From NCBI GenBank assembly GCA_030272155.1, contig CP126192.1:4188501-4252500 (forward strand): a stretch of 64,000 nucleotides of DNA, read 5' to 3'. Made by a program: the position numbers and the translations under genes. This document shows positions 1 through 64,000 of this stretch, piece by piece. The stretch is from Tetradesmus obliquus (Eukaryota; Chlorophyta; Chlorophyceae; Sphaeropleales; Scenedesmaceae). Under the pieces are notes generated by a model that worked only from the letters and a program-made list of their open reading frames with translations, was not told the DNA's origin and did not search any database. Within the stretch, counting starts at the first letter, position 1; each line of letters starts with the position of its first letter.

Positions 1-366
1 TGTATGGTCCCCTAAATCATGCGCACCGGAGTCCATGTTGTGGGTGACCCAGCATAGAAGTGAGCGAATCTCAACATCAATGCTATCACCGTAAACGTGA
101 TCTGATCGGTCAAACTAGTCTACCCTGGTGGCGAGGAGCAGCAAGGCAGACAGTTTCAAGAAAAGGAATCTTTTTGAGCAGCAGCATATAGGCACTGCCG
201 CCCAGCACCCCGCTGCAGCAGCCCAAAATAGCCTAGCATTAGACTGCAGCTAAGGAAAGAGACCCCTTCGTCTTGACGGAGCACGAGTGACTTCTCTAAA
301 CCCACACGTGGCTGGTGTGTGCGAACACGTTGAACATGACCTATATCAGCGAGTTGGGCTGAACAC

Positions 367-392
367 CAACCATTTTGTATACAAAATGGTTG
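367..392. repeat. 26-bp perfect palindrome
   Basis: The 13-base half-site at 367-379 is followed directly by its exact reverse complement at 380-392, with an AT-rich centre (TGTATACA). There is no spacer, so it is an uninterrupted dyad rather than an ordinary hairpin loop. It could be a dimeric protein binding site or a cruciform-prone site. No second copy was seen in the window. Confidence 0.8.
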
Positions 393-854
393 TATATCAA
401 CAAACTCTTAAGGCACTGGTGCGCCACTGCGCAGCCGGTGATAACCACACCACCTGGTCTGGTGCTCTGAGCTCTGTGCTTCCTTTGTAGGCCGACATCC
501 TGGCGCTTACTAGCCCTATCTTGCACAAACAAGGCTGCATGCAGACCAACTGTTGTTTTGATGCTGCGGGGATAAGGAGCTTTGACCATCTACATTACCA
601 ACGGCTGCCTGGCCAGGTCATCAGCCACTTCCACAGCTACAGCAATTACTCAGTGCAGTTTGACTGTGCTGGTCTTGCTGCTGGTTCATGGTGAGGATCT
701 GTCCATACATCTTGCTTGGGTGTCCTCATCAGAGGTGCTTTGTGCCACACTGTAAAGCATGCTTGGACAGCTGCATTAGGGTTTGCAACCGATCACCGTG
801 CACAGCAGGTGCAAGGGGCAAACCACAAGCCACCGACGAGACGCGGCGCGGCAC

Positions 855-877
855 GGCGGGGGAGGGGGGGGGGGCGG
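855..877 (+). other. G-rich tract, quadruplex-prone
   Basis: A run of guanines broken only by single A and C residues, containing at least four runs of three or more G. It could fold into a G-quadruplex on the plus strand. It is in a gene-free stretch and I see no associated gene feature. Confidence 0.55.
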
Positions 878-1629
878 TGACGCGTGATTTTAAGTCTGCA
901 GTAGTCAGACAAACATGGCATGCCAGTGTGTCAACAACACAACCAAGCTCACAAGGTGAGTGGCACCTCAACGTGTGAAGCTGTGGGTGCTTCAACCTTT
1001 CAGCAGCCTTCCCATCGCGGCAAGCCCCCAGCTTTCACACAATCTCCCGCCCACAGGCCGGCCCCGCATGCCTCCTGGTGGCTGTCAGCAGCAGTGATGG
1101 CAAGCCTTCAAGGCAAGTTGCGGCAAGTCGCTGGTCAGCAACAACGCCGCCTGTTGCAACATATCAACACATGTGGAGCATCAACAGACTTTGGGCGGAG
1201 GTCTTCTGGTCCAGCATTGCTTAAAGGTGCGTAGCTATGCATCTACCTCGATTCAGTTTTTTTGGCAGGAGCCGTAAAATTTGTCCTCTTAAATGTGCAC
1301 TGATGTACAGCCACAATTAGAGCACGCAGCGCAGCCTGGTCCAAATGACAAGCCAGGTAGCATTTTACTGTGCCATACTCAGCTTGACTGTTGCAGCCAA
1401 CGTCATGCGCCCATGCAACTATGCTTCGTCAGCAATGCATACAACAAAGACACCACCACTGCAGTTGTGCATGCTATGTACATTGACCAACAGGAATGTA
1501 CATGTATACAGGCTTTTGAATAGGCTGGTGCACTCATCAGATGCCATGACAATGCGCCACCCAATCCTGGCTTCAGCATAGATGCCGTGCCTTCTCACAT
1601 GCATGGCGCAACTGCTGCCATTGGGTCGA

Positions 1630-1653
1630 GGTGATCGCTCCTGAGCGATCACC
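1630..1653. repeat. 11-bp inverted repeat with 2-base spacer
   Basis: GGTGATCGCTC at 1630-1640 is matched by its exact reverse complement at 1643-1653. It lies about 120 bases beyond the stop codon of the minus-strand coiled-coil gene, so it may sit in that gene's 3' untranslated region. The role is unknown. Confidence 0.7.
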
Positions 1654-1772
1654 GCGTGGCTGTGCAAGAACTGCCAATGCTTGACAACAGCATCCCAGCA
1701 AGCGCCCTGTCCCACAAACTCACCAAGCGCAAGCACCTTCTGATAGGCACTGCCCAGCTCTCCCACGCACCA

Positions 1773-4700
1773 CTAAGGTATGGCTGCAGCCCCGCTGCTT
1801 CCAGTGACAGCTGCTGCAGCCCTTCTAGGCGTCTTTGTGGCGCCACCAGCAGCCTTGACGCTTGTTGCAAAAGTGGCTGTGCCCGCCGCTTTGCGGCCCG
1901 CTCCAGCAGCCTTCGGCAGCGCGGCTGGGGCCACAGCCGCACCTTCTCGTGCAGGTTCAACCGTCGGTGCTGATGCTGATGCTGCTGATGCTGCTGATGC
2001 TGCTGCTGCAGGGCTGCTTGTGCCCTGTTCCGCTGATGATACAGCTGCATCTGGCGTATGGTGAACCTGCGCTGCTGCAGCCTCTGCAGCAGCTGGTTTT
2101 GCTGCCTTAGGCGGCTGCTTCTTTATGCTTGCTCCTCCAGCTTTAGGGGCAGCACTTTTGGTGCTGTTCACTGCAGCGGGTGGCTGAGCGCCTGGTGACT
2201 CAGCTTGCAGAGCAGCAATCACTGCAGTGGCTGCTGAGCTGAGCTCTGGCTCATCCTTGACTGACTTTCTGCTTGTCTTCACAGTGCTACCCTTGCCTGG
2301 AGTTGCAGATACCGAGCCAGCAGCCGGCTTACTTTTTGCAGCCTTGCCCACTTCTGGCTCAACAGCTGCTTCGCTTGCTACCGCAGGCACAGACCTGGTT
2401 GCTGGCTTGCTGGTGGCTGTCTTTCTGCTTGGCAGCTGAGCAGCTGGTTTGCTGGGCACTGCAGGTGCTCCTGTGTGTGCCACAGTGCCAACTGAATGGG
2501 GTGGTGGTGGTGGTGGTGGTGGTGGTGCTGCTGCTGCTGCTGCTGGTGCTTCTGCTGAGCCTGCTGAGTCCTCGCCTACTGCAGCGAGTTCAAGCACCTT
2601 TGCAGTCGCTGCTACACCAGCTGCTGTTGGTGCGCCAGCTGCCGCTGTTGAGGTGCTGCTAGCCAGGCTTGGTGCAACATTGCTTGCAGTTGGCACAAGG
2701 GGACTGGCCTGTTTGCTGCGTGCTGCAGCAGCAACTTTCTGCATGGCCGCATCAGCTGCCTGCAAGTTTCCTGACACAGTGTGGATGAACCTGCAGCAGC
2801 ATAGCATGCACCAAATTTTGAAAATGTGGTGAGCAGGAATCACCCACCACCAGCAGCAGCAGCAACGCACCCCGCACACCAGGTGGATTACACGAACCTG
2901 CATGCAGCATCGACATGTGGTTGGTAAAGGTGAGAGCTGGAGGAGTGAGCTTGTTGTACTGTGTCGCATTCACTTACATGCGCATCTGTGTCAGCTCCCG
3001 CTGTATGTGTGGTGGGATCTCCACAGCACTGCTAGAGGGCTGTGGCCCTGCTGAGCCAGCTGCTGCAGCAGCGTCCTGTGGCTCCTGCCGCAGTATGGTG
3101 CTGCTGTTGCTGGCGGCAGCCTCTGAGGCTGCTGCTGCTGCTGCGGCAGCCACGCTGCTGCTGTGCATCTGCCGCAGGCGGTGCACCTCCTCAGCACCTG
3201 CACAAGAGCAGGCCAACGAGCAGTCATACATCATCATGATGTACACGCCATGATGGCGTAAATGCACTTCTAGACAGCTCTGCAGTGTGGACAATGCACG
3301 TGCCCAGCACCAACATGCCGGTGCCAGCAACAAACACAGGAGCGCAGTCTCCGAACACTGGGCACATGCGCACACGCTGCACACACGCTCTGTGTTCCTC
3401 AAAGGTCTGCAGCACACCTGCGTCCGCCTCCCGCCTGAGCCGCTGCAGCGCCTGCTCATACTGCTTGGTGAGTGACGCCGCCTCCATGCGCACGCGCTTC
3501 ACCTCCGCCTGCTGCAGCTCAACTTGCGCCCGCAGCTCCTGCGCAGCAGCGTCATGCGCTGCTGCCTGGCTGGCGTGCAGCTTCCTGGCTTCTGCGCAGC
3601 CGGCTTCCAGCTGCTGCACCTTTTCCTGCAAGGCCTGCAACGCACACCAAGCAGCACATGACGGTACAGAAAAGCTGCCACAGCAGACAATAACATGGCA
3701 TCACACCTCAGGCACTGCTCCGATTCAGCAAGAGCCGCTGGCAGTGCAAGCAGAGCTGCAGTCAGATGTTGTCATGCGATGATGTAGTACGTGCACGCTT
3801 GCAGAGCAGCTGCCTCACCTTGCTGTCCCGCTGCCAGCCTTCTGTCATGGCGCGTGCTACTGCTGCCTCCCGCTGCAGCTCAGACACACGCGACTGCAGC
3901 TGGGACACCTCAGCTGCGTGCTCAGCTTTCTGGCGCTCAGCAGACAGCTGCGGCAATGCATTAGCAGACAAAGGCAGCAACAAAATGGCTGTGGGTAACT
4001 ACAAACTCATTGGCGCATTGATGCTGCCATATGTCAGCTGCTGGTGCGACGCCGATAGAAACTGCTGCAGATCTGCAATGTAGTGGTGCACGCATCCCTC
4101 AGCAGCAACGGCCGTAGGATGCAAACAAAGGCTGCTGATGAGCATCACATATATATCGCACTCACCTCAGCCTCCTTCAGCTGCTGGCGCAGTGCTGCCA
4201 GCTCAGCAGCTTGCCCGTCAAGGGCCTTGCCAGCAGCAGCCTGGGCCTCTGCTGCTGCCTGCCCTGCACGCTGAGCCTCCCGCAGCTGCGCCTGCATCAG
4301 CGCCGCTTGGCGCTGCAGGGCTGAAACTTCGGCATCGCGCTGCTGCAGCTTCTGCTGCAGAGCTTCCAGCTGAGCTGCAACAGCAGGAGCGTGCCAGCAG
4401 CAACAAGGCTGTAATCAACACAGCACCTCACAGTGTTGGGCTCACGAACAAAATGTGCTAGCCACCAGCTGATAACCCAGCAGGTCAATGACCTGTTGCG
4501 TACAACGGCTGGCTGTGCGCTGGTGTGCAACGAGGGAGCTGCATTCGGGGCTGCGCTGGTGCTCACCTGCTGCTGCTGTTGCCTGCTGCGCTGCTGCGGC
4601 TTGCGCTGCGGCCAGCTGCTGCTGCGCCTCTGCCGCCCTATCATCAGCCACGCGCTTGACCACGTCCTGCCACTCAGTGAGGTGCGCCACCTCTGCTTGA

Positions 4701-6356
4701 CTCTTGGTCAGCGCAGCCGCCAGTGTTGACACTGCAGCCAACAGCATGCCATGTAACAAGGATTGCTGAAGCAATGGCTGTGGCCAAGAATTACTCCAGG
4801 AAGATGGCGTGCCTTCCTTTACCACTGCAAACACGTGTGTCATGCCTGCAGCGAGCCACAGCACAGGCATCCCTTTCCTGCAACTGCGATGGCTGACCTG
4901 TGCCTCTGAAAGTGCATACATGTGAACCAAGCCCCTGACGTGGGCGCGTTGCATCTACGGCACTTCCGTGGGTGCTTTGCTGAGTGGCTGCCACTCACCT
5001 TCTTGCTGCAACCTAGCCACTGTCGCCTGCGCCTGCTGCTTTGCTTCCGCAGTGGCAGCCAGCTCCTGCTGCAGCTGCCTCAGCTGCCCGCCAAGGCTGT
5101 CCTGCACCTGCTGCAGCTGCGCTGCCGTGTTCTCCTGCGTGGTGTGCAGCAGCTTGTACACTGCCTCCAGCTGGTTCCTGCTCTGCTGCTGGTGGCTGGT
5201 GAGCTGGCTGCGCGTGTGTGCCAGCGACTCCTTGTGCTCCGCAAGCGCTGTGCTGGTGAGGGACAGCTCGCTGGCTTTGACCGCCAGCTCCTCATGCAGC
5301 TTGGTGAGCTGCAGTTTGAAAGGCAGAGGAAGCCGCAGGGTCGTCCAACACGCAGAAGGTGGTGCTACTGCCTGGGCTGAGATATGGCTACGAACCGCAC
5401 TGCTGGCGTCTGCTGCTGGTGCTGTGGCGGCCAGATGCATTGCTGCACGATGAAGCCGCAAGTGCCGTGACACAAGGCAAAGCTACAGCCACCTTGATAG
5501 CACATGTTACTCCATGCCAGGCAGTACAACACAACTCTGCTGTGAAGCAGAGCTGGTGCGGGCCATTATCCCACCTGCTCCGCCTGCGCTGCCGTCCGCT
5601 CTTTGAGCCCCGCCATCTCTCCCTCCATGAAGTCTGCATCTGCTCGCAGCTTGTCGTTCTGCTCAGCCAGGTCAGCGCGTGTCTTCTCCAGCTCCCACAG
5701 CTGCCGCTTGGCCTTGTCGTGTGCCTGCTCGGAAGCATCCAGCCTGCGCTGCAGCTGCCGGCCCTCCTGCTGCTCCCTGTTGAGCTGCTCCTGCACCGAC
5801 TGCTTGGCCGCAGCGGTGGCTGCAGGCAGCATCAGGTATCCGGTTTGTCACATGGTGCATGCCAGTGCCTTGGCAACAGCAGGCTTGGTCATCAACAGCA
5901 GTGCAGCGGTACATGACCCTGAAGCCAAGTGTTGCACAGCGCAAATATGACTGCAGCAGCTCAACCCGCACCTGACAGGCTTGCTGACAGCTGGCTCTTG
6001 TCTGCCTCGAGCTTTGCCTTGGCCTGGTCAAGCTGCCCTGCATGTTTGACTGTCAGGACCACCAGGGAGTCCAGGTCTGACAAGGCGCTGCTCAGGCCAG
6101 GCCAGGAAGATGCGCTGCCATCAAGGATGCTCAGCACCTGCAGACAGAGCAGCATGCTTAGTATAACGCAGGTGGATGGTTGTGTGATAGATGTGAAGCA
6201 TGCTGCCTTAGTGCTCCTGTTCAGCGACAGTGCACAGCGCTGCTGGCGTGTTGAGCATACCTGAAGCTGCTCTTTGAGCCCTGCGAGGCCTGACTGCAGC
6301 GCCTCCAGTAGCTGGCCTGTAGAATATATCCTCTCTGGCTCTAGCAGCTTCATCAT
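1773..6356 (-). CDS. Large coiled-coil protein of unknown function
   Basis: Ten exons join in phase: 6356-6261, 6137-5972, 5819-5575, 5308-4999, 4731-4567, 4374-4166, 3947-3819, 3634-3376, 3197-2978 and 2790-1773, giving about 938 residues. Residues 1 to about 560 are almost continuous heptad-rich coiled coil, dense in Leu, Glu, Gln and Lys (for example AQLEALQQKLQQRDAEVSAL). Residues 600-938 form a low-complexity tail rich in Ala, Pro, Ser and Lys, with a run of nine prolines and many SKPA-like repeats. No enzymatic motif, signal peptide or membrane segment is visible. The start at 6356 is the first ATG after an in-frame stop, but a further 5' exon is possible. The donor of exon 8 (near 3376) is weak and could be misplaced by a few bases. 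A cytoskeletal, basal-body or golgin-like scaffold is possible, but I do not recognise the family. It is divergent from the PPR gene, 613 bp away. Confidence 0.78.
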
Positions 6357-6969
6357 CTGCTGCCTTAGCACCTAATCCTGCTGCAACATGCTGGCAAGGT
6401 TCATGAGGTACGCTGGGTGCACTGCACTGGCAGCAGCAGCCTGCTGTACACTGCTGCAAGCGCCAAATCCTTGTGTCTTGCTGCCTATACGGCCGACCGA
6501 ATGACACTACCAGCCTTACAAAGCATCAGAAATATGGTTCAAGGATGTATGCGTCTTAAAAAGGGTTGCCAGCATGATGGTATTGCTGATGATGTGCTGA
6601 TGTACTGCAATATCATGCTTCGTCAAGTGGGAGATTATACATGTTGTGGTTGAAAGTTGTGTTGAAAGCCTGGTCTTCTCATAAGAATGTTGTGGAGCGG
6701 CGAGCGCCGAGCTTAGCTGCTGCGTTCTTGTCAGGTGACACGGTCATTGACCTGTGTCTTGTGAAAGGCAGAGGTTCGGAGCACTCACGGAAAAGCAGCA
6801 GTGATCTTTAAATACTCTGGTAAATTAAAACCGCACGAAACCGCTGTTCAAAGGCATGCGTGTCGCAGCGGGTTACCCACGAAGGCTGCTTGTTGCTGGC
6901 AACGAGGAAACATTGATAGATCTGTGCTTACTGCAATAATAACAAAACTCCCAGAGGTCTGTAGGGCTG
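6357..6969. promoter_or_regulatory. Divergent intergenic region, coiled-coil / PPR genes
   Basis: The 613 bases separate the start codons of two divergent genes and must hold both promoters and 5' leaders. Open frames here do not join to either gene in phase. No TATA box or known motif stands out. Confidence 0.5.
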
Positions 6970-9900
6970 ATGCGGCGCTCGGTGACCAGGGCTTTGCAGC
7001 AGCACCTCCTGCGCAGGCACTGCTCTACAGCACCGCAGGCTGTGCAGCAGCAGGCCGTGCAGGTGAGCATAATGCTTCCAAGCCTTCCCATCCAACTTTA
7101 CCAGTGCCAGTTACCGCATGCAGTGCTCACCTGGATTCTGTTGTATCTTGGCAGGCGCTTCATGCTGCTGCCGACCAGCCGTCCAATAGCAGTACCAGCA
7201 GCAGTAGCAGTAGCAGCACCAGTAGCAGCAACAACACGCATGCTGAGCACAGCATACCAGAGGTAGGTCTCGTGCCTTGTAGTTGTGGAACTCACAATGG
7301 CCTGAGCTGCATGTAGCATGCTGTAATGTTTGTCACTTTTGGTGTCCTGCTGGCGGTTGTGCACCAATCTGTAGCTGGGCTGGAACTTGTTTTTGCTCTG
7401 ACAGTTGCTGATGGTTGCATTGTTTGGCAAATCCTGCTGCCTGCACTCAGGCTGCTGAGCAGCTGTGGCATGCTGCCGCAAAGCAGCATTACAGCCAGCA
7501 TCCAGCTCAGTTGCCGCAGCAGCATCAGTACCATGCCGCAGCCATGGCGAGCGACAGGTCAGCTGCAGCTGCACCACAGCATGGCCTGCAGCAGCTGTTG
7601 CGTGATCAGGACGAGGCTGCACAGCAGCAGCAGCATCCGCGGAGCCATTGGCAGCAGCAGCCAGGTCGACAACGCGATACAGTTGCGCAGCAACACAATC
7701 AGCAGCCTCATTACAGTGCTGCTGCCACACCCAGCAGCAGCAGCAGCAGCAGTTTGCCTGCATCGTCGCTAAGCAGCAGTGCTGAGGGTTCAGGGCTTGC
7801 AGGGGAGCACAGCCCTTTTGATGATGTGCTGGGCCTAAGCAGCTTTGAACAGCAGTACCAGGACACGCTGCAGCACCTGAATGTGGGCAACACACGCAAC
7901 CTGTCACAGCTGGCGCAGCTGTTCGACCCAGCAGCAGTATTGGCAGGTAAGGACAGGCCGACAGCAGCTCACAGCCAACGCTGCCCTCTGCAGTCTTTGC
8001 GCAACAGCAAGCATCCACAGGCATGCATCTGCTCTGGTGCCTGTTTGGGTGCAGCACAAGGCCAGGGCCTAACATCGCTGCCGCCGCAAGCTGCATCACA
8101 CAGCCATGTACGTTGCAGTTAAACCAGCTCTTTTAAACACTCTAACATGTTATTCCACTGCTGCGCTTCACACTGCAGCTCCGGACAAGGGGCAAGCCAT
8201 CCTGGAGGCCCTCATGTTTGGTGCAGCCAAGTTAGGCGACCTGGCACTGCAGCAGCAGCTGCTGCGCTGCATGGAGGCTGCAGGGCTGCAGCTCAGCAGC
8301 ACAGGCCATTCCGCGCTGCTGCACAGCCTGGCGAAAGCAGGCAGGCCGGGCAAGGCGCTGCAGTGGCTGCAGCAGAGTGTGCCGCTGCACCTGCTGACCA
8401 GCAACATGCTGCGCCATCTGGTGCAGCCGCTGCTGCAGCAGGGCAACGTTGCAGCAGCAGAGCAGGCGCTGCGCTGGGCTGCACAGCGGATGCAGCAGCC
8501 AGAGCAGCCAGGCGGGGATGTGAGCGATGCAGCTGCAGGCGGTCAGCAGCAGCAGCAGCTGCTGCGGGACGATCTGCAGGTACTGCCTTGCATGCGGCTT
8601 GCGGTGGCAGCAGCCAAGGGCACCTTAAGGGCAGTACAGGCGGAGTGGGACGTCATACAGCGGGAACAGCAGCAGCTGCTGCAGCAGCAGCGCGTGGGCC
8701 AGCAGCAAGCGCATGCCGAAGCTCCTGGGAGCGACCCGCCTTTGCTGTCTGTGCCACTTTGGTGCAGCTATGTTTCTGCGCTTGGTCGCGTCGGCAAGAG
8801 AGATCCAGCAGCAGTGCACAGCTTGATGCAGGAAGCAGTAGAGCAGCTGGCTGATGCGTATCACTCCTCAGCTTGGGCAAGCTGGGTGCAGGCGGTTGAC
8901 AGGTCACAGCGGCAGCAGCAGCAGCAGCAGCAGGAGCCGCAGCAGCAGTGGCAGCTGCAGGCGCAGCAGCAAGCCTTGCAGGCATGGCAGCAGGTGAAGC
9001 AGCTGCACGACCCAGGCTGGCAAGACTTGAACCCCGCAGCCGTGCTGCCGCAGCAGGTCGCGTATGCTGTGAACACAGTGCACCGCGACCGGCTGCGCAC
9101 TGCACTGAACGCTGCGCTGCACCTCGCCAACAAACAGCTAGATGAGGCGTGGACGCAGCGGCTGCTGCAGCTGTCAGCGCTGCTGAAGGTTTCAACGCGG
9201 GAATGGGGTTTTGACAGCCTGCTGAACCTGCGCATGTGGCAGGGTGCTCCACCAGAGGCACTAGAGGTGAGGCGGTAGATGTGACATGCTTTTGCTGTGT
9301 TGATGGCAGCTGATTGATGCTGTGCTTTGTAGCAGCAACGGTGTGAGTGTGCCTGTGGTGGCAAGGTTCCCAACAAGTGATGCTCCCTCCTGGGTGCTGT
9401 CTGTTGTTTCATTCATGTGCATGTCCAAGATGAAGCATTGATTCGCACTGCTGTGCGCTGCAAGTGCCTGCCACATCAAGCAGCAGCAGGTTGCAACATA
9501 ATGTTTACTCAGCACCACGTGCTGCTGCTGGTGGTTGCTTGCTGCTCCTGCAGGCGCTGCTGAGTGAGTTGATGGGCTGGGGCGTCACGCCCAGCTGTGT
9601 ACACTATGAGTGCCTGGCAGAGTCCTATGCCCTGCACCAGGATGTGGCAGCAGCAGAGCAGGTGTTCGACAGAATGCAGGCCGCAGGACACACGCCGCTG
9701 CTGCGTTCCTACAACAGGCTGCTCAATGGCATTGCTATGTATGGCGACATGGCTGCCGCCACTAGGATTTATGCGCGGTTTAAAGCCCAGGGGCTGAAGC
9801 CCGACGAGCAGATGATGCGCGCGCTCTTCAAATGTGTGCGGCTGTATGCCAGCAGAGTGCGCGTGGAGACTGCACGCAAGCAGGCGCTGGCCAAGCCCGG

Positions 9901-11519
9901 GGACACGTGAGTGCAAGTGACCTCTGCTGCTATTATTTAATCTGCTTCCTGCTGTAGCAAGGCTTATCGACTATGGCAAGCATGCAGTGTTGTGTGCACA
10001 CGGCTGTTCAGAGGATCCTGCTAGTGTGAGTGTGTTCCGGGTGCCGGCAGTTTCTGCAGGTGCACAGCTCCGCCTGCGTATCATGCCGTTTCCTCTGTGT
10101 GCACAGCAGGCAGACCCGCATGCTACTCTTCTGCTGCATTCTGCCCGCGCTGACAATTGCCCTATCCTCGCACACTGGCCGTAATGCAGGGTTGTCTCGG
10201 CGCACCTGCTGTCACAGCGCTCGAAGCTCTTCCTGGCAGCCTACAGCCAGCTGGCAACGTGGCAGGGCGAGCTTGTTGCTGCAGGCCTGAAGCACTCGCC
10301 CACCAGCATGCACCAGCTGCTGACGGCGCTGGACAGGCTGGGGTATGTGGACGACTGCCTGCAGCTGGCCAAGCTCAACGAGGAGAAGAAGACCGGCACC
10401 TTCAAGGCCCATCAAACAGCACTGCAGGTGCGCTGCAGCCGAAACATGCCTCATGCGCAGCAGGGCGTGCAGCAGCTGGGGGTTAGGTTGTGCCGTGCGG
10501 CATGCAAATTCAAGCATCTTGAGATTTGATGCTTGCTAGTGGTACTTGAGGAGCTGTGCTGTGCTGGCGCGTGGCTGCGCATTGCCTTTTGCCAATGTGG
10601 TTGTGGGTGATACTCGGAGCTTTGAGTGCCTGTGTTGCCTGGCACCGGCCTGCTGACCTCATCTTATCTTGCGTGTACAACCTTCTGTGCATGCCGGTCC
10701 GCAACGTGTTCTGTTGTTGCCGTGTGCGTGCAGGCCGCCAGCCGCAGCCGCATGGTGAAGAATGCCAGCAATGCAGTGGACCTGGCCAGGAGGCTGGCTG
10801 CAGGCGAGGCACTGGACAGGCTGGGGTACACCGCACTCATTGCAGGCAACTTCTGGATCAGCCGCGACCACCAGCAGATGCTGGACACTGTGAAAGCCAT
10901 GGTGGCGGCAGGCCACGAGCCAGACGAGAGTGTGCTGCTGCAGATGCTGCACGTGTACTGCACGAGCGGCATGTGGGGCGAGGCGCTGTCGGTGCTGGAT
11001 GATGTGGCGGCAGGCAGGCTGGGCAGCATCACCAGCAGCAGCAGCAGCAGTTCGTGGCAGCATGATGGCCGCAGCAACAGGGACGCTGAGGAGAGGCGAG
11101 GGCTGCAGCAACAGCCGACGGCAGAAGCTGCGCCAGGCGGCGCAGGCCGTGGCTGGCGGTCAAGGCGGTATGCGGATGACCTGTTAGACAGCGAGGATGC
11201 GCTGCAGGCTGGCGGCAGCAGCGAAGTACGGCAGCAGCAGCGTGAGCAGCTGGCTCATGACAAGCTGTGGCATGTCGTGCTGCGCAAGCTGTGGCAAGCA
11301 CGCGCGTCTGATACATTGCTCAACGACTTCTTGAGCCGCATGGACCCACAGCAGTTGCAGCGCTTCAAGTTCCTGTATAACCTGCGGTTGCTGCCAGATG
11401 GGAAGTACAGCATGCAGCCGCCGGAGGATTGGGAGGTGCAGCCGGTACCTGACGGCGCGCAGCAGCAAGCAGGTGGTGAGGCAGCAGCAGTGAAGCAGCT
11501 CGCAGCAGAGCAGCAGTAG
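6970..11519 (+). CDS. Organelle-targeted PPR protein
   Basis: Seven exons join in phase: 6970-7062, 7155-7262, 7451-7946, 8179-9266, 9554-9906, 10190-10427 and 10734-11519, giving 1053 residues. The N-terminus MRRSVTRALQQHLLRRHCST is Arg-rich and amphipathic, as in mitochondrial or plastid presequences. Pentatricopeptide-type helical hairpins are clear in exon 5 at about residues 610-680 (VHYECLAESYALHQDVAAAE, then SYNRLLNGIAMYGDMAAATR) and weaker in exons 4, 6 and 7. PPR proteins bind organelle RNA and act in its processing, stability or translation. Between the helical parts lie Ser-, Gln- and Ala-rich stretches, for example after residue 31 and around residue 500. No DYW or SMR domain is seen at the C-terminus. 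The RNA target cannot be told from this sequence. Confidence 0.82.
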
Positions 11520-12124
11520 CAGCAGCAGGGAATTGAAGGGCGGGTATTGCTACCCACCGAAGATGGTAGTATTACATAGTCTTGTGATGCTACCTCCTCA
11601 ATGGGTAGCCTGCTGTGAGCATGTGCACTACTGGACAGGCTGTACAGCATGTTGAGTGTTCTGGCTGTACTGCTGCTCTAGTAGGCAGGCTTTTGCATTG
11701 AGGAAGATGCTGCATATGTCGTTTTTATTTGCCTGAGATGGTGTGGCTGCCGCGGGCGATTGTGTAATGCCTTCCAAGGCACTGCGAGTCCCACCAGCCC
11801 TGACAGGACTAACAAACAGGAAGGTCGGGAATTTGTGGTAACAGACGACACTGTTTGCACGTAAAGGAAGCACCATCACGCTCAGAGCGCTGTGTAACAA
11901 AAGAGCAAGACTTGAACTTGCGCGCTTTCTTTTGCACCTCCATTGCCCCGTGCCTTGTGTTGCTGTTGCCTAGCTTGACCGTGTTTATAGTATCTAGGCC
12001 AGTTTTACGTGGCGTGACGGTGTATTGCGGTCAAGTTCATGCTTGCCTGTGTGTCTGAGGCGTCCTTGCTCGTTTAGCCAGCAGCGTGCAGGACTGCAAA
12101 AACAGGCATACAAAGATAGCAGCC
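11520..12124. other. Intergenic region between PPR and MAP kinase genes
   Basis: Holds the PPR 3' untranslated region and the MAP kinase promoter and 5' leader, both genes being on the plus strand. A TGTAA motif at 11762 may end the PPR transcript. Nothing else recognisable was seen. Confidence 0.5.
11762..11766 (+). terminator. Candidate TGTAA polyadenylation signal, PPR gene
   Basis: A TGTAA pentamer lies about 245 bases after the PPR stop. This motif is the usual poly(A) signal in Chlorophyceae. The pentamer is common by chance, so only its position supports it. Confidence 0.35.
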
Positions 12125-14949
<2,825 letters not shown>

Positions 14950-17897
14950 GCAACAGCTGGCGCAGCAGCTGCTGGTGCAGCGATGGCGGCAGAAGCGGCA
15001 GCGGCTGGCATAGCAGCACGTTGGTGGCAGCAGGTTGCAGCGTTGGCGCCAGCTGCGGCAGCGGCTGCATTGCTGTGGTCCAGGGTGTAGTGCGGCGTGT
15101 ACTTTCAGCTGTGTGTTTGTGACCCTGGGGGCGTGTGACTGTTGTGCGTGTATACTGTACTAGACCTGAACAGGTGTACTTCCTTCGGGTGTTTTGACTC
15201 GAGCATTTAGACGTCCAGGTGGTGTGTGGGTGATGGCCACAGGCTGGACAACTTCATTACCTGCGTTTTCAGCAGCTCAGCCCCATGGTGCGTCTGCTCG
15301 TCATGGAGCATTCAGCACATTACGATCTGGCATTGTGACTACTCGTCCTTTGGCAGCCATAGGCTGCGGCCAGAGAGCTGCATAAAGGCGTCCTGTATGT
15401 ACGCCTGTGCCGGGAAGTGTTGGTCGCATGGCACGGCAGCGTTGTAGCTCAGATGCCCTGAATAAGGGCACACCTGCGGTGCTCTGCTGATCGCCCCGCA
15501 CTTAGGAGCTGGTGATTCGTTGTGGTGGTGGCAGATGTCGTGCAAGCGTCACACGGCGTGACTGCGTGTGCAGTGGCTGTCCTGACCGCCATGTTCCGTT
15601 TGACAAGGCTGGGCGTGACGCTGTTGCAGCCTGTAACTCATCGGCCGTGGATGCTCAACAGCGGTACAGAAGTGACTGCTGCAAGAGGTCCCTTTGTGGT
15701 CGTTTGGTGACGACAGCAATATTAGACGCTCCCAGAGTCAGGCTGACTCTCTCCCTGGCCGAGGCAGCCACTCACAATGTGTGTGTTATACGACGGGAAC
15801 ACATCCCATTTGAAAGCCAATGACAGGCTCATGGGGCAATTCAGTGTTCATCGTGAACGGCACAGATCTTTTGCTTGCTAGCCGCCGCCGTGTGTGCGAA
15901 GATGCACCAGGATACTTGTAACGTCCCTGTAGTGCCTACGCTCACCTGTGTACACCTGCGCACGGTGTGCAGCCCAACATCATTGTACACCTTCTGCAGC
16001 CTTAGCCCCAGGGTTGACTTTCACTGGTGGCAGGTCCCTCCCCGGTGCTTCCTGTGCCTGCTCAGCAGGCTGCTCTGCGCTGCGCATGCATGTTTCTCCT
16101 GGAAGCTGCCGGATCTGTGAGATCCTTCAACGGCAATCCATGCCTCATCAGCAAATTACAAAATCAGGCCATAGCAACAACGCTACCGGCCGTGGCTACT
16201 GACTCAGATCTTGCATCGTGTATTGTGTTGACCGCGCAACTGACTCACTCAGTCACTCATACACACAGAAGCTCTGACACAAACATATCATGGTCCACAA
16301 TATGCTGTAGCAGTAGCGTGCACACCATCAACGACGAAGGCTGCCGAGAGTGCCACTGCGTGTAGCCTGCTAGGCAAGTAGCCCTCGTCCCCTTCCAAAG
16401 GAGAGACTGAAGTACGAATACGCCAGCAACACAATTGTCACAGCCAGCTGATAGGCAAAGCCAGCCTGGCAAACGAGAGCAAGGTTCACCCATCTCTACA
16501 GCCAAGTGTGTATCTGAAACCATATCCACCAGACCTGCAGAAGCATCTCAGCAGTGGTTTATCACCACCCAGCTGATCAAGCCTGTCAAAACACATACCA
16601 CGCCTAGCCGACAAAACACCTGACAGTGTCTCTCTGCGTGCACAGCGCCGCAAACCACACACTACATACATGCTTCACCAAGCAATGCAGCGGTGTCTCA
16701 CTGAGAGCTGGCAGCTGCTGGAAAGTTTTCCAGGGCAGAAGTGCAGAGCGATCGCACCGTGTCATGCACCTGCTGGCTGTCACCAGAGAGGAAGCCTTCA
16801 ACAGATGCAGCACAACATCCCAGCAGCAGCCGTTGCCATCCTGAAATATTGAGAAACTGTTCTGTCAAAGCTGCAGAGATAGCCACACCCAGTGTGGTGT
16901 ACACTCCAGGAGCAACAGGCGGCATCCAGCAGCTTTGAATCACATGCCCACAGGTTGAGCCTGTTTGTTGCAGGCGCATGCCACGCACCACACGCAGCAT
17001 CACGTGCCACGCGTAATGCTCATTACAGCATGCTAGCTGAAGAAAGATTCCCACCTAACCCATAAGAGCAGCCAGCAGATCCGCCTAAGCATCAAGCGGT
17101 ACTGCGGCAACTAGCAGTGTTACAACAACCGCTGCAGTGCGCTGCCAATGCACACGCAACTCCTTCACGTGTGTGCTGTGCCAGGCACGCCACACCTGTG
17201 GTGGGGCAGTGCCCATGGCTGGCCTATCAACAAGTATACTTGGTTAAACAACCTGCCGTACTGTCTGTTCATGCAAGATATGACTTGGCGCAGGCACCAC
17301 CACTTTCCTGGCCTCTCAGTACTCACTAAACAAAAGAAACTTCCAAGCAAGCCAAAAAGTCATGCAGCTGATGCCGCCCGTGCTGCACCACGTCACATGC
17401 TGTAGCTGGGAACATGCAAGTAGCAACCCCGTGCCCTGTTACCAGCCCTGTTAATGCTGGACAGAGCTGTTCACAGCCAGCATCTGCGACACACCTAAAC
17501 CTCAGCTTGAACTGCAAAACCTGTAATGCATGCCGCGGCACATATGAAGCACCTTTCATTTGCGAACAGCTACAAAGAAGCCGGTGTCCAGGCAAATTGA
17601 AGGGTGATCAATCCTCATGCAAGTATTCTGTTGGCTGCTGCTCCTCTGGCGGTGCAGTGATTGCCAACGCCCGCCATTTAAACATACGCAGGCGGTACAA
17701 ATATATCTGGTTGTGACCGTGTACAGCACAACTGCATGTGGTGGAAGATCCACCAGCCGTCACCTTGTCAGACATTGCCGCAGCAGAGATGAAGACATTC
17801 TTGGGCCGCAACACATGCGCCTCACGCGCCTGCACAAATCCAAGCTCGCAAGTTTTAAGCAGAGGCGAACAAGCACAAGTAGTGTGCAAGAGCGTGC
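14950..17897. other. Convergent intergenic region, no recognised gene
   Basis: The 2.9 kb between the MAP kinase stop (+) and the exporter stop (-) should hold both 3' untranslated regions. Short open frames occur on both strands but none resembles a known protein or chains across plausible splice sites. TGTAA motifs occur at about 15632 and 15914. No tRNA, transposon or long repeat was recognised. Confidence 0.5.
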
Positions 17898-20363
17898 TTA
17901 GCTGCTGCCACGGGTGCCAACCAAGCTTGACAACTCCCGCATGCTGCACTGCCTGCGGTGTATCTGAATAAACGCTGCGGCTGCAACGACGGTGTATCCG
18001 GCTGCCAGCGCAATGCAGTACACGTGAATGCCAATGGAGCCAACAACAGCAGAACCTGCCAGCATGATGCCTGCTGATGCTATAAAGAGAATGGCATTCA
18101 AGCCTGCTGTAGCTGTGGACGCAGCATGCTGCTTGAGGATCGTCACATAGCCCAGCAAAGCCGGGAAGAATGCTCCCATTGCCAGTCCCATTAGGAACAT
18201 CCCTATGTACAGCACAGCTAGGTTTGCCTTGAAGTGAGCGCCCAGGCCGTAACAAAGCAGCCCAGGCACCACCAGCATTGTGGCCATGTTGTTATAAGTG
18301 AGCCGCAGCATGGGGTCCCCGCCTGACCTGGCAGCCATCCAGTCAAACATGCGGCCGCCAGCTAGCGAAGCAATCATCGCTGCAACGCCCGCCGGCAGGA
18401 ACGACACGCCGATGCCAACTTGCGTCATGCGGTGCGGTGCTCGAGTCAGCACCCCAGGTAGCTCCACCACGCAGCTGTATGCAGATGCAAACACCAGCAG
18501 ACCCACCAGGAAGTGCAGCAGAACATCACGCTGAAACACCACCGCCATGGCAACCCACGGCGGCCGGAACACCGGCCGGCTCGCGGCAATCTCCCGCGCC
18601 TCGCTGAGTGCTGCTGCTGCTGCCGGGTCCTTGGCGCGCAGCGCTGCCAGCCGCTTGTACTGCATTGTCTCTGGCAGGGCCAGCGCCACCATAGGTATGA
18701 TGAGTGCTGAGAACAGCGCCAGTGCAATGAAGGTTGCCCGCCAGCCAAAGTACTGGCTGATGAAGCCGCCCAGCAGCGGGCCTACCACAGGGCCTGCAGG
18801 AACAGCAGCAGGATAGGAGAGCCCAGGGGATGTCAGCAAGATAGCAATCCCTGGGGAAATCTGTCAGCATGCAGCCGCAGGCTGTACCCAGCAGGCTGCT
18901 TCAGTGCCCTGCTAGTATGCTATGCCTGCATTGACTGTCATCGCAGTGTCAGCTTTGTACCGGCTGGCGCACGTTAGCATGCAGTTTGTTTGCGCTGCAT
19001 GCAGTGACGGCAGTCCCAGATACAAATATCAGCAGGTTGCCCTCAGCTGTAATCAGCAAGCTGTTTGTAGCAGCGCCTGCAAATCGTCAGACTGTTGATG
19101 CCATGCGCACGCAACCTACGTTGTGATGCATGTGCACGCGCACTTACCTGCTAATGTGGGCAGCGCCTGTATGCCTAGCGCCACTCCGCGCTCAGCAGGG
19201 CACCACACGTCTGACACCACGCCGGTGGCTGTGGTGCGGTACGCGCCTAGGGCTGCGCCTTGCAGCACCCGGAACACCAGCAGCATGCTGATTGAGCGTG
19301 CAAAGATGCAGCCGAGGCTGCACAGCACGGCACGGCACGGCACGGCAGACAGCGTGTGTTGCGTCAGCTGGCGGTGCTCTTTGTACATGGCACTAATCAT
19401 TTGTACAAGGCGCTAATGTGCATGACATGACACAACCTAGCAGCACAGCATCATTTGTGGTGATGTTATTAGCGGGGCATGCTTCGGGCATGTGCACCGC
19501 CATACTGTATGCACGGGACATCAGTACCAGCCAGTCTTGCTGCTGTCACCTGAAGGCGGAGTACAGCAGCGTCGAGGCGATGTACACGACCCTCCTGCCC
19601 CACACGTCACTGGCTGGTCCCCACAGCAGGCTGAATAGGCCCAGCGAAATGGAGCCGACTGCCACCACTGCCGTGGCCATGACGCTGCTGGTGTGGAACT
19701 CCAGCTGCAGGGCCTGCAACAGCAGCAAGAAGCGTTGATCATGCGGCTCTGCCCATCAGGTGAAATAATGAAAAGACAGAGACAACTAAACTGCAGAGGT
19801 CCATCATGTGAGGACAGACTTCAGAGTATGAGCTGCTGGCAGATGGATAGATAGAGGGGTTACACGGTGTGTTCATGCGGTATACGCCACCACAGACACC
19901 TGGTAAAATAGGAAGCTGCTGGCAGACTGCAGGTGCATGCTCGCCACCTTGGCTGACGTGGGACACAACATGGCTGTTTGTTTTCTCTCCAACCAGGTGT
20001 GCGGGGAGCACCACACTTCTACCAGCACCAACTGCTTATAGTCAAATAACAGCCGCCCGCGCTCACTTTGAGGCCAGGCAGGATGATGCAGTCATTGAAC
20101 GGCGCCAGGCACTGCGCGATGCTGATGACCGCCAAGATGATGCCCCGCCGCCGCCTGCTGTACAAGCTGTACAGGCTACTGCTTGATGCTGAGAGCTCCA
20201 ATTGAATGTGGCCGTCGCACGTGCTGGGGTCTGTGCCGCTGGTGCTGCTGCTGCCATCAACACCTTTGCTGGTGATCAGGCATGGGCCTGTCTGCTGCTG
20301 ATCATGTCGCGTCGCTGCTGCTGCGTCATTTGCTGTGCCACCATCATGCTCCTGCGCTCCCAT
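17898..20363 (-). CDS. Major facilitator superfamily exporter, DHA1-like
   Basis: Four exons join in phase: 20363-20067, 19713-19550, 19317-19148 and 18793-17898, giving 508 residues. After a hydrophilic head of about 75 residues come roughly twelve membrane segments. The loop between helices 2 and 3 has GPASDVWGRRVVY, the MFS motif A. FRVLQGAALGAY lies in helix 4, and GPVVGPLLGGF matches the antiporter motif of helix 5 found in drug:H+ antiporters. The long central loop (ALPETMQYKRLAALRAKDPA) follows helix 6. These features point to a proton-coupled exporter of the DHA1 group, of unknown substrate, in the plasma membrane or vacuole. Intron 1 carries a 70-bp insertion flanked by direct repeats, and intron 2 has a pentanucleotide repeat just before its acceptor. 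Start chosen as the first ATG in the open exon. Confidence 0.9.
19326..19347. repeat. Pentanucleotide repeat (CACGG)n
   Basis: About four and a half copies of CACGG on the plus strand. On the minus strand, the sense of the exporter gene, this reads as a CCGTG repeat directly before the acceptor of the exon at 19317-19148, so it takes the place of the polypyrimidine tract. Confidence 0.75.
19831..19926. mobile_element. Short inserted element, copy A, with 13-bp direct repeats
   Basis: The 13-base sequence AGCTGCTGGCAGA occurs at 19831-19843 and again at 19914-19926. The 70 bases between them include 19849-19899, which match 61869-61918 with about four differences. The arrangement is that of an insertion with a target-site duplication. 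Read on the minus strand the element ends in a short CTAT repeat, as LINE or SINE 3' tails often do. It lies in intron 1 of the MFS exporter, in antisense orientation to its own likely tail on the plus strand. The family is not identified. Confidence 0.6.
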
Positions 20364-21027
20364 AGACAAACGTAGCTAGCACGACGTTGCTCGTATCCCA
20401 GCTGCAAGCAATATGTACACGATAGGCTTGTGTGCACACGGATTCCAGCGGATCGCCCGTCCAACAGAGCAGCACGTGCCGTGCTCAGTTCGCACGTCAA
20501 GTGATCGAGACGTTCAGGTTGTTTCAACGGTATGCTTTCATCGGTGGCGGGAGCTGCTGGACCAACACGCCGGTGTCACACAGCTAGTTGTAGCAGCTGC
20601 TAAGAGATGCTGCTGTCTGCTTCCCTGTAATAATCAAGCACATAGCCAAGGACCGTATTTCTGCCCTGTGGTAGCGTGTTCGCAGACCTGTCGCAACGTG
20701 CCGGACATGGGCGGTGGCTATTACTACTCTTCAGCAGGCTCACAACGACAAAAGGGCCTCAAAGTATTGTCCAACATTTGATGAGATGACTACCGACGCC
20801 GTCATACCTTTGGGCATAAAGCAATGGCTGCGCCCATAACTGTGATGACGAGGGCAAATTACCCTACGCCCACTGAGGCAGTTACGCAGCAGACTACAGG
20901 CTCGCAAGCCCCAGGCTGAAGCAAAACATGCCGAAATATGTTTCAATAACACACGGTTGTCGGCTTCCACGACTTCTCTGCAGTAATGTGCACTTCACCC
21001 GTAGGGGCTCCCCTGCCTGGCTGACCT
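20364..21027. other. Intergenic region upstream of MFS exporter
   Basis: Lies between the stop of the Tic40-like gene and the start of the exporter, both on the minus strand, so it holds the exporter promoter and the Tic40-like 3' end. No recognisable motif was seen. Confidence 0.5.
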
Positions 21028-22819
21028 TCACTTTTTGGGCGGTGGCTGCACCATTTCCTTGAGTTCCTGCACAAGAACAGCAAAAATATCCAGGCATATG
21101 GGAGCCTTGCACCACAGCAGGCAGCCCTGGCAGGTTTTGGCAGGGCTGCAGCTAGCTTCTTGCCGCAGTGGCATCATGCACAGGGGGCACATCCGCTGCC
21201 AGCGGTAGCATGCAGCGTCTAGAGTTGAGCACTGCTTGCTGAGGCAACAACCACCAAAGTCCTAGCCCCTCACACTTACGACATGATATTAGCATACGCT
21301 CTCAGCAGAAGCCGTCCTGTATGTGGCGTGGCAGTAGCTGTGCGCCAGGGCTGCCATCAAAGTGATGTAATGGCCCTCATAACCAGCAGGTCCGCATAAA
21401 TCATAATGCAAGGCTATTAGTGCCAAACCAACCTCTGAACACTGCACGTGCTGTAACACACAGGCTGCTGCACCACCATGCACCCACCTTGATTGCGCTC
21501 ATCACATCGCTGTTGAAAAGGTACTTGACAATCTTCCACGGCTGCTGTGACACCTCCTGCAGCGCCTGCTGCACCTGCAGCACCACATCGAACAGCAGCA
21601 CAAAGCATCATCTGCTTGCCAACCATTATCCTGCAGCACGCTCGCGTTTCATTGTACCAGCAGTAACGGCAACAGCTGCTAGGTCCGGCAGTCTGCCGAC
21701 CTGCATGGCCAGCAACCTGGCATTGGCGACCCTTACTCTAAAAAGCGTGCAACTCATCGACACCATCTTCATAATAGCCCAACCAGCAACTGCTTCGCAG
21801 CTGAAAAAGTATGCAAATTCCATGTTTGCAGCGCGCCTGAAAGCTCACCTTAGGGTCCTGGAACTTCTGCAGCAGCTCCGGCCGCTGCATCAGCCGCTGC
21901 ATGAGGTCCTGAGGGCTCATGCCCAGCTGCGCCTGCACTGCAGAGGCGCTGGGGAACGGCATGGCGCTGCCGGCTGCGGCATCGCTGCTGATGCTGCTGA
22001 TGCTGCCACTGGTGCCGCTGCTGGCCTGCTCACAGGCACAAGGAAGGAGAGTCAGTACTACACAGTCAGCAGAAAGTTGCAGCAATGGACACAACACGAG
22101 CAATGCGGCCCTGCTGCTGCTTGCTGGGGAGCTTCTTAAGTGCAACAATAGCAGTGGGACTGAGACCACCCAGAGCCATCCTGGTATCTCGCAACAGCAG
22201 AAACTGCAGCAAGCCACGCGGTACAGTCACGCTGTGCTACACTGCAATACAGACTAGCAGCTAAGCCCCTCGACACACCACTCTGCCAGCCAGCCAGCAG
22301 CAGTGCACGCACCTGCTGCTCCTGTTCCTGCTGCACCTTCTGGATGATGTCTCCTGCCTCCATGGCTGCTTCCACCACCTCTTGGTCGCCGGAGTACTTC
22401 TTCAGAGCTTCAGGCCCGTTGCTGCAACACGACACAGCACAGCACCGCCCAAACATCAGATGAGTGCAAATATGGGTGCCACCAGGTCACTTGCATCAGC
22501 GCCAGCCAGGCGCAGCACAATCGGCCATGTCCACGACTCCCCTCCCCCTCTCCCCCACGCACCACACACATGTGCTGTGTACTTTCGTCCTTTCACATAT
22601 GCAGTGCAGCAGCAGCAGCAGCAGCAGCCCACCTGGCCATGTCCATAAGCGCGGCCAGCACGCGTGGGTTGTTCATGCGCTGGCTCAGGCTGGGGCTGGC
22701 GCTGAAGCGCTCCAGCAGCGCTGCAGGCTCCAGCCCGCTGCGCTGCGTGGCAGCAATGCCTGCGGCCATCTGGGAAGGGTCCAGCCCAGCAAACATCTTG
22801 TCCAGGCCCTGCAGCAGCA

Positions 22820-22851
<32 letters not shown>

Positions 22852-23868
22852 GGCAGCGGCAGCGGCAGCGGCAGCAGCAGCAGCGGCGGCAGCTGCATAA
22901 GGCCAAGCACATGAAGGTGCTGCTGGGCCTGTGCACTGGCTCCAGCAAGGATGTGTGCTGATGACATGCCAGGAAGGGGTTGGGTGCAGATGGTATGCTT
23001 GCACTGCTGCAGGGACTGACACACATGCTACGGCACTTCTGCAGACCTCTGTGCAACAGCTGCTGCGGCCTGAACACGCATTGCAGCATCACCAGATGCT
23101 AACGTCCCTACACAGCAGCACTCATGCCTGCTTGAGCTGCCAGCAGTACCCCAGCAGCCGCTGCTGCTGCTGCTGCTGAAGCTGCTTGGCACATGGCAGG
23201 TGCCGCTCACTCACCGACTGCTGCGCAATCGACGCGATGCGAGCGCGCACTTCCTGGTTGGCCATCATTGCGCGCAGCACCTCGGGGCGCTGCATGTGCG
23301 GCGGCAGGCGTGATAGCAGCAGCTGCTGCATGGCGGGGTCCTGCATCATGACCTCCATCATGCTGCTGAGCTGGTCAACGACCTGCTCGCTGCTGCCGCT
23401 GCCGCTGCTGCTGTTGCTGGGGCTGCTGCTGGGGCTGTTGCTGGGGTTGTCGCTGCTGCTGGTGCCTGCATGCACCAAGCAGCGGACAAATATTGCACAC
23501 AGTGGACAATGCGTTGCAATGAATGATTTTGGCAAGGTACACTACACGATATGGATCAGCAACAGAGTGCCGCGCTGCAGATAGCACAATTGCCAGGACA
23601 CGACGCAACAAGGTCGGTCATATTTGCTTGTAACAGGCCATGGCTTCAGAGTTGTTGTCCTACCTGCGCTGCTGCTGAAGCATGCATGCTGCGCAAGAGC
23701 ACCAGGGCTGTAGGCGTGCCAGCTGTGCATTGCCTGCTGAGCTGCCGTGGCGCCAGCAGACGCTGCTGCTACTGCTGGTGCAGCATGCACGGCATGTGAC
23801 GTGTTGCGGCCTGCTAGAAGCCACGCCGATCTCCTCAGCAGCTGAGATGCACAGCGAATCCTCGTCAT
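21028..23868 (-). CDS. Tic40-like STI1-repeat protein, organelle-targeted
   Basis: Seven exons join in phase: 23868-23664, 23465-23215, 22808-22633, 22421-22313, 22025-21849, 21574-21488 and 21066-21028, giving 347 residues. The first 68 residues (MTRIRCASQLLRRSAWLLAG onward) are Arg/Ala/Ser-rich and amphipathic, ending HACFSSSAG, like a mitochondrial or algal plastid presequence. The rest carries NP/DP-containing STI1 (Hop/Hip-type) repeats: MMEVMMQDPAMQQLL, LPPHMQRPEVLRAMMANQEV, then ALLERFSASPSLSQRMNNPR with ALMDMASNGPEALKKY. That order and spacing match the C-terminal co-chaperone region of chloroplast Tic40, which stimulates Hsp93 during import. A further STI1-like unit (LMQRPELLQKFQDPKVQQAL) follows a Ser-rich linker, and the protein ends KEMVQPPPKK. 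No transmembrane helix is visible, unlike Tic40, so it may be a soluble relative. Confidence 0.72.
22809..22885. repeat. CAG/CNG trinucleotide repeat at an intron acceptor
   Basis: About 25 consecutive CAG-type triplets (CAG, AAG and CGG variants) on the plus strand. In the sense of the Tic40-like gene they read as CTG/CCG triplets ending exactly at the acceptor of the exon 22808-22633, and they take the place of a polypyrimidine tract. Confidence 0.85.
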
Positions 23869-24330
23869 GGCAGCAGCAGCAGCAGCAGTAGCGGTGACAC
23901 AAAAAGGAGATGCTTGTATTACAGCGTGCGAAATTGTATTAACTGCAGCTTTTGACGTTATCGTGACGATACGCACGATGACCTGGGTGACCTGCTGGCA
24001 TTAAATGCAAGCAAGAGACCTAGGTGACACCGTTTGTCACCCTCAGCAGTGTTCAGCGTTTTGTGCATGTTCAAACGTGTTTATTGTTTTGCAAACCATC
24101 GAACTGTTTTCCAGGATTTGATATACACAGATTCTGTTGTAGTGACGTTGCCTGCTTCGGCATCAACGCATCAACACCGCCGAGCCGTCATTGACTTCCC
24201 TGCAACTCAGTCACAGGAAAATTCATAGCCAAAATCAATGGAAGTCTGGTGTAGAACAATGTGACCGTGGCATGTACAGCCCAAGGAACGGCACAGCCCC
24301 GGGAACGAGGGCATCATCAGTGAGAGCAAG
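23869..24330. promoter_or_regulatory. Divergent intergenic region, Tic40-like / DMT transporter
   Basis: The 462 bases separate two divergent start codons, so both promoters and leaders must lie here. The sequence is more AT-rich than the flanking exons. No specific motif could be assigned. Confidence 0.5.
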
Positions 24331-26486
24331 ATGTCTGATTTAGAGTACCCGCTGTTAGCGCCCACAAAGAAACATAGAGATGAAGGATGTGTCACAGGGA
24401 TCGTCAGGTGAGACCAAGCCCGATGCAGCTGTCTTGACTGCTGGCTCTGCCACTGCTGCTGCTGGTGGTGGGGGTGCTGCTGCTGCTGCTGTTACTGCTT
24501 TGCTGCTCGCCTCCGGCAGGGATGTAGTGCAGCAGGCGTGGCAAATACAAATCAAAATTAGCTTAACTAGCTCTTAGTGCACCAAGATTTGCCAGCAAGT
24601 GCCAGTTGTGTGCAGCTGTCGGCAGCATGCAGGGCTCTCTGTTGCCAGGTCAGCACCGAATGCGGCACTGCACACTGCATGCAGAGTCCTGCATGCACAC
24701 TGGAACCAACACTGCCTTGGCGCATATTTCAGAAAAGAACAATTCATGCTGTGCCCTCCCGCCCGCACTACTGCAGGGGGCTGTGGTCCTCCGGCAACTT
24801 CATCATCACGCTTGCAGCCATCGTGTGCAGCGCCATCGCGCTGTTCATCAAGCAGCTGCACGGCAGCGTGCCTGCTGTGCAGATCACCCTCATCAGCAGC
24901 TGCATCTCATGGCTGCTGACCACAGCGTGGCTGCTGCTAGTGGGTGAGGAGCTACGGAGCCTGGTGCGGCGGCAGGTGCCGCTGCTCGTGCTGCGGGGTG
25001 CCCTGGGTGCAGCAACATCCATCCTGTACTACCAAAGCATCCAAATGCTGCGGATGAATGAGGCCGTCACGGTGTTCTTTACGAATCCAGCAATGGCGGC
25101 GCTGCTGGATTACCTGATCAATGGGAAGGTCATCAGGCTAGGGACTGTGGCTGGCATTGCCCTTGCAATTGGTGGTGTGGTGCTGGTGGGTTGCCCCACC
25201 TGCCAGTTTGCCGGCGCATTTGGTGCTATGAGCACAACACATCTGCTGGGCATCTGCTATGGGCTGGGAGGCGCAGCTGCCAATGCTGGCGGCTACATCG
25301 CAGTACACAAGATCGGCGCGGACGTGCCGTTTGTCGTGCTCATGTGGTGGTGAGCAGTTGAACGCAGCAGCAGAAGGCGTGCAAGTCAACCAGGCAGCCA
25401 GCGAGCTAGGCCGCCAGCTAGCTAGCCAGCCAGGCAGTTAGCTACTCGTAGGAGCAACAGCCTAAGCAAATAAGCAAGTCATACAACTGGTGTGCTTCAG
25501 CAAGCTCGCCGTCAGCGCAGCTGCCAGCACCTTTTTTGCACATGAGATGACCAGCCCTGTCAATCAGCAAAGGCAGCCATCTCATATCACTTTGTCCCCC
25601 ATCAAGCAGCAGCAGCTCAACAACCTAACCCACTGCTCTGGGTGCACCATGCTGCAGGTACCATACGCTGGTGACGCTAGGCTCGCTGCCCTGCATGCTG
25701 CTGGCGCTGCCATTGGCAGATGTGGTGCTGCCCAGTTGGCAGCAGGCGGGCTGGATTGCGGCAGTGGCTGCAGCGCACTTCCTGGGCCAGCTGCTGCTGA
25801 ACCGCGGCTTCAACCTGGACGATGCAACGCACGGCTCAGCAGTGTTCGCGCAGCAGGTGGGCTTGCACGGGTGGCTGAGCACGCCCCTGCACTTTTGCAA
25901 CAACTTCAAGAAACTGCTGTATGATTGGTGACATGATGATGATGAGGCTGCAGAGCGTTCATGCACAGTGTAGCTCACGCCTGGTTGCTGATGCATGTTC
26001 GCCTTGTCTTTCCCTGCAAGGACCTCGACTTTGAGCTGCTGATTGGAGCTGTTGCAGCAGCACAAGCGCTTCCTGCCTTCACAGAATCATTCTGTTGGTA
26101 ACTCGGCTGCCTGCCGCTGCCTGCCTGCTGTGCAGGTGCTGTGGAGCACGCTATGGTCAGTGGCCATCATGCACCACAACCTGCAGCTGTGTGCTGGCCT
26201 GGGCTCCGCCAGCATCCTGATCGGCGTGGTGCTGGTCACGCAAAGCAGCGGCATGGATGTAGAGGAGCAGCAGCTGGAGGAGCAGCGGACCCTGTCCACG
26301 CTGGAGCACCGTGTGCTGAGCGGAGCAGCCAGCCCATTGGCAGTGCTAGCGCGTGCTGGGTCACTGCCGGGTAGTTTGTGGCTGGGGCATCGCAGCAGTA
26401 AGAACTCGAGATCGGTTGCAGGCATGTCACCTACTGCAGTCGGGCAGAGTAGCGGCATGACACGGACTTTCACCACAGAATGGTGA
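24331..26486 (+). CDS. EamA/DMT-family membrane transporter
   Basis: Four exons join in phase: 24331-24407, 24777-25349, 25658-25856 and 26136-26486, giving 399 residues. The start at 24331 (MSDLEYPLLAPTKKH) is chosen because only its frame splices into exon 2. An ATG at 24380 lies in another frame and fails. About ten hydrophobic helices follow in two halves. Landmarks are FIITLAAIVCSAIALFIK, LRGALGAATSILYYQSIQML, LADVVLPSWQQAGWIAAVAA and GLGSASILIGVVLVTQS, typical of drug/metabolite transporters near SLC35G and plant EamA proteins. The substrate is unknown. The EYPLLAP head resembles an acidic dileucine sorting signal, so a vacuolar or endosomal membrane is possible. The C-terminal 90 residues are hydrophilic and Ser-rich. 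The gene converges on TPX2. Confidence 0.88.
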
Positions 26487-26714
26487 TATGTGACACAAGC
26501 TTGGGTTCTGTCTCGCGTCCGATGGCGTTAGTGTCGTTTGCAGATGCACTGTATCTTGAGAAAGGGTTGTGCCTGCTGTTGCTCTGAAATCCGGTTACTC
26601 TGATTGGTATAACCCACCATTCAACTTGACAGCAAAAGGGTGCCTGTACCCCCTCCAAAGGTGCCTGGCAACCACAGAAAAGGTGGCTGGTGCACAATAC
26701 GCTGCACCCTGCTG

Positions 26715-26728
26715 GTATGGTACCATAC
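26715..26728. repeat. 14-bp perfect palindrome
   Basis: GTATGGTACCATAC reads the same on both strands, with no spacer. It lies in the 3' region of the transporter gene. Significance unknown. Confidence 0.7.
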
Positions 26729-26784
26729 ATGTGGTGATATTATATTGATGACGGACCCCCTGGCACACTTGCAGCTAGCAGGTA

Positions 26785-26827
26785 GCATGCATGTCCAAAT
26801 TGCATGCATGTCCAAATTGCATGCATG
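26785..26827. repeat. 17-bp tandem repeat, 2.5 copies
   Basis: The unit GCATGCATGTCCAAATT occurs at 26785-26801 and 26802-26818, followed by a partial third copy of nine bases. Each unit begins with the self-complementary GCATGC. Confidence 0.85.
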
Positions 26828-26918
26828 CAGGCCGCATCACCATGTGCTGATGCAACACAGATAGCCAGCTACGCCAGGCAATGGCAGCTACTGCTAAACT
26901 TGCTGTTGATAACACTAT

Positions 26919-26923
26919 TGTAA
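26919..26923 (+). terminator. Candidate TGTAA polyadenylation signal, DMT gene
   Basis: A TGTAA pentamer lies about 430 bases after the transporter stop. The distance is plausible for a long 3' untranslated region, but the motif is short and may be coincidental. Confidence 0.25.
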
Positions 26924-27316
26924 ACTACATCTGCCTGTGGCAGGGGGCCACACATAAGAAAAAGACTGCACATATTGACGCATCCCTGTGCAGACACCCT
27001 GTGCGCCAACGCACAGTGCACAATAAGCCATCCTGTGGTTGCACTGGTGCTCCAACTGTCTACTTTACGTGCTGCAGCTGCACTGCGCTGCACTTGGCGC
27101 TTTACGCCGCAACCATGCAAATGCCATTCCTGCCTACTGCTCTTGCCGGAGGCCACCAGCGGCTGGTGTCATGCCAAGCTCTGATGCACGGTATGGGGTG
27201 CCCAAATGTACAACCGTAAACGTTTGCTGCGGTACGGCCGCAGTCAGCCAGGCAGAGTTGTCTGGGCATCATGGGTATGAACCTGTCAACTAGCCTGCGC
27301 AGGGGTGAGCTGCACA

Positions 27317-30300
27317 TCAGCCTGTCTTCTTCAGCTTCTTGGACGCAAAGTTGGGCGTCTTGGGGTTGGTCAGTGGCTTGTCAGAGGGCTGTGCCATGTA
27401 TGGGTGCTCGAAGCTGGGCATGGGGCGCGCCTGCAGGCACCACAGGAGCAGCAGCAGCAAGGGACTCATTCAGCCGTATCCTTGTTGTGCATGCTATGCA
27501 TCTGGACAGCGCCAACAAGTCAAATACATGGCAGCTAATGCACTGCTGTAAGCAGCTACAGAGCAGACACCAAGCAGGCGTTGCACCACCAGCACGGCAC
27601 TACAGCCCCTCTGGCAAGTGCATATGCACGCAGAACAGGCGAGGCGCCACTCACGGAGAAGCGCAGCTTCTTGCGGTACTGCCTTGTTGCCTCCTCTTCC
27701 TGCCGCCGCTTCAGCTCAGCCTGCCGGCGGCGCTCATCCTGCAAGACAAGTAGGGCAGCTTAGGTCACAACACAGCAGCTACAACGTGATGCACAGCAGA
27801 AACTATACAACCATGGCACTGAAATGAGCTGCGCGCAACCAAGGCACCAAATATGCAATAGCGTGTTTGTTGCCACACAGCCGGAGATGCGCCGCCCTGC
27901 ACGCTGACGTAGGTTTCAGCTGAGAGTGCAACACACATCAATGGCCCGTTACGCATGCACAGCTGGACATAGACACATACCTCCTGCTCGCGCATCTTCT
28001 CGGTCACGTGCTCGTCAAACTCGTGCCTGTCCACCGCCCTGTGCTCCGTGGCCAGGTCTGGGTCCACCGGCACTGTCAGCGGCGCGCCGCTCTCGTGCAC
28101 CACAAACGGCCCAGCAGTGTGCACCGGGCGCGCCTGCGGGCACAGTGGCGGCCCAGAGGCAACGTGTCAGTCCGAGTGCACTGCCGCACATCGCTAGTAG
28201 GCAACACTCAACCAGCTGCTTTGCACTGGTGTGTGTAGGGCAAGGTACTTGATATAACGCACATGCCACGCACGCCTTGCCGCTGTCCTAAACCAGCTGC
28301 AAAGGTCAGCAGGCAACTTCACACAACATTCCATGCATTGCGCCCACCTTGAACTCAGCAGCGCGGCGCGCAGCCTCCTCCTCTTCCTGCAGCTGCCTGC
28401 GGCGCTTTTCCTCAAACTCCTGGTGGCGGGACTGCAGAGCCACGGCAGCAGAAGTAACATGTGACAGCAAACATGGTTCAAGGGCATGACTTGTACATCT
28501 GTGTTTGTTCAGGCCCGGCATCACCATGCAATGCAGATGAGCCGCGGACACAGACTGACAGCCTCAGTGCAGCATGCTGTCCCGGTTCACTGCACAACAA
28601 GCTACCACATGTCCAGTGCCACGTTGCCAAGCGAGGCAACAGTGCCACCGACAGCATCAGCACCCACCAGGCTCTTGAGCTCAAAGGCATCTGGCAGCGT
28701 CAGCGGCTTCGTCTCAGGCTTGGGCGGCACAGCTGGCAGGTCAATCGTCACTGGCAGCGGCCGCGCGGTCACGCGCCGCAGCCGCTTCGCGCGCGCCTCC
28801 TCTGCTGCCATGCGCGCTGCCAGCTCATCCTGGTAGTGTGCGCCGCGCGCCTCCGTCTGCAGCCGGAAGGGCTGCGGGTGCGTGAGGCCGCCAGACTGCC
28901 TGCCTGCAGAGCCGGGCCTGCCGGCAGAGACTGGCCTGCCTGCTGAACCAGGGCGCCTGCAGGCAAACATGACATAGCATGATGATGGCATGTGGTGAAT
29001 GCTAGAAATAGTGACAGCAGTGCAGGCCAGAACATATATGGCTGAAATCTTTCTGAGCTATGTCTGATTCCTAACGATTACCAACGGGTGGTCAAACCTA
29101 GAATGACCCATAGATTGTGGTGCTAGAGGCACAATGCTCAGCCAAGCCACTCACTCCTTCGCCTGGCTGAGCGAGTGCTGCTGCTGCCTGTTGTCCTTCT
29201 GGTCCTCTGGGTTGGCCTGCAGACACAACAACAGCAGGTTCATTTACTCCGGCATCCAGTTGCCACACATGAAAGCACCAACCAGTATGCTGTTCCCTTT
29301 TACTCATGCGTGTAAGCATGCTGCTATGCCACAGCCGATGCAGCTGTGCAAAATGCCACCCCAGCATCCAGCAGGCAAAGCTGTGCGAACATTGCCCGCC
29401 TCACCGTGTGGGAGCGCAGCTTTGTGCGCAGCAGCGGCGACTTGGGCACTGTGGTCTCGTGCCGCTCCTTGTGCGGCTTGAAGGTCTGCAGCACCACCCA
29501 GCAGCATAGCTGAGTCCCTCATGCACGAAAGCATGCATGACTGTAAGCTGTGCATCAGGCAGACTGAGCATCACAGTGCATGGGAGGTGTGCATGTAACA
29601 CGGGCGCTGCGAAGGCAGAACACACACCTCTTCTACTTCTGCGCTGACCCATGTAACTTGCCTGATAGCCTTTGGGCGTCAGCTGCATAAATGCACAGGA
29701 CCACTGCTGCCATGCTCACCGGGCCATCCAGAATGCTCCTGTTGAGTGGCTGTGCCCTGAAGCCTCCCGCTGCTGCTGCTGCTGCCTGCTCCATGCTGGG
29801 CTGCTCGTGCGACTTGCGCACGCGCGCGCGGCTGTCTGACCGCAGCGCAAAGGGCCGTGGCTCTGTGGGCGCTGGCTTCTGCACCTTTGGCACGCCCAGT
29901 TGGCCTGAGCTGGTCAGCACACGCGAACTGCAGCAGCAGCACCAGGAAAGAAAACGCAGCTGGGTCAGCATTACCTTGCTATGTCTGAAAGCAGAGCTCC
30001 TTCAGTGCCTGGGTGTATCTTACACAACCAAACCTGCTGTCCAGCAGTCATACAGCAGCATGTGCATTCTGCTGGGCTGATTGAAATTGAAGTCGTGCAA
30101 TGGGTAGGGTATGCCTACAACTATCCCAGAACAAGCTGTCTGTACACCTGCAAACACATGCCAGTGCAGAGATTCGCTTACTCCAGCGGCTTGGCGTGGA
30201 ACTGCTCCTTGCGCTGCCGCTCCAGCTCCTCCTGCTCCAGCTCAGCCTGGCTCTTGCAGGTGGGTGCGCGCGCGCGCCTGCTGGTCATCAGCTGCGGCGA

Positions 30301-32611
30301 CTGCAGCACAGATGAGCGGTGGCAGCAACACAGCCAGCAGGGCAACATGTGTTTCAGCACTGTGCACATACTGCTGAGCGTTCAGGTGCAGGCCTACTCT
30401 TAGTTGCCACAGCAACTGAATCATCAGCACCCAAAGCTGCAGCAACAGGGACCCGCAGCCAAGCTCAGCAGCTGGTTCAGGTTGCGTACCTCTGCCCTGG
30501 TGATGGGTGGGTGCTGCTTGCTGGGTGCCGGCTTGGCGGGCTTTGTCTTGAAGCGCACCGGCGTCTTTGCCTGGAACTCGCGCACCTTCTCAGCCAGGCT
30601 CTTGAATGGGCTCTTGGCAATCTGACAGGCACACGCAAGAGCAGCAAGAACGAGACGTGAGTGGAGCCGGCACTCTGAGAGGCATCAGCACCGGCATAAC
30701 GCTGTTCTTGAAGCAGCACAGAACTGCCTGCTGCTGCAGCTGTTCTGCAATGGGTGTTGTGCATGTGCCAGCAGCTCCTGCATTCCCAGCAGAACACGTC
30801 AGCTACCGCGCACCTGCTCCGGCCCGACTGCGCCTGCTGCTGCCCTGTTTGCCAGCCGCTTGTCTGTCTCCAGCTCAATGTCATCAGGCAGCGTCAGCGG
30901 CTTGGTGGAGCGCATCGGCTTGGTGACCCTGGGCTGCAGCACTGCATGCAGCTTCTGCACTGACAGCGGCTGCGTGCGCGATGTAGTGGCCTTGGGCTGC
31001 AGGCAGCATCAGCAGTCAGCAGTAGTAAGGACAGAGCCGGCTCATGCAGTGGAACTGTTGCAGCTGCTCGTGATGACAGGTACAAATTCAATGTATGCTT
31101 CCCAAGTTGCAGCTGATCACAGGACGCCTCCACACCCAGAAGAATTAGCGTCGTCACTGGCGCACCTTGTGTGCTGTGACGCACTTGCGGGCCCTGGTCA
31201 TTGGTGGGCTGCAGGACAGCGGCGGTTGAACACAAACGCGATCATGTCAGAAGTGGCCTGCAGCGCTGTTGCTGACAATGAGCACAGCAGTGCAGTAGTT
31301 GAGCGGTCTGCTGTGCCTTGCATATGCTGCTGATGCGGATGTTTGTGTCTGGCATAGCATGGCCATTGTGTCAAACAGGGATGCCTGGGTGAGCTGGTTG
31401 AAACTCAGGCGCCTCATCAGGTGGTGAACTTGCTACCATGAGCTACAGCAGCATCTCCTAATGACTGGGCGGTCACTGAGCAACACGCAGCTCCCGTCCT
31501 GTGGATGCCGTACCTGCCCCCGCCGCTGCGAGCCTTGCCTTCAGGCACTGGCGAGCAGATGTGCACGCCCAGCCGCGACATGCTGCGCGTCACCGGCGGC
31601 TCTGTGCGTGAGCCATCCTTGGTGCTGCAGATGCGGCGCGCACCTACACCTAGACTTTTGCGCGTGCCAACACCCATGCTCTTGCGCGCAGGTGCGGCTG
31701 CTGCTGCTGTCGCTGCTGCTGCTGCAGCTGCAGGGGCTGGAATGCCGGCAGGCGCTTCTTCTGCTGCTGCCCCTGCTGCCTTTGCTGGAGCGCCAGCTGC
31801 TGCTCCAGCTGCTGCTGGCGCACTGCGTCCCACTGCTGCTGCTGAAGTATTGGCTGTGTTTGGTGCGGCTGCAATGCAAAAGCAATAGTTGCCGCAAACA
31901 AGGTTAGGCTTCTAACAGGTTTATCTATGTTGCTGCCCGCTCACAAGAGATATCGGCTTTGCACACATCGCCGGGCCAAGAAGGTGCTCACCTGCTGCAG
32001 CATTTGGCTTGCTGCCATGGCCAGCGGCCAAAGATATTTTGCGCTCGGCAGCCTGGCCCCAGTTAGTGACTATATTGCTCTTCTTCTTCTCCCCTGGAGG
32101 TGCTGCTGGTGCCTGTGCTGCTGCTGCTGCAGGTTGCTGCTCCTGCAAGTACACAACATTTGTATATGGTTTGCAGGTCCTGTATGTGATTTGAATTGCT
32201 GACATGTTGCAGCAGCAAGTTGCAAACAAGGTATGATTGTATCTTTTTTGGCATGGTCTGCAAATTTATGTGCCGAACAACGCCCCAACTTGGCAATGAA
32301 TGCGGCACTACTATGCTTGGCAGTACCCCTGCGCTTACCTGCTGTATCTGCTTCAAAGGCTCTCTCTCGCCTACTGCACCTGCAAAACGACGTGTTAAGA
32401 TGTCAACACGGCAGCCACGACAGCATTTGCTGCTGCCAGCTAGACCATTCATGCGCTCACCCTTCTCTGGTTTGACTCCTGGCCCGTCAGGTGCGGAATC
32501 AAACCACTTGTCGCATGGTGTGCCACCACCGTCCATGGCCTCGAAGTCATAATACCTAGGAGCGTCGAACTCAAACCTCTCATCAAAATCTGCAACCTGG
32601 TCCACCTCCAT
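27317..32611 (-). CDS. TPX2, spindle assembly factor
   Basis: Sixteen exons join in phase: 32611-32461, 32379-32339, 32142-31992, 31868-31514, 31208-31166, 30996-30814, 30621-30490, 30300-30182, 29927-29720, 29485-29405, 29216-29155, 28956-28668, 28431-28348, 28133-27981, 27738-27655 and 27430-27317, giving 749 residues, close to plant TPX2. The N-terminus has DERFEFDAPRYYDFEAMDGG, matching the Aurora-kinase-binding segment of plant TPX2. The body repeats TPX2 signatures: STKPLTLPDDIELETDKRL, TPVRFKTKPAKPAP, ITRAESPQLMTSRRARAP, TVPKSPLLRTKLRSH and HRAVDRHEFDEHVTEKMREQ. Basic helices such as ERRRQAELKRRQEEEATRQY also fit. The C-terminus is PLTNPKTPNFASKKLKKTG. TPX2 nucleates microtubules and activates Aurora A in mitosis, under Ran-importin control. 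Exons 28668-28956 and 28348-28431 are Ala/Arg-rich and less conserved. Confidence 0.92.
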
Positions 32612-34547
32612 TGCACCTGGGACCCAGCAGCAGCAATGCAGCAGCAACAGGACCAGCCTTCGAGCTTAGCAGCTTTGGTTCGCTCGCTGCGCCGTGTGTT
32701 ATGCGCATCAGAGCAACGGTTGCTTACTTGGCGCGCCTGAGCTCTGCACCTGTCACTGCTACCCAAGAATGGCTTCTATCAGCCTAACGAGTGCATGTGC
32801 AGCGTTGGCAGCCCCTGTCCTGCCGTGAGCCGCCTCCAGCGGCTAAAGTGCAGCCATAGTTTCACAAAGTAAAACTTCGTTGATCTGCTCAGCTCGTCCG
32901 TGAAGGTATCTTGCAGCAAACAACCGGCACGCGGACAGCCTGGATGTCTGTAGCTACTGCAGTAATATCTCCCAATGGCTGCAAAGTGTAAAATTTGTCG
33001 ACTGGCTCTCGCAAAGGCACAGCTCTCACTGCATGTTTGAAAATTGTCAGGTGGTTTAGGGTTGACCTGATCCTACTGTGCTGGCAGCACTTTCTGCATT
33101 TGGTTGCACACGTACGATGCGCTGGCATCGAGTTGCCGAACGCAGAATGATCTGCTGTAATGCAATATCGCCGTACGTTCATACCCTCTGCTGCAGCTGT
33201 CACACGCCACAGTGATGATGCTGTGCAGGATGCCGCATCCTGCTAGGCTGGCACCTCATCCAGATATCTTCCAGGAAAATCATGTAGCAAACAGATGATA
33301 GCAGTTGGTTCAAATGATCCGTTGCTCGTTTGTAGAATTCATGACAGTGGTCTGTTCAAGGATGCACTCTTGCAGAGGTGCAAGATCCATCAGGCCCCCT
33401 GAGGCTTACTACTAGCAGCTATTCTGGTCAGCCCCTGCGATGGGGTGAAATGTTCGCCGAGCATAGTACAGACCATAGCAGGATGCACAAGGTGACGTGG
33501 CTGTCATATTATTCAATGGTTCAGGTGTGCAAAATAAGAAAAACAAGCGGCAGGTATACTCCAGGCTAGCTGCCGCTTGACGAGCTTCTCCTGGGGTTTG
33601 AACATTTGTTTGACCAGGAAACAGCATGTGGCACATGCGTGGTGCTGAAAAGCACGGCGGGAGAGTGTTTTCTGCATCAGGGTTCAACCCTAAGTTAGTG
33701 GTTGCTCAAGTCAAGCCGGCCGTTGCATTCAAACATAGGCCCTGCGCAGGCACTGGTTTGACTGGTCCTGTGTGTGATTGACACTGTGCACAGGGCGCAC
33801 GCCGGCCTGGCGCACTGCGCATGGCATGCGCCCAGGGCGCATGCGATTCAGGCGAGGGATGCATGCACAAAGGGTAAACAATTGAAACATGATGGCCAAT
33901 AGGCCTCTGTCACCAAAATTTTCATCACTAGCCAAATACACAGGAGCAGCAACCTCAGGGGCCCTGGCCTCAGGCCCGGGTACAGCAACAGGCTGTTGCT
34001 GTACAATCATGCTGCTGCTGCAGCATCAGCAGTGCTGTGTATCATTAATGGTGTTGTTGAATTGCGGTGTGATGTGATTTTGGCAGCATGCCGAATGCGT
34101 CAAAGGCTTATAAAAGCTCGCGCACACCATTATTGGTGGTGCACCAACCAGCCACCTTGTGAGGCACACCACACAGCTGCTATGGCACTGGCTGAGCTCG
34201 CAGAAGGACTGCATGTGCTGCGATATCAAAAATGTTGCATAAAAGGAGGTAAAAGGCCACCTTGAGCTAGCACACCCGCCTTCCCTGAGCGTATCAAGCA
34301 GGAAATCCTCCGTTGAAGGAGTCTTGCCTACGCATAGGTCACACGCGCACTTAAAGCAGCATATTAGAAATGTATGAACCTTCGATTGAACCAAAACAGA
34401 GCTGTATCGGCAAACCCTGGCCCCGGCAGAACCGCAGCTGTGTTGTGCGGTGATTTTCTGCTTGCCTGCTGTTCACGGCCTCTTACTCAGGCATTGGGAC
34501 GGCTAGGCTCTGTCTCTGCCTTACCGACATTGCAGCATTCACTCACA
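32612..34547. other. Divergent intergenic region, TPX2 / plastid S1
   Basis: The 1.9 kb between two divergent start codons holds both promoters. It contains a GC-rich inverted repeat at 33824-33844. Short open frames resemble no known protein. An ATG at 34374 is in frame with the S1 start at 34548, so the leader of that gene may partly be coding. Confidence 0.5.
33824..33844. repeat. GC-rich inverted repeat
   Basis: GCATGCGCCC at 33824-33833 is followed after one base by its exact reverse complement at 33835-33844. Further GCGC-rich sequence lies just upstream. It could form a tight hairpin or cruciform about 700 bases before the S1 gene. Confidence 0.7.
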
Positions 34548-37500
34548 ATGGCCCTGCTGTCTCGACGCCACCTGCTGTGTGGTGCCCGCACCACGAGCAC
34601 TCCTGTGCTGCGCAGCAGCCTGCCAAACAGGCGTCACATTGGTCGTGTGGCAGCTATCGAGGAGCAGGAGACAACCTACCAGCCTGAGCTGAGCAATGCA
34701 GCCGTCAGTTCACCACAGCCAGATGTGGCGGAGAAGAACTATAAGATTGAGGAGCTAGACGCAGCGCAGGAAGAGCTGCTGTCATGGATGCTTTTCTGGG
34801 ATGGTGCAGCTCAGGAAAAGGACCTGGACGAGATGCAGGACTATGAGGAGCTCGCTGACCAGGCCCAGTTCGACGAGGCCTTCGAGGTGGAGGTCGAGGA
34901 CATGCTGGAGGCCGCCAGCGAGACCAACCTGCGTCCAGGACAGAAGGTTCTTGGCACTGTCTACGAAGTGGATGAGGATGGCGCCTACGTTGAGATCGGC
35001 GCCAAGTCAGCAGGTTTCGTGCCACTGTCAGAGTGCTCCCTGGCACGCCTCAAGTCGGTGAGCAGCCTGCAAAGGGCTTGACTGGTTGCATTATCAACCC
35101 TCTTGCTGAACCAGCAGCTTGCTGGGCAGTCTGGCTTACGGTTGGGGACAGCGAGCAGCAGCAGCTGCTGCTGGAGCAGTAACAGCAGTGTTGGTGGGCC
35201 ATTTGTAACCCCTCCTGCCTGCTTTGCGCTGCCTGCAGCCCCTGGAGGTGCTGAGGCCCGGCATGGTGCGTGAGTTCATCGTTGCAGAGGAGGAGGATGA
35301 GTACGGAGAGATCATCCTGAGCTTGGCAGCCATCGAGGTGCGTGCCACATCCGATGACACAGCAGTGGAGCAGCAGCAGCAGCACAGCAGCAGCAGCACA
35401 GCAGCAGCAACTGTGGTCCTGCAGTGGTGCTGCTGACTCCTTTTGCTGACATGTATAGTTGCATCCCTGTTGCTTAGCAGCGTGCAGTGCAAGTACATGT
35501 AGGGCTGCCCAAGTGCATGCGCTGCTGGTAAACCGGGTGCACACGTCGACACCATGCCAGTTTCGTGGTGCACGAGCAGCATAAAGCTGCTGTGCGGGGG
35601 AAAAACATTGTCCAGCTGTGGACGCTTGCGTCACACGCCCTTTGAAGGCCTCCTGACGCGCTGCTCCCTGCTTTCTTCATTGGCGCTGTCTATCCATTGC
35701 TGTTGCAGGCCGAGACCTTCTGGCACAGGATCAAGTCCATGCAGGTGGACGACGTGCCAGTGTATGTGACAGTCACAGCAGCAACACGCGGCGGCCTGCT
35801 GGTGCAGTACAACCACCTGGAGGGCTTCATCCCAGCCAGCCACCTGGGGCAGGTGTGTGCGCGGCTGCGTGTGCTGCATGCAGCACGCATGTTTGCAGGC
35901 AGGCGGTGCAGCGCGTGCAGAGCATTGCAGCAGCTGCAGAAGGGCTGTGCAGCGTCAGGCTAGGCAGTGCGGTGTGCTTGCGCTGAAAGCAGGGCGTGCA
36001 GGTTGTGCAGCCTCAGAGCCATATGATGCTGCTTGCCGGACGTGCCCTAGCGACGCACGCTGTGCTGCTGCGTCAGGCAGCTCGTGCCTGGCGGTCAATG
36101 CCGTGCCTAGCTGCATATGCTGATTGTTTACATGCGCACAACGACTTTGCCCTGCTGCAGCCAGCGGCCCTCGTTTGTGCTGCTATGCTGTGGCCGTGGC
36201 CGCTGCATTGCAGTCGGTACGCATGGCGCTCAGCCCGGGTATGTGCTTCAGCTCCTTGCAGCGCTCATGTCTCGCACCATGCCTCACGCTGCCTGCTGCG
36301 CTTGCTGACCCTGGTGTTTCCTGCAGACGCTGAACAGCGAGAACATGGAGGACTATGTGGGCTATGAGCTGCCAGCCAAGTTCCTGGAGGTGGATGAGGT
36401 GAGGAGCCGCCATATTGGGATTGTGCAGGCAGCGCAGTGCGTGGTGTAGTATACCTAGGCTGGCAGGGAGCGCATAAAGGCAGACAGGCATGTAATTACA
36501 GTGCGGCGTTGGCTTTTAGACAAGCAAACATAGAGGGCTCTGGCTACGTGGTTACCTGCTGTCTAGCGTGGCACCACACTGCGCAGCGAGTAACCCCGCA
36601 GCTAGCGCACTCTCTGCTGGTGCTAGGCATGTAAGCCGATCGTCAGTGTGTTGTGTCAGCGGTTCGTAATGCTAGACATGAATCGTCTGCAATTATAAGA
36701 CAGCTTGCGCTGGCACACCTAGTGCACATGCTCAGCTGCACCCAGACGCTTGGCTTGCTGCTGGCCCCAGCACCGTTATGAACCAAAGCACTGTTCATCG
36801 CTGCACATGCGCGTGGCTGCTGTGCGTTGTGTGTTCAGTCTGTCTTACGCACACATCCGCTCATCTTGCCCTGTCCTGCCTTTCTTTCCGGTAACCGCAG
36901 GAGGAGGAGCGCCTGGTGTTCAGCCACCGCCGCGCCAGCAGCGACGCCGACATGCAGAACTTCCGCGTGGGCGACGTCGTGACCGGCGTGGTGACCAGCG
37001 TCAAGGTGTACGGCGCATTCCTGGACATTGGCGGCGCCATGGGCCTGCTGCACATCAGCCAGATCACGCACGAGCGCCTCACCACAGTGGAGCAGGTCCT
37101 GCAGGTGGGTGCGGCGGCTGTGATGGGCGGCGGCTGTGGGGTGGGCCGGAGCTGTGATGCAGCCAATGTCGGTGTGTTACGATGTACTACTGCTTTTCGT
37201 CACTGTATTCGTGGTCACAACGTCGGCAGCTGCAGGCGATGCGCAGTTCTTGTACAGGGGGATGGGCAATGATGCTGCAGTCATGGAACTGCCAGAGTCG
37301 TGCGGTGGTGCACCAGTTTCTCCGCCACCATTCTTGACAGCACCGGCAACTCCCAACAGCATCGCTTGTCTTGACGCCCCTGCATATGCTCCTGCCGCAC
37401 CACTCCGCCTGCTTTCGAAACTCCAGGTCGGCGACAAGCTCAAGGTCATGATCCTGTCCATGGACCTGGACAAGGGCCGCGTGACGCTGTCCACCAAGAA

Positions 37501-37738
37501 GCTGGAGAAGGAGCCGGGAGACATGCTGCGCGACCCGCAGCTGGTGTTTGAGGGCGCAGAGGCCATGGCCGAGTCGTTCCGCACACGCATCGCCAACGCA
37601 GAGCAGGGCCAGTACGTGAGCGATGACCCCGACCTCATGGCAGCAGAGCAGGGCTTTGTAACAGACCCTGCAGCAGCACCAGGTCAGCCCATCGACCCCG
37701 CAGCACAGCAGCAGTACGCGTTTGACGTCAACCCGTGA
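34548..37738 (+). CDS. Chloroplast 30S ribosomal protein S1
   Basis: Six exons, all joined in phase 0: 34548-35057, 35239-35337, 35709-35852, 36327-36398, 36901-37104 and 37427-37738, giving 446 residues. [20 protein letters not shown] is a plausible stromal transit peptide. An in-frame ATG at 34374 would add 58 residues. An acidic linker precedes three S1 RNA-binding domains: [20 protein letters not shown] (from about 129), [20 protein letters not shown] (from about 214) and [20 protein letters not shown] (from about 295). The last continues as [20 protein letters not shown]. The C-terminal [20 protein letters not shown] matches plastid S1 of algae and plants rather than the six-domain bacterial S1. 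The protein helps bind mRNA to the plastid small ribosomal subunit. The acidic C-terminal tail ends in Ala/Gln-rich sequence. Confidence 0.94.
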
Positions 37739-39436
37739 CCGCCCAACTGACGAGCGGCAGGTGGCCTGCTTGTCGGGCTGCGTGCGGCTGCTGCAGCAGC
37801 AGTGGCGGCGCAGTGCTGGTGGCAGGGGCAGCCGCGCAAGCAGCAGCAGCAGCTATTGTTAGGGCGGCAGGCGTGCGCCGGGTGCAGATGCAGCAGCAGC
37901 AGCTGCCAAGGTTGCACAGCAATGTGCAGCGTGGTGCAGCAGCTAGAGCTGCAGGCATTGGTGCAGCTTACCGGAGTGCGGGGCATTGTTTGTTTTCTAT
38001 GTGTGTGTGCAGCGGGCCAGCGGGCTGGGTGGATGGTGGTGGGGAGTGTTTCGGGCGGCTGGCTGGTCAGGGTTTCGTGGGATGTGTGCTAGCGAGTCTT
38101 TCCATGAAGACTGAAGGGCGGATTCAAAGCAACGTTTGGCAGGCTGGAGGTGCAATCTTGTGTATCTAGGGTGCTTTGCATGGCCAAATCAGGGGCAATG
38201 AGTAGTCAGTCTACTGCATGCTTTTGCATTTGGGCACGTGCTGTGGTGCGGTCTCTCCTCGTGCTGGTCTGCGCGCGTCCCCGCATTGGTGACGCGTTTT
38301 TGTCACAGTTTTTGCAGCTGGTTGTAGCGGCACAGGCAAAGTCACGCAGCAAGGCTGCGCCTGCTGCAACGCTGCTGCCAGAGCAAAATAATAAGTCGTG
38401 AAATGTGGTGCTGGTCAGCTTGGCTGGTGCTTGCTGCAACCAGGAGTGCACTGCCACAGCTTTGCTGCTATCGAGTAGCACAGTAAGCATGGTTTTGCCG
38501 AGAGCATGTTGTTTGGCGCCATTGGCTTAGCTTGATCGATGTGTAGCCTGACTGAGGTGTTGCGGGGTCGCATGCACTGCTTGAAGCCATATTCTTGCTT
38601 GGCAGCTGCAGCAACAGCACTGTTTGGCATTGGACAGCTGTGGCAGCTGCAGTGGCGCGCGCACAGCTGCCTGGCTCCAGGAGTGCTCTCTTGAGCACTG
38701 GAAGAAACAGTGCTGGCGTGTGGTACAGCAAGGTCTGCAGCAGATTGCCTGCATTCCAGCTGCTGTGGTGGAGGCGGTATTTTTGTTCTGATCGCATTGC
38801 TGCCTGGCGCTCGACCCTAGTCAGCGAGGCAGCTCCGACTTGGGGAGCAGCACACGGCCGGCTGGCCTGCTGATCATGATAATTGCAGGCAGAGGATGGT
38901 ACGCACTTTTGTTGTTGGACATTTGACATATATGGTATGCACGCAGGTGGCTGTCAGCATCTCCAGAGTAACCATGCAAACACCCCGTATATGTCGAGAC
39001 TGTACGTATGAAGGGAATGCAATCGGCAAGAGTCTTTATAAGGGACAATCACCGCATTCATTTCTGGCTGCTTTGCTGTGGTGTCAGGCATGTGCAACGC
39101 TTGGCTGGCAGCACGTCAATATCACAGCAGCAGATGACAGCAGGCAGCTCAGGGTGGAGGCAGCTGAACTGCTGAGCACATGGTATCGGCTGTTGACATT
39201 TAATGCGCCAATCCTAAGCTGAACACGCAGCAGGCTAGTGACGGTTTGGCACCGTCATCCGTGCAGAACGTTGAAACGGGGTCCGAGATGGGGTGCAGCG
39301 AGTGACACCATGTGGTCCAACGAAATGCTACTACGCCTCCGTGAGCGTAACGCACAAATATAAAGCATGATTGGTACGTGTTCAGTGATGAGCGTAGCGG
39401 AGAGGCGATGAGTCTACGTCTCACTGCAAACACGAG
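37739..39436. other. Intergenic region between plastid S1 and limit dextrinase
   Basis: The 1.7 kb holds the S1 3' untranslated region and the limit dextrinase promoter and leader. The first 250 bases are rich in CAG triplets. No gene, tRNA or repeat family was recognised. Confidence 0.5.
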
Positions 39437-42400
39437 ATGCAGGCCAGCAGGCTCACACCACTGTCTCGTTCATGCTCAAAGTACACCAGAAGATTAAACG
39501 TGCCTTGTGATCGCAAGCCTACGGTCATACGCTGCCAACACCCTCACAGCATCTCGGCAGACAGGACTGAGGCCACCAGTACCACCAAGAAAAACACGAT
39601 TCGTGTGCATTACCACAGGAGGGACCTGAACTACGCCGTGAGATACTCTCGGGCACGACAGCGCAGCTGATCAGCTGCTGGCACCTGCTGCTGTCAGACT
39701 GCCAACAGCACTGCTGTTGCTGCTCAACATCGGCACAGTGCAGTAGGGTTGCTACCCGCCCAGCAGCCCCTGTGCAAAGCAGCATCAGCCATCAGTCAAA
39801 GCACAGCCAAAAGGTGTCAATATTTGTGTATGAGACACCTTCCTCAGCTGCTGTTTGCAAATCGCCCTGCCTAGAGAGGCAGCGGCACTGGGAAGGATGG
39901 GCGCTGCACATCACTGCATCGATCACTGTGTGCGCTGCGCCGGCTGCATGCTGTGCAGGGCTGGGGCTTGCACATCTGGGGTGATGTAGAGCATCCAACA
40001 CCCTGGAGCAGTGCAAAGCAGCCGACTGGCTCAGGGCCTGAGGGGCCTTACTGGGACGTGGTGCTGCAGACCTCAGCCAAACATGTGGGGCTGCTGATAC
40101 ACAAGGGCGAAGAAAAGGCGGCAGGTGACAGCAGCTAAAGCATCCCACTGCAGAAGCAGATGCAGGTCGTGCACATACCAACAGACAGGTGTTTGTCTGA
40201 GAGGCATGCAAACAAAGCTTAGGCTGCGTGATCTATATCCGTTGTTGCAGCAGCTGGCAAGCGCAGGGAAACTGCATGCCCCACCCTGTCTACTGAAACA
40301 CCTCATCGGTTGAACATGCATTTTGCTAACAATTTGCGTGCGTAAGAGCCCGATCTGGTGCAAGTAGATGCAGGTTCGTCTCCAAGGTTTTGCAAAGTAG
40401 TGCTCGCTGATCAAGTTTCACAAGCACGGCAGCCTTAGGGCAACAGCGTGTGTCAATGCGTGCGTCCTGCATGGGACGCACTGCACCCATAGGAAAAAGT
40501 GAGCTCTGCTTGTAGGCCTGACCCTTGGGTTTGTTCCTGCTGGTGCTGCTGGTGCTGGTGCTGCTGATGCTGCCAGGTGCCGAGCACGTGGACCCCAGCA
40601 AGGCTGGCGAGGTGTGGCTGGTGCAGAACGAGCAGCACCCCTTCTTTGAGGTGCCCGACATGAGCCACATCCCAGCAGGCACGCTGTTCAAGAGCTACGC
40701 GCACTGGTGAGAGCAAGCAGCAGCAACAGCAGCAGCAGCAGCAGCAGAGCTCGAGGCCAGCTTGCAGCATGAGCAGCAGCAGCAGACATAAGTAGCAGGG
40801 ACAGCAGCTGGCTGCTCATCACATCTGTGAGCAAACAGCAAGCAGCGACGTACCGCTTGCCTCAGCACTGAACAAAATCAATTCTTTCAAGCGCGCACTT
40901 CAACCAGCTTGCACTAGGTGAGGTGTGAAGGCAAGAACCTTCCCACACAGTATCAGCCAAGGCAGACTGCCGCATGCGCATCTGCACCCCTGCGCCACGC
41001 TACAGCCTGTTCAGCAACCTGCTATGCTGTGCCACATCATCATGCCGCAGGGTGAAGGCCAGCAGCCTGGTATGGCGTGTGCAACGTGGCATTTGCAACG
41101 TGCCTGCCTCTGCATGGCACCACTGCACCACACTACAGCTTTTTCAATGCATGCTGCTGACTTCTGTGTCACTTTGCTCACACTTCCAACAGGGTGAAGG
41201 CCAGCAGCCTGGTGTGGCGCGTGCCTGTGAGCGAGGATGGGGAGCTGAGCAGCCCCCAGCGTCTGTTCCAGCTGCACTTCAGCAGGGACAGCAGGATGCA
41301 CGTGACAGGTGCGGCCGGCGTGATGGATGTGGCATGTGGCATGGCGCCTGGGCTGTACACAGCGGGAGCTTGCAGCAGACTGTCGGCTTTTTAGAATTGC
41401 ACTTGCGGTTCAAAACGGTATGGATGGAAGTTGAGCAAGGTTTGGCCTTGCTCGCAAACGCAGCAGGCAGCAGCGGAGTACACATGGGAGGGCACATGAC
41501 AGCTGCGCATCATATGTCTGCAGCTGGTATGTGACTGATGGAGCCCAGCCATGCACAGCAACCACACCACCAGTGTTTTCATTTCCTGTTGTGCACTGCG
41601 TATCTCCACATTCGAATGCCTGGCCATGTGACAAACCGCTCAACATGCAGGCAAGGGCATTGAGGGTGCCGATGAGGTCATCCCGCTGCGCATTGCCGGG
41701 CTGAACATCCCTGCTGACGTCATGGCCAAGTACCCGCACCTGTTTGGCAGCACACACCTGGAGATCGACCCTCAGCACATGCACAAGGTGAAGAGAGCGT
41801 ACTGCATTAAGAGTTGCGCCTGCAGCCTGACACCTCCCCAGTAATGCTAAGCAGGGTGGAGCTATGCGCTGCCTCCTTTACCTATGATGTGCTGCACTTT
41901 GCCACACAGTCCGTAAGTCAACACCGCCTGACGTGTTGCACACTAGCTGCGGGTACACCTGCCAGCGGACACCACAACATCACCAGCGCGCCCTCTTATA
42001 ACTGTGCAGCATCAAACTGTGTCAGTACGCTGTGCTGCGGCTGTCGCGCTGCTGCAGGTGCGTGAGTATTGCAAGGGCCAGGTGGCGCTGAGTGTGCAGA
42101 GCCACACGGGGCGCGTGCTGGACTGCACGGGTGTGCAGCTGGCCGGCATGCTGGACGACCTGTTTGCGACAGACGAGCCGCTGGGCGACCACATCGGCAG
42201 GGACACCAAGAGCCGCGCAGTCAGCGTGTGGGTGAGTTGCTGCTGCTGACACTGAGACTGCATTGTGCATGTAAGCGTTTGAGCAAGTGGTAGGCAGATG
42301 ATGTGCTCAGAATGGATGATCCCAGCCGAAGCTGTGAAGACTTGCGGCTGCAGTTGCAGACGTTAGTGATGAGGCAGGCAGGTGCATGCTATGCTGCTGC

Positions 42401-42618
42401 AGTGTGGCGCATGGCGACCTGTATGTGTAGTTCTACTGTTAGTGTGGTGCACTTGGATGTCGTGGGGGATTTAACGCCTGGATGTTGCATTTCATTGCGC
42501 TGATTAGCAAGAATTGAACTGAAACTGCTGTGCCTGCCTGCCTACCTGCGCCCTGCCCAAGCACAGCCCTGCTGGTCAAGAATTTCAGTGGGAAGTAAAC
42601 ATGCAACCAGTTTGCTTG

Positions 42619-42702
<84 letters not shown>

Positions 42703-45700
42703 CCCACTTGTTCAAACGCTGGTCTTGCCCTGCAGGCTCCCACCGCCAAGAAGGTGGAGCTGCTGCACTTCTGGGAGCTGCGGGGAGGGCAGCCGGAGGT
42801 GCTGCCCATGGCCTGCAGCGAGCGTGGCGTGTGGAGCTGCGCGCGGCCCGCGGAGTGGCAGAACACGTGAGTGAGGCAGCGGGGCAGCATCTCATGGGCG
42901 GTGCATAGCTGTCAGCAACTTGCACAGCACTGTACTGATTGCTGGTGGGTGGTGTGTGGTTGGCTTGCTGAGCGGCTGGTGTTTGCTGGTAGTATGCCCT
43001 GCTGGCTCTGTGCTAATTATAACAATAGGCCTGTGGAGTACTGAGCAGCAGACAGTGGTGTCTTCCTGTCTCAGCTACAGTAGCAAGCACTCTTTTTTGA
43101 CTCACACAACCCCCCTGCATCCACCGCCTGCTCCGCAGCGCCTACAAGTTCCGGGTGACGGTCTTTTGCCCCTGGACCAACCAGATTGAGACAATGGAAG
43201 CCACGGACCCTTACAGCCGCTGCACCACTGCTAATGGCGAGCGCAGCATGTTTGTGGACATGGACAGCCCCCAGCTGATGCCGCCTGGCTGGTGGGAGCA
43301 CCCTGTGCCGGGGCTGGTGCACTGGACTGACGTCAGCGTGTACGAGCTGCATATACGTGACTTCAGGTGCGGTGCTGGGGCATGTGGTCTTGGTTTCGTG
43401 AGTCTGCTGCGTTCTTTGACAATGCACGCGGTAATGGGCGCGCATGGTGCCCTTCTTCTGTCGTTGATCACTGCAGATGTTAGCATGTACGAGCTGCACC
43501 AGAGTATCATCCTCACCGTGCATCCCTCATCCTCGCGTCCTTTCATGTGCTGTTTCATATACCTGCAGCGCCACGGACCCCACCGTGCCGGACCACCTGC
43601 GTGGCAAGTACCGCGCCTTCTGCAGGCAGCACCTGTACCCCCAGGAGCCCCGCCGACTGAGCAACGGCCTGGCACACCTCAAGGGGCTGCAGGAGGCGGG
43701 CATGAACCACGTGCACCTGCTGCCCACATATGACTACGGCAGCGTGCCTGAGCGGCCGGAGGAGCAGGCACACGTGATGGTGAGATGAAAGTGACTACTG
43801 CTGCTGCTGGTGTCATGCCTTGCTGCTGATAGTGAGGGCGCGTGGCATGCGTGCTGGCATGTGTGTTGTTGTGCAGCTGCGGATCCTGGTGCACGGCTGC
43901 TGCAGCTGCTCAGCTGCCCTGGGCTGCCTGCTGACTGGCCTGCCGGGGTTCTTCTGCACCCGCAGGAGGACCTGTCGCACCACGCGCCTGACAGCGAGTA
44001 CCAGCAGAGTGTGGTCATGTCAGTGGCTGACAGGGACGGCTTCAACTGGGGGTGAGCTGTAGTTGCGGCGCGCATGTGCAGCTGCAGCCTGCATTACGGC
44101 CTGAACAGACAGACAACATCACAAAACAAAACAGTGCTGTGAGCAAGCAAGCAAGCAACCAACCCCCTGTGAAAGCTCCGCTGCATGACGAATGCAGCTG
44201 CTGCAGCCACTCAAGCTGCTGCATCAGCTGCATGCGTTGCCTGTTATGGCACTTGCCATAACTTTGCAGCTTTATGCTGCCTACTTGGCACTTGTGCGCC
44301 TCAACTTCACTCATTTCCCTATGTCTCCCGCCAATATCACGCAGCTACGACCCGGTGCACTATGGTGTGCCGGAGGGCAGCTACAGCACCGCGCCTGATG
44401 GACCGCTGCGGGTGCTGGAGTTCAGGGAGATGGTGCAGGTGGGCCACGCTGCAGCAGCAGTGGGGCCCAATGCTCGTTCAGCTGTGCTGCCTTTTGACAT
44501 AAATGCTGAAGTTGATAATAGAAGGAGACCGTGCGGGCACCTCTTGTGTTGTTCAGTGCCGAGAAGCAGGGCAGGTTGCTGAGTGTGATGTGGAGGCCAA
44601 GGGACACTGCAGCTGGGCCTGCTTACGATTCACAGTTTTAGCGCCTGTGCTGTGACCGCCGCCGTATTGCATTTCGCACCAGTCCACACTGCCGCAGTCT
44701 TCACGGCAACCCAGGTCACGACGCCTTGCTGTGCCGCTGCTGTGTGTTGTGGTCTGTCATGCTGCAGTCGCTGCACAGCCTGGGCCTGCGCGTGGTGCTG
44801 GACGTGGTGTACAACCACACCTTTGCCAGCGGACCCTACAGCCAGAACAGCGTGCTGGTGCGTGGCAAATCTGCTTTATGTTCTGTTTAGCAGCAGCTCC
44901 TGTGTGTTGCACGCCCTATCATGCCGAGCAGGTTCTGCTTTTTAGCGCAGAAACCAAGGGCAATACGGCCGTCTGCGTGAATCAATCAAGCATAGCTGTC
45001 ATGCCGCTTGCGTACACGACTTCAGCGCAAAGTACAGGATCCACATGTGCGCTGGTGCAGCATGCAACATACCAGGCTGAGAGCACTCAGGTTGACCTGT
45101 TGGCTGCGGGTGATGCTGATGCTGATGGTGCTGCCGCTGCTGCAGGACAAGATTGTGCCAGGCTACTACCACAGGCGGCAGGAGGACGGCGAGATGTGCC
45201 ACAGCACGTGCTGCAACAGTGAGCACAGCGCTGCAGCATCCCTGCAGCTCCCCTGCCACATCCTGCACGGTCAGCAGCAGCACTTTGGTATTCTCACTCT
45301 TTTTGGCAGGCTATTATGCTGCAGCATTGTCATATGCCTCGCTGCACGCTTCCTGCTGGCTGCCCATACGGGCGCTGTTGCCGCACCAATCTGACACAGC
45401 CCCTCCTGCTGCATGGCTGCAGACACTGCGAGCGAGCACCGCATGTTTGAGCGGCTGATGGTGGAGGACCTGGTGCACTGGGCCAGGGACTACAAGGTGG
45501 GAGTGCAGCGACAGCGGGAGGCTGTAGGGCAGCGCTGCTCTGCTGTGCTGCTTGTCACTTAGTGCATGGCATGCAGGGCACGGAACCTGCCAGGCGTGTC
45601 TTACCGCGCCAAACAAGTGCACGCTGGCATTGACATGAATGGCACGCACAAAGCCAACACACACAAAGCCAACACTATTGCTGTGCATAATCTACGGCGG

Positions 45701-48387
45701 GTCGACGGCTTCCGCTTCGACATCATGAGCCACCACTTTGTGGGCACCATGATCCGCAACGTCATCAGCACACCCAGGGTCTGCTGCTGTGTCTGCTGCT
45801 GCTGCCGTTGCTGGCCACAGGTTGACGGCTTCCGCTTTGACATCATGGGCCACCACTTTGTGGGCAACATGACCGCCATCCGCAACGCCATCAACGGCCT
45901 CACCCTGGAGCGCGACGGCGTGGACGGCCGCAAGATGTACATCTACGGAGAGGCGTGGGACTTTGGCGAGGTGGCGCTGAATCAGCGCGGCCGCAACGCC
46001 AGCCAGCACAACCTGGGAGGGTCGCGTATTGGTGCCTTCAACGACAGGTGGGTGAGGTTTGTGAATAGAGAACTTGCATGTTATAAGCATGCCAAGCAGG
46101 GTGGGAGGTGTATGGGCGGGTGCAGCAGGGGTTGTGCCGCAATGTGGCGGGGTTGTTGCGGGGTTTGGTTGTGCAGTGAGGAGCAGGCCAATTTTGGCGC
46201 TGGGTGGGGTACATGGCTGCAGCATAATGGCGCCATGTGGCGGGCCTAGCGCTGCAACACGAGCCATGTGATGTGGCAGGTTGCTGCATATTCCAACGCC
46301 AACCGCAGATCTAGGTGCTGCAAGCAGCAAAGAGGAACGGCGCAACCGCAACCACAATCCTGAGGGCCACATGCATGCAGCAACCCTGTGCATGTACTTT
46401 ACTTCGCTGCAGGATGCGTGATGGCGCCATGGGCGGCAGCCCCTACCAATCGCCAGACTGCCAGGGCTTTGCCACAGGCCTGGCAGTGGACCTGAATGGT
46501 GCGCAGCACCAGGGCTCAGCCAAGGAGCAGTTGGCCACGCTGCTGCACCGCACGGACTGGGTGCGCTTCGCACTGGCGGGCAACCTGAAGTGAGTGCTGT
46601 GGGCTTGTTGGTGGAGAGTTTGTTGTGCAGCGGCATTGCAGCAGAGGGTTCAGCCTCTGAGTTACAACTCTGCCTTCTGCAAAAGGATCATTGAGCATCT
46701 GCCGCATCAATCAACAGCGTGGATCAAACACTGCAGCCTTTCACGCCAGCCACACGTGTGCCTGCTGCTGCCATATGCCTGCAGGGACTATGAGGCTCAG
46801 GTGGCTGACGGGCGGCTGGTTGCGGGGCAGCATGAGACCTACCACGGCAACCAGCCGCTGGCATACGGCTGCGATCCAGCTGAGAACGTCGTCTTCAACG
46901 GCTGCCATGACAACGAGACCATCTTTGACCAGGTGCGGCACATTGCCCATCATGCATTGCTGGGCGGAGGATTGAGTTGGACAGCAGACGAGCCCAGTCT
47001 TGTGTGGGGAAATGGGCATGGCTGCTGGTGGAGCAGCAGGTGAGTTGCAGGCATGGTGACTAACAGCAGGACAAGGGGCTCATTGCACAAGCTGAAGCAG
47101 CAGCCATCCATGCTGGTAACAAGCAGGCAGTACTGATGCCTTGTTCCTGCTGCTGCTGCTGCTGCTGCCAGGTGATGATGAAGCTGGGCAGGCACGTTGA
47201 TGCCGACGGCCGCGCGCGCGTGTGTGGGCTGGCGCATGCGCTGCTGGTGCTGTCCCAGGGTGTGCCCTTCATCCATGCGGGAGATGACCTGCTGCGCAGC
47301 AAGAGCCTCGACAGGGACAGCTACAACTCAGGTGCGTGTGTGGCGCAAACCGGGAGTGCAAATTTGTTTGTGTGCAGGGAGATGAACATATGACTTGTGT
47401 GGAAGAGGGCTTGCAATGCATGCGTGCCGGTGGTGTCCCAGCCTTGCTGCACAGGGAGTGGCATGGCCGAACACATATATCTCCTGGTGCAGCATTGCTG
47501 GAAAGGTGCACAGCTATGCATCTCCATTGGTTCCTGACAGTCAAGCAGCCGTACATACGTCCTTTTACATACACTGACACAGCGGTGTGCCGGCCTGTTG
47601 CTGTGCCTGCAGGCGACTGGTTCAACCGCATCGACTGGACAGGCCAGCACAACAACTTTGGCATCGGGCTGCCGCCTGCCAGCAAGAACCAGCAGGCCTG
47701 GGAGTTCAAGCGGCCGCTGCTGACTGCAGCCGACCGCTACCGGCCTAGCCCAGCCATCATTGCTCGCCAAGCGGCGTACTTCAAGGCCCTGCTGCGGGTC
47801 AGGTGCGTGGTGTGCTTGGTGTGGCCCGCTGTGCCGGCCCGCGCTCACGCACTGGCTGTTGTCTAGGAAGTGCTGCATGCTGCAAGCGCATACACCACGA
47901 TATCTGGCTTCTGCTTTGAGGGCGAGGCAAGCTATTGTCTTGCGGTTGTGTCCATCCATGTCTTGCCTATGTGAAACCCGCTGCGCATGCGCGTGTGCCT
48001 GCTGCTGTTGCTGCCTCATTTGCCTGCAGGTACTCTTCGCCGCTGTTCCGCATGCCCACCGGCGAGCACATCCGTCAGCAGCTGCGCTTCCACAACACAG
48101 GCCCGCAGCAGGTGCCTGGCGTGATTGTGATGCAGCTGCACAGCAGCTGGCAGCCGGACCACGGCAGCTGGGACCCGCAGTACAAGCAGGCGCTGGTGGT
48201 GTTTAACGCAAGGCCAGAACCCTATGAGGCTGAGTTTCCTGAGGGAGCAGAGTGGTACAAGCTGCACCCTGCGCTGGCTGCACTGCAGGAGGATGCGATG
48301 GTGCAGCTGTGCAGCGCAGATAATGAGAAGCGGCGCCTGCACGTCAGCCCCCGCATGGCAGCAGTGTTTGTGCAGCCGCGCTCATGA
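39437..48387 (+). CDS. Limit dextrinase (pullulanase), plastid starch debranching enzyme
   Basis: Twenty exons join in phase: 39437-39637, 39959-40124, 40577-40706, 41193-41308, 41651-41787, 42058-42231, 42736-42866, 43139-43366, 43569-43779, 43966-44051, 44345-44438, 44768-44857, 45146-45218, 45423-45496, 45821-46047, 46413-46589, 46785-46932, 47172-47331, 47613-47802 and 48030-48387. They give 1056 residues. A transit peptide of about 50 residues is followed by a CBM41-like domain ([32 protein letters not shown]). A GH13 catalytic domain ends the order. Conserved sites are [17 protein letters not shown] with nucleophile D644, YGEAWDFG with acid/base E681, and CHDNETIFD with D814. NNTASEH and VYELHIRDF also match plant limit dextrinase. 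The enzyme cuts alpha-1,6 links of branched glucans during starch breakdown. Introns 3, 8 and 14 hold diverged copies of neighbouring exon edges, and intron 6 a long TGCC repeat. Confidence 0.95.
41048..41082 (+). repeat. Intronic copy of the start of limit dextrinase exon 4
   Basis: These 35 bases match 41190-41224, which cover the acceptor CAG and the first 32 bases of exon 4, at 33 of 35 positions. The copy lies 142 bases upstream in intron 3 and keeps the AG acceptor. Similarity stops abruptly after position 41082. Confidence 0.85.
42617..42704. repeat. (TGCC)22 microsatellite in limit dextrinase intron 6
   Basis: Twenty-two uninterrupted copies of TGCC fill 88 bases and end 32 bases before the acceptor of exon 7 at 42736. 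On the sense strand the repeat is half pyrimidine and may serve as part of the acceptor tract. Such a pure tetranucleotide array is likely to vary in length between strains. Confidence 0.97.
43474..43499 (+). repeat. Intronic copy of the end of limit dextrinase exon 8
   Basis: This segment resembles 43332-43357 of exon 8. Translated in the same frame it gives ADVSMYELH against TDVSVYELH in the exon. It lies in intron 8 and is directly preceded by CTGCAG, an acceptor-like sequence. No in-frame stop lies between the exon and the copy. Confidence 0.75.
45701..45769 (+). repeat. Intronic copy of the nucleophile exon of limit dextrinase
   Basis: These 69 bases match the start of exon 15 (45821-45895) with one 6-base deletion and six substitutions, two of them silent. 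In the same frame the copy reads [17 protein letters not shown] against [17 protein letters not shown], so the catalytic Asp is kept. The base pair before the copy is GG rather than AG, so it lacks a matching acceptor. It ends without a clear donor. Confidence 0.92.
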
Positions 48388-48940
48388 TGATGATACGAGT
48401 TTGTACTTCTGCGTCGGTCATGGGAGGATGGGCTTCCCGACTGATGAGGTGGTTGGTGGTGGACTAGTTTGAGCATCAGGGTTTTGGCAGGGGGCAATGT
48501 TTGAAGTGGTCAGCTCAATGCAGCTTGTTTCAGCTGCGTGTACGCCCCAAGCTGATAGTTCTGGCTGTATTTTATCGGACCATTGTGCGATCGTTGTCCT
48601 GCACCTCGCTGGGCGGCATTGTTGAGTGAACACCTGAGGAGTCTGTTGGTCGCTTGCGTACTCGTTTTGGCAAGGCACTCTGCTACATAAACATATACTC
48701 TTTTCATTAGCGTCAGGAAGCCAGTTATGGTGGCAGCTGCACTGGAAAGACATTTGGCTTGCATGCTATGAAGTGGCATCACAGTTCTCAGGGCGTTACA
48801 GGACTCCATCACGTCTTTCTGTAGCTCTAAGGAGTGATCGCTGGATCGAACAAACTTGTCTGCTGCGCCAACAGCTTGTCAGCAGTAGGGGCATGCCACC
48901 CAGCCCACCGTTCAAGCTTGCCAGCTGACAACACGGCGAT
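48388..48940. other. Intergenic region, limit dextrinase / glycosyltransferase
   Basis: Holds the limit dextrinase 3' untranslated region and the promoter of the next gene, both on the plus strand. No motif was recognised. Confidence 0.5.
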
Positions 48941-51900
48941 ATGCAAACGCTACCACCGCACCCGATGCCCTCTCAGCAAATGGGCTGTGGCCGTGCAGCT
49001 CGCAGCATGCATGCCCTGCAGCAACACCAACAGTGTGCTGAGGTGCTGGCCCAGCAGCTGGCTGCAGGCCTGAAGGGCCTGCCGCAACAGCAGGCTCAAA
49101 TATATAGAAACAGCCCCGTCACTGAACCTGTACACAGCAGGCAGAGTGATGGTGATGCAGCGGCTGGCAGCAATCGCCAGACACAGAAGATGCCTCCAGC
49201 AGTGGAGGTTGTTGATGCAGCTGGTGGGACTGCAGGGCAGCCCAGTTCAGCAACTAGCTCAGAGACACGAGCAGCAGCAGACTGGTCGCCTGAGCATGCA
49301 GGACAGGAGGCTGCAAGGAACAGTGAGGAGCCGGTGCAGCAGGCCTCTGCTGCAGCGCTGCTGCAGCCAGCCAGTGGCAGTGGCCAGGCAGGCAGTGTGT
49401 ACCAGCCTAGTGAACAGCAGCAGCGGCAGCAGCAGCAAGAGCACCTGGCCGGACATATACAGCAGCAGCAGCACCCGCGGCAATTGCGATCAAATCCTGA
49501 TGCAGGACAGCCGCAGTATGTACAGCAGCTGCTGCAGCGTCAGGGTGCTGCTGCCAGCATGCAAGTCAACCACCAGCAGCAGCAGCAGTTCTGCACAGCT
49601 GTACAAGCAGGCAGGCCCTGGGGTTGGTGGAGGTCGTCTGCTGCTGCTAGCATGTGGCAGGCGATGGACCAGCTGCGGCAGCCGCTGCTGCAGGCACACA
49701 GCCTGCTGGGCTGCAGCGCCAGCTCACATCAGCTGCTTGAGCTGATGTGTCCTGAGGCAGCGGCAGCAGCAGCAGGCAGCGGCAGCAGCAGCAATGCGCA
49801 GTTCTCCGAGTGTTGGAGGCTGCTGCAGGAGCATGCGCAGTCAGCGCAGCAAGCCAAGCAGCAGCAGCAGCAGCAGCAGCAGCAGAGCTTGCTGCAGCAG
49901 GAGCTGCACACTGCTGACCATGCAGCCTGTGTGGAACTGCAGCAGACGCAGCAGCAGCAGCAGCAGCAGGCTCGGCAACCGCTGCTGCCACCACGACAAC
50001 CTCCACCGCAGGCGCAGGAGGAACAGGAGAAGCAGCTGGAGCTGGAGAGCTGTCAGCCCCAGAGGCGCGCTGCTGCTGCTTCCGCTGCTGCAGCCAGCAG
50101 CAGGCAGGGCCCTGCTGCAGATGCTGCAGTGCCACCTGCTGTGCAGCAGAAGGCAGCACAGAGGAAGCCAGCAGCAGCAGCAGCGCGGCCGCCCATGCCC
50201 AAGCCACCAAAAAAGCCGTGGCAGCCGAAGATGGCGCCAGATGACAGGAACTGGAGGAAGGTGGGTTGAGGCAGCTTGGGAAACGGCTTGCAGGACATGA
50301 CTCTCGGGCACACTTGCAGGACATGAGTGCAGGGCAACCACCAAGTTAATTTGCAAATGTTGCAGCAGCCGTAAGTGATCAGCCCTTTCTTGCTGTGGCT
50401 CTGGTTTGCGGCATGTTTGCCTTCATATAGGGCTGCTGTTGGCTAGATTGCCAGCTCACGCGTCTCACTACGGTATTGTGATGCTGTCTCTATTACTGCT
50501 GCCCCTGCTGCTCCGACCATCCGCTTGCAGGACAAGTTCAGCAGCGTGTCAGCACGCGCAGACGCTGAGCTGTCGCACCGCAGGCAGCTGCAGCAGCTGC
50601 ACCCGCTGCCTGACCAGGACACTGCTCACTTTGCCATGCTGATGATGCTGCACAGCGCTGGCTGGCCCAATGCCGAGCTGTGGGAGCAGTGGCAGCAGCA
50701 GCACGAGCCAGGAGAGGTCACCATGATGGTGCACCTCAAGGTGGGTGGGGCTGGGCTGGTGCAGCGCTGCTTGTTATGAGGTAGTTGCAGCGGCTGCGCT
50801 GGCAGCTGCGGGAACAGTAGATGGGCAGGAGAGTGTAACATGTTGCCTTGCAGGAAGCGGCTAAGGTAGCACAGCATGCAAGGGCAAAGCAGGCGGGGTT
50901 AAGTTCGCTGCGCTGCTGCCTCAGTTAGCTGAAAAACAATGAAGTGATGCGCTGTTGCTGTCTGGCACACGCCCTGTCACTGCGGCTGGCGCCACACAGC
51001 TGCATCCCATGCTGCAGGCATGCAGGCTCCTCCTGCATTGCAGTCACAGATCACATCACTCATCTTACACACTCTTTGCACCACTGCACATGTTCCTGCA
51101 GGCCGGCGTGGACCCTGCGTCTGTCAGGACTGGCCGCGAGGCCATCGCAAGCCGCAAGCTGGCCACGTCTGTGGAGGCCAACTGGGGAGACATCAGCCTA
51201 GTAGAGGCGCAGCTAGACAGCATGGGGGAGCTGCTGCGGCGCTGCCCACACGTGACGCATATTGGGCTGGCCAGCGGGCATGACCTGCCACTGCAGCTGA
51301 TCAGGTGCGTGGTGTGGCTGTAGTGTGTAGTGTGGCCACTGCCAGCGGCATGTGGTTGCGGTTGCTGGGTGCACTCGCCGTTGCCTGCCATGGGAGTTGT
51401 GTTTAGGATTGTTGACACTGCTGGCATCGGCTTATTGCTGCCATTCCTGGTGGACCCTCGCTCCCACTGCCTGCTAACTCACACACACGTGTGTTGCTGA
51501 ACCCTTCAATTTCGTTCCTTCTCCGCGCACAGGCCTGGCCTGCTGCTGCCCGGCGTGTCCATGTTTGGTGCGTACCAGTTCCCCGAGGTTGAGACGCGCA
51601 CGCTAAAGGTTGCCGCACTCGATGCGCTGGTGGATGACCTGGAGATGGACCTGACTGAGGCGCAGGACTGGGCGCAGGCGCTGACCTTCCACCACCAGTG
51701 GATGGTGCTGGCGCGAGAGCATGCGGCCGCGCTGGTGCTGCTCACCAAGGAGATTGGCGTGGTGAGTTATGCTGCCATGTTTTGACGTTTGGCACTCAGT
51801 AGGCACAGTGCGGAGGTCGGGGAAGCAGCTTCATGTTGCGTGGGCGGACTTGCTGCTGGCCAAGGAGATCGACGTGGTGAAAGGCAACAACGCTTGCGGT

Positions 51901-53393
51901 CGGAACCATCTCTAAGAAGCTGCTCTACAGCAAGCAGGCATGCGTGTCGTTGGATGTGCCCGCGGTGCCGAATGCGCCGCGCTCCGTTTTGCATCCGCAT
52001 CTCTTGCTGCACAACATTGCGTGCAGGTGGGGCGCGCCATCCACAAGGCCTGCAACAGCGTGAAGGCAGGCATGGCGCCAGACGAGTTCATCCTGCTGAC
52101 GGCGCTGCGCGCGCACGGCTGCGTGCGCAGCGTGCAGCGCGTGGAGCTCAAGCCCGGCATGCGCTACCCCCCTGGCACGCTGCTGAACAGCTACCCCACG
52201 CTGGTGCTGTTCCCTGCGGAGAGCAGCCCGCACCCGGTGCTGTGGACAGACATGGACAGCAAGACTGAGTGCCAGGTGGGACAGTTGGCTGGTGTTCACC
52301 TGTGGTGTGTTGCAAGGAAAATCGGCATGCATACGCGACCTTCCCACATGTGACGTGTTAGCCTTGGAGAAGGCACGCAGTATCTGCATCTGCGTGGCGG
52401 TCTAGCAGCCTAACCTGGAGATCCTGTTTGCAGCGTTTGGACTGTCTCTTGCATGGCAGTTGCGCCTAATGGCATGCCGCTCCTCACTTGCAGACGATGC
52501 AGCGTACCCTGCAAGGTGCATCTTGCTCACACTGCGCGTCGTGTGCTTGCGCTGACCGTGCTACACGCTCACTGCCTGCCTGCGTGCTGCTGTCCTGCAA
52601 GGTGGAGCGCCACACTGGCCAGCAGTACTTCAAGCGCATGAGCCTGCGAGAGTGCCTCAAGGTGTCAGTGGACCGCTGCGCCATCTTCTTCCGCAAGGTG
52701 TGGGCACTGATAGCCTGGGCAGCTGCTGCAGCTGCCTGGATCCAGCGCTCAATGTTTGCAGGCTGTGTTTGGCACCTCCCAGATGGACATGCACATGCAC
52801 ACATCATTGTTTGAGCACCTGGTATTAGCGCCTGGCTAGCTCATCCTTGATGCGTTCGCGCTAATGGAATTGCTTGTGTGTTATTGCAGGTGGAGATGCG
52901 GGAAGAAAAGGGTGATGGAGGGCAGCAGGTGCAGAAGCTGCTGGAGGTGCTGCAGCAGCTGTGGCACGGCGGCAGCAGCGCAGCGCGCAAGGGGGCCAAG
53001 CGCAAACGGGGCGCATCGCAGCAGCGAAGCAGCAAGGTGCGGCCTGCAGCTGGCTGTGCGCGCTGTGCAGATCATGCAGTAGCGTGCTTTCAAACTTGTA
53101 ACTTGTGGCGTACTTGCTGCTCTGCAAAACCTGCAAGACAGGGGATGCAGGTGTGCATGCAACTCTTGTCACCATCGGCGTTGGCGGTGCTGCTCACTAA
53201 CTGCTCGATTGCCTGCTGCTGTTGCGTGCTGCAGGGCTCTGGAACCAAGCGCGATGCTGCTGGCGCCACTGACAGCGCTGCCTCCTCAGCAGCAGACAGC
53301 GAGGCAGCTGCTGGCTCAGGTGATGCGGAGGAGGGTGATGAGGCAGAGACACCTCCGAGGCCGCAGCGTAAGAGGGCAGCGCGGAGCCGCTGA
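48941..53393 (+). CDS. GT14/DUF266-like glycosyltransferase with Gln-rich N-terminal extension
   Basis: Eight exons join in phase: 48941-50260, 50531-50740, 51102-51304, 51533-51761, 52027-52275, 52602-52697, 52890-53036 and 53235-53393, giving 870 residues. Exon 1 (440 residues) is low complexity, rich in Gln, Ala and Ser with runs of Gln, and ends in a Pro/Lys-rich segment. Residues about 460-790 resemble the core-2/I-branching (GT14, DUF266) fold: HFAMLMMLHSAGWPNAELWE, NWGDISLVEAQLDSM, ASGHDLPLQLI, HHQWMVLAREHA, PDEFILLTALR and FFRKV occur in the family order. These enzymes transfer sugars to glycans, usually in the Golgi. Here no signal peptide or membrane anchor is visible, and the C-terminus is basic (KGAKRKRGAS, PQRKRAARSR), like nuclear signals. 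The acceptor and donor are unknown. Exon 1 could belong to a separate gene, but its donor and frame fit exon 2. Confidence 0.66.
51851..51880 (+). repeat. Intronic copy of the end of glycosyltransferase exon 4
   Basis: Thirty bases resemble 51736-51765, which span the last codons of exon 4 and its donor, at about 25 of 30 positions. Read in the exon's frame the copy gives LLAKEIDVV against LLTKEIGVV. The GTGAG donor has become GTGAA in the copy. Confidence 0.7.
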
Positions 53394-54356
53394 GGTGGCA
53401 GCTGCAAGCTGCTACAGCAGCAGCTGCTGTGCGTGATGCAGCAGAGAAACATGGGGGCAACGGCAGCAGCGGTTGCTGCTGACTTGTGCACCTCACAGGT
53501 GTGCTTGTAATGGGAGTGGCTTTGCAAGTTGACGATGTGATCAATCTCTGCTTGTCTGGTTTCAGCTGCTTGGTGTTTGTTGGGGTGGTGACTGGATGCG
53601 GCAGGGCTGTGACAGGGTGATGCTTGGGTAGTCTGCAATAGCGCCTGTCGTTGTTTGAACAGCTTGTACGGCAAATAATTGACAAGGGCACAACAACTGT
53701 TGCTCATGGTGTGAGTTTTGTTTGTATATGCATGCAGGCTGTAGGCGTTCAGGTGCACCAGAACAGCACGTTATTTGGAGGGGGTTTTAATGTTGTTACC
53801 TCTTTCAGTAGGCCGCTGGCTTGCTGTCACAAAGGTGTGCTAAAGCTGACAGGGCATGTAACTTGCACTCCAACATTGGAAGCGCCGGCAACCGGCTGGA
53901 GCATATTCTTGCTTGTGGTCGATGCAATGACGGGCACTGGATTTTATTAGTTTAGGACGTTATTCTTACAGCGGATCGTTTGGGCCATGGCCAGGCCTTC
54001 ACCTGGTCGTCAATGGCCCCAAGGTTTCAAAATTTCAATAACATGTCACCACGTGGGGTGCGATGCTCGCGTAGTTGAATAGCCACCAGACAAGACTGGC
54101 ACAACTGTTGAAGCGTAGCGCTGCCCCATTTAGCACCGGTTTCCACCAGATCCAACAACACGTCCTGACGTTCGCTCTTGAGCACATGTAGCCGTGACGC
54201 ACTATGTGTTTGAGCATAGCAGGATTTTCTGACGTTAGTCATCGTTCCTTTACAGACGCTTGTCGAAGCATTGGGGAAGTGCCCACCGGAACAGTTGCAA
54301 CTGCAACAACAGCACACTGTGCCCTTTCTGGCTGATCTAAGTTTTCAGCAGCTAGC
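53394..54356. other. Intergenic region, glycosyltransferase / PP7
   Basis: Holds the glycosyltransferase 3' end and the PP7 promoter and leader. A TGTAA motif at 53506 is listed separately. No other feature was recognised. Confidence 0.5.
53506..53510 (+). terminator. Candidate TGTAA polyadenylation signal, glycosyltransferase gene
   Basis: A TGTAA pentamer lies 113 bases after the stop codon, a typical spacing for chlorophycean genes. The motif is short, so chance cannot be excluded. Confidence 0.4.
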
Positions 54357-56700
54357 ATGGAAGTCACAGCAGCTGTAGACACACCCATGCAGCCTCTGGA
54401 GCTGTCAAGTGGCATCTCTGCAGAGTTCTGTCTGCAGCTGGAGCGCAGCCTGCACAAAGCGACATGGGCAGGGGTTGCAGCAACACAGCAAGTGCTCACT
54501 CCCCAGGTGCTGCAGTCGATTGTGATGGGTGTAGCGCCACTCTTAGAAAAGGAGCCCACACTCATAGAGGTGAGGGCCTGCTGCTATCCTGCAGGCGGGC
54601 CAGCAACAGCAGTGCATACAAAGTTGACGTCTGTGTGATGCTGCGCTGCAGATTCAACCGGCAGCACTGCAGCAGCAAGTGACAGTGGTGGGCGATACAC
54701 ACGGGCAGTTTCATGACCTCTGCCGCTTGTGAGTGGCTGCGGCGCAGCAGCCAACCTTAGGCAGGTGCTGGTTTGCATCATGCGCAGCAACAGCTGCAGA
54801 ACTGTTTTTAAGGAGCCAGCTACTGCTGTGGGTGCCTCTGCTGTACGTGTTACTCAGCAGCAGCAGAGATGATTGCCACGGCAGTGCCCAATCAGTTTGA
54901 AAGATGAGGGTGTACTTGTGACATGAGCAAGAACTCTACTGATTGCCTGCGCCCGACTGCCTTCAGGTTTGAGCTGTACGGGCACCCCTCAAGCGACAAG
55001 GTGTACATCTTCAATGGGGACTATGTGGACAGGTGGGCTGCAACACACCTGTTGACATGCAAACATACAAAGCAAGCCGCATACACAGTTGTCATTAGCC
55101 CACGCCAGTTTTCATGGTTGAGCACCCACCACAGCAACAGGGCAGCAGTGGCGCAACGTGCTGCTCCCGTGACTCTGCACATCGTCTGTCCTGGCCGTGT
55201 GTCATGTGCTGCAGGGGCGCCTGGGGCGTGGAGACGTTGCTGCTGCTGCTGGCGTGGAAGTGGGCGCTGCCGCACAACGTGTACCTGCTGCGTGGCAACC
55301 ACGAGACCAACACCATCACCCGCATCTACGGCTTCTATGCAGAGCTCAAGGCCAAGTACGGCGCAGCATCCAAGGTGTGCAGGCGATGACAGAGCGCCAG
55401 TTTCATGTTCGTTGCGGTTGAGCAAGCAGCAGGGTACGGCCAGCTGCCTACAGCCTAGCAGCAGGTGTTGCTGTTCAGCAGGCACTCTCAGCAGCCACAC
55501 ACTGGCCACAGCACAGGCTGATCACTGTCTGCCGTAGCAGTGCCTGATCCTCGCTTTGTTGCTGGCTCTTAGTGCATCATTCAGGCCCATGTTCAGTATG
55601 GCCCATGTGTGACCTGATGATGTTGTTAACATGTATGTTATTGTTACATGCTGCTGCCTGCAGGGCCTGTTCACGGGCATCAGGCGGCTGTTTGCGCACC
55701 TGCCGCTGGCTGCGCTGGTGCAGGGCGCCAGCCTCATCCTGCATGGCGGCCTGTTCAGGGCGCCACCCAAGAAGGGCAAGGGTGCCAAGCGGCGGCGCGC
55801 ATCAGGTGCGGCGCTGCAGCAGCTGGCCTTTAAGAGGCTGCGCTAAGTGATGCGTCAGAGTGCAAGTCCCTGCCCTACCGCCAGGTGTCTGTTACGACGT
55901 AGCCGCTTGCATACACCAACACAACCTCTGTCTCATTTTTATTTCGCTTATGTATTTTCTGCCTTTCCTGCGCTTGCAGGCGTGCAGGCGCTGACCCTGG
56001 GCAGCCTTGATGACCTGCGCAAGGCCACAAAGGGCGGCCAGGACCCGGACCCTGAGCGTGAGCACAACAGCTGCTGCTGCTACTGCTTTTGATGCCAGCC
56101 CTACAGCCCTGCCAGATCAGCAGCTGCACACTGTGCAGCACAGCACTCTCTGCTGCATCGGGTGCCTGCTGTGCTGTAACCTGTCTGGACGCGCAACGGC
56201 CAGCAGCTGAGAGCAGCAACATGCAGCATGAATGCTAGTCATGCCAGCCTGCTGGGAAACTTCACAGTAGCATGATGTCAGTAACTCACGTCATGCCCGC
56301 AGAAGATGTGGATCGGCCTGTTCACTGGACCACTCAGCCTGTACGTATGTGTGTGCTGGTTGGTGTCCCTGCAGGCAGCAGCAAGAACTTCATTGCGAGT
56401 GATGTCATGTGGAGCGACCCAGTCAATGCGCCAGGGCTCAGACCAAATGAGGCACGGGGCTGCGGCACAGTCTATGGGCCAGACGTCACACAGGTGAGGC
56501 TGCAAAACAGGTGCTGCAAGCTTTACACTGAATCTGGCGCATGTCAGGGTACAGGTGCAGCTCTGCCAGGTGAAAAATGTTTGTGATGTCGGCAGGGTAC
56601 TGGTGGCTGGAGGTACAAGGTGGGTGCAGTTGTGGTGCTGCACTGCCGTGCACGCAGCACCACTGCTGCAGCTTTGGCTGGCTTCTGCTGCCGAATGACG

Positions 56701-56739
<39 letters not shown>

Positions 56740-58914
56740 AGGCCTTCCTGGCTGACAACGGGCTGCGGCTGATCATCCGCTCGCACGAGGGCCCTGACGC
56801 GCGCGACAAGCGGCTGGAGGGCGAGCGCATGCCCAGCGTGGACAGCGGCTATGCGGTGGACCACAACACGCCCAGTGAGTGGCTGCGCGACACGTCAGCA
56901 CTGAAATGAGTGTGCGAAAAGTCACCTTAGGATTGGGGGTGGTAAACATTGTGGTTGACCACGACACGCCGAGTGAGTGATGCGGCTGCCAGGCCATGCA
57001 CTGTACTGCCAGCGCTGCTAGTAGCAGCAAGTGTCGTCAGCAGCTACGCGGTAAACCACGACACGCCCAGTGAGTGCTCGATATGTCAGCACTTCAGCTA
57101 GACATGCTTTTGGTTGCAGTAAGCAGGGAGAAGGTTGTCCCAGCAGCAACAGTGAGTGCCGCGTTAGTCGCAGGGCATGCATGTCTCCTTTGCTGCTGCC
57201 ACTGCTGCCTGCAATCACGCGCATTGTTTGCGCCTGCTGCTGCATTGCTGGCTGCAGGTGGCAAGCTGGTGACGCTGTTCTCTGCCCCAGACTACCCACA
57301 GGTGGGGCTGCGCACGTGTACCTGGGCACGCAGGACGCACTGGTGTTTGCGTGTGCACTCGCGTCAGCAACTGTGTTCATGTGCATGCATTTGGTTTTTT
57401 TTTTAAATCAGTCACAGGTAGCGCAAGGCACGCCTTACCTAGCCTTTATGGGTATACATGTTGGTAGCTGTTGCCTGATGCCAGACGTACTACGATCATT
57501 GGGATCCTTGTGGTGCGGCCTGTGCCTGGGTGTCCCACTGATGTTAGATGCTACCTCTGTTGCCACCTGCTTGCATGCTGCTGTGACACTGAGGTGTCCG
57601 ACAACAATCAGCCTCAACACGTGTTGGTTTGTTGGCCTGAGCGCATGCTTGTTCACTTACCGTGCCGCAGTTCATGGCTGAGGGTGAGGAGCGCTACCAC
57701 AACAGGGCGGCGGTGCTGCACCTGTCAGCCCCGGACTACGCGACACCAGCAGTGGAAAGCTTCGAGGCAGTGCTGCCACGGCCACATGTAAGCAGCAGAT
57801 ATGGTGTGGCCGTGCGAGATATGGCAGTGCTGGGGTGTATGGCAGCTTTGCTTCTTGTCAATCATGCATGGCTCCCGCCAGGAGAGCAGCAGGCAATGCA
57901 CGCTGCGCGCTGACTAGCACCTCTGTTGTGATCATGCCCTGCAGCATGAGATTTCAAGTCAACTCCTCAGCTGCCAGCTGCGTAATCACCTGCAGCCATG
58001 CATTCATGTATAAGAACAAATTAATGCATAATCCCCTGCAGCCATACATACATGTCATAGCTGCTGCACAGCTGCATGGTTCCACCACCTCCGCAGCATG
58101 TCGGCCTTGGGTAGGCCCTACCCAAGGGGCCTCTGAAGGCCTGCCACTGCATCCCTTGCAGCTGTATCAGCATGCCTATGTGTGCTTGTGCTTACTTGCT
58201 GCTGCTGCTGTGCTGCTGCCATGCCAGGCTGAGAGCTACTATGACTTGCCCAGCTGGACTGACGATGATGATGAGCTGGCAGAGGAGCAGCAGCACCCAG
58301 CAGGCAGCACGGATGCCAGCGCGGCAGCAGGCACAGCAGATGAGGCAGAAGAAGAGGCGCTAAATGCGGGCTCAGCAGACAGCTTAGCAGCAGCGGCAGC
58401 AGCAGCCAAAGCAGCAGGTGGGACGCAAGAGCCTCAGCTGGATGTGGCAACAACAACAGCAGCAGCAGCAGCACCCATTCAGCTGCAAGAGGCGCCAGCT
58501 GGCTGCTTGCCTGTGGGCCTGCAAGAAGGCTTGCAGGATGCAAACGGCAGCCAGCAGCAGCCAGGGCAGCAGGTAGAGCTGCTGAGCAGCAGCAAGGTAC
58601 CTGAGCCTGGCAGCCTGTGCAGCTCAGACACTGCTGTGGCAGACAGGCAGCAGCAGCCACAGCAGCAGCATGATGCAGCACAGCTGCAGGGGCATGTCAG
58701 TCAACTGCAGCAGCAGCAGCAGCAGCAGCAAGGCATAGCTGAGAAGCTGCAGGGTGTTGCAGCTGCAACTATGGTCGCGGCAGGCGGCTGCGAGGCAGTC
58801 AGTGGCAACGCGGTTGCCGCTGCTGCTGGTGCTGCAGATGCAGATGCCCCTGACCAACCAACACCAGTACGACCAGTGAAGCGCCACAAGGTGGATCCAG
58901 AAGCTGTTGAGTGA
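54357..58914 (+). CDS. Ser/Thr protein phosphatase PP7
   Basis: Eleven exons join in phase: 54357-54569, 54652-54728, 54967-55032, 55215-55374, 55664-55805, 55980-56057, 56375-56493, 56742-56874, 57258-57301, 57671-57787 and 58228-58914, giving 611 residues. The metal-binding PPP motifs are GDTHGQ (85-90), GDYVDRG (114-120) and RGNHE (145-149), followed by HGGLFR and SAPDYP. PP7-specific features are GAWGVETLLLLLAWKWALP, a basic insert after HGGLFR, and DVMWSDPVNAPGLRPNEARG. IIRSHEGPDARDKR and SFEAVLPRP complete the match to plant PP7. PP7 of plants acts in light and stress signalling and can bind calmodulin. The last 229 residues are an alga-specific acidic and Gln-rich tail starting SWTDDDDELAEE and ending in the basic PVKRHKVDPEAVE. 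That end could be a nuclear signal. Intron 8 holds two copies of the exon 8 end with its splice donor. Confidence 0.94.
56700..56741. repeat. CTG repeat forming an intron acceptor tract in PP7
   Basis: About thirteen consecutive CTG triplets run into the CAG acceptor of exon 8. The triplet repeat replaces the usual polypyrimidine tract. Confidence 0.9.
56951..57093 (+). repeat. Two intronic copies of the exon 8 donor region of PP7
   Basis: The junction of exon 8 with intron 8 (about 56845-56902) recurs twice downstream. Copy 1, at 56951-56980, covers the last exon codons and the GTGAGTG donor. Copy 2, at 57039-57093, matches 32 of 37 bases across the same junction and also shares GTCAGCACT further on. 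Both keep an intact GTGAGT donor. Confidence 0.87.
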
Positions 58915-59412
58915 GGTTGAGGTGGCGCAATTAATTGCTGTGTCGCAGTTTTCGGTTGGAGAGAACCGTGTGCCTAATGGCTGTCCTGAAGCTGGTGGAC
59001 ATGGTGTAATGGTGAACAGGTGAACAGGAAGTACTCAGGATGCTGGCAGTACTGCCGCAGTGCTGGCTTGCTGGTGCTTGTGCTGTGCTGCAAGTGCACC
59101 GAAGACATTATCAGCACAGCATTTCGGGAGCTTCAGGCGGGCTTTTAAAGACTGAAAGCACCCATCACACGGTTGTGTGCAATTGTGGCAATTGCACCTG
59201 CACTGCTGGGGCACAGGTCTCTGATGGTTGAGCAACAGAGGACGGATGCAGGATTGCCACCGCATGCATCACAACACTTTGATAAGTTTACATTTGAATC
59301 GCGTTACGGTGCTTAAAGTGCTTGATTCCCTGACTGATCACGAAGCAGCAGCGACCGCGAGCGAGACTTGTTTCACTGCACTCTGTCAGTCAACGCAGCA
59401 AATCACAGCACA
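58915..59412. other. Intergenic region, PP7 / PsbP-like
   Basis: Holds the PP7 3' end, with a TGTAA at 59005, and the promoter of the PsbP-like gene. Nothing else recognised. Confidence 0.5.
59005..59009 (+). terminator. Candidate TGTAA polyadenylation signal, PP7
   Basis: TGTAA lies 91 bases after the PP7 stop codon. Position fits; the motif alone is weak evidence. Confidence 0.4.
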
Positions 59413-61365
59413 ATGGCACTTAAGTGCGGTACAAAGTCACTGAGCGCTGCCGCTCAGCGCCCGGTACGTGGATCAGCAGCAACGTGTCACCACAGCTCCA
59501 CACACTTAGGCCCTGACCACTGCGTTGGCTCATTGGCTTGTGCAGAAGGCATTCACTCCTTGCCGGCCGTCAAGGAGTACCGTTAGGGTGGCAGCTGCAG
59601 CCCAGCAGCAGCAAACAGCAGGTGGGTGCAGCAGCGCAGGCGCTTGCTGGTGACCACGCAACGCTACCACATCTGTCACATATGTTACCTTCTGCTGCTG
59701 CCTGCAGAGGTATCCAAGAGGCAGCTGCTGCAGCTAGGAGCTGCACTGGCATCCACTGCACTGCTGCCAGCTGCTGCACAGGCAGCCAAGGGTGAGCACG
59801 TGACAGCAGGGCAGGCAGGCAGAGGTGGCAGCACTGCCGCGCGGCAACGCTCTGTTGCATTCAGGCACAACCACCAGCTGACAGCATCTGTAGATGTGCT
59901 TCATACTTGACAAGGTGATGTGCTGAGGCTTGCGCCGTACAACACAAAACGGCGCACCTATCACAAGATGCCGTGACTGCCATCCCACACGCAACTGCAG
60001 CACTGCGGCTCAGGCCGCACCATCAGCCCTACTGCATCCTGCTGCAGCCCGTCTTCACCACTTGATGCACTCTGTCACCACATCCAATCCTGCCTCGCCC
60101 GCTGCCATGCCTGCTTGTTCTCCTTCCTGCAGCGCCGCGCGGCTTCAACCCTGTGCAGGACCTCAACGACAACTACCAGTTCCTGTACCCCTTTGGCTGG
60201 CAGGAGGTGTCCGTTGGGGGCGCTGACGTGGTGTACAAGGACGTGGTGGAGCCGCTGGAGAGCGTGAGCGTGACCATCACGCCCACCGACAAGACTGATG
60301 TGACCGAGTTCGGAGACATCGCGGACGTGAGTGTGTGGTAGTGCCACAGGTACAGCGTATGCGCAGTGTGCAGTGCAGCGCTTGCTGTAATGAGGAGCAG
60401 CTGCTGCTGTTGCTGCTGAAGGAAGTGTGGCAGCAGGTGGCAGGGACTGCCGTTGAGGTGCATGCAGGGTGTCACAGCAGCAGGAACACGCGCTGGTGCG
60501 CTCGCCCTGCTGGCCAATGCATGTCACTGCTCCGCTGCTGCTGCTTCTTGCAGGTTGCCAACACCCTGGCCACGGAGGTGCTGACTGCGCCAGGCCAGGA
60601 GGTGGCAGTGGTGGCGACCAGCCAGGTAGGCGGGGCTGCAGCAGCGACAGCACTGGCTGCATGCAAGTGTAATTGGAAACAGGCTGGCGACTGAAGCAGC
60701 CAGCATCTCATATGCAGGAGTAGCATGCCAGCTGTGCATGCAACACCAAGGCAACGTGGACAAATAATTGCGGGCGCCTGCATGCAGCCAACTGGCATTT
60801 CATGTTGCTGCAGCAATTGAGCCTTGGACTTGTGTGGTGTTGATGTGGCGCTGTGCTGTGTGTGCTGCAGCGGGAGCTGAACGGCCACAACTACTTTGAG
60901 TTTGAGTACACAGCCAAGACGCCGCGCTACACGCGCCACTCCCTGGCTGTGGTGGTGGCCAACGACGGTGAGGGGAAGCATGCGCCAGTCCCCCTTGACC
61001 TTGTTTGTTGCTGGACAGACTCGTCGCAGCGCTGAGGCAGATGTGTTTGCAGGACTTGCTGGTCAGAAACATGAAACATGCCAATGACCTGTCAGGCAGC
61101 CATGCCGCCGGCAACCACAGCATCGTGGTCCAACCTGTTGTGAGCTGGTTTCGGCGCTTGCCAGGCAGAGCGCATTAGTCTCAAGTGGAAATAATTGGCT
61201 TAGCCTCCTTGCCTTTCGAACAATAACCAATCATCGCTGTCTGATGCTGTTGCTGGCGCAGGCAAGTTCTACACGCTGACCACGGGTGCCAATGAGAAGC
61301 GCTGGGGCAAGATGAAGGACAAGCTCACCACCACAGTGCGCTCCTTCACACTGGTCAACGCTTAA
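59413..61365 (+). CDS. PsbP-like thylakoid lumen protein
   Basis: Seven exons join in phase: 59413-59463, 59546-59621, 59708-59791, 60133-60326, 60554-60625, 60871-60967 and 61262-61365, giving 225 residues. The N-terminus is bipartite. A stromal transit part (CRPSRSTVRVAAAA) is followed by a lumen signal, SKRQLLQLGAALASTALLPA, ending AAAQA. It has KR rather than RR before the hydrophobic core, so Tat export is uncertain. The mature part is a PsbP fold: APRGFNPVQDLNDNYQFLYP, GWQEVSVGGADVVYKDVVEP, VSVTITPTDKTDVTEFGD, EFEYTAKTPRYTRHSLAVVV and a final KRWGKMKDKLTTTVRSF. This fits PPL1-type PsbP-like proteins, implicated in photosystem II repair, more than PsbP itself. Exon 2 is placed by open frame and phase only. 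Confidence 0.86.
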
Positions 61366-61856
61366 GCATGCGATGCAGCGCAGCACAGCATGGCAGACAG
61401 CGCAGCGCAGTAGCTTGGGCTGTAGCGCAATTGTGACAGTTACGGAACCCCACACCCCACACCGCTCGTTGCAGCATGTGGGGGTGTTCAGCTTCGGCGT
61501 TGGAGTGCCAGCAGGCCTGTTGATGGTTTGGAGTCTGTTGCTGATGCATTGGAACCTCAGAGCTCCTGCCGTCGCAGTTTGTTGCTGTTACATGGCAGCC
61601 AACTGCCAGCTGTGGCACACCAACCGTGCATTATTTAATGGTGACATCATCTCCTTGTGATTGGGTAACAAGCATACGGCCTGCTTTCACCCCAGCCTCA
61701 TGCTGTCATGGCATGCAGGGTTTGCCACCTCACACTACCGTAGTTTAGTGACGTTACGGTTGGCCAACCTATAGGTGCGCTAACGTTGCAGCAATGTTGG
61801 TGACTTTGCGCAGCCGAGGAGCCAGGCAGGCGCACTGGGCAAGACAAGAGCATGCC

Positions 61857-61927
61857 ACAGCTGACTAGAGATAGAGGGGTACACGGTGTGTTCATGCAGC
61901 ATACGCCACCACAGACACAGCTGACTA
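61857..61927. mobile_element. Short inserted element, copy B, with 11-bp direct repeats
   Basis: The 11-base sequence ACAGCTGACTA occurs at 61857-61867 and 61917-61927. The 49 bases between them match most of copy A at 19849-19899, in the same orientation. The flanking repeats differ from those of copy A, as independent target-site duplications would. On the minus strand the element ends CCCCTCTATCTC, a shorter version of the copy A tail. Confidence 0.6.
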
Positions 61928-62220
61928 CAGCCCAGGCCGCCTGGTGGGCCACCAAAGCAACCCGTAGCCTCATATCAGGCTCACTGATGGACCCAGTGTA
62001 CACCAGCACTGGCCCAGCTGATCGCTGGAATTGGTCCGCATCAGGTCACACAGAGCTTACTAACCAAACAATTGGCAACCATGCTTGCAAGGCTAGCCCT
62101 CGATTGCTCAATGCCCAGTGGGTGCCATGATCCATGCTATCTTGGCAACGCACCGCCAGCTGTCACCAACGCCGAAATAACCATGCAAACGAACCGCGGC
62201 CTGCATGTTCACCTGAAGCT

Positions 62221-62225
62221 TTACA
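62221..62225 (-). terminator. Candidate TGTAA polyadenylation signal, ClpP gene
   Basis: TTACA on the plus strand is TGTAA in the sense of the ClpP gene, about 300 bases after its stop codon. Plausible but not specific. Confidence 0.3.
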
Positions 62226-62527
62226 AACAACCACACTGCACTAGCACCTTCTCCTGGCGTAGAGGCTGCCAGCTGCACCAAATGTACACAAATGCATCAG
62301 CTGCTCCTGCCCGTAGACTTGCTATGCAGCAGTGCAGCTGCTGTCATGCTGTTACCAAAACCTGCCAAGGTGCGGCACCTCCTGCCGCACTCTGCTCTCA
62401 AACAACGTCATGACGTTGTGATAATCATCGCTACGCCTCACAATTGCTCCGGATGGCATCGCAGCTGCTCAGCAACTTGCTGGTAGCAGGCTGCACCACA
62501 GCTTCAAGCCGTCTGCCAGCGCTGCTG

Positions 62528-64000
62528 TCAGCTGGACACTGCCGTCTCCAGCGGCCTGTGCTCTATGACGCTGTCCACCAGGCCCCAGCCGCGCGCATCA
62601 GCGGGGCTCATGTAGGAGTCGCGGTCCAGCGTCTTGCCTGCAGCAGCGGCAGCAGCAGCAGCTGGCAGTATGAAACTGCGGGCAGCACAACCTGCCGTCC
62701 GGCTGTGCGGACGCAGCTTGCAGGAGCATCCAGCGGAAGCAACTACTGCACTAGCTGCCAGCAACGCTAGCGTCACCTAAGCCCCAGGATGACGCACATC
62801 CACGGCTTGAAGACAACAACCGGACTACGGTGTGACACACGACATTCTGCTCCACTTTCCTGCAGGTGCAAGTGTGCAGCGCCTAAGAGCAGGAAGCACA
62901 CATTGCTGTGCCAATGCAGCACCGATGCATGCATTGTGCACACATTGCAGTGTGCAGCCACTCACCGACTGTCTCTGTGGTCTGTCCCGTGTGCCTCACG
63001 TACAGCTGCACCAGCAGGTCGCGCAGCCGCTCAATCTCCTTGGCTTGGATCAGGATGTCGCTGGCTTGACCCTGCGCAGCACACAACAGAATAACCCCGC
63101 GCTATGTGTGGAGCTATGTTTGACAGAAAAAAATGCAGGAGAACCAAGTTGGAGTGTGCCTGTGGCTGGCAGTATATGCTGCCTGCTGCCGTGGACGATG
63201 CACCCTCGTAATATTGCCGCATGCATGAACATGTGCTGTCAGCCTGTGTCACCAAGAAATTTGTGCTGTCACCACCATGGCCGCTGCATGCTGCAAAAAT
63301 TGAGGTGTGACAGCTGCGCTCTGGCCCATTTGTGGTGAGTTGCCAAGGTCGGTTTGAATCTGTTGCTGCGCTGCGCAGCTGCACTAGTGCTTCCATTGAC
63401 GCTACTGCTTCTTGTTCTGATCAATCATGCACAACACCTGCAGTGGCCAGGCCGCACCTGTGCTCCGCCGATGGGCTGGTGCACCATGATGCGTGCATTG
63501 GGCAGGCAGGCGCGCTCCCCAGGCTCCCCTGCTGCCAGCAGCAGCGAGGCCATGCTGGCTGCCTGGCCCACACACAGCGTGCTGATGGGGCAGCGCACGT
63601 ACTGTGTAGCAGCAGCAGCAACAGCAGCAGACCAAGCAGTTTGGCGAATCAGTGATGATGCAGGTGGGCGCCTGGTGGTACTGCTGGTGTGCGTATGCTT
63701 GCACCATACAAGCATGCCTTGGTGCTCCGTAGGTGTCTCGATGTAGCAACCCCAGCTGCAATTGCTGCAAATGCTGCAAGGTACTGCCCAGCAACCATCC
63801 AGAGAAGTCACGTGCAGTGCGACATTGCTACAACTCCTATTGCGCACCTGCATGGTGTCGTAGATGGCCAGGCCTGCTGTCACCACACCTCCTGGAGAGT
63901 TGATGTACATGGAGACCTGCAAGCAGTGAAACATAGATATAGAAAGGCTCAGATCAAGCTTGGCCATTGCTGTGTGTCTCTGGCAAACAATCCTGAAATC
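62528..64000 (-). CDS. ClpP protease subunit, 5' end outside the window
   Basis: Four exons join in phase: 63916-63848, 63601-63458, 63071-62966 and 62637-62528, encoding the last 142 residues. The N-terminal exons lie beyond the right edge. The sequence starts at the conserved [20 protein letters not shown]. It has the catalytic Ser in VGQAASMAS, the His in [11 protein letters not shown] and the Asp in [12 protein letters not shown], so the Ser-His-Asp triad is complete and it is a ClpP, not an inactive Clp[21 protein letters not shown] and [11 protein letters not shown] also fit. ClpP forms the proteolytic chamber fed by a Clp ATPase. Its closest visible resemblance is to bacterial and mitochondrial ClpP, but the targeting peptide is missing, so plastid versus mitochondrion is open. 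Confidence 0.93.

What the first reader, a model, noticed from the sequence alone, without database searches (positions are those of the whole stretch)
41048..57093. Recurring decayed copies of exon edges inside adjacent introns of three neighbouring genes
Seen directly: at least five introns (limit dextrinase introns 3, 8 and 14; glycosyltransferase intron 4; PP7 intron 8) contain a diverged copy of the exon edge next to them, 100 to 200 bases away, in the same orientation. Several copies keep the splice-site dinucleotide. Inference: introns in this genome may grow, shift or arise by local tandem duplication across exon-intron junctions, leaving decoy splice sites or incipient alternative exons. 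Seeing it in three adjacent genes and not in the other ten suggests a regional or recent process.
Basis: partly seen in the sequence, partly recalled or inferred. Interest (0 to 1): 0.72.

Follow-up and report, generated by a model that had tools for sequence, protein, structure and literature searches.

The report
Tandem duplications straddling exon-intron junctions
In what looks like a green alga's genome, stretches of about 95 to 155 bases that straddle the border between exon and intron are repeatedly copied next to themselves, so that introns appear to grow and to fill with decaying look-alikes of real exon edges; it happens on several chromosomes and misleads gene prediction.

Summary
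In detail: three of the five copies are far above chance, one (glycosyltransferase) clearly above, one (limit dextrinase intron 8) only probable. They are local tandem duplications crossing an exon-intron junction; the outer copy stays exon, the inner one decays inside the intron. The "regional, recent" inference fails: in 334 kb from nine chromosomes, junction-crossing events occur on seven, and several are denser than the window. Of 44 duplications with offsets of 90-160 bp, 38 cross a junction, against about 67% expected of non-exonic events (p=5.5e-5 overall; 17 of 19, p=0.025, where gene models are cleanest); shorter units show no excess. Exon-copy differences fall 50/43/114 on codon positions 1/2/3: a neutral copy beside a constrained exon, not an intact second allele or random error. 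A PP7 paralogue 183 kb away has one matching copy and lacks another, which argues for evolution rather than misassembly. Introns with copies are longer (median 324 vs 232). Duplications across an intron-exon boundary are known from single cases; the frequency and preferred size look new, the junction bias probable. Its cause is inferred, not shown.

The parts
41095..41224 (+). Limit dextrinase: predicted working acceptor junction (41192/41193) and unit; 32 bp exon + 98 bp intron
   Evidence: Alignment to 40962-41082, 100/133 identical columns, spacer 12 bp
40962..41082 (+). Decayed upstream copy of the same junction inside LD intron 40707-41192; AG kept
43320..43351 (+). LD exon edge (15 bp inside donor 43366) that is probably copied downstream
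   Evidence: score 33; weakest of the five
43469..43498 (+). Probable decayed copy in LD intron 43367-43568; GT lost (by eye)
45820..45908 (+). LD acceptor junction (45820/45821) and exon start [15 protein letters not shown]
   Evidence: exon chain supported by the barley limit dextrinase alignment
45700..45778 (+). Decayed copy of that exon start in LD intron 45497-45820; AG lost, 6-nt in-frame gap; 41-bp spacer, no intron part recognisable
51736..51765 (+). Core-2/I-branching-type glycosyltransferase: exon edge and donor 51761/51762
   Evidence: Pfam Branch, E=2.5e-8
51851..51880 (+). Copy of that edge in intron 51762-52026, GT kept
56835..56902 (+). PP7-like phosphatase: exon edge and donor 56874/56875
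   Evidence: Pfam Metallophos
56950..57003 (+). First downstream copy (offset ~98) with GTGAGT kept; colinear with the paralogue's own exon edge, so the window gene has one unit more
57030..57093 (+). Second downstream copy (offset ~195) with GTGAGT kept; colinear with the single copy in the paralogue at C2:4428101-4428900

Best explanation
A stretch of about 95-155 bp that straddles an exon-intron junction (typically 32-102 bp of exon plus the neighbouring intron) is duplicated head to tail, often with a few extra bases between the copies. Splicing keeps the outer splice site next to the intact exon. The inner junction is left inside the intron as a decoy, the intron gains one unit, and the decoy decays without constraint; some sites expand into arrays. 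SHOWN here: tandem geometry, the size class, near-neutral decay, occurrence on many chromosomes, and a colinear copy in a paralogue. LIKELY: excess at junctions and intron lengthening. INFERRED: the lesion, most likely a staggered break or pair of nicks whose overhangs are filled in and end-joined, occurring preferentially at exon borders (perhaps because exons and introns differ in composition or nucleosome occupancy); and that the outer site is the one used, since no RNA data are at hand.
For: Near versus far same-strand repeats, score 50 or more: 65 vs 0.5 expected. Offsets pile up at 95-155 bp: 44 of 93 events (score 40 or more) in six 10-bp bins, against 1 in the two bins below and 2 in the two above. 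Of 49 paired events at offsets 85-260, copies lie 12 bp or less apart in 29 and 20 bp or less in 37; 8 more overlap. Crossing: 38 of 44; random placement 37%; with an empirical detection penalty for intron-only events 38 of 41 vs 27.4, p=5.5e-5; on C2+C1 alone 17 of 19, p=0.025. Offsets 25-90: 0 of 17 cross by 8 bases or more, 3 touch a junction, as random placement predicts (about 2.7). Exon part mean 54, sd 18 (26 rows) vs 56, sd 36 at random, KS p=0.01. Codon positions 50/43/114. Intron/exon substitution 0.214/0.119, ratio 1.8 (a neutral copy predicts about 1.5). Introns 324 vs 232 bp. PP7 paralogue.
Against: Gene models are my own hidden-Markov predictions; few genes are anchored by homology. 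On the contigs other than C2 and C1 the model takes some decoys for exons: in 11 of 38 crossing events both copies carry exon labels. Gaps are rarer in exon parts than a neutral copy predicts (2.5 vs 8.4 per 100, ratio 3.4 against 2). LD14 has a 41-bp spacer and no visible intron part. Events cluster, so the p values are optimistic. Longer introns offer more room, so the length difference is not proof of growth. Nothing observed here identifies the lesion.
Confidence: 0.72

Rival explanations
1. Assembly artefact: diverged haplotypes of a diploid strain stitched together at conserved exons, so that the 'copy' is the other allele.
For: Would explain junction preference, both edges of one exon being copied, clustering and a read-length-like unit. 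A Scenedesmus strain of similar genome size is reported as likely diploid (PMC7955037, passages); that this genome is related is my inference.
Against: A functional allele should differ mainly at codon position 3 (my expectation: above 75%); observed 114/207=55%. Copies lack the splice dinucleotide in 6 of 24. An array of six copies in a glutamate-cysteine ligase gene cannot come from two haplotypes. A PP7 paralogue at a separate locus has a colinear copy. The 334 kb hold no N.
Confidence: 0.07
2. Duplications arise at random positions; the junction excess is due to detection, gene-model error or selection, with no mutational targeting.
For: Exon parts decay more slowly, so old junction events are easier to see; emulated detection of intron-only events is 0.59. 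With the cleaner gene models alone the excess is only 17 of 19, p=0.025. Offsets 160-320 and 320-625 show 13 of 17 and 8 of 15 crossing against 59% and 75% of random units, no strong excess.
Against: With all data the excess stands at p=5.5e-5 after the 0.59 penalty. Intron-only events are scarce in this size range (2 of 44) although they should be the least harmful, while at 25-90 bp they are the commonest class (9 of 17).
Confidence: 0.25
3. The copies are functional: alternative exon edges, or decoys that tune splicing or intron retention.
For: Splice dinucleotides kept in 18 of 24 copies; fewer gaps in the exon part than expected.
Against: First- and second-position changes are about as frequent as in a neutral copy; offsets are spread over all frames (16/13/15); retention of 75% is about what 12-20% divergence per site would leave (my estimate).
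Confidence: 0.08
4. Intron birth by tandem duplication of an AGGT-bearing exon segment (Rogers/Hellsten model).
For: Tandem copies next to exons.
Against: Where the intron part of a unit can be aligned it looks like intron, and most of the introns concerned are two or more units long with the copy near one end.
Confidence: 0.03

Closest known systems
Potato RdRp gene PGSC0003DMG402000361 (PMC4974935; start of abstract and passages seen)
   Same: A tandem duplication that crosses an intron-exon boundary, carrying the 3' part of the intron and the 5' part of the exon.
   Different: There a cryptic donor made a new intron in one gene; here the inner copy appears absorbed into the existing intron, on both donor and acceptor sides, in many genes.
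Tandem genomic duplication model of intron gain (PMC3443670 and PMC2891723; passages only) and internal gene duplication (Gao & Lynch 2009, named in PMC4974935; paper not held)
   Same: Local duplication inside genes creates duplicated splice signals.
   Different: No new intron is seen; units straddle existing junctions and have a narrow size range.
Small tandem duplications from fill-in at breaks with 3' overhangs (PMC8355091; abstract and introduction read)
   Same: Head-to-tail copies that end joining could leave; a plausible source of the units.
   Different: Described as the commonest short (<100 bp) insertions in the human genome; no exon-border preference in what I read. Here mostly 95-155 bp and concentrated on junctions.
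Introners (PMC9860276; passages)
   Same: Genome-wide, gene-centred intron change; some prefer nucleosome linkers.
   Different: Introners are dispersed families; the LD3 and PP7 stretches queried match no other place except the PP7 paralogue (that search skips simple repeats).

Membership tests
Local tandem duplication | Two same-strand copies, abutting, offset about equal to unit length | tested here: met
   29 of 49 paired events have 12 bp or less between copies, 37 of 49 have 20 bp or less; 12 are wider, LD14 (41 bp) among them
Local tandem duplication | More frequent near than far | tested here: met
   65 vs 0.5 at score 50 or more
[quoted passage not shown]
   Alignable units carry intron-type sequence and mostly sit in longer introns
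Introner / transposable element | Same sequence inserted at many loci | tested here: not met
   no other match except the PP7 paralogue. Searches list many other matches; those I looked at are CTG-type simple repeat, others look like paralogous exons. Only these stretches were queried, and the search skips simple repeats
Introner / transposable element | Terminal inverted repeats and 3-9 bp target duplications | not tested
   Not pursued once dispersal failed
Haplotype-stitching artefact | Copy behaves as an intact allele (synonymous changes, intact splice sites) | tested here: not met
Haplotype-stitching artefact | Inner copy absent from single long reads | not testable with these tools
   No reads available
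Tandem duplication by fill-in and end joining | Paired nicks or overhangs as lesion; dependence on Pol alpha/NHEJ | not testable with these tools
   Only short stretches between copies are seen (0-12 bp in 16 events chosen for small spacers)

The most novel reading that the evidence does not exclude
Exon-intron junctions themselves are hot spots for a distinct mutational process in this alga: it duplicates a unit of about 125 bp anchored on the junction (about 54 bp of exon), independent of donor or acceptor side, and steadily lengthens introns with decoy junctions. Exon borders would then be fragile or specially repaired DNA.
Probability: 0.35. Interest if true: 0.8.

Novelty: new variant of a known kind. 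Interest (0 to 1): 0.58.

Why it matters
Intron growth and the origin of decoy splice sites are usually inferred from isolated cases. Here is a sample with dozens of readable events, a preferred unit size and a probable junction preference, so the mutational step becomes testable by comparing strains and reads. Practically, the copies mislead gene prediction: my own gene finder apparently built decoy edges into several predicted proteins.

Tried and rejected
Chance and CAG/CTG low complexity: unmasked alignment is useless here (15% of unrelated 220-bp pairs score 50 or more); masked alignment with far-distance and reverse-strand controls settles it. Regional or recent process: rejected. Haplotype stitching: taken seriously because of the junction preference; rejected on codon positions, arrays and the PP7 paralogue. 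An early impression that exon parts were far too conserved for neutral copies was weakened by broader counts, though the gap deficit remains. A note said the three exon-only events all have offsets divisible by 3; that is wrong: two are 102, the third is 110 and is probably a mis-called junction event in the glutamate-cysteine ligase gene; I left it counted as exon-only. An apparent dispersed element in C11 is a CTG microsatellite. Searches (time-out; script error) gave no result; one search answered one search's question and one search replaced. No paper describing this pattern was found in the searches; these cover open-licence papers only, and most hits were seen as listings.
Full report
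Intron-rich genes, 53-61% G+C per 2 kb and the genome size suggest a green alga of the Scenedesmus/Tetradesmus kind; this naming is my inference, no call identifies the species. A Scenedesmus strain of similar size (103.4 Mb haploid) is reported as likely diploid (PMC7955037, passages).

OBSERVATION. Self-comparison of 39501-58500 shows three strong local same-strand repeats at gene edges (its other near hits lie in the repeat-rich 49.2-50.3 kb exon). Detailed alignment confirms the copies at LD introns 40707-41192 and 45497-45820 and at PP7 intron 56875-57257, the last with two clear downstream copies spaced about 97 bp. GT intron 51762-52026 reaches score 40 in the masked scan. LD intron 43367-43568 reaches only 33. 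The LD exon chain is supported by a match to barley limit dextrinase over nearly its whole length (E=4.9e-220), which joins the exons across these introns without the copies.

SAMPLE AND CONTROLS. I fetched 270 kb of further sequence for the scans (160 kb flanking on C2, two 20-kb stretches of C1, 10 kb each of C5, C9, C11, C15, C13, C7, C3), 334 kb with the window. I trained an ab initio gene finder on it. On C2 and C1, 411 introns of 50-700 bp gave 747 edge tests: at score 38 or more 12 own hits, 0 reverse-complement hits, 0.15 expected; at 34 or more 15, 0, 0.75; at 30 or more 20, 1, 3.1. A banded local alignment of all 334 kb finds 93 near repeats at score 40 or more against 1.0 per equal-width far band, and 65 against 0.5 at score 50 or more.

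ANATOMY. Offsets in 10-bp bins from 95 to 145 hold 8, 8, 9, 7, 5, 7 events; the bins at 75, 85, 155 and 165 hold 1, 0, 1, 1. Of the 44 events with offsets 90-160, 38 cross an exon-intron junction, 2 are intron-only, 1 intergenic, 3 exon-only. Random placement gives 37, 29, 10 and 24%. Simulation gives detection ratios of 1.0 to 1.65 in favour of junction events. A harsher empirical emulation, made from the intron parts of 18 events picked by hand as single-junction and nearly abutting, puts detection of intron-only events at 0.59. With that penalty and local gene structure, 27.4 of 41 crossings are expected and 38 seen, p=5.5e-5. On C2 and C1 alone it is 17 of 19, p=0.025; in 27 of the 38 crossing events one copy is wholly non-exonic, in 11 both copies carry exon labels. 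Of the 17 events with offsets 25-90, none crosses by 8 bases or more and 3 touch a junction, about what random placement predicts; at 160-320 13 of 17 cross, at 320-625 8 of 15. For 26 single-junction rows (PP7 twice) the exon part is 54 bp on average (sd 18, range 32-102), 13 at donors and 13 at acceptors; random crossing predicts 56, sd 36 (KS p=0.01). Of 57 events with offsets 85-260, 49 are pairs (12 bp or less between copies in 29, 20 bp or less in 37) and 8 overlap as arrays; the largest is six units of about 149 bp behind one exon of a glutamate-cysteine ligase gene on C5. Some exons have both edges copied, for example 10728-10885 of the first C1 stretch.

AGE AND CONSTRAINT. In 40 of those 57 events with at least 18 exon-versus-intron-copy columns (the other 17 were dropped), 207 of 1846 columns differ: 50, 43 and 114 at codon positions 1, 2 and 3. 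A neutral copy opposite a constrained exon predicts about 1:1:2; an intact second allele predicts a much larger third-position share; random error 1:1:1. In the 18 hand-picked events aligned end to end, substitutions are 0.119 in exon parts and 0.214 in intron parts (unrelated intron parts aligned the same way: 0.270); gaps are 2.5 and 8.4 per 100 (unrelated: 19.8). The gap ratio is larger than a neutral copy predicts and remains unexplained, although choosing events by score, to which exon parts contribute most, must play a part. The splice dinucleotide is kept in 18 of 24 copies. Offsets fall 16, 13 and 15 in the three frames.

HISTORY. The PP7 exon has a paralogue at C2:4428101-4428900, minus strand, 183 kb away. 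Its intron holds one junction copy at offset 92. The window's sequence from its first copy onward aligns with the paralogue's from its exon edge onward (266/393), its second copy falling on the paralogue's only copy; so the window gene has one unit more, at the edge. The copy common to both rests on this colinearity: in a 37-nt core the window's second copy is about as close to its own exon (31/37) as to the paralogue's copy (30/37), and the window's first copy is the more diverged from the window exon (27/37). The intron just after the window's working donor resembles that after its second copy, so the extra unit may have come by exchange between existing units, not by a simple fresh duplication; loss in the paralogue is also possible. 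A colinear copy at two separate loci argues strongly against misassembly at this locus. The LD3, PP7 and first-C1 stretches queried show no dispersed family.

DISTRIBUTION. Junction-crossing events occur on C1, C2, C5, C9, C11, C13 and C15, not in the samples of C3 and C7. Counts per 10 kb range from 0 to 8, variance/mean 2.76 against 1.98 for the 99.9th percentile of a random scatter. C2 has 14 of the 44 events in 224 kb; the other 110 kb have 30. So the three window genes are part of a widespread, clustered pattern. Introns with an event have median length 324 (n=20), without 232 (n=392), p=1e-5 (C2 and C1 only); longer introns also offer more room for events.

MECHANISM. Shown: head-to-tail duplication of junction-straddling units, position of the inner copy in the intron, near-neutral divergence. 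Inferred: staggered breaks with overhang fill-in followed by end joining, as described for small tandem duplications (PMC8355091, abstract and introduction), and a preference for exon borders. Nucleosome occupancy or the G+C step at exon borders are candidate causes; neither was tested. Selection against closely spaced decoys could set the lower size limit but does not explain why intron-only events of the same size are rare.

NOVELTY. A duplication crossing an intron-exon boundary is described in potato, where it made a new intron (PMC4974935, passages). Recurrence across a genome with a preferred size and a junction bias was not found in the searches named, which cover open-licence papers only. 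I rate it a new variant of a known kind. Limits: ab initio gene models, a non-random sample of 0.3% of the genome, non-independent events, no RNA and no reads.

Noticed in passing
window 42613-42704: A (TGCC)23 microsatellite, 98% matches, lies inside an LD intron; CTG/CAG runs are very common in the window and the fetched loci and swamp unmasked similarity searches.
   Followed up: partly
L029 (C5:1000001-1010000) 3767-4614: Six tandem copies (period ~149 bp) of one exon-edge/intron unit in a glutamate-cysteine ligase gene; my gene finder reads them as extra exons.
   Followed up: partly
L036 (C2:4428101-4428900, minus strand): A PP7-like paralogue on the same chromosome with the same exon 8/intron 8 structure and one junction copy; useful as a clock for the duplications.
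   Followed up: partly
L013, about 4880-5170 (window coordinates -35120 to -34832): A 77-bp minisatellite in an intron, nearly identical units (score 404 over 212 bp), young and not at a junction.
   Followed up: no
L031 (C11:1000001-1010000) 1-6400: An Oxidored_FMN (old yellow enzyme-type) gene and a neighbouring gene in which many exon edges are duplicated; apparent paralogous matches on C1 and C7 could show which copies are new.
   Followed up: no
L025 and L026 (first C1 stretch) 9376-11187: Four neighbouring introns of one predicted gene each hold a copy of an adjoining exon edge; two exons have both edges copied.
   Followed up: partly
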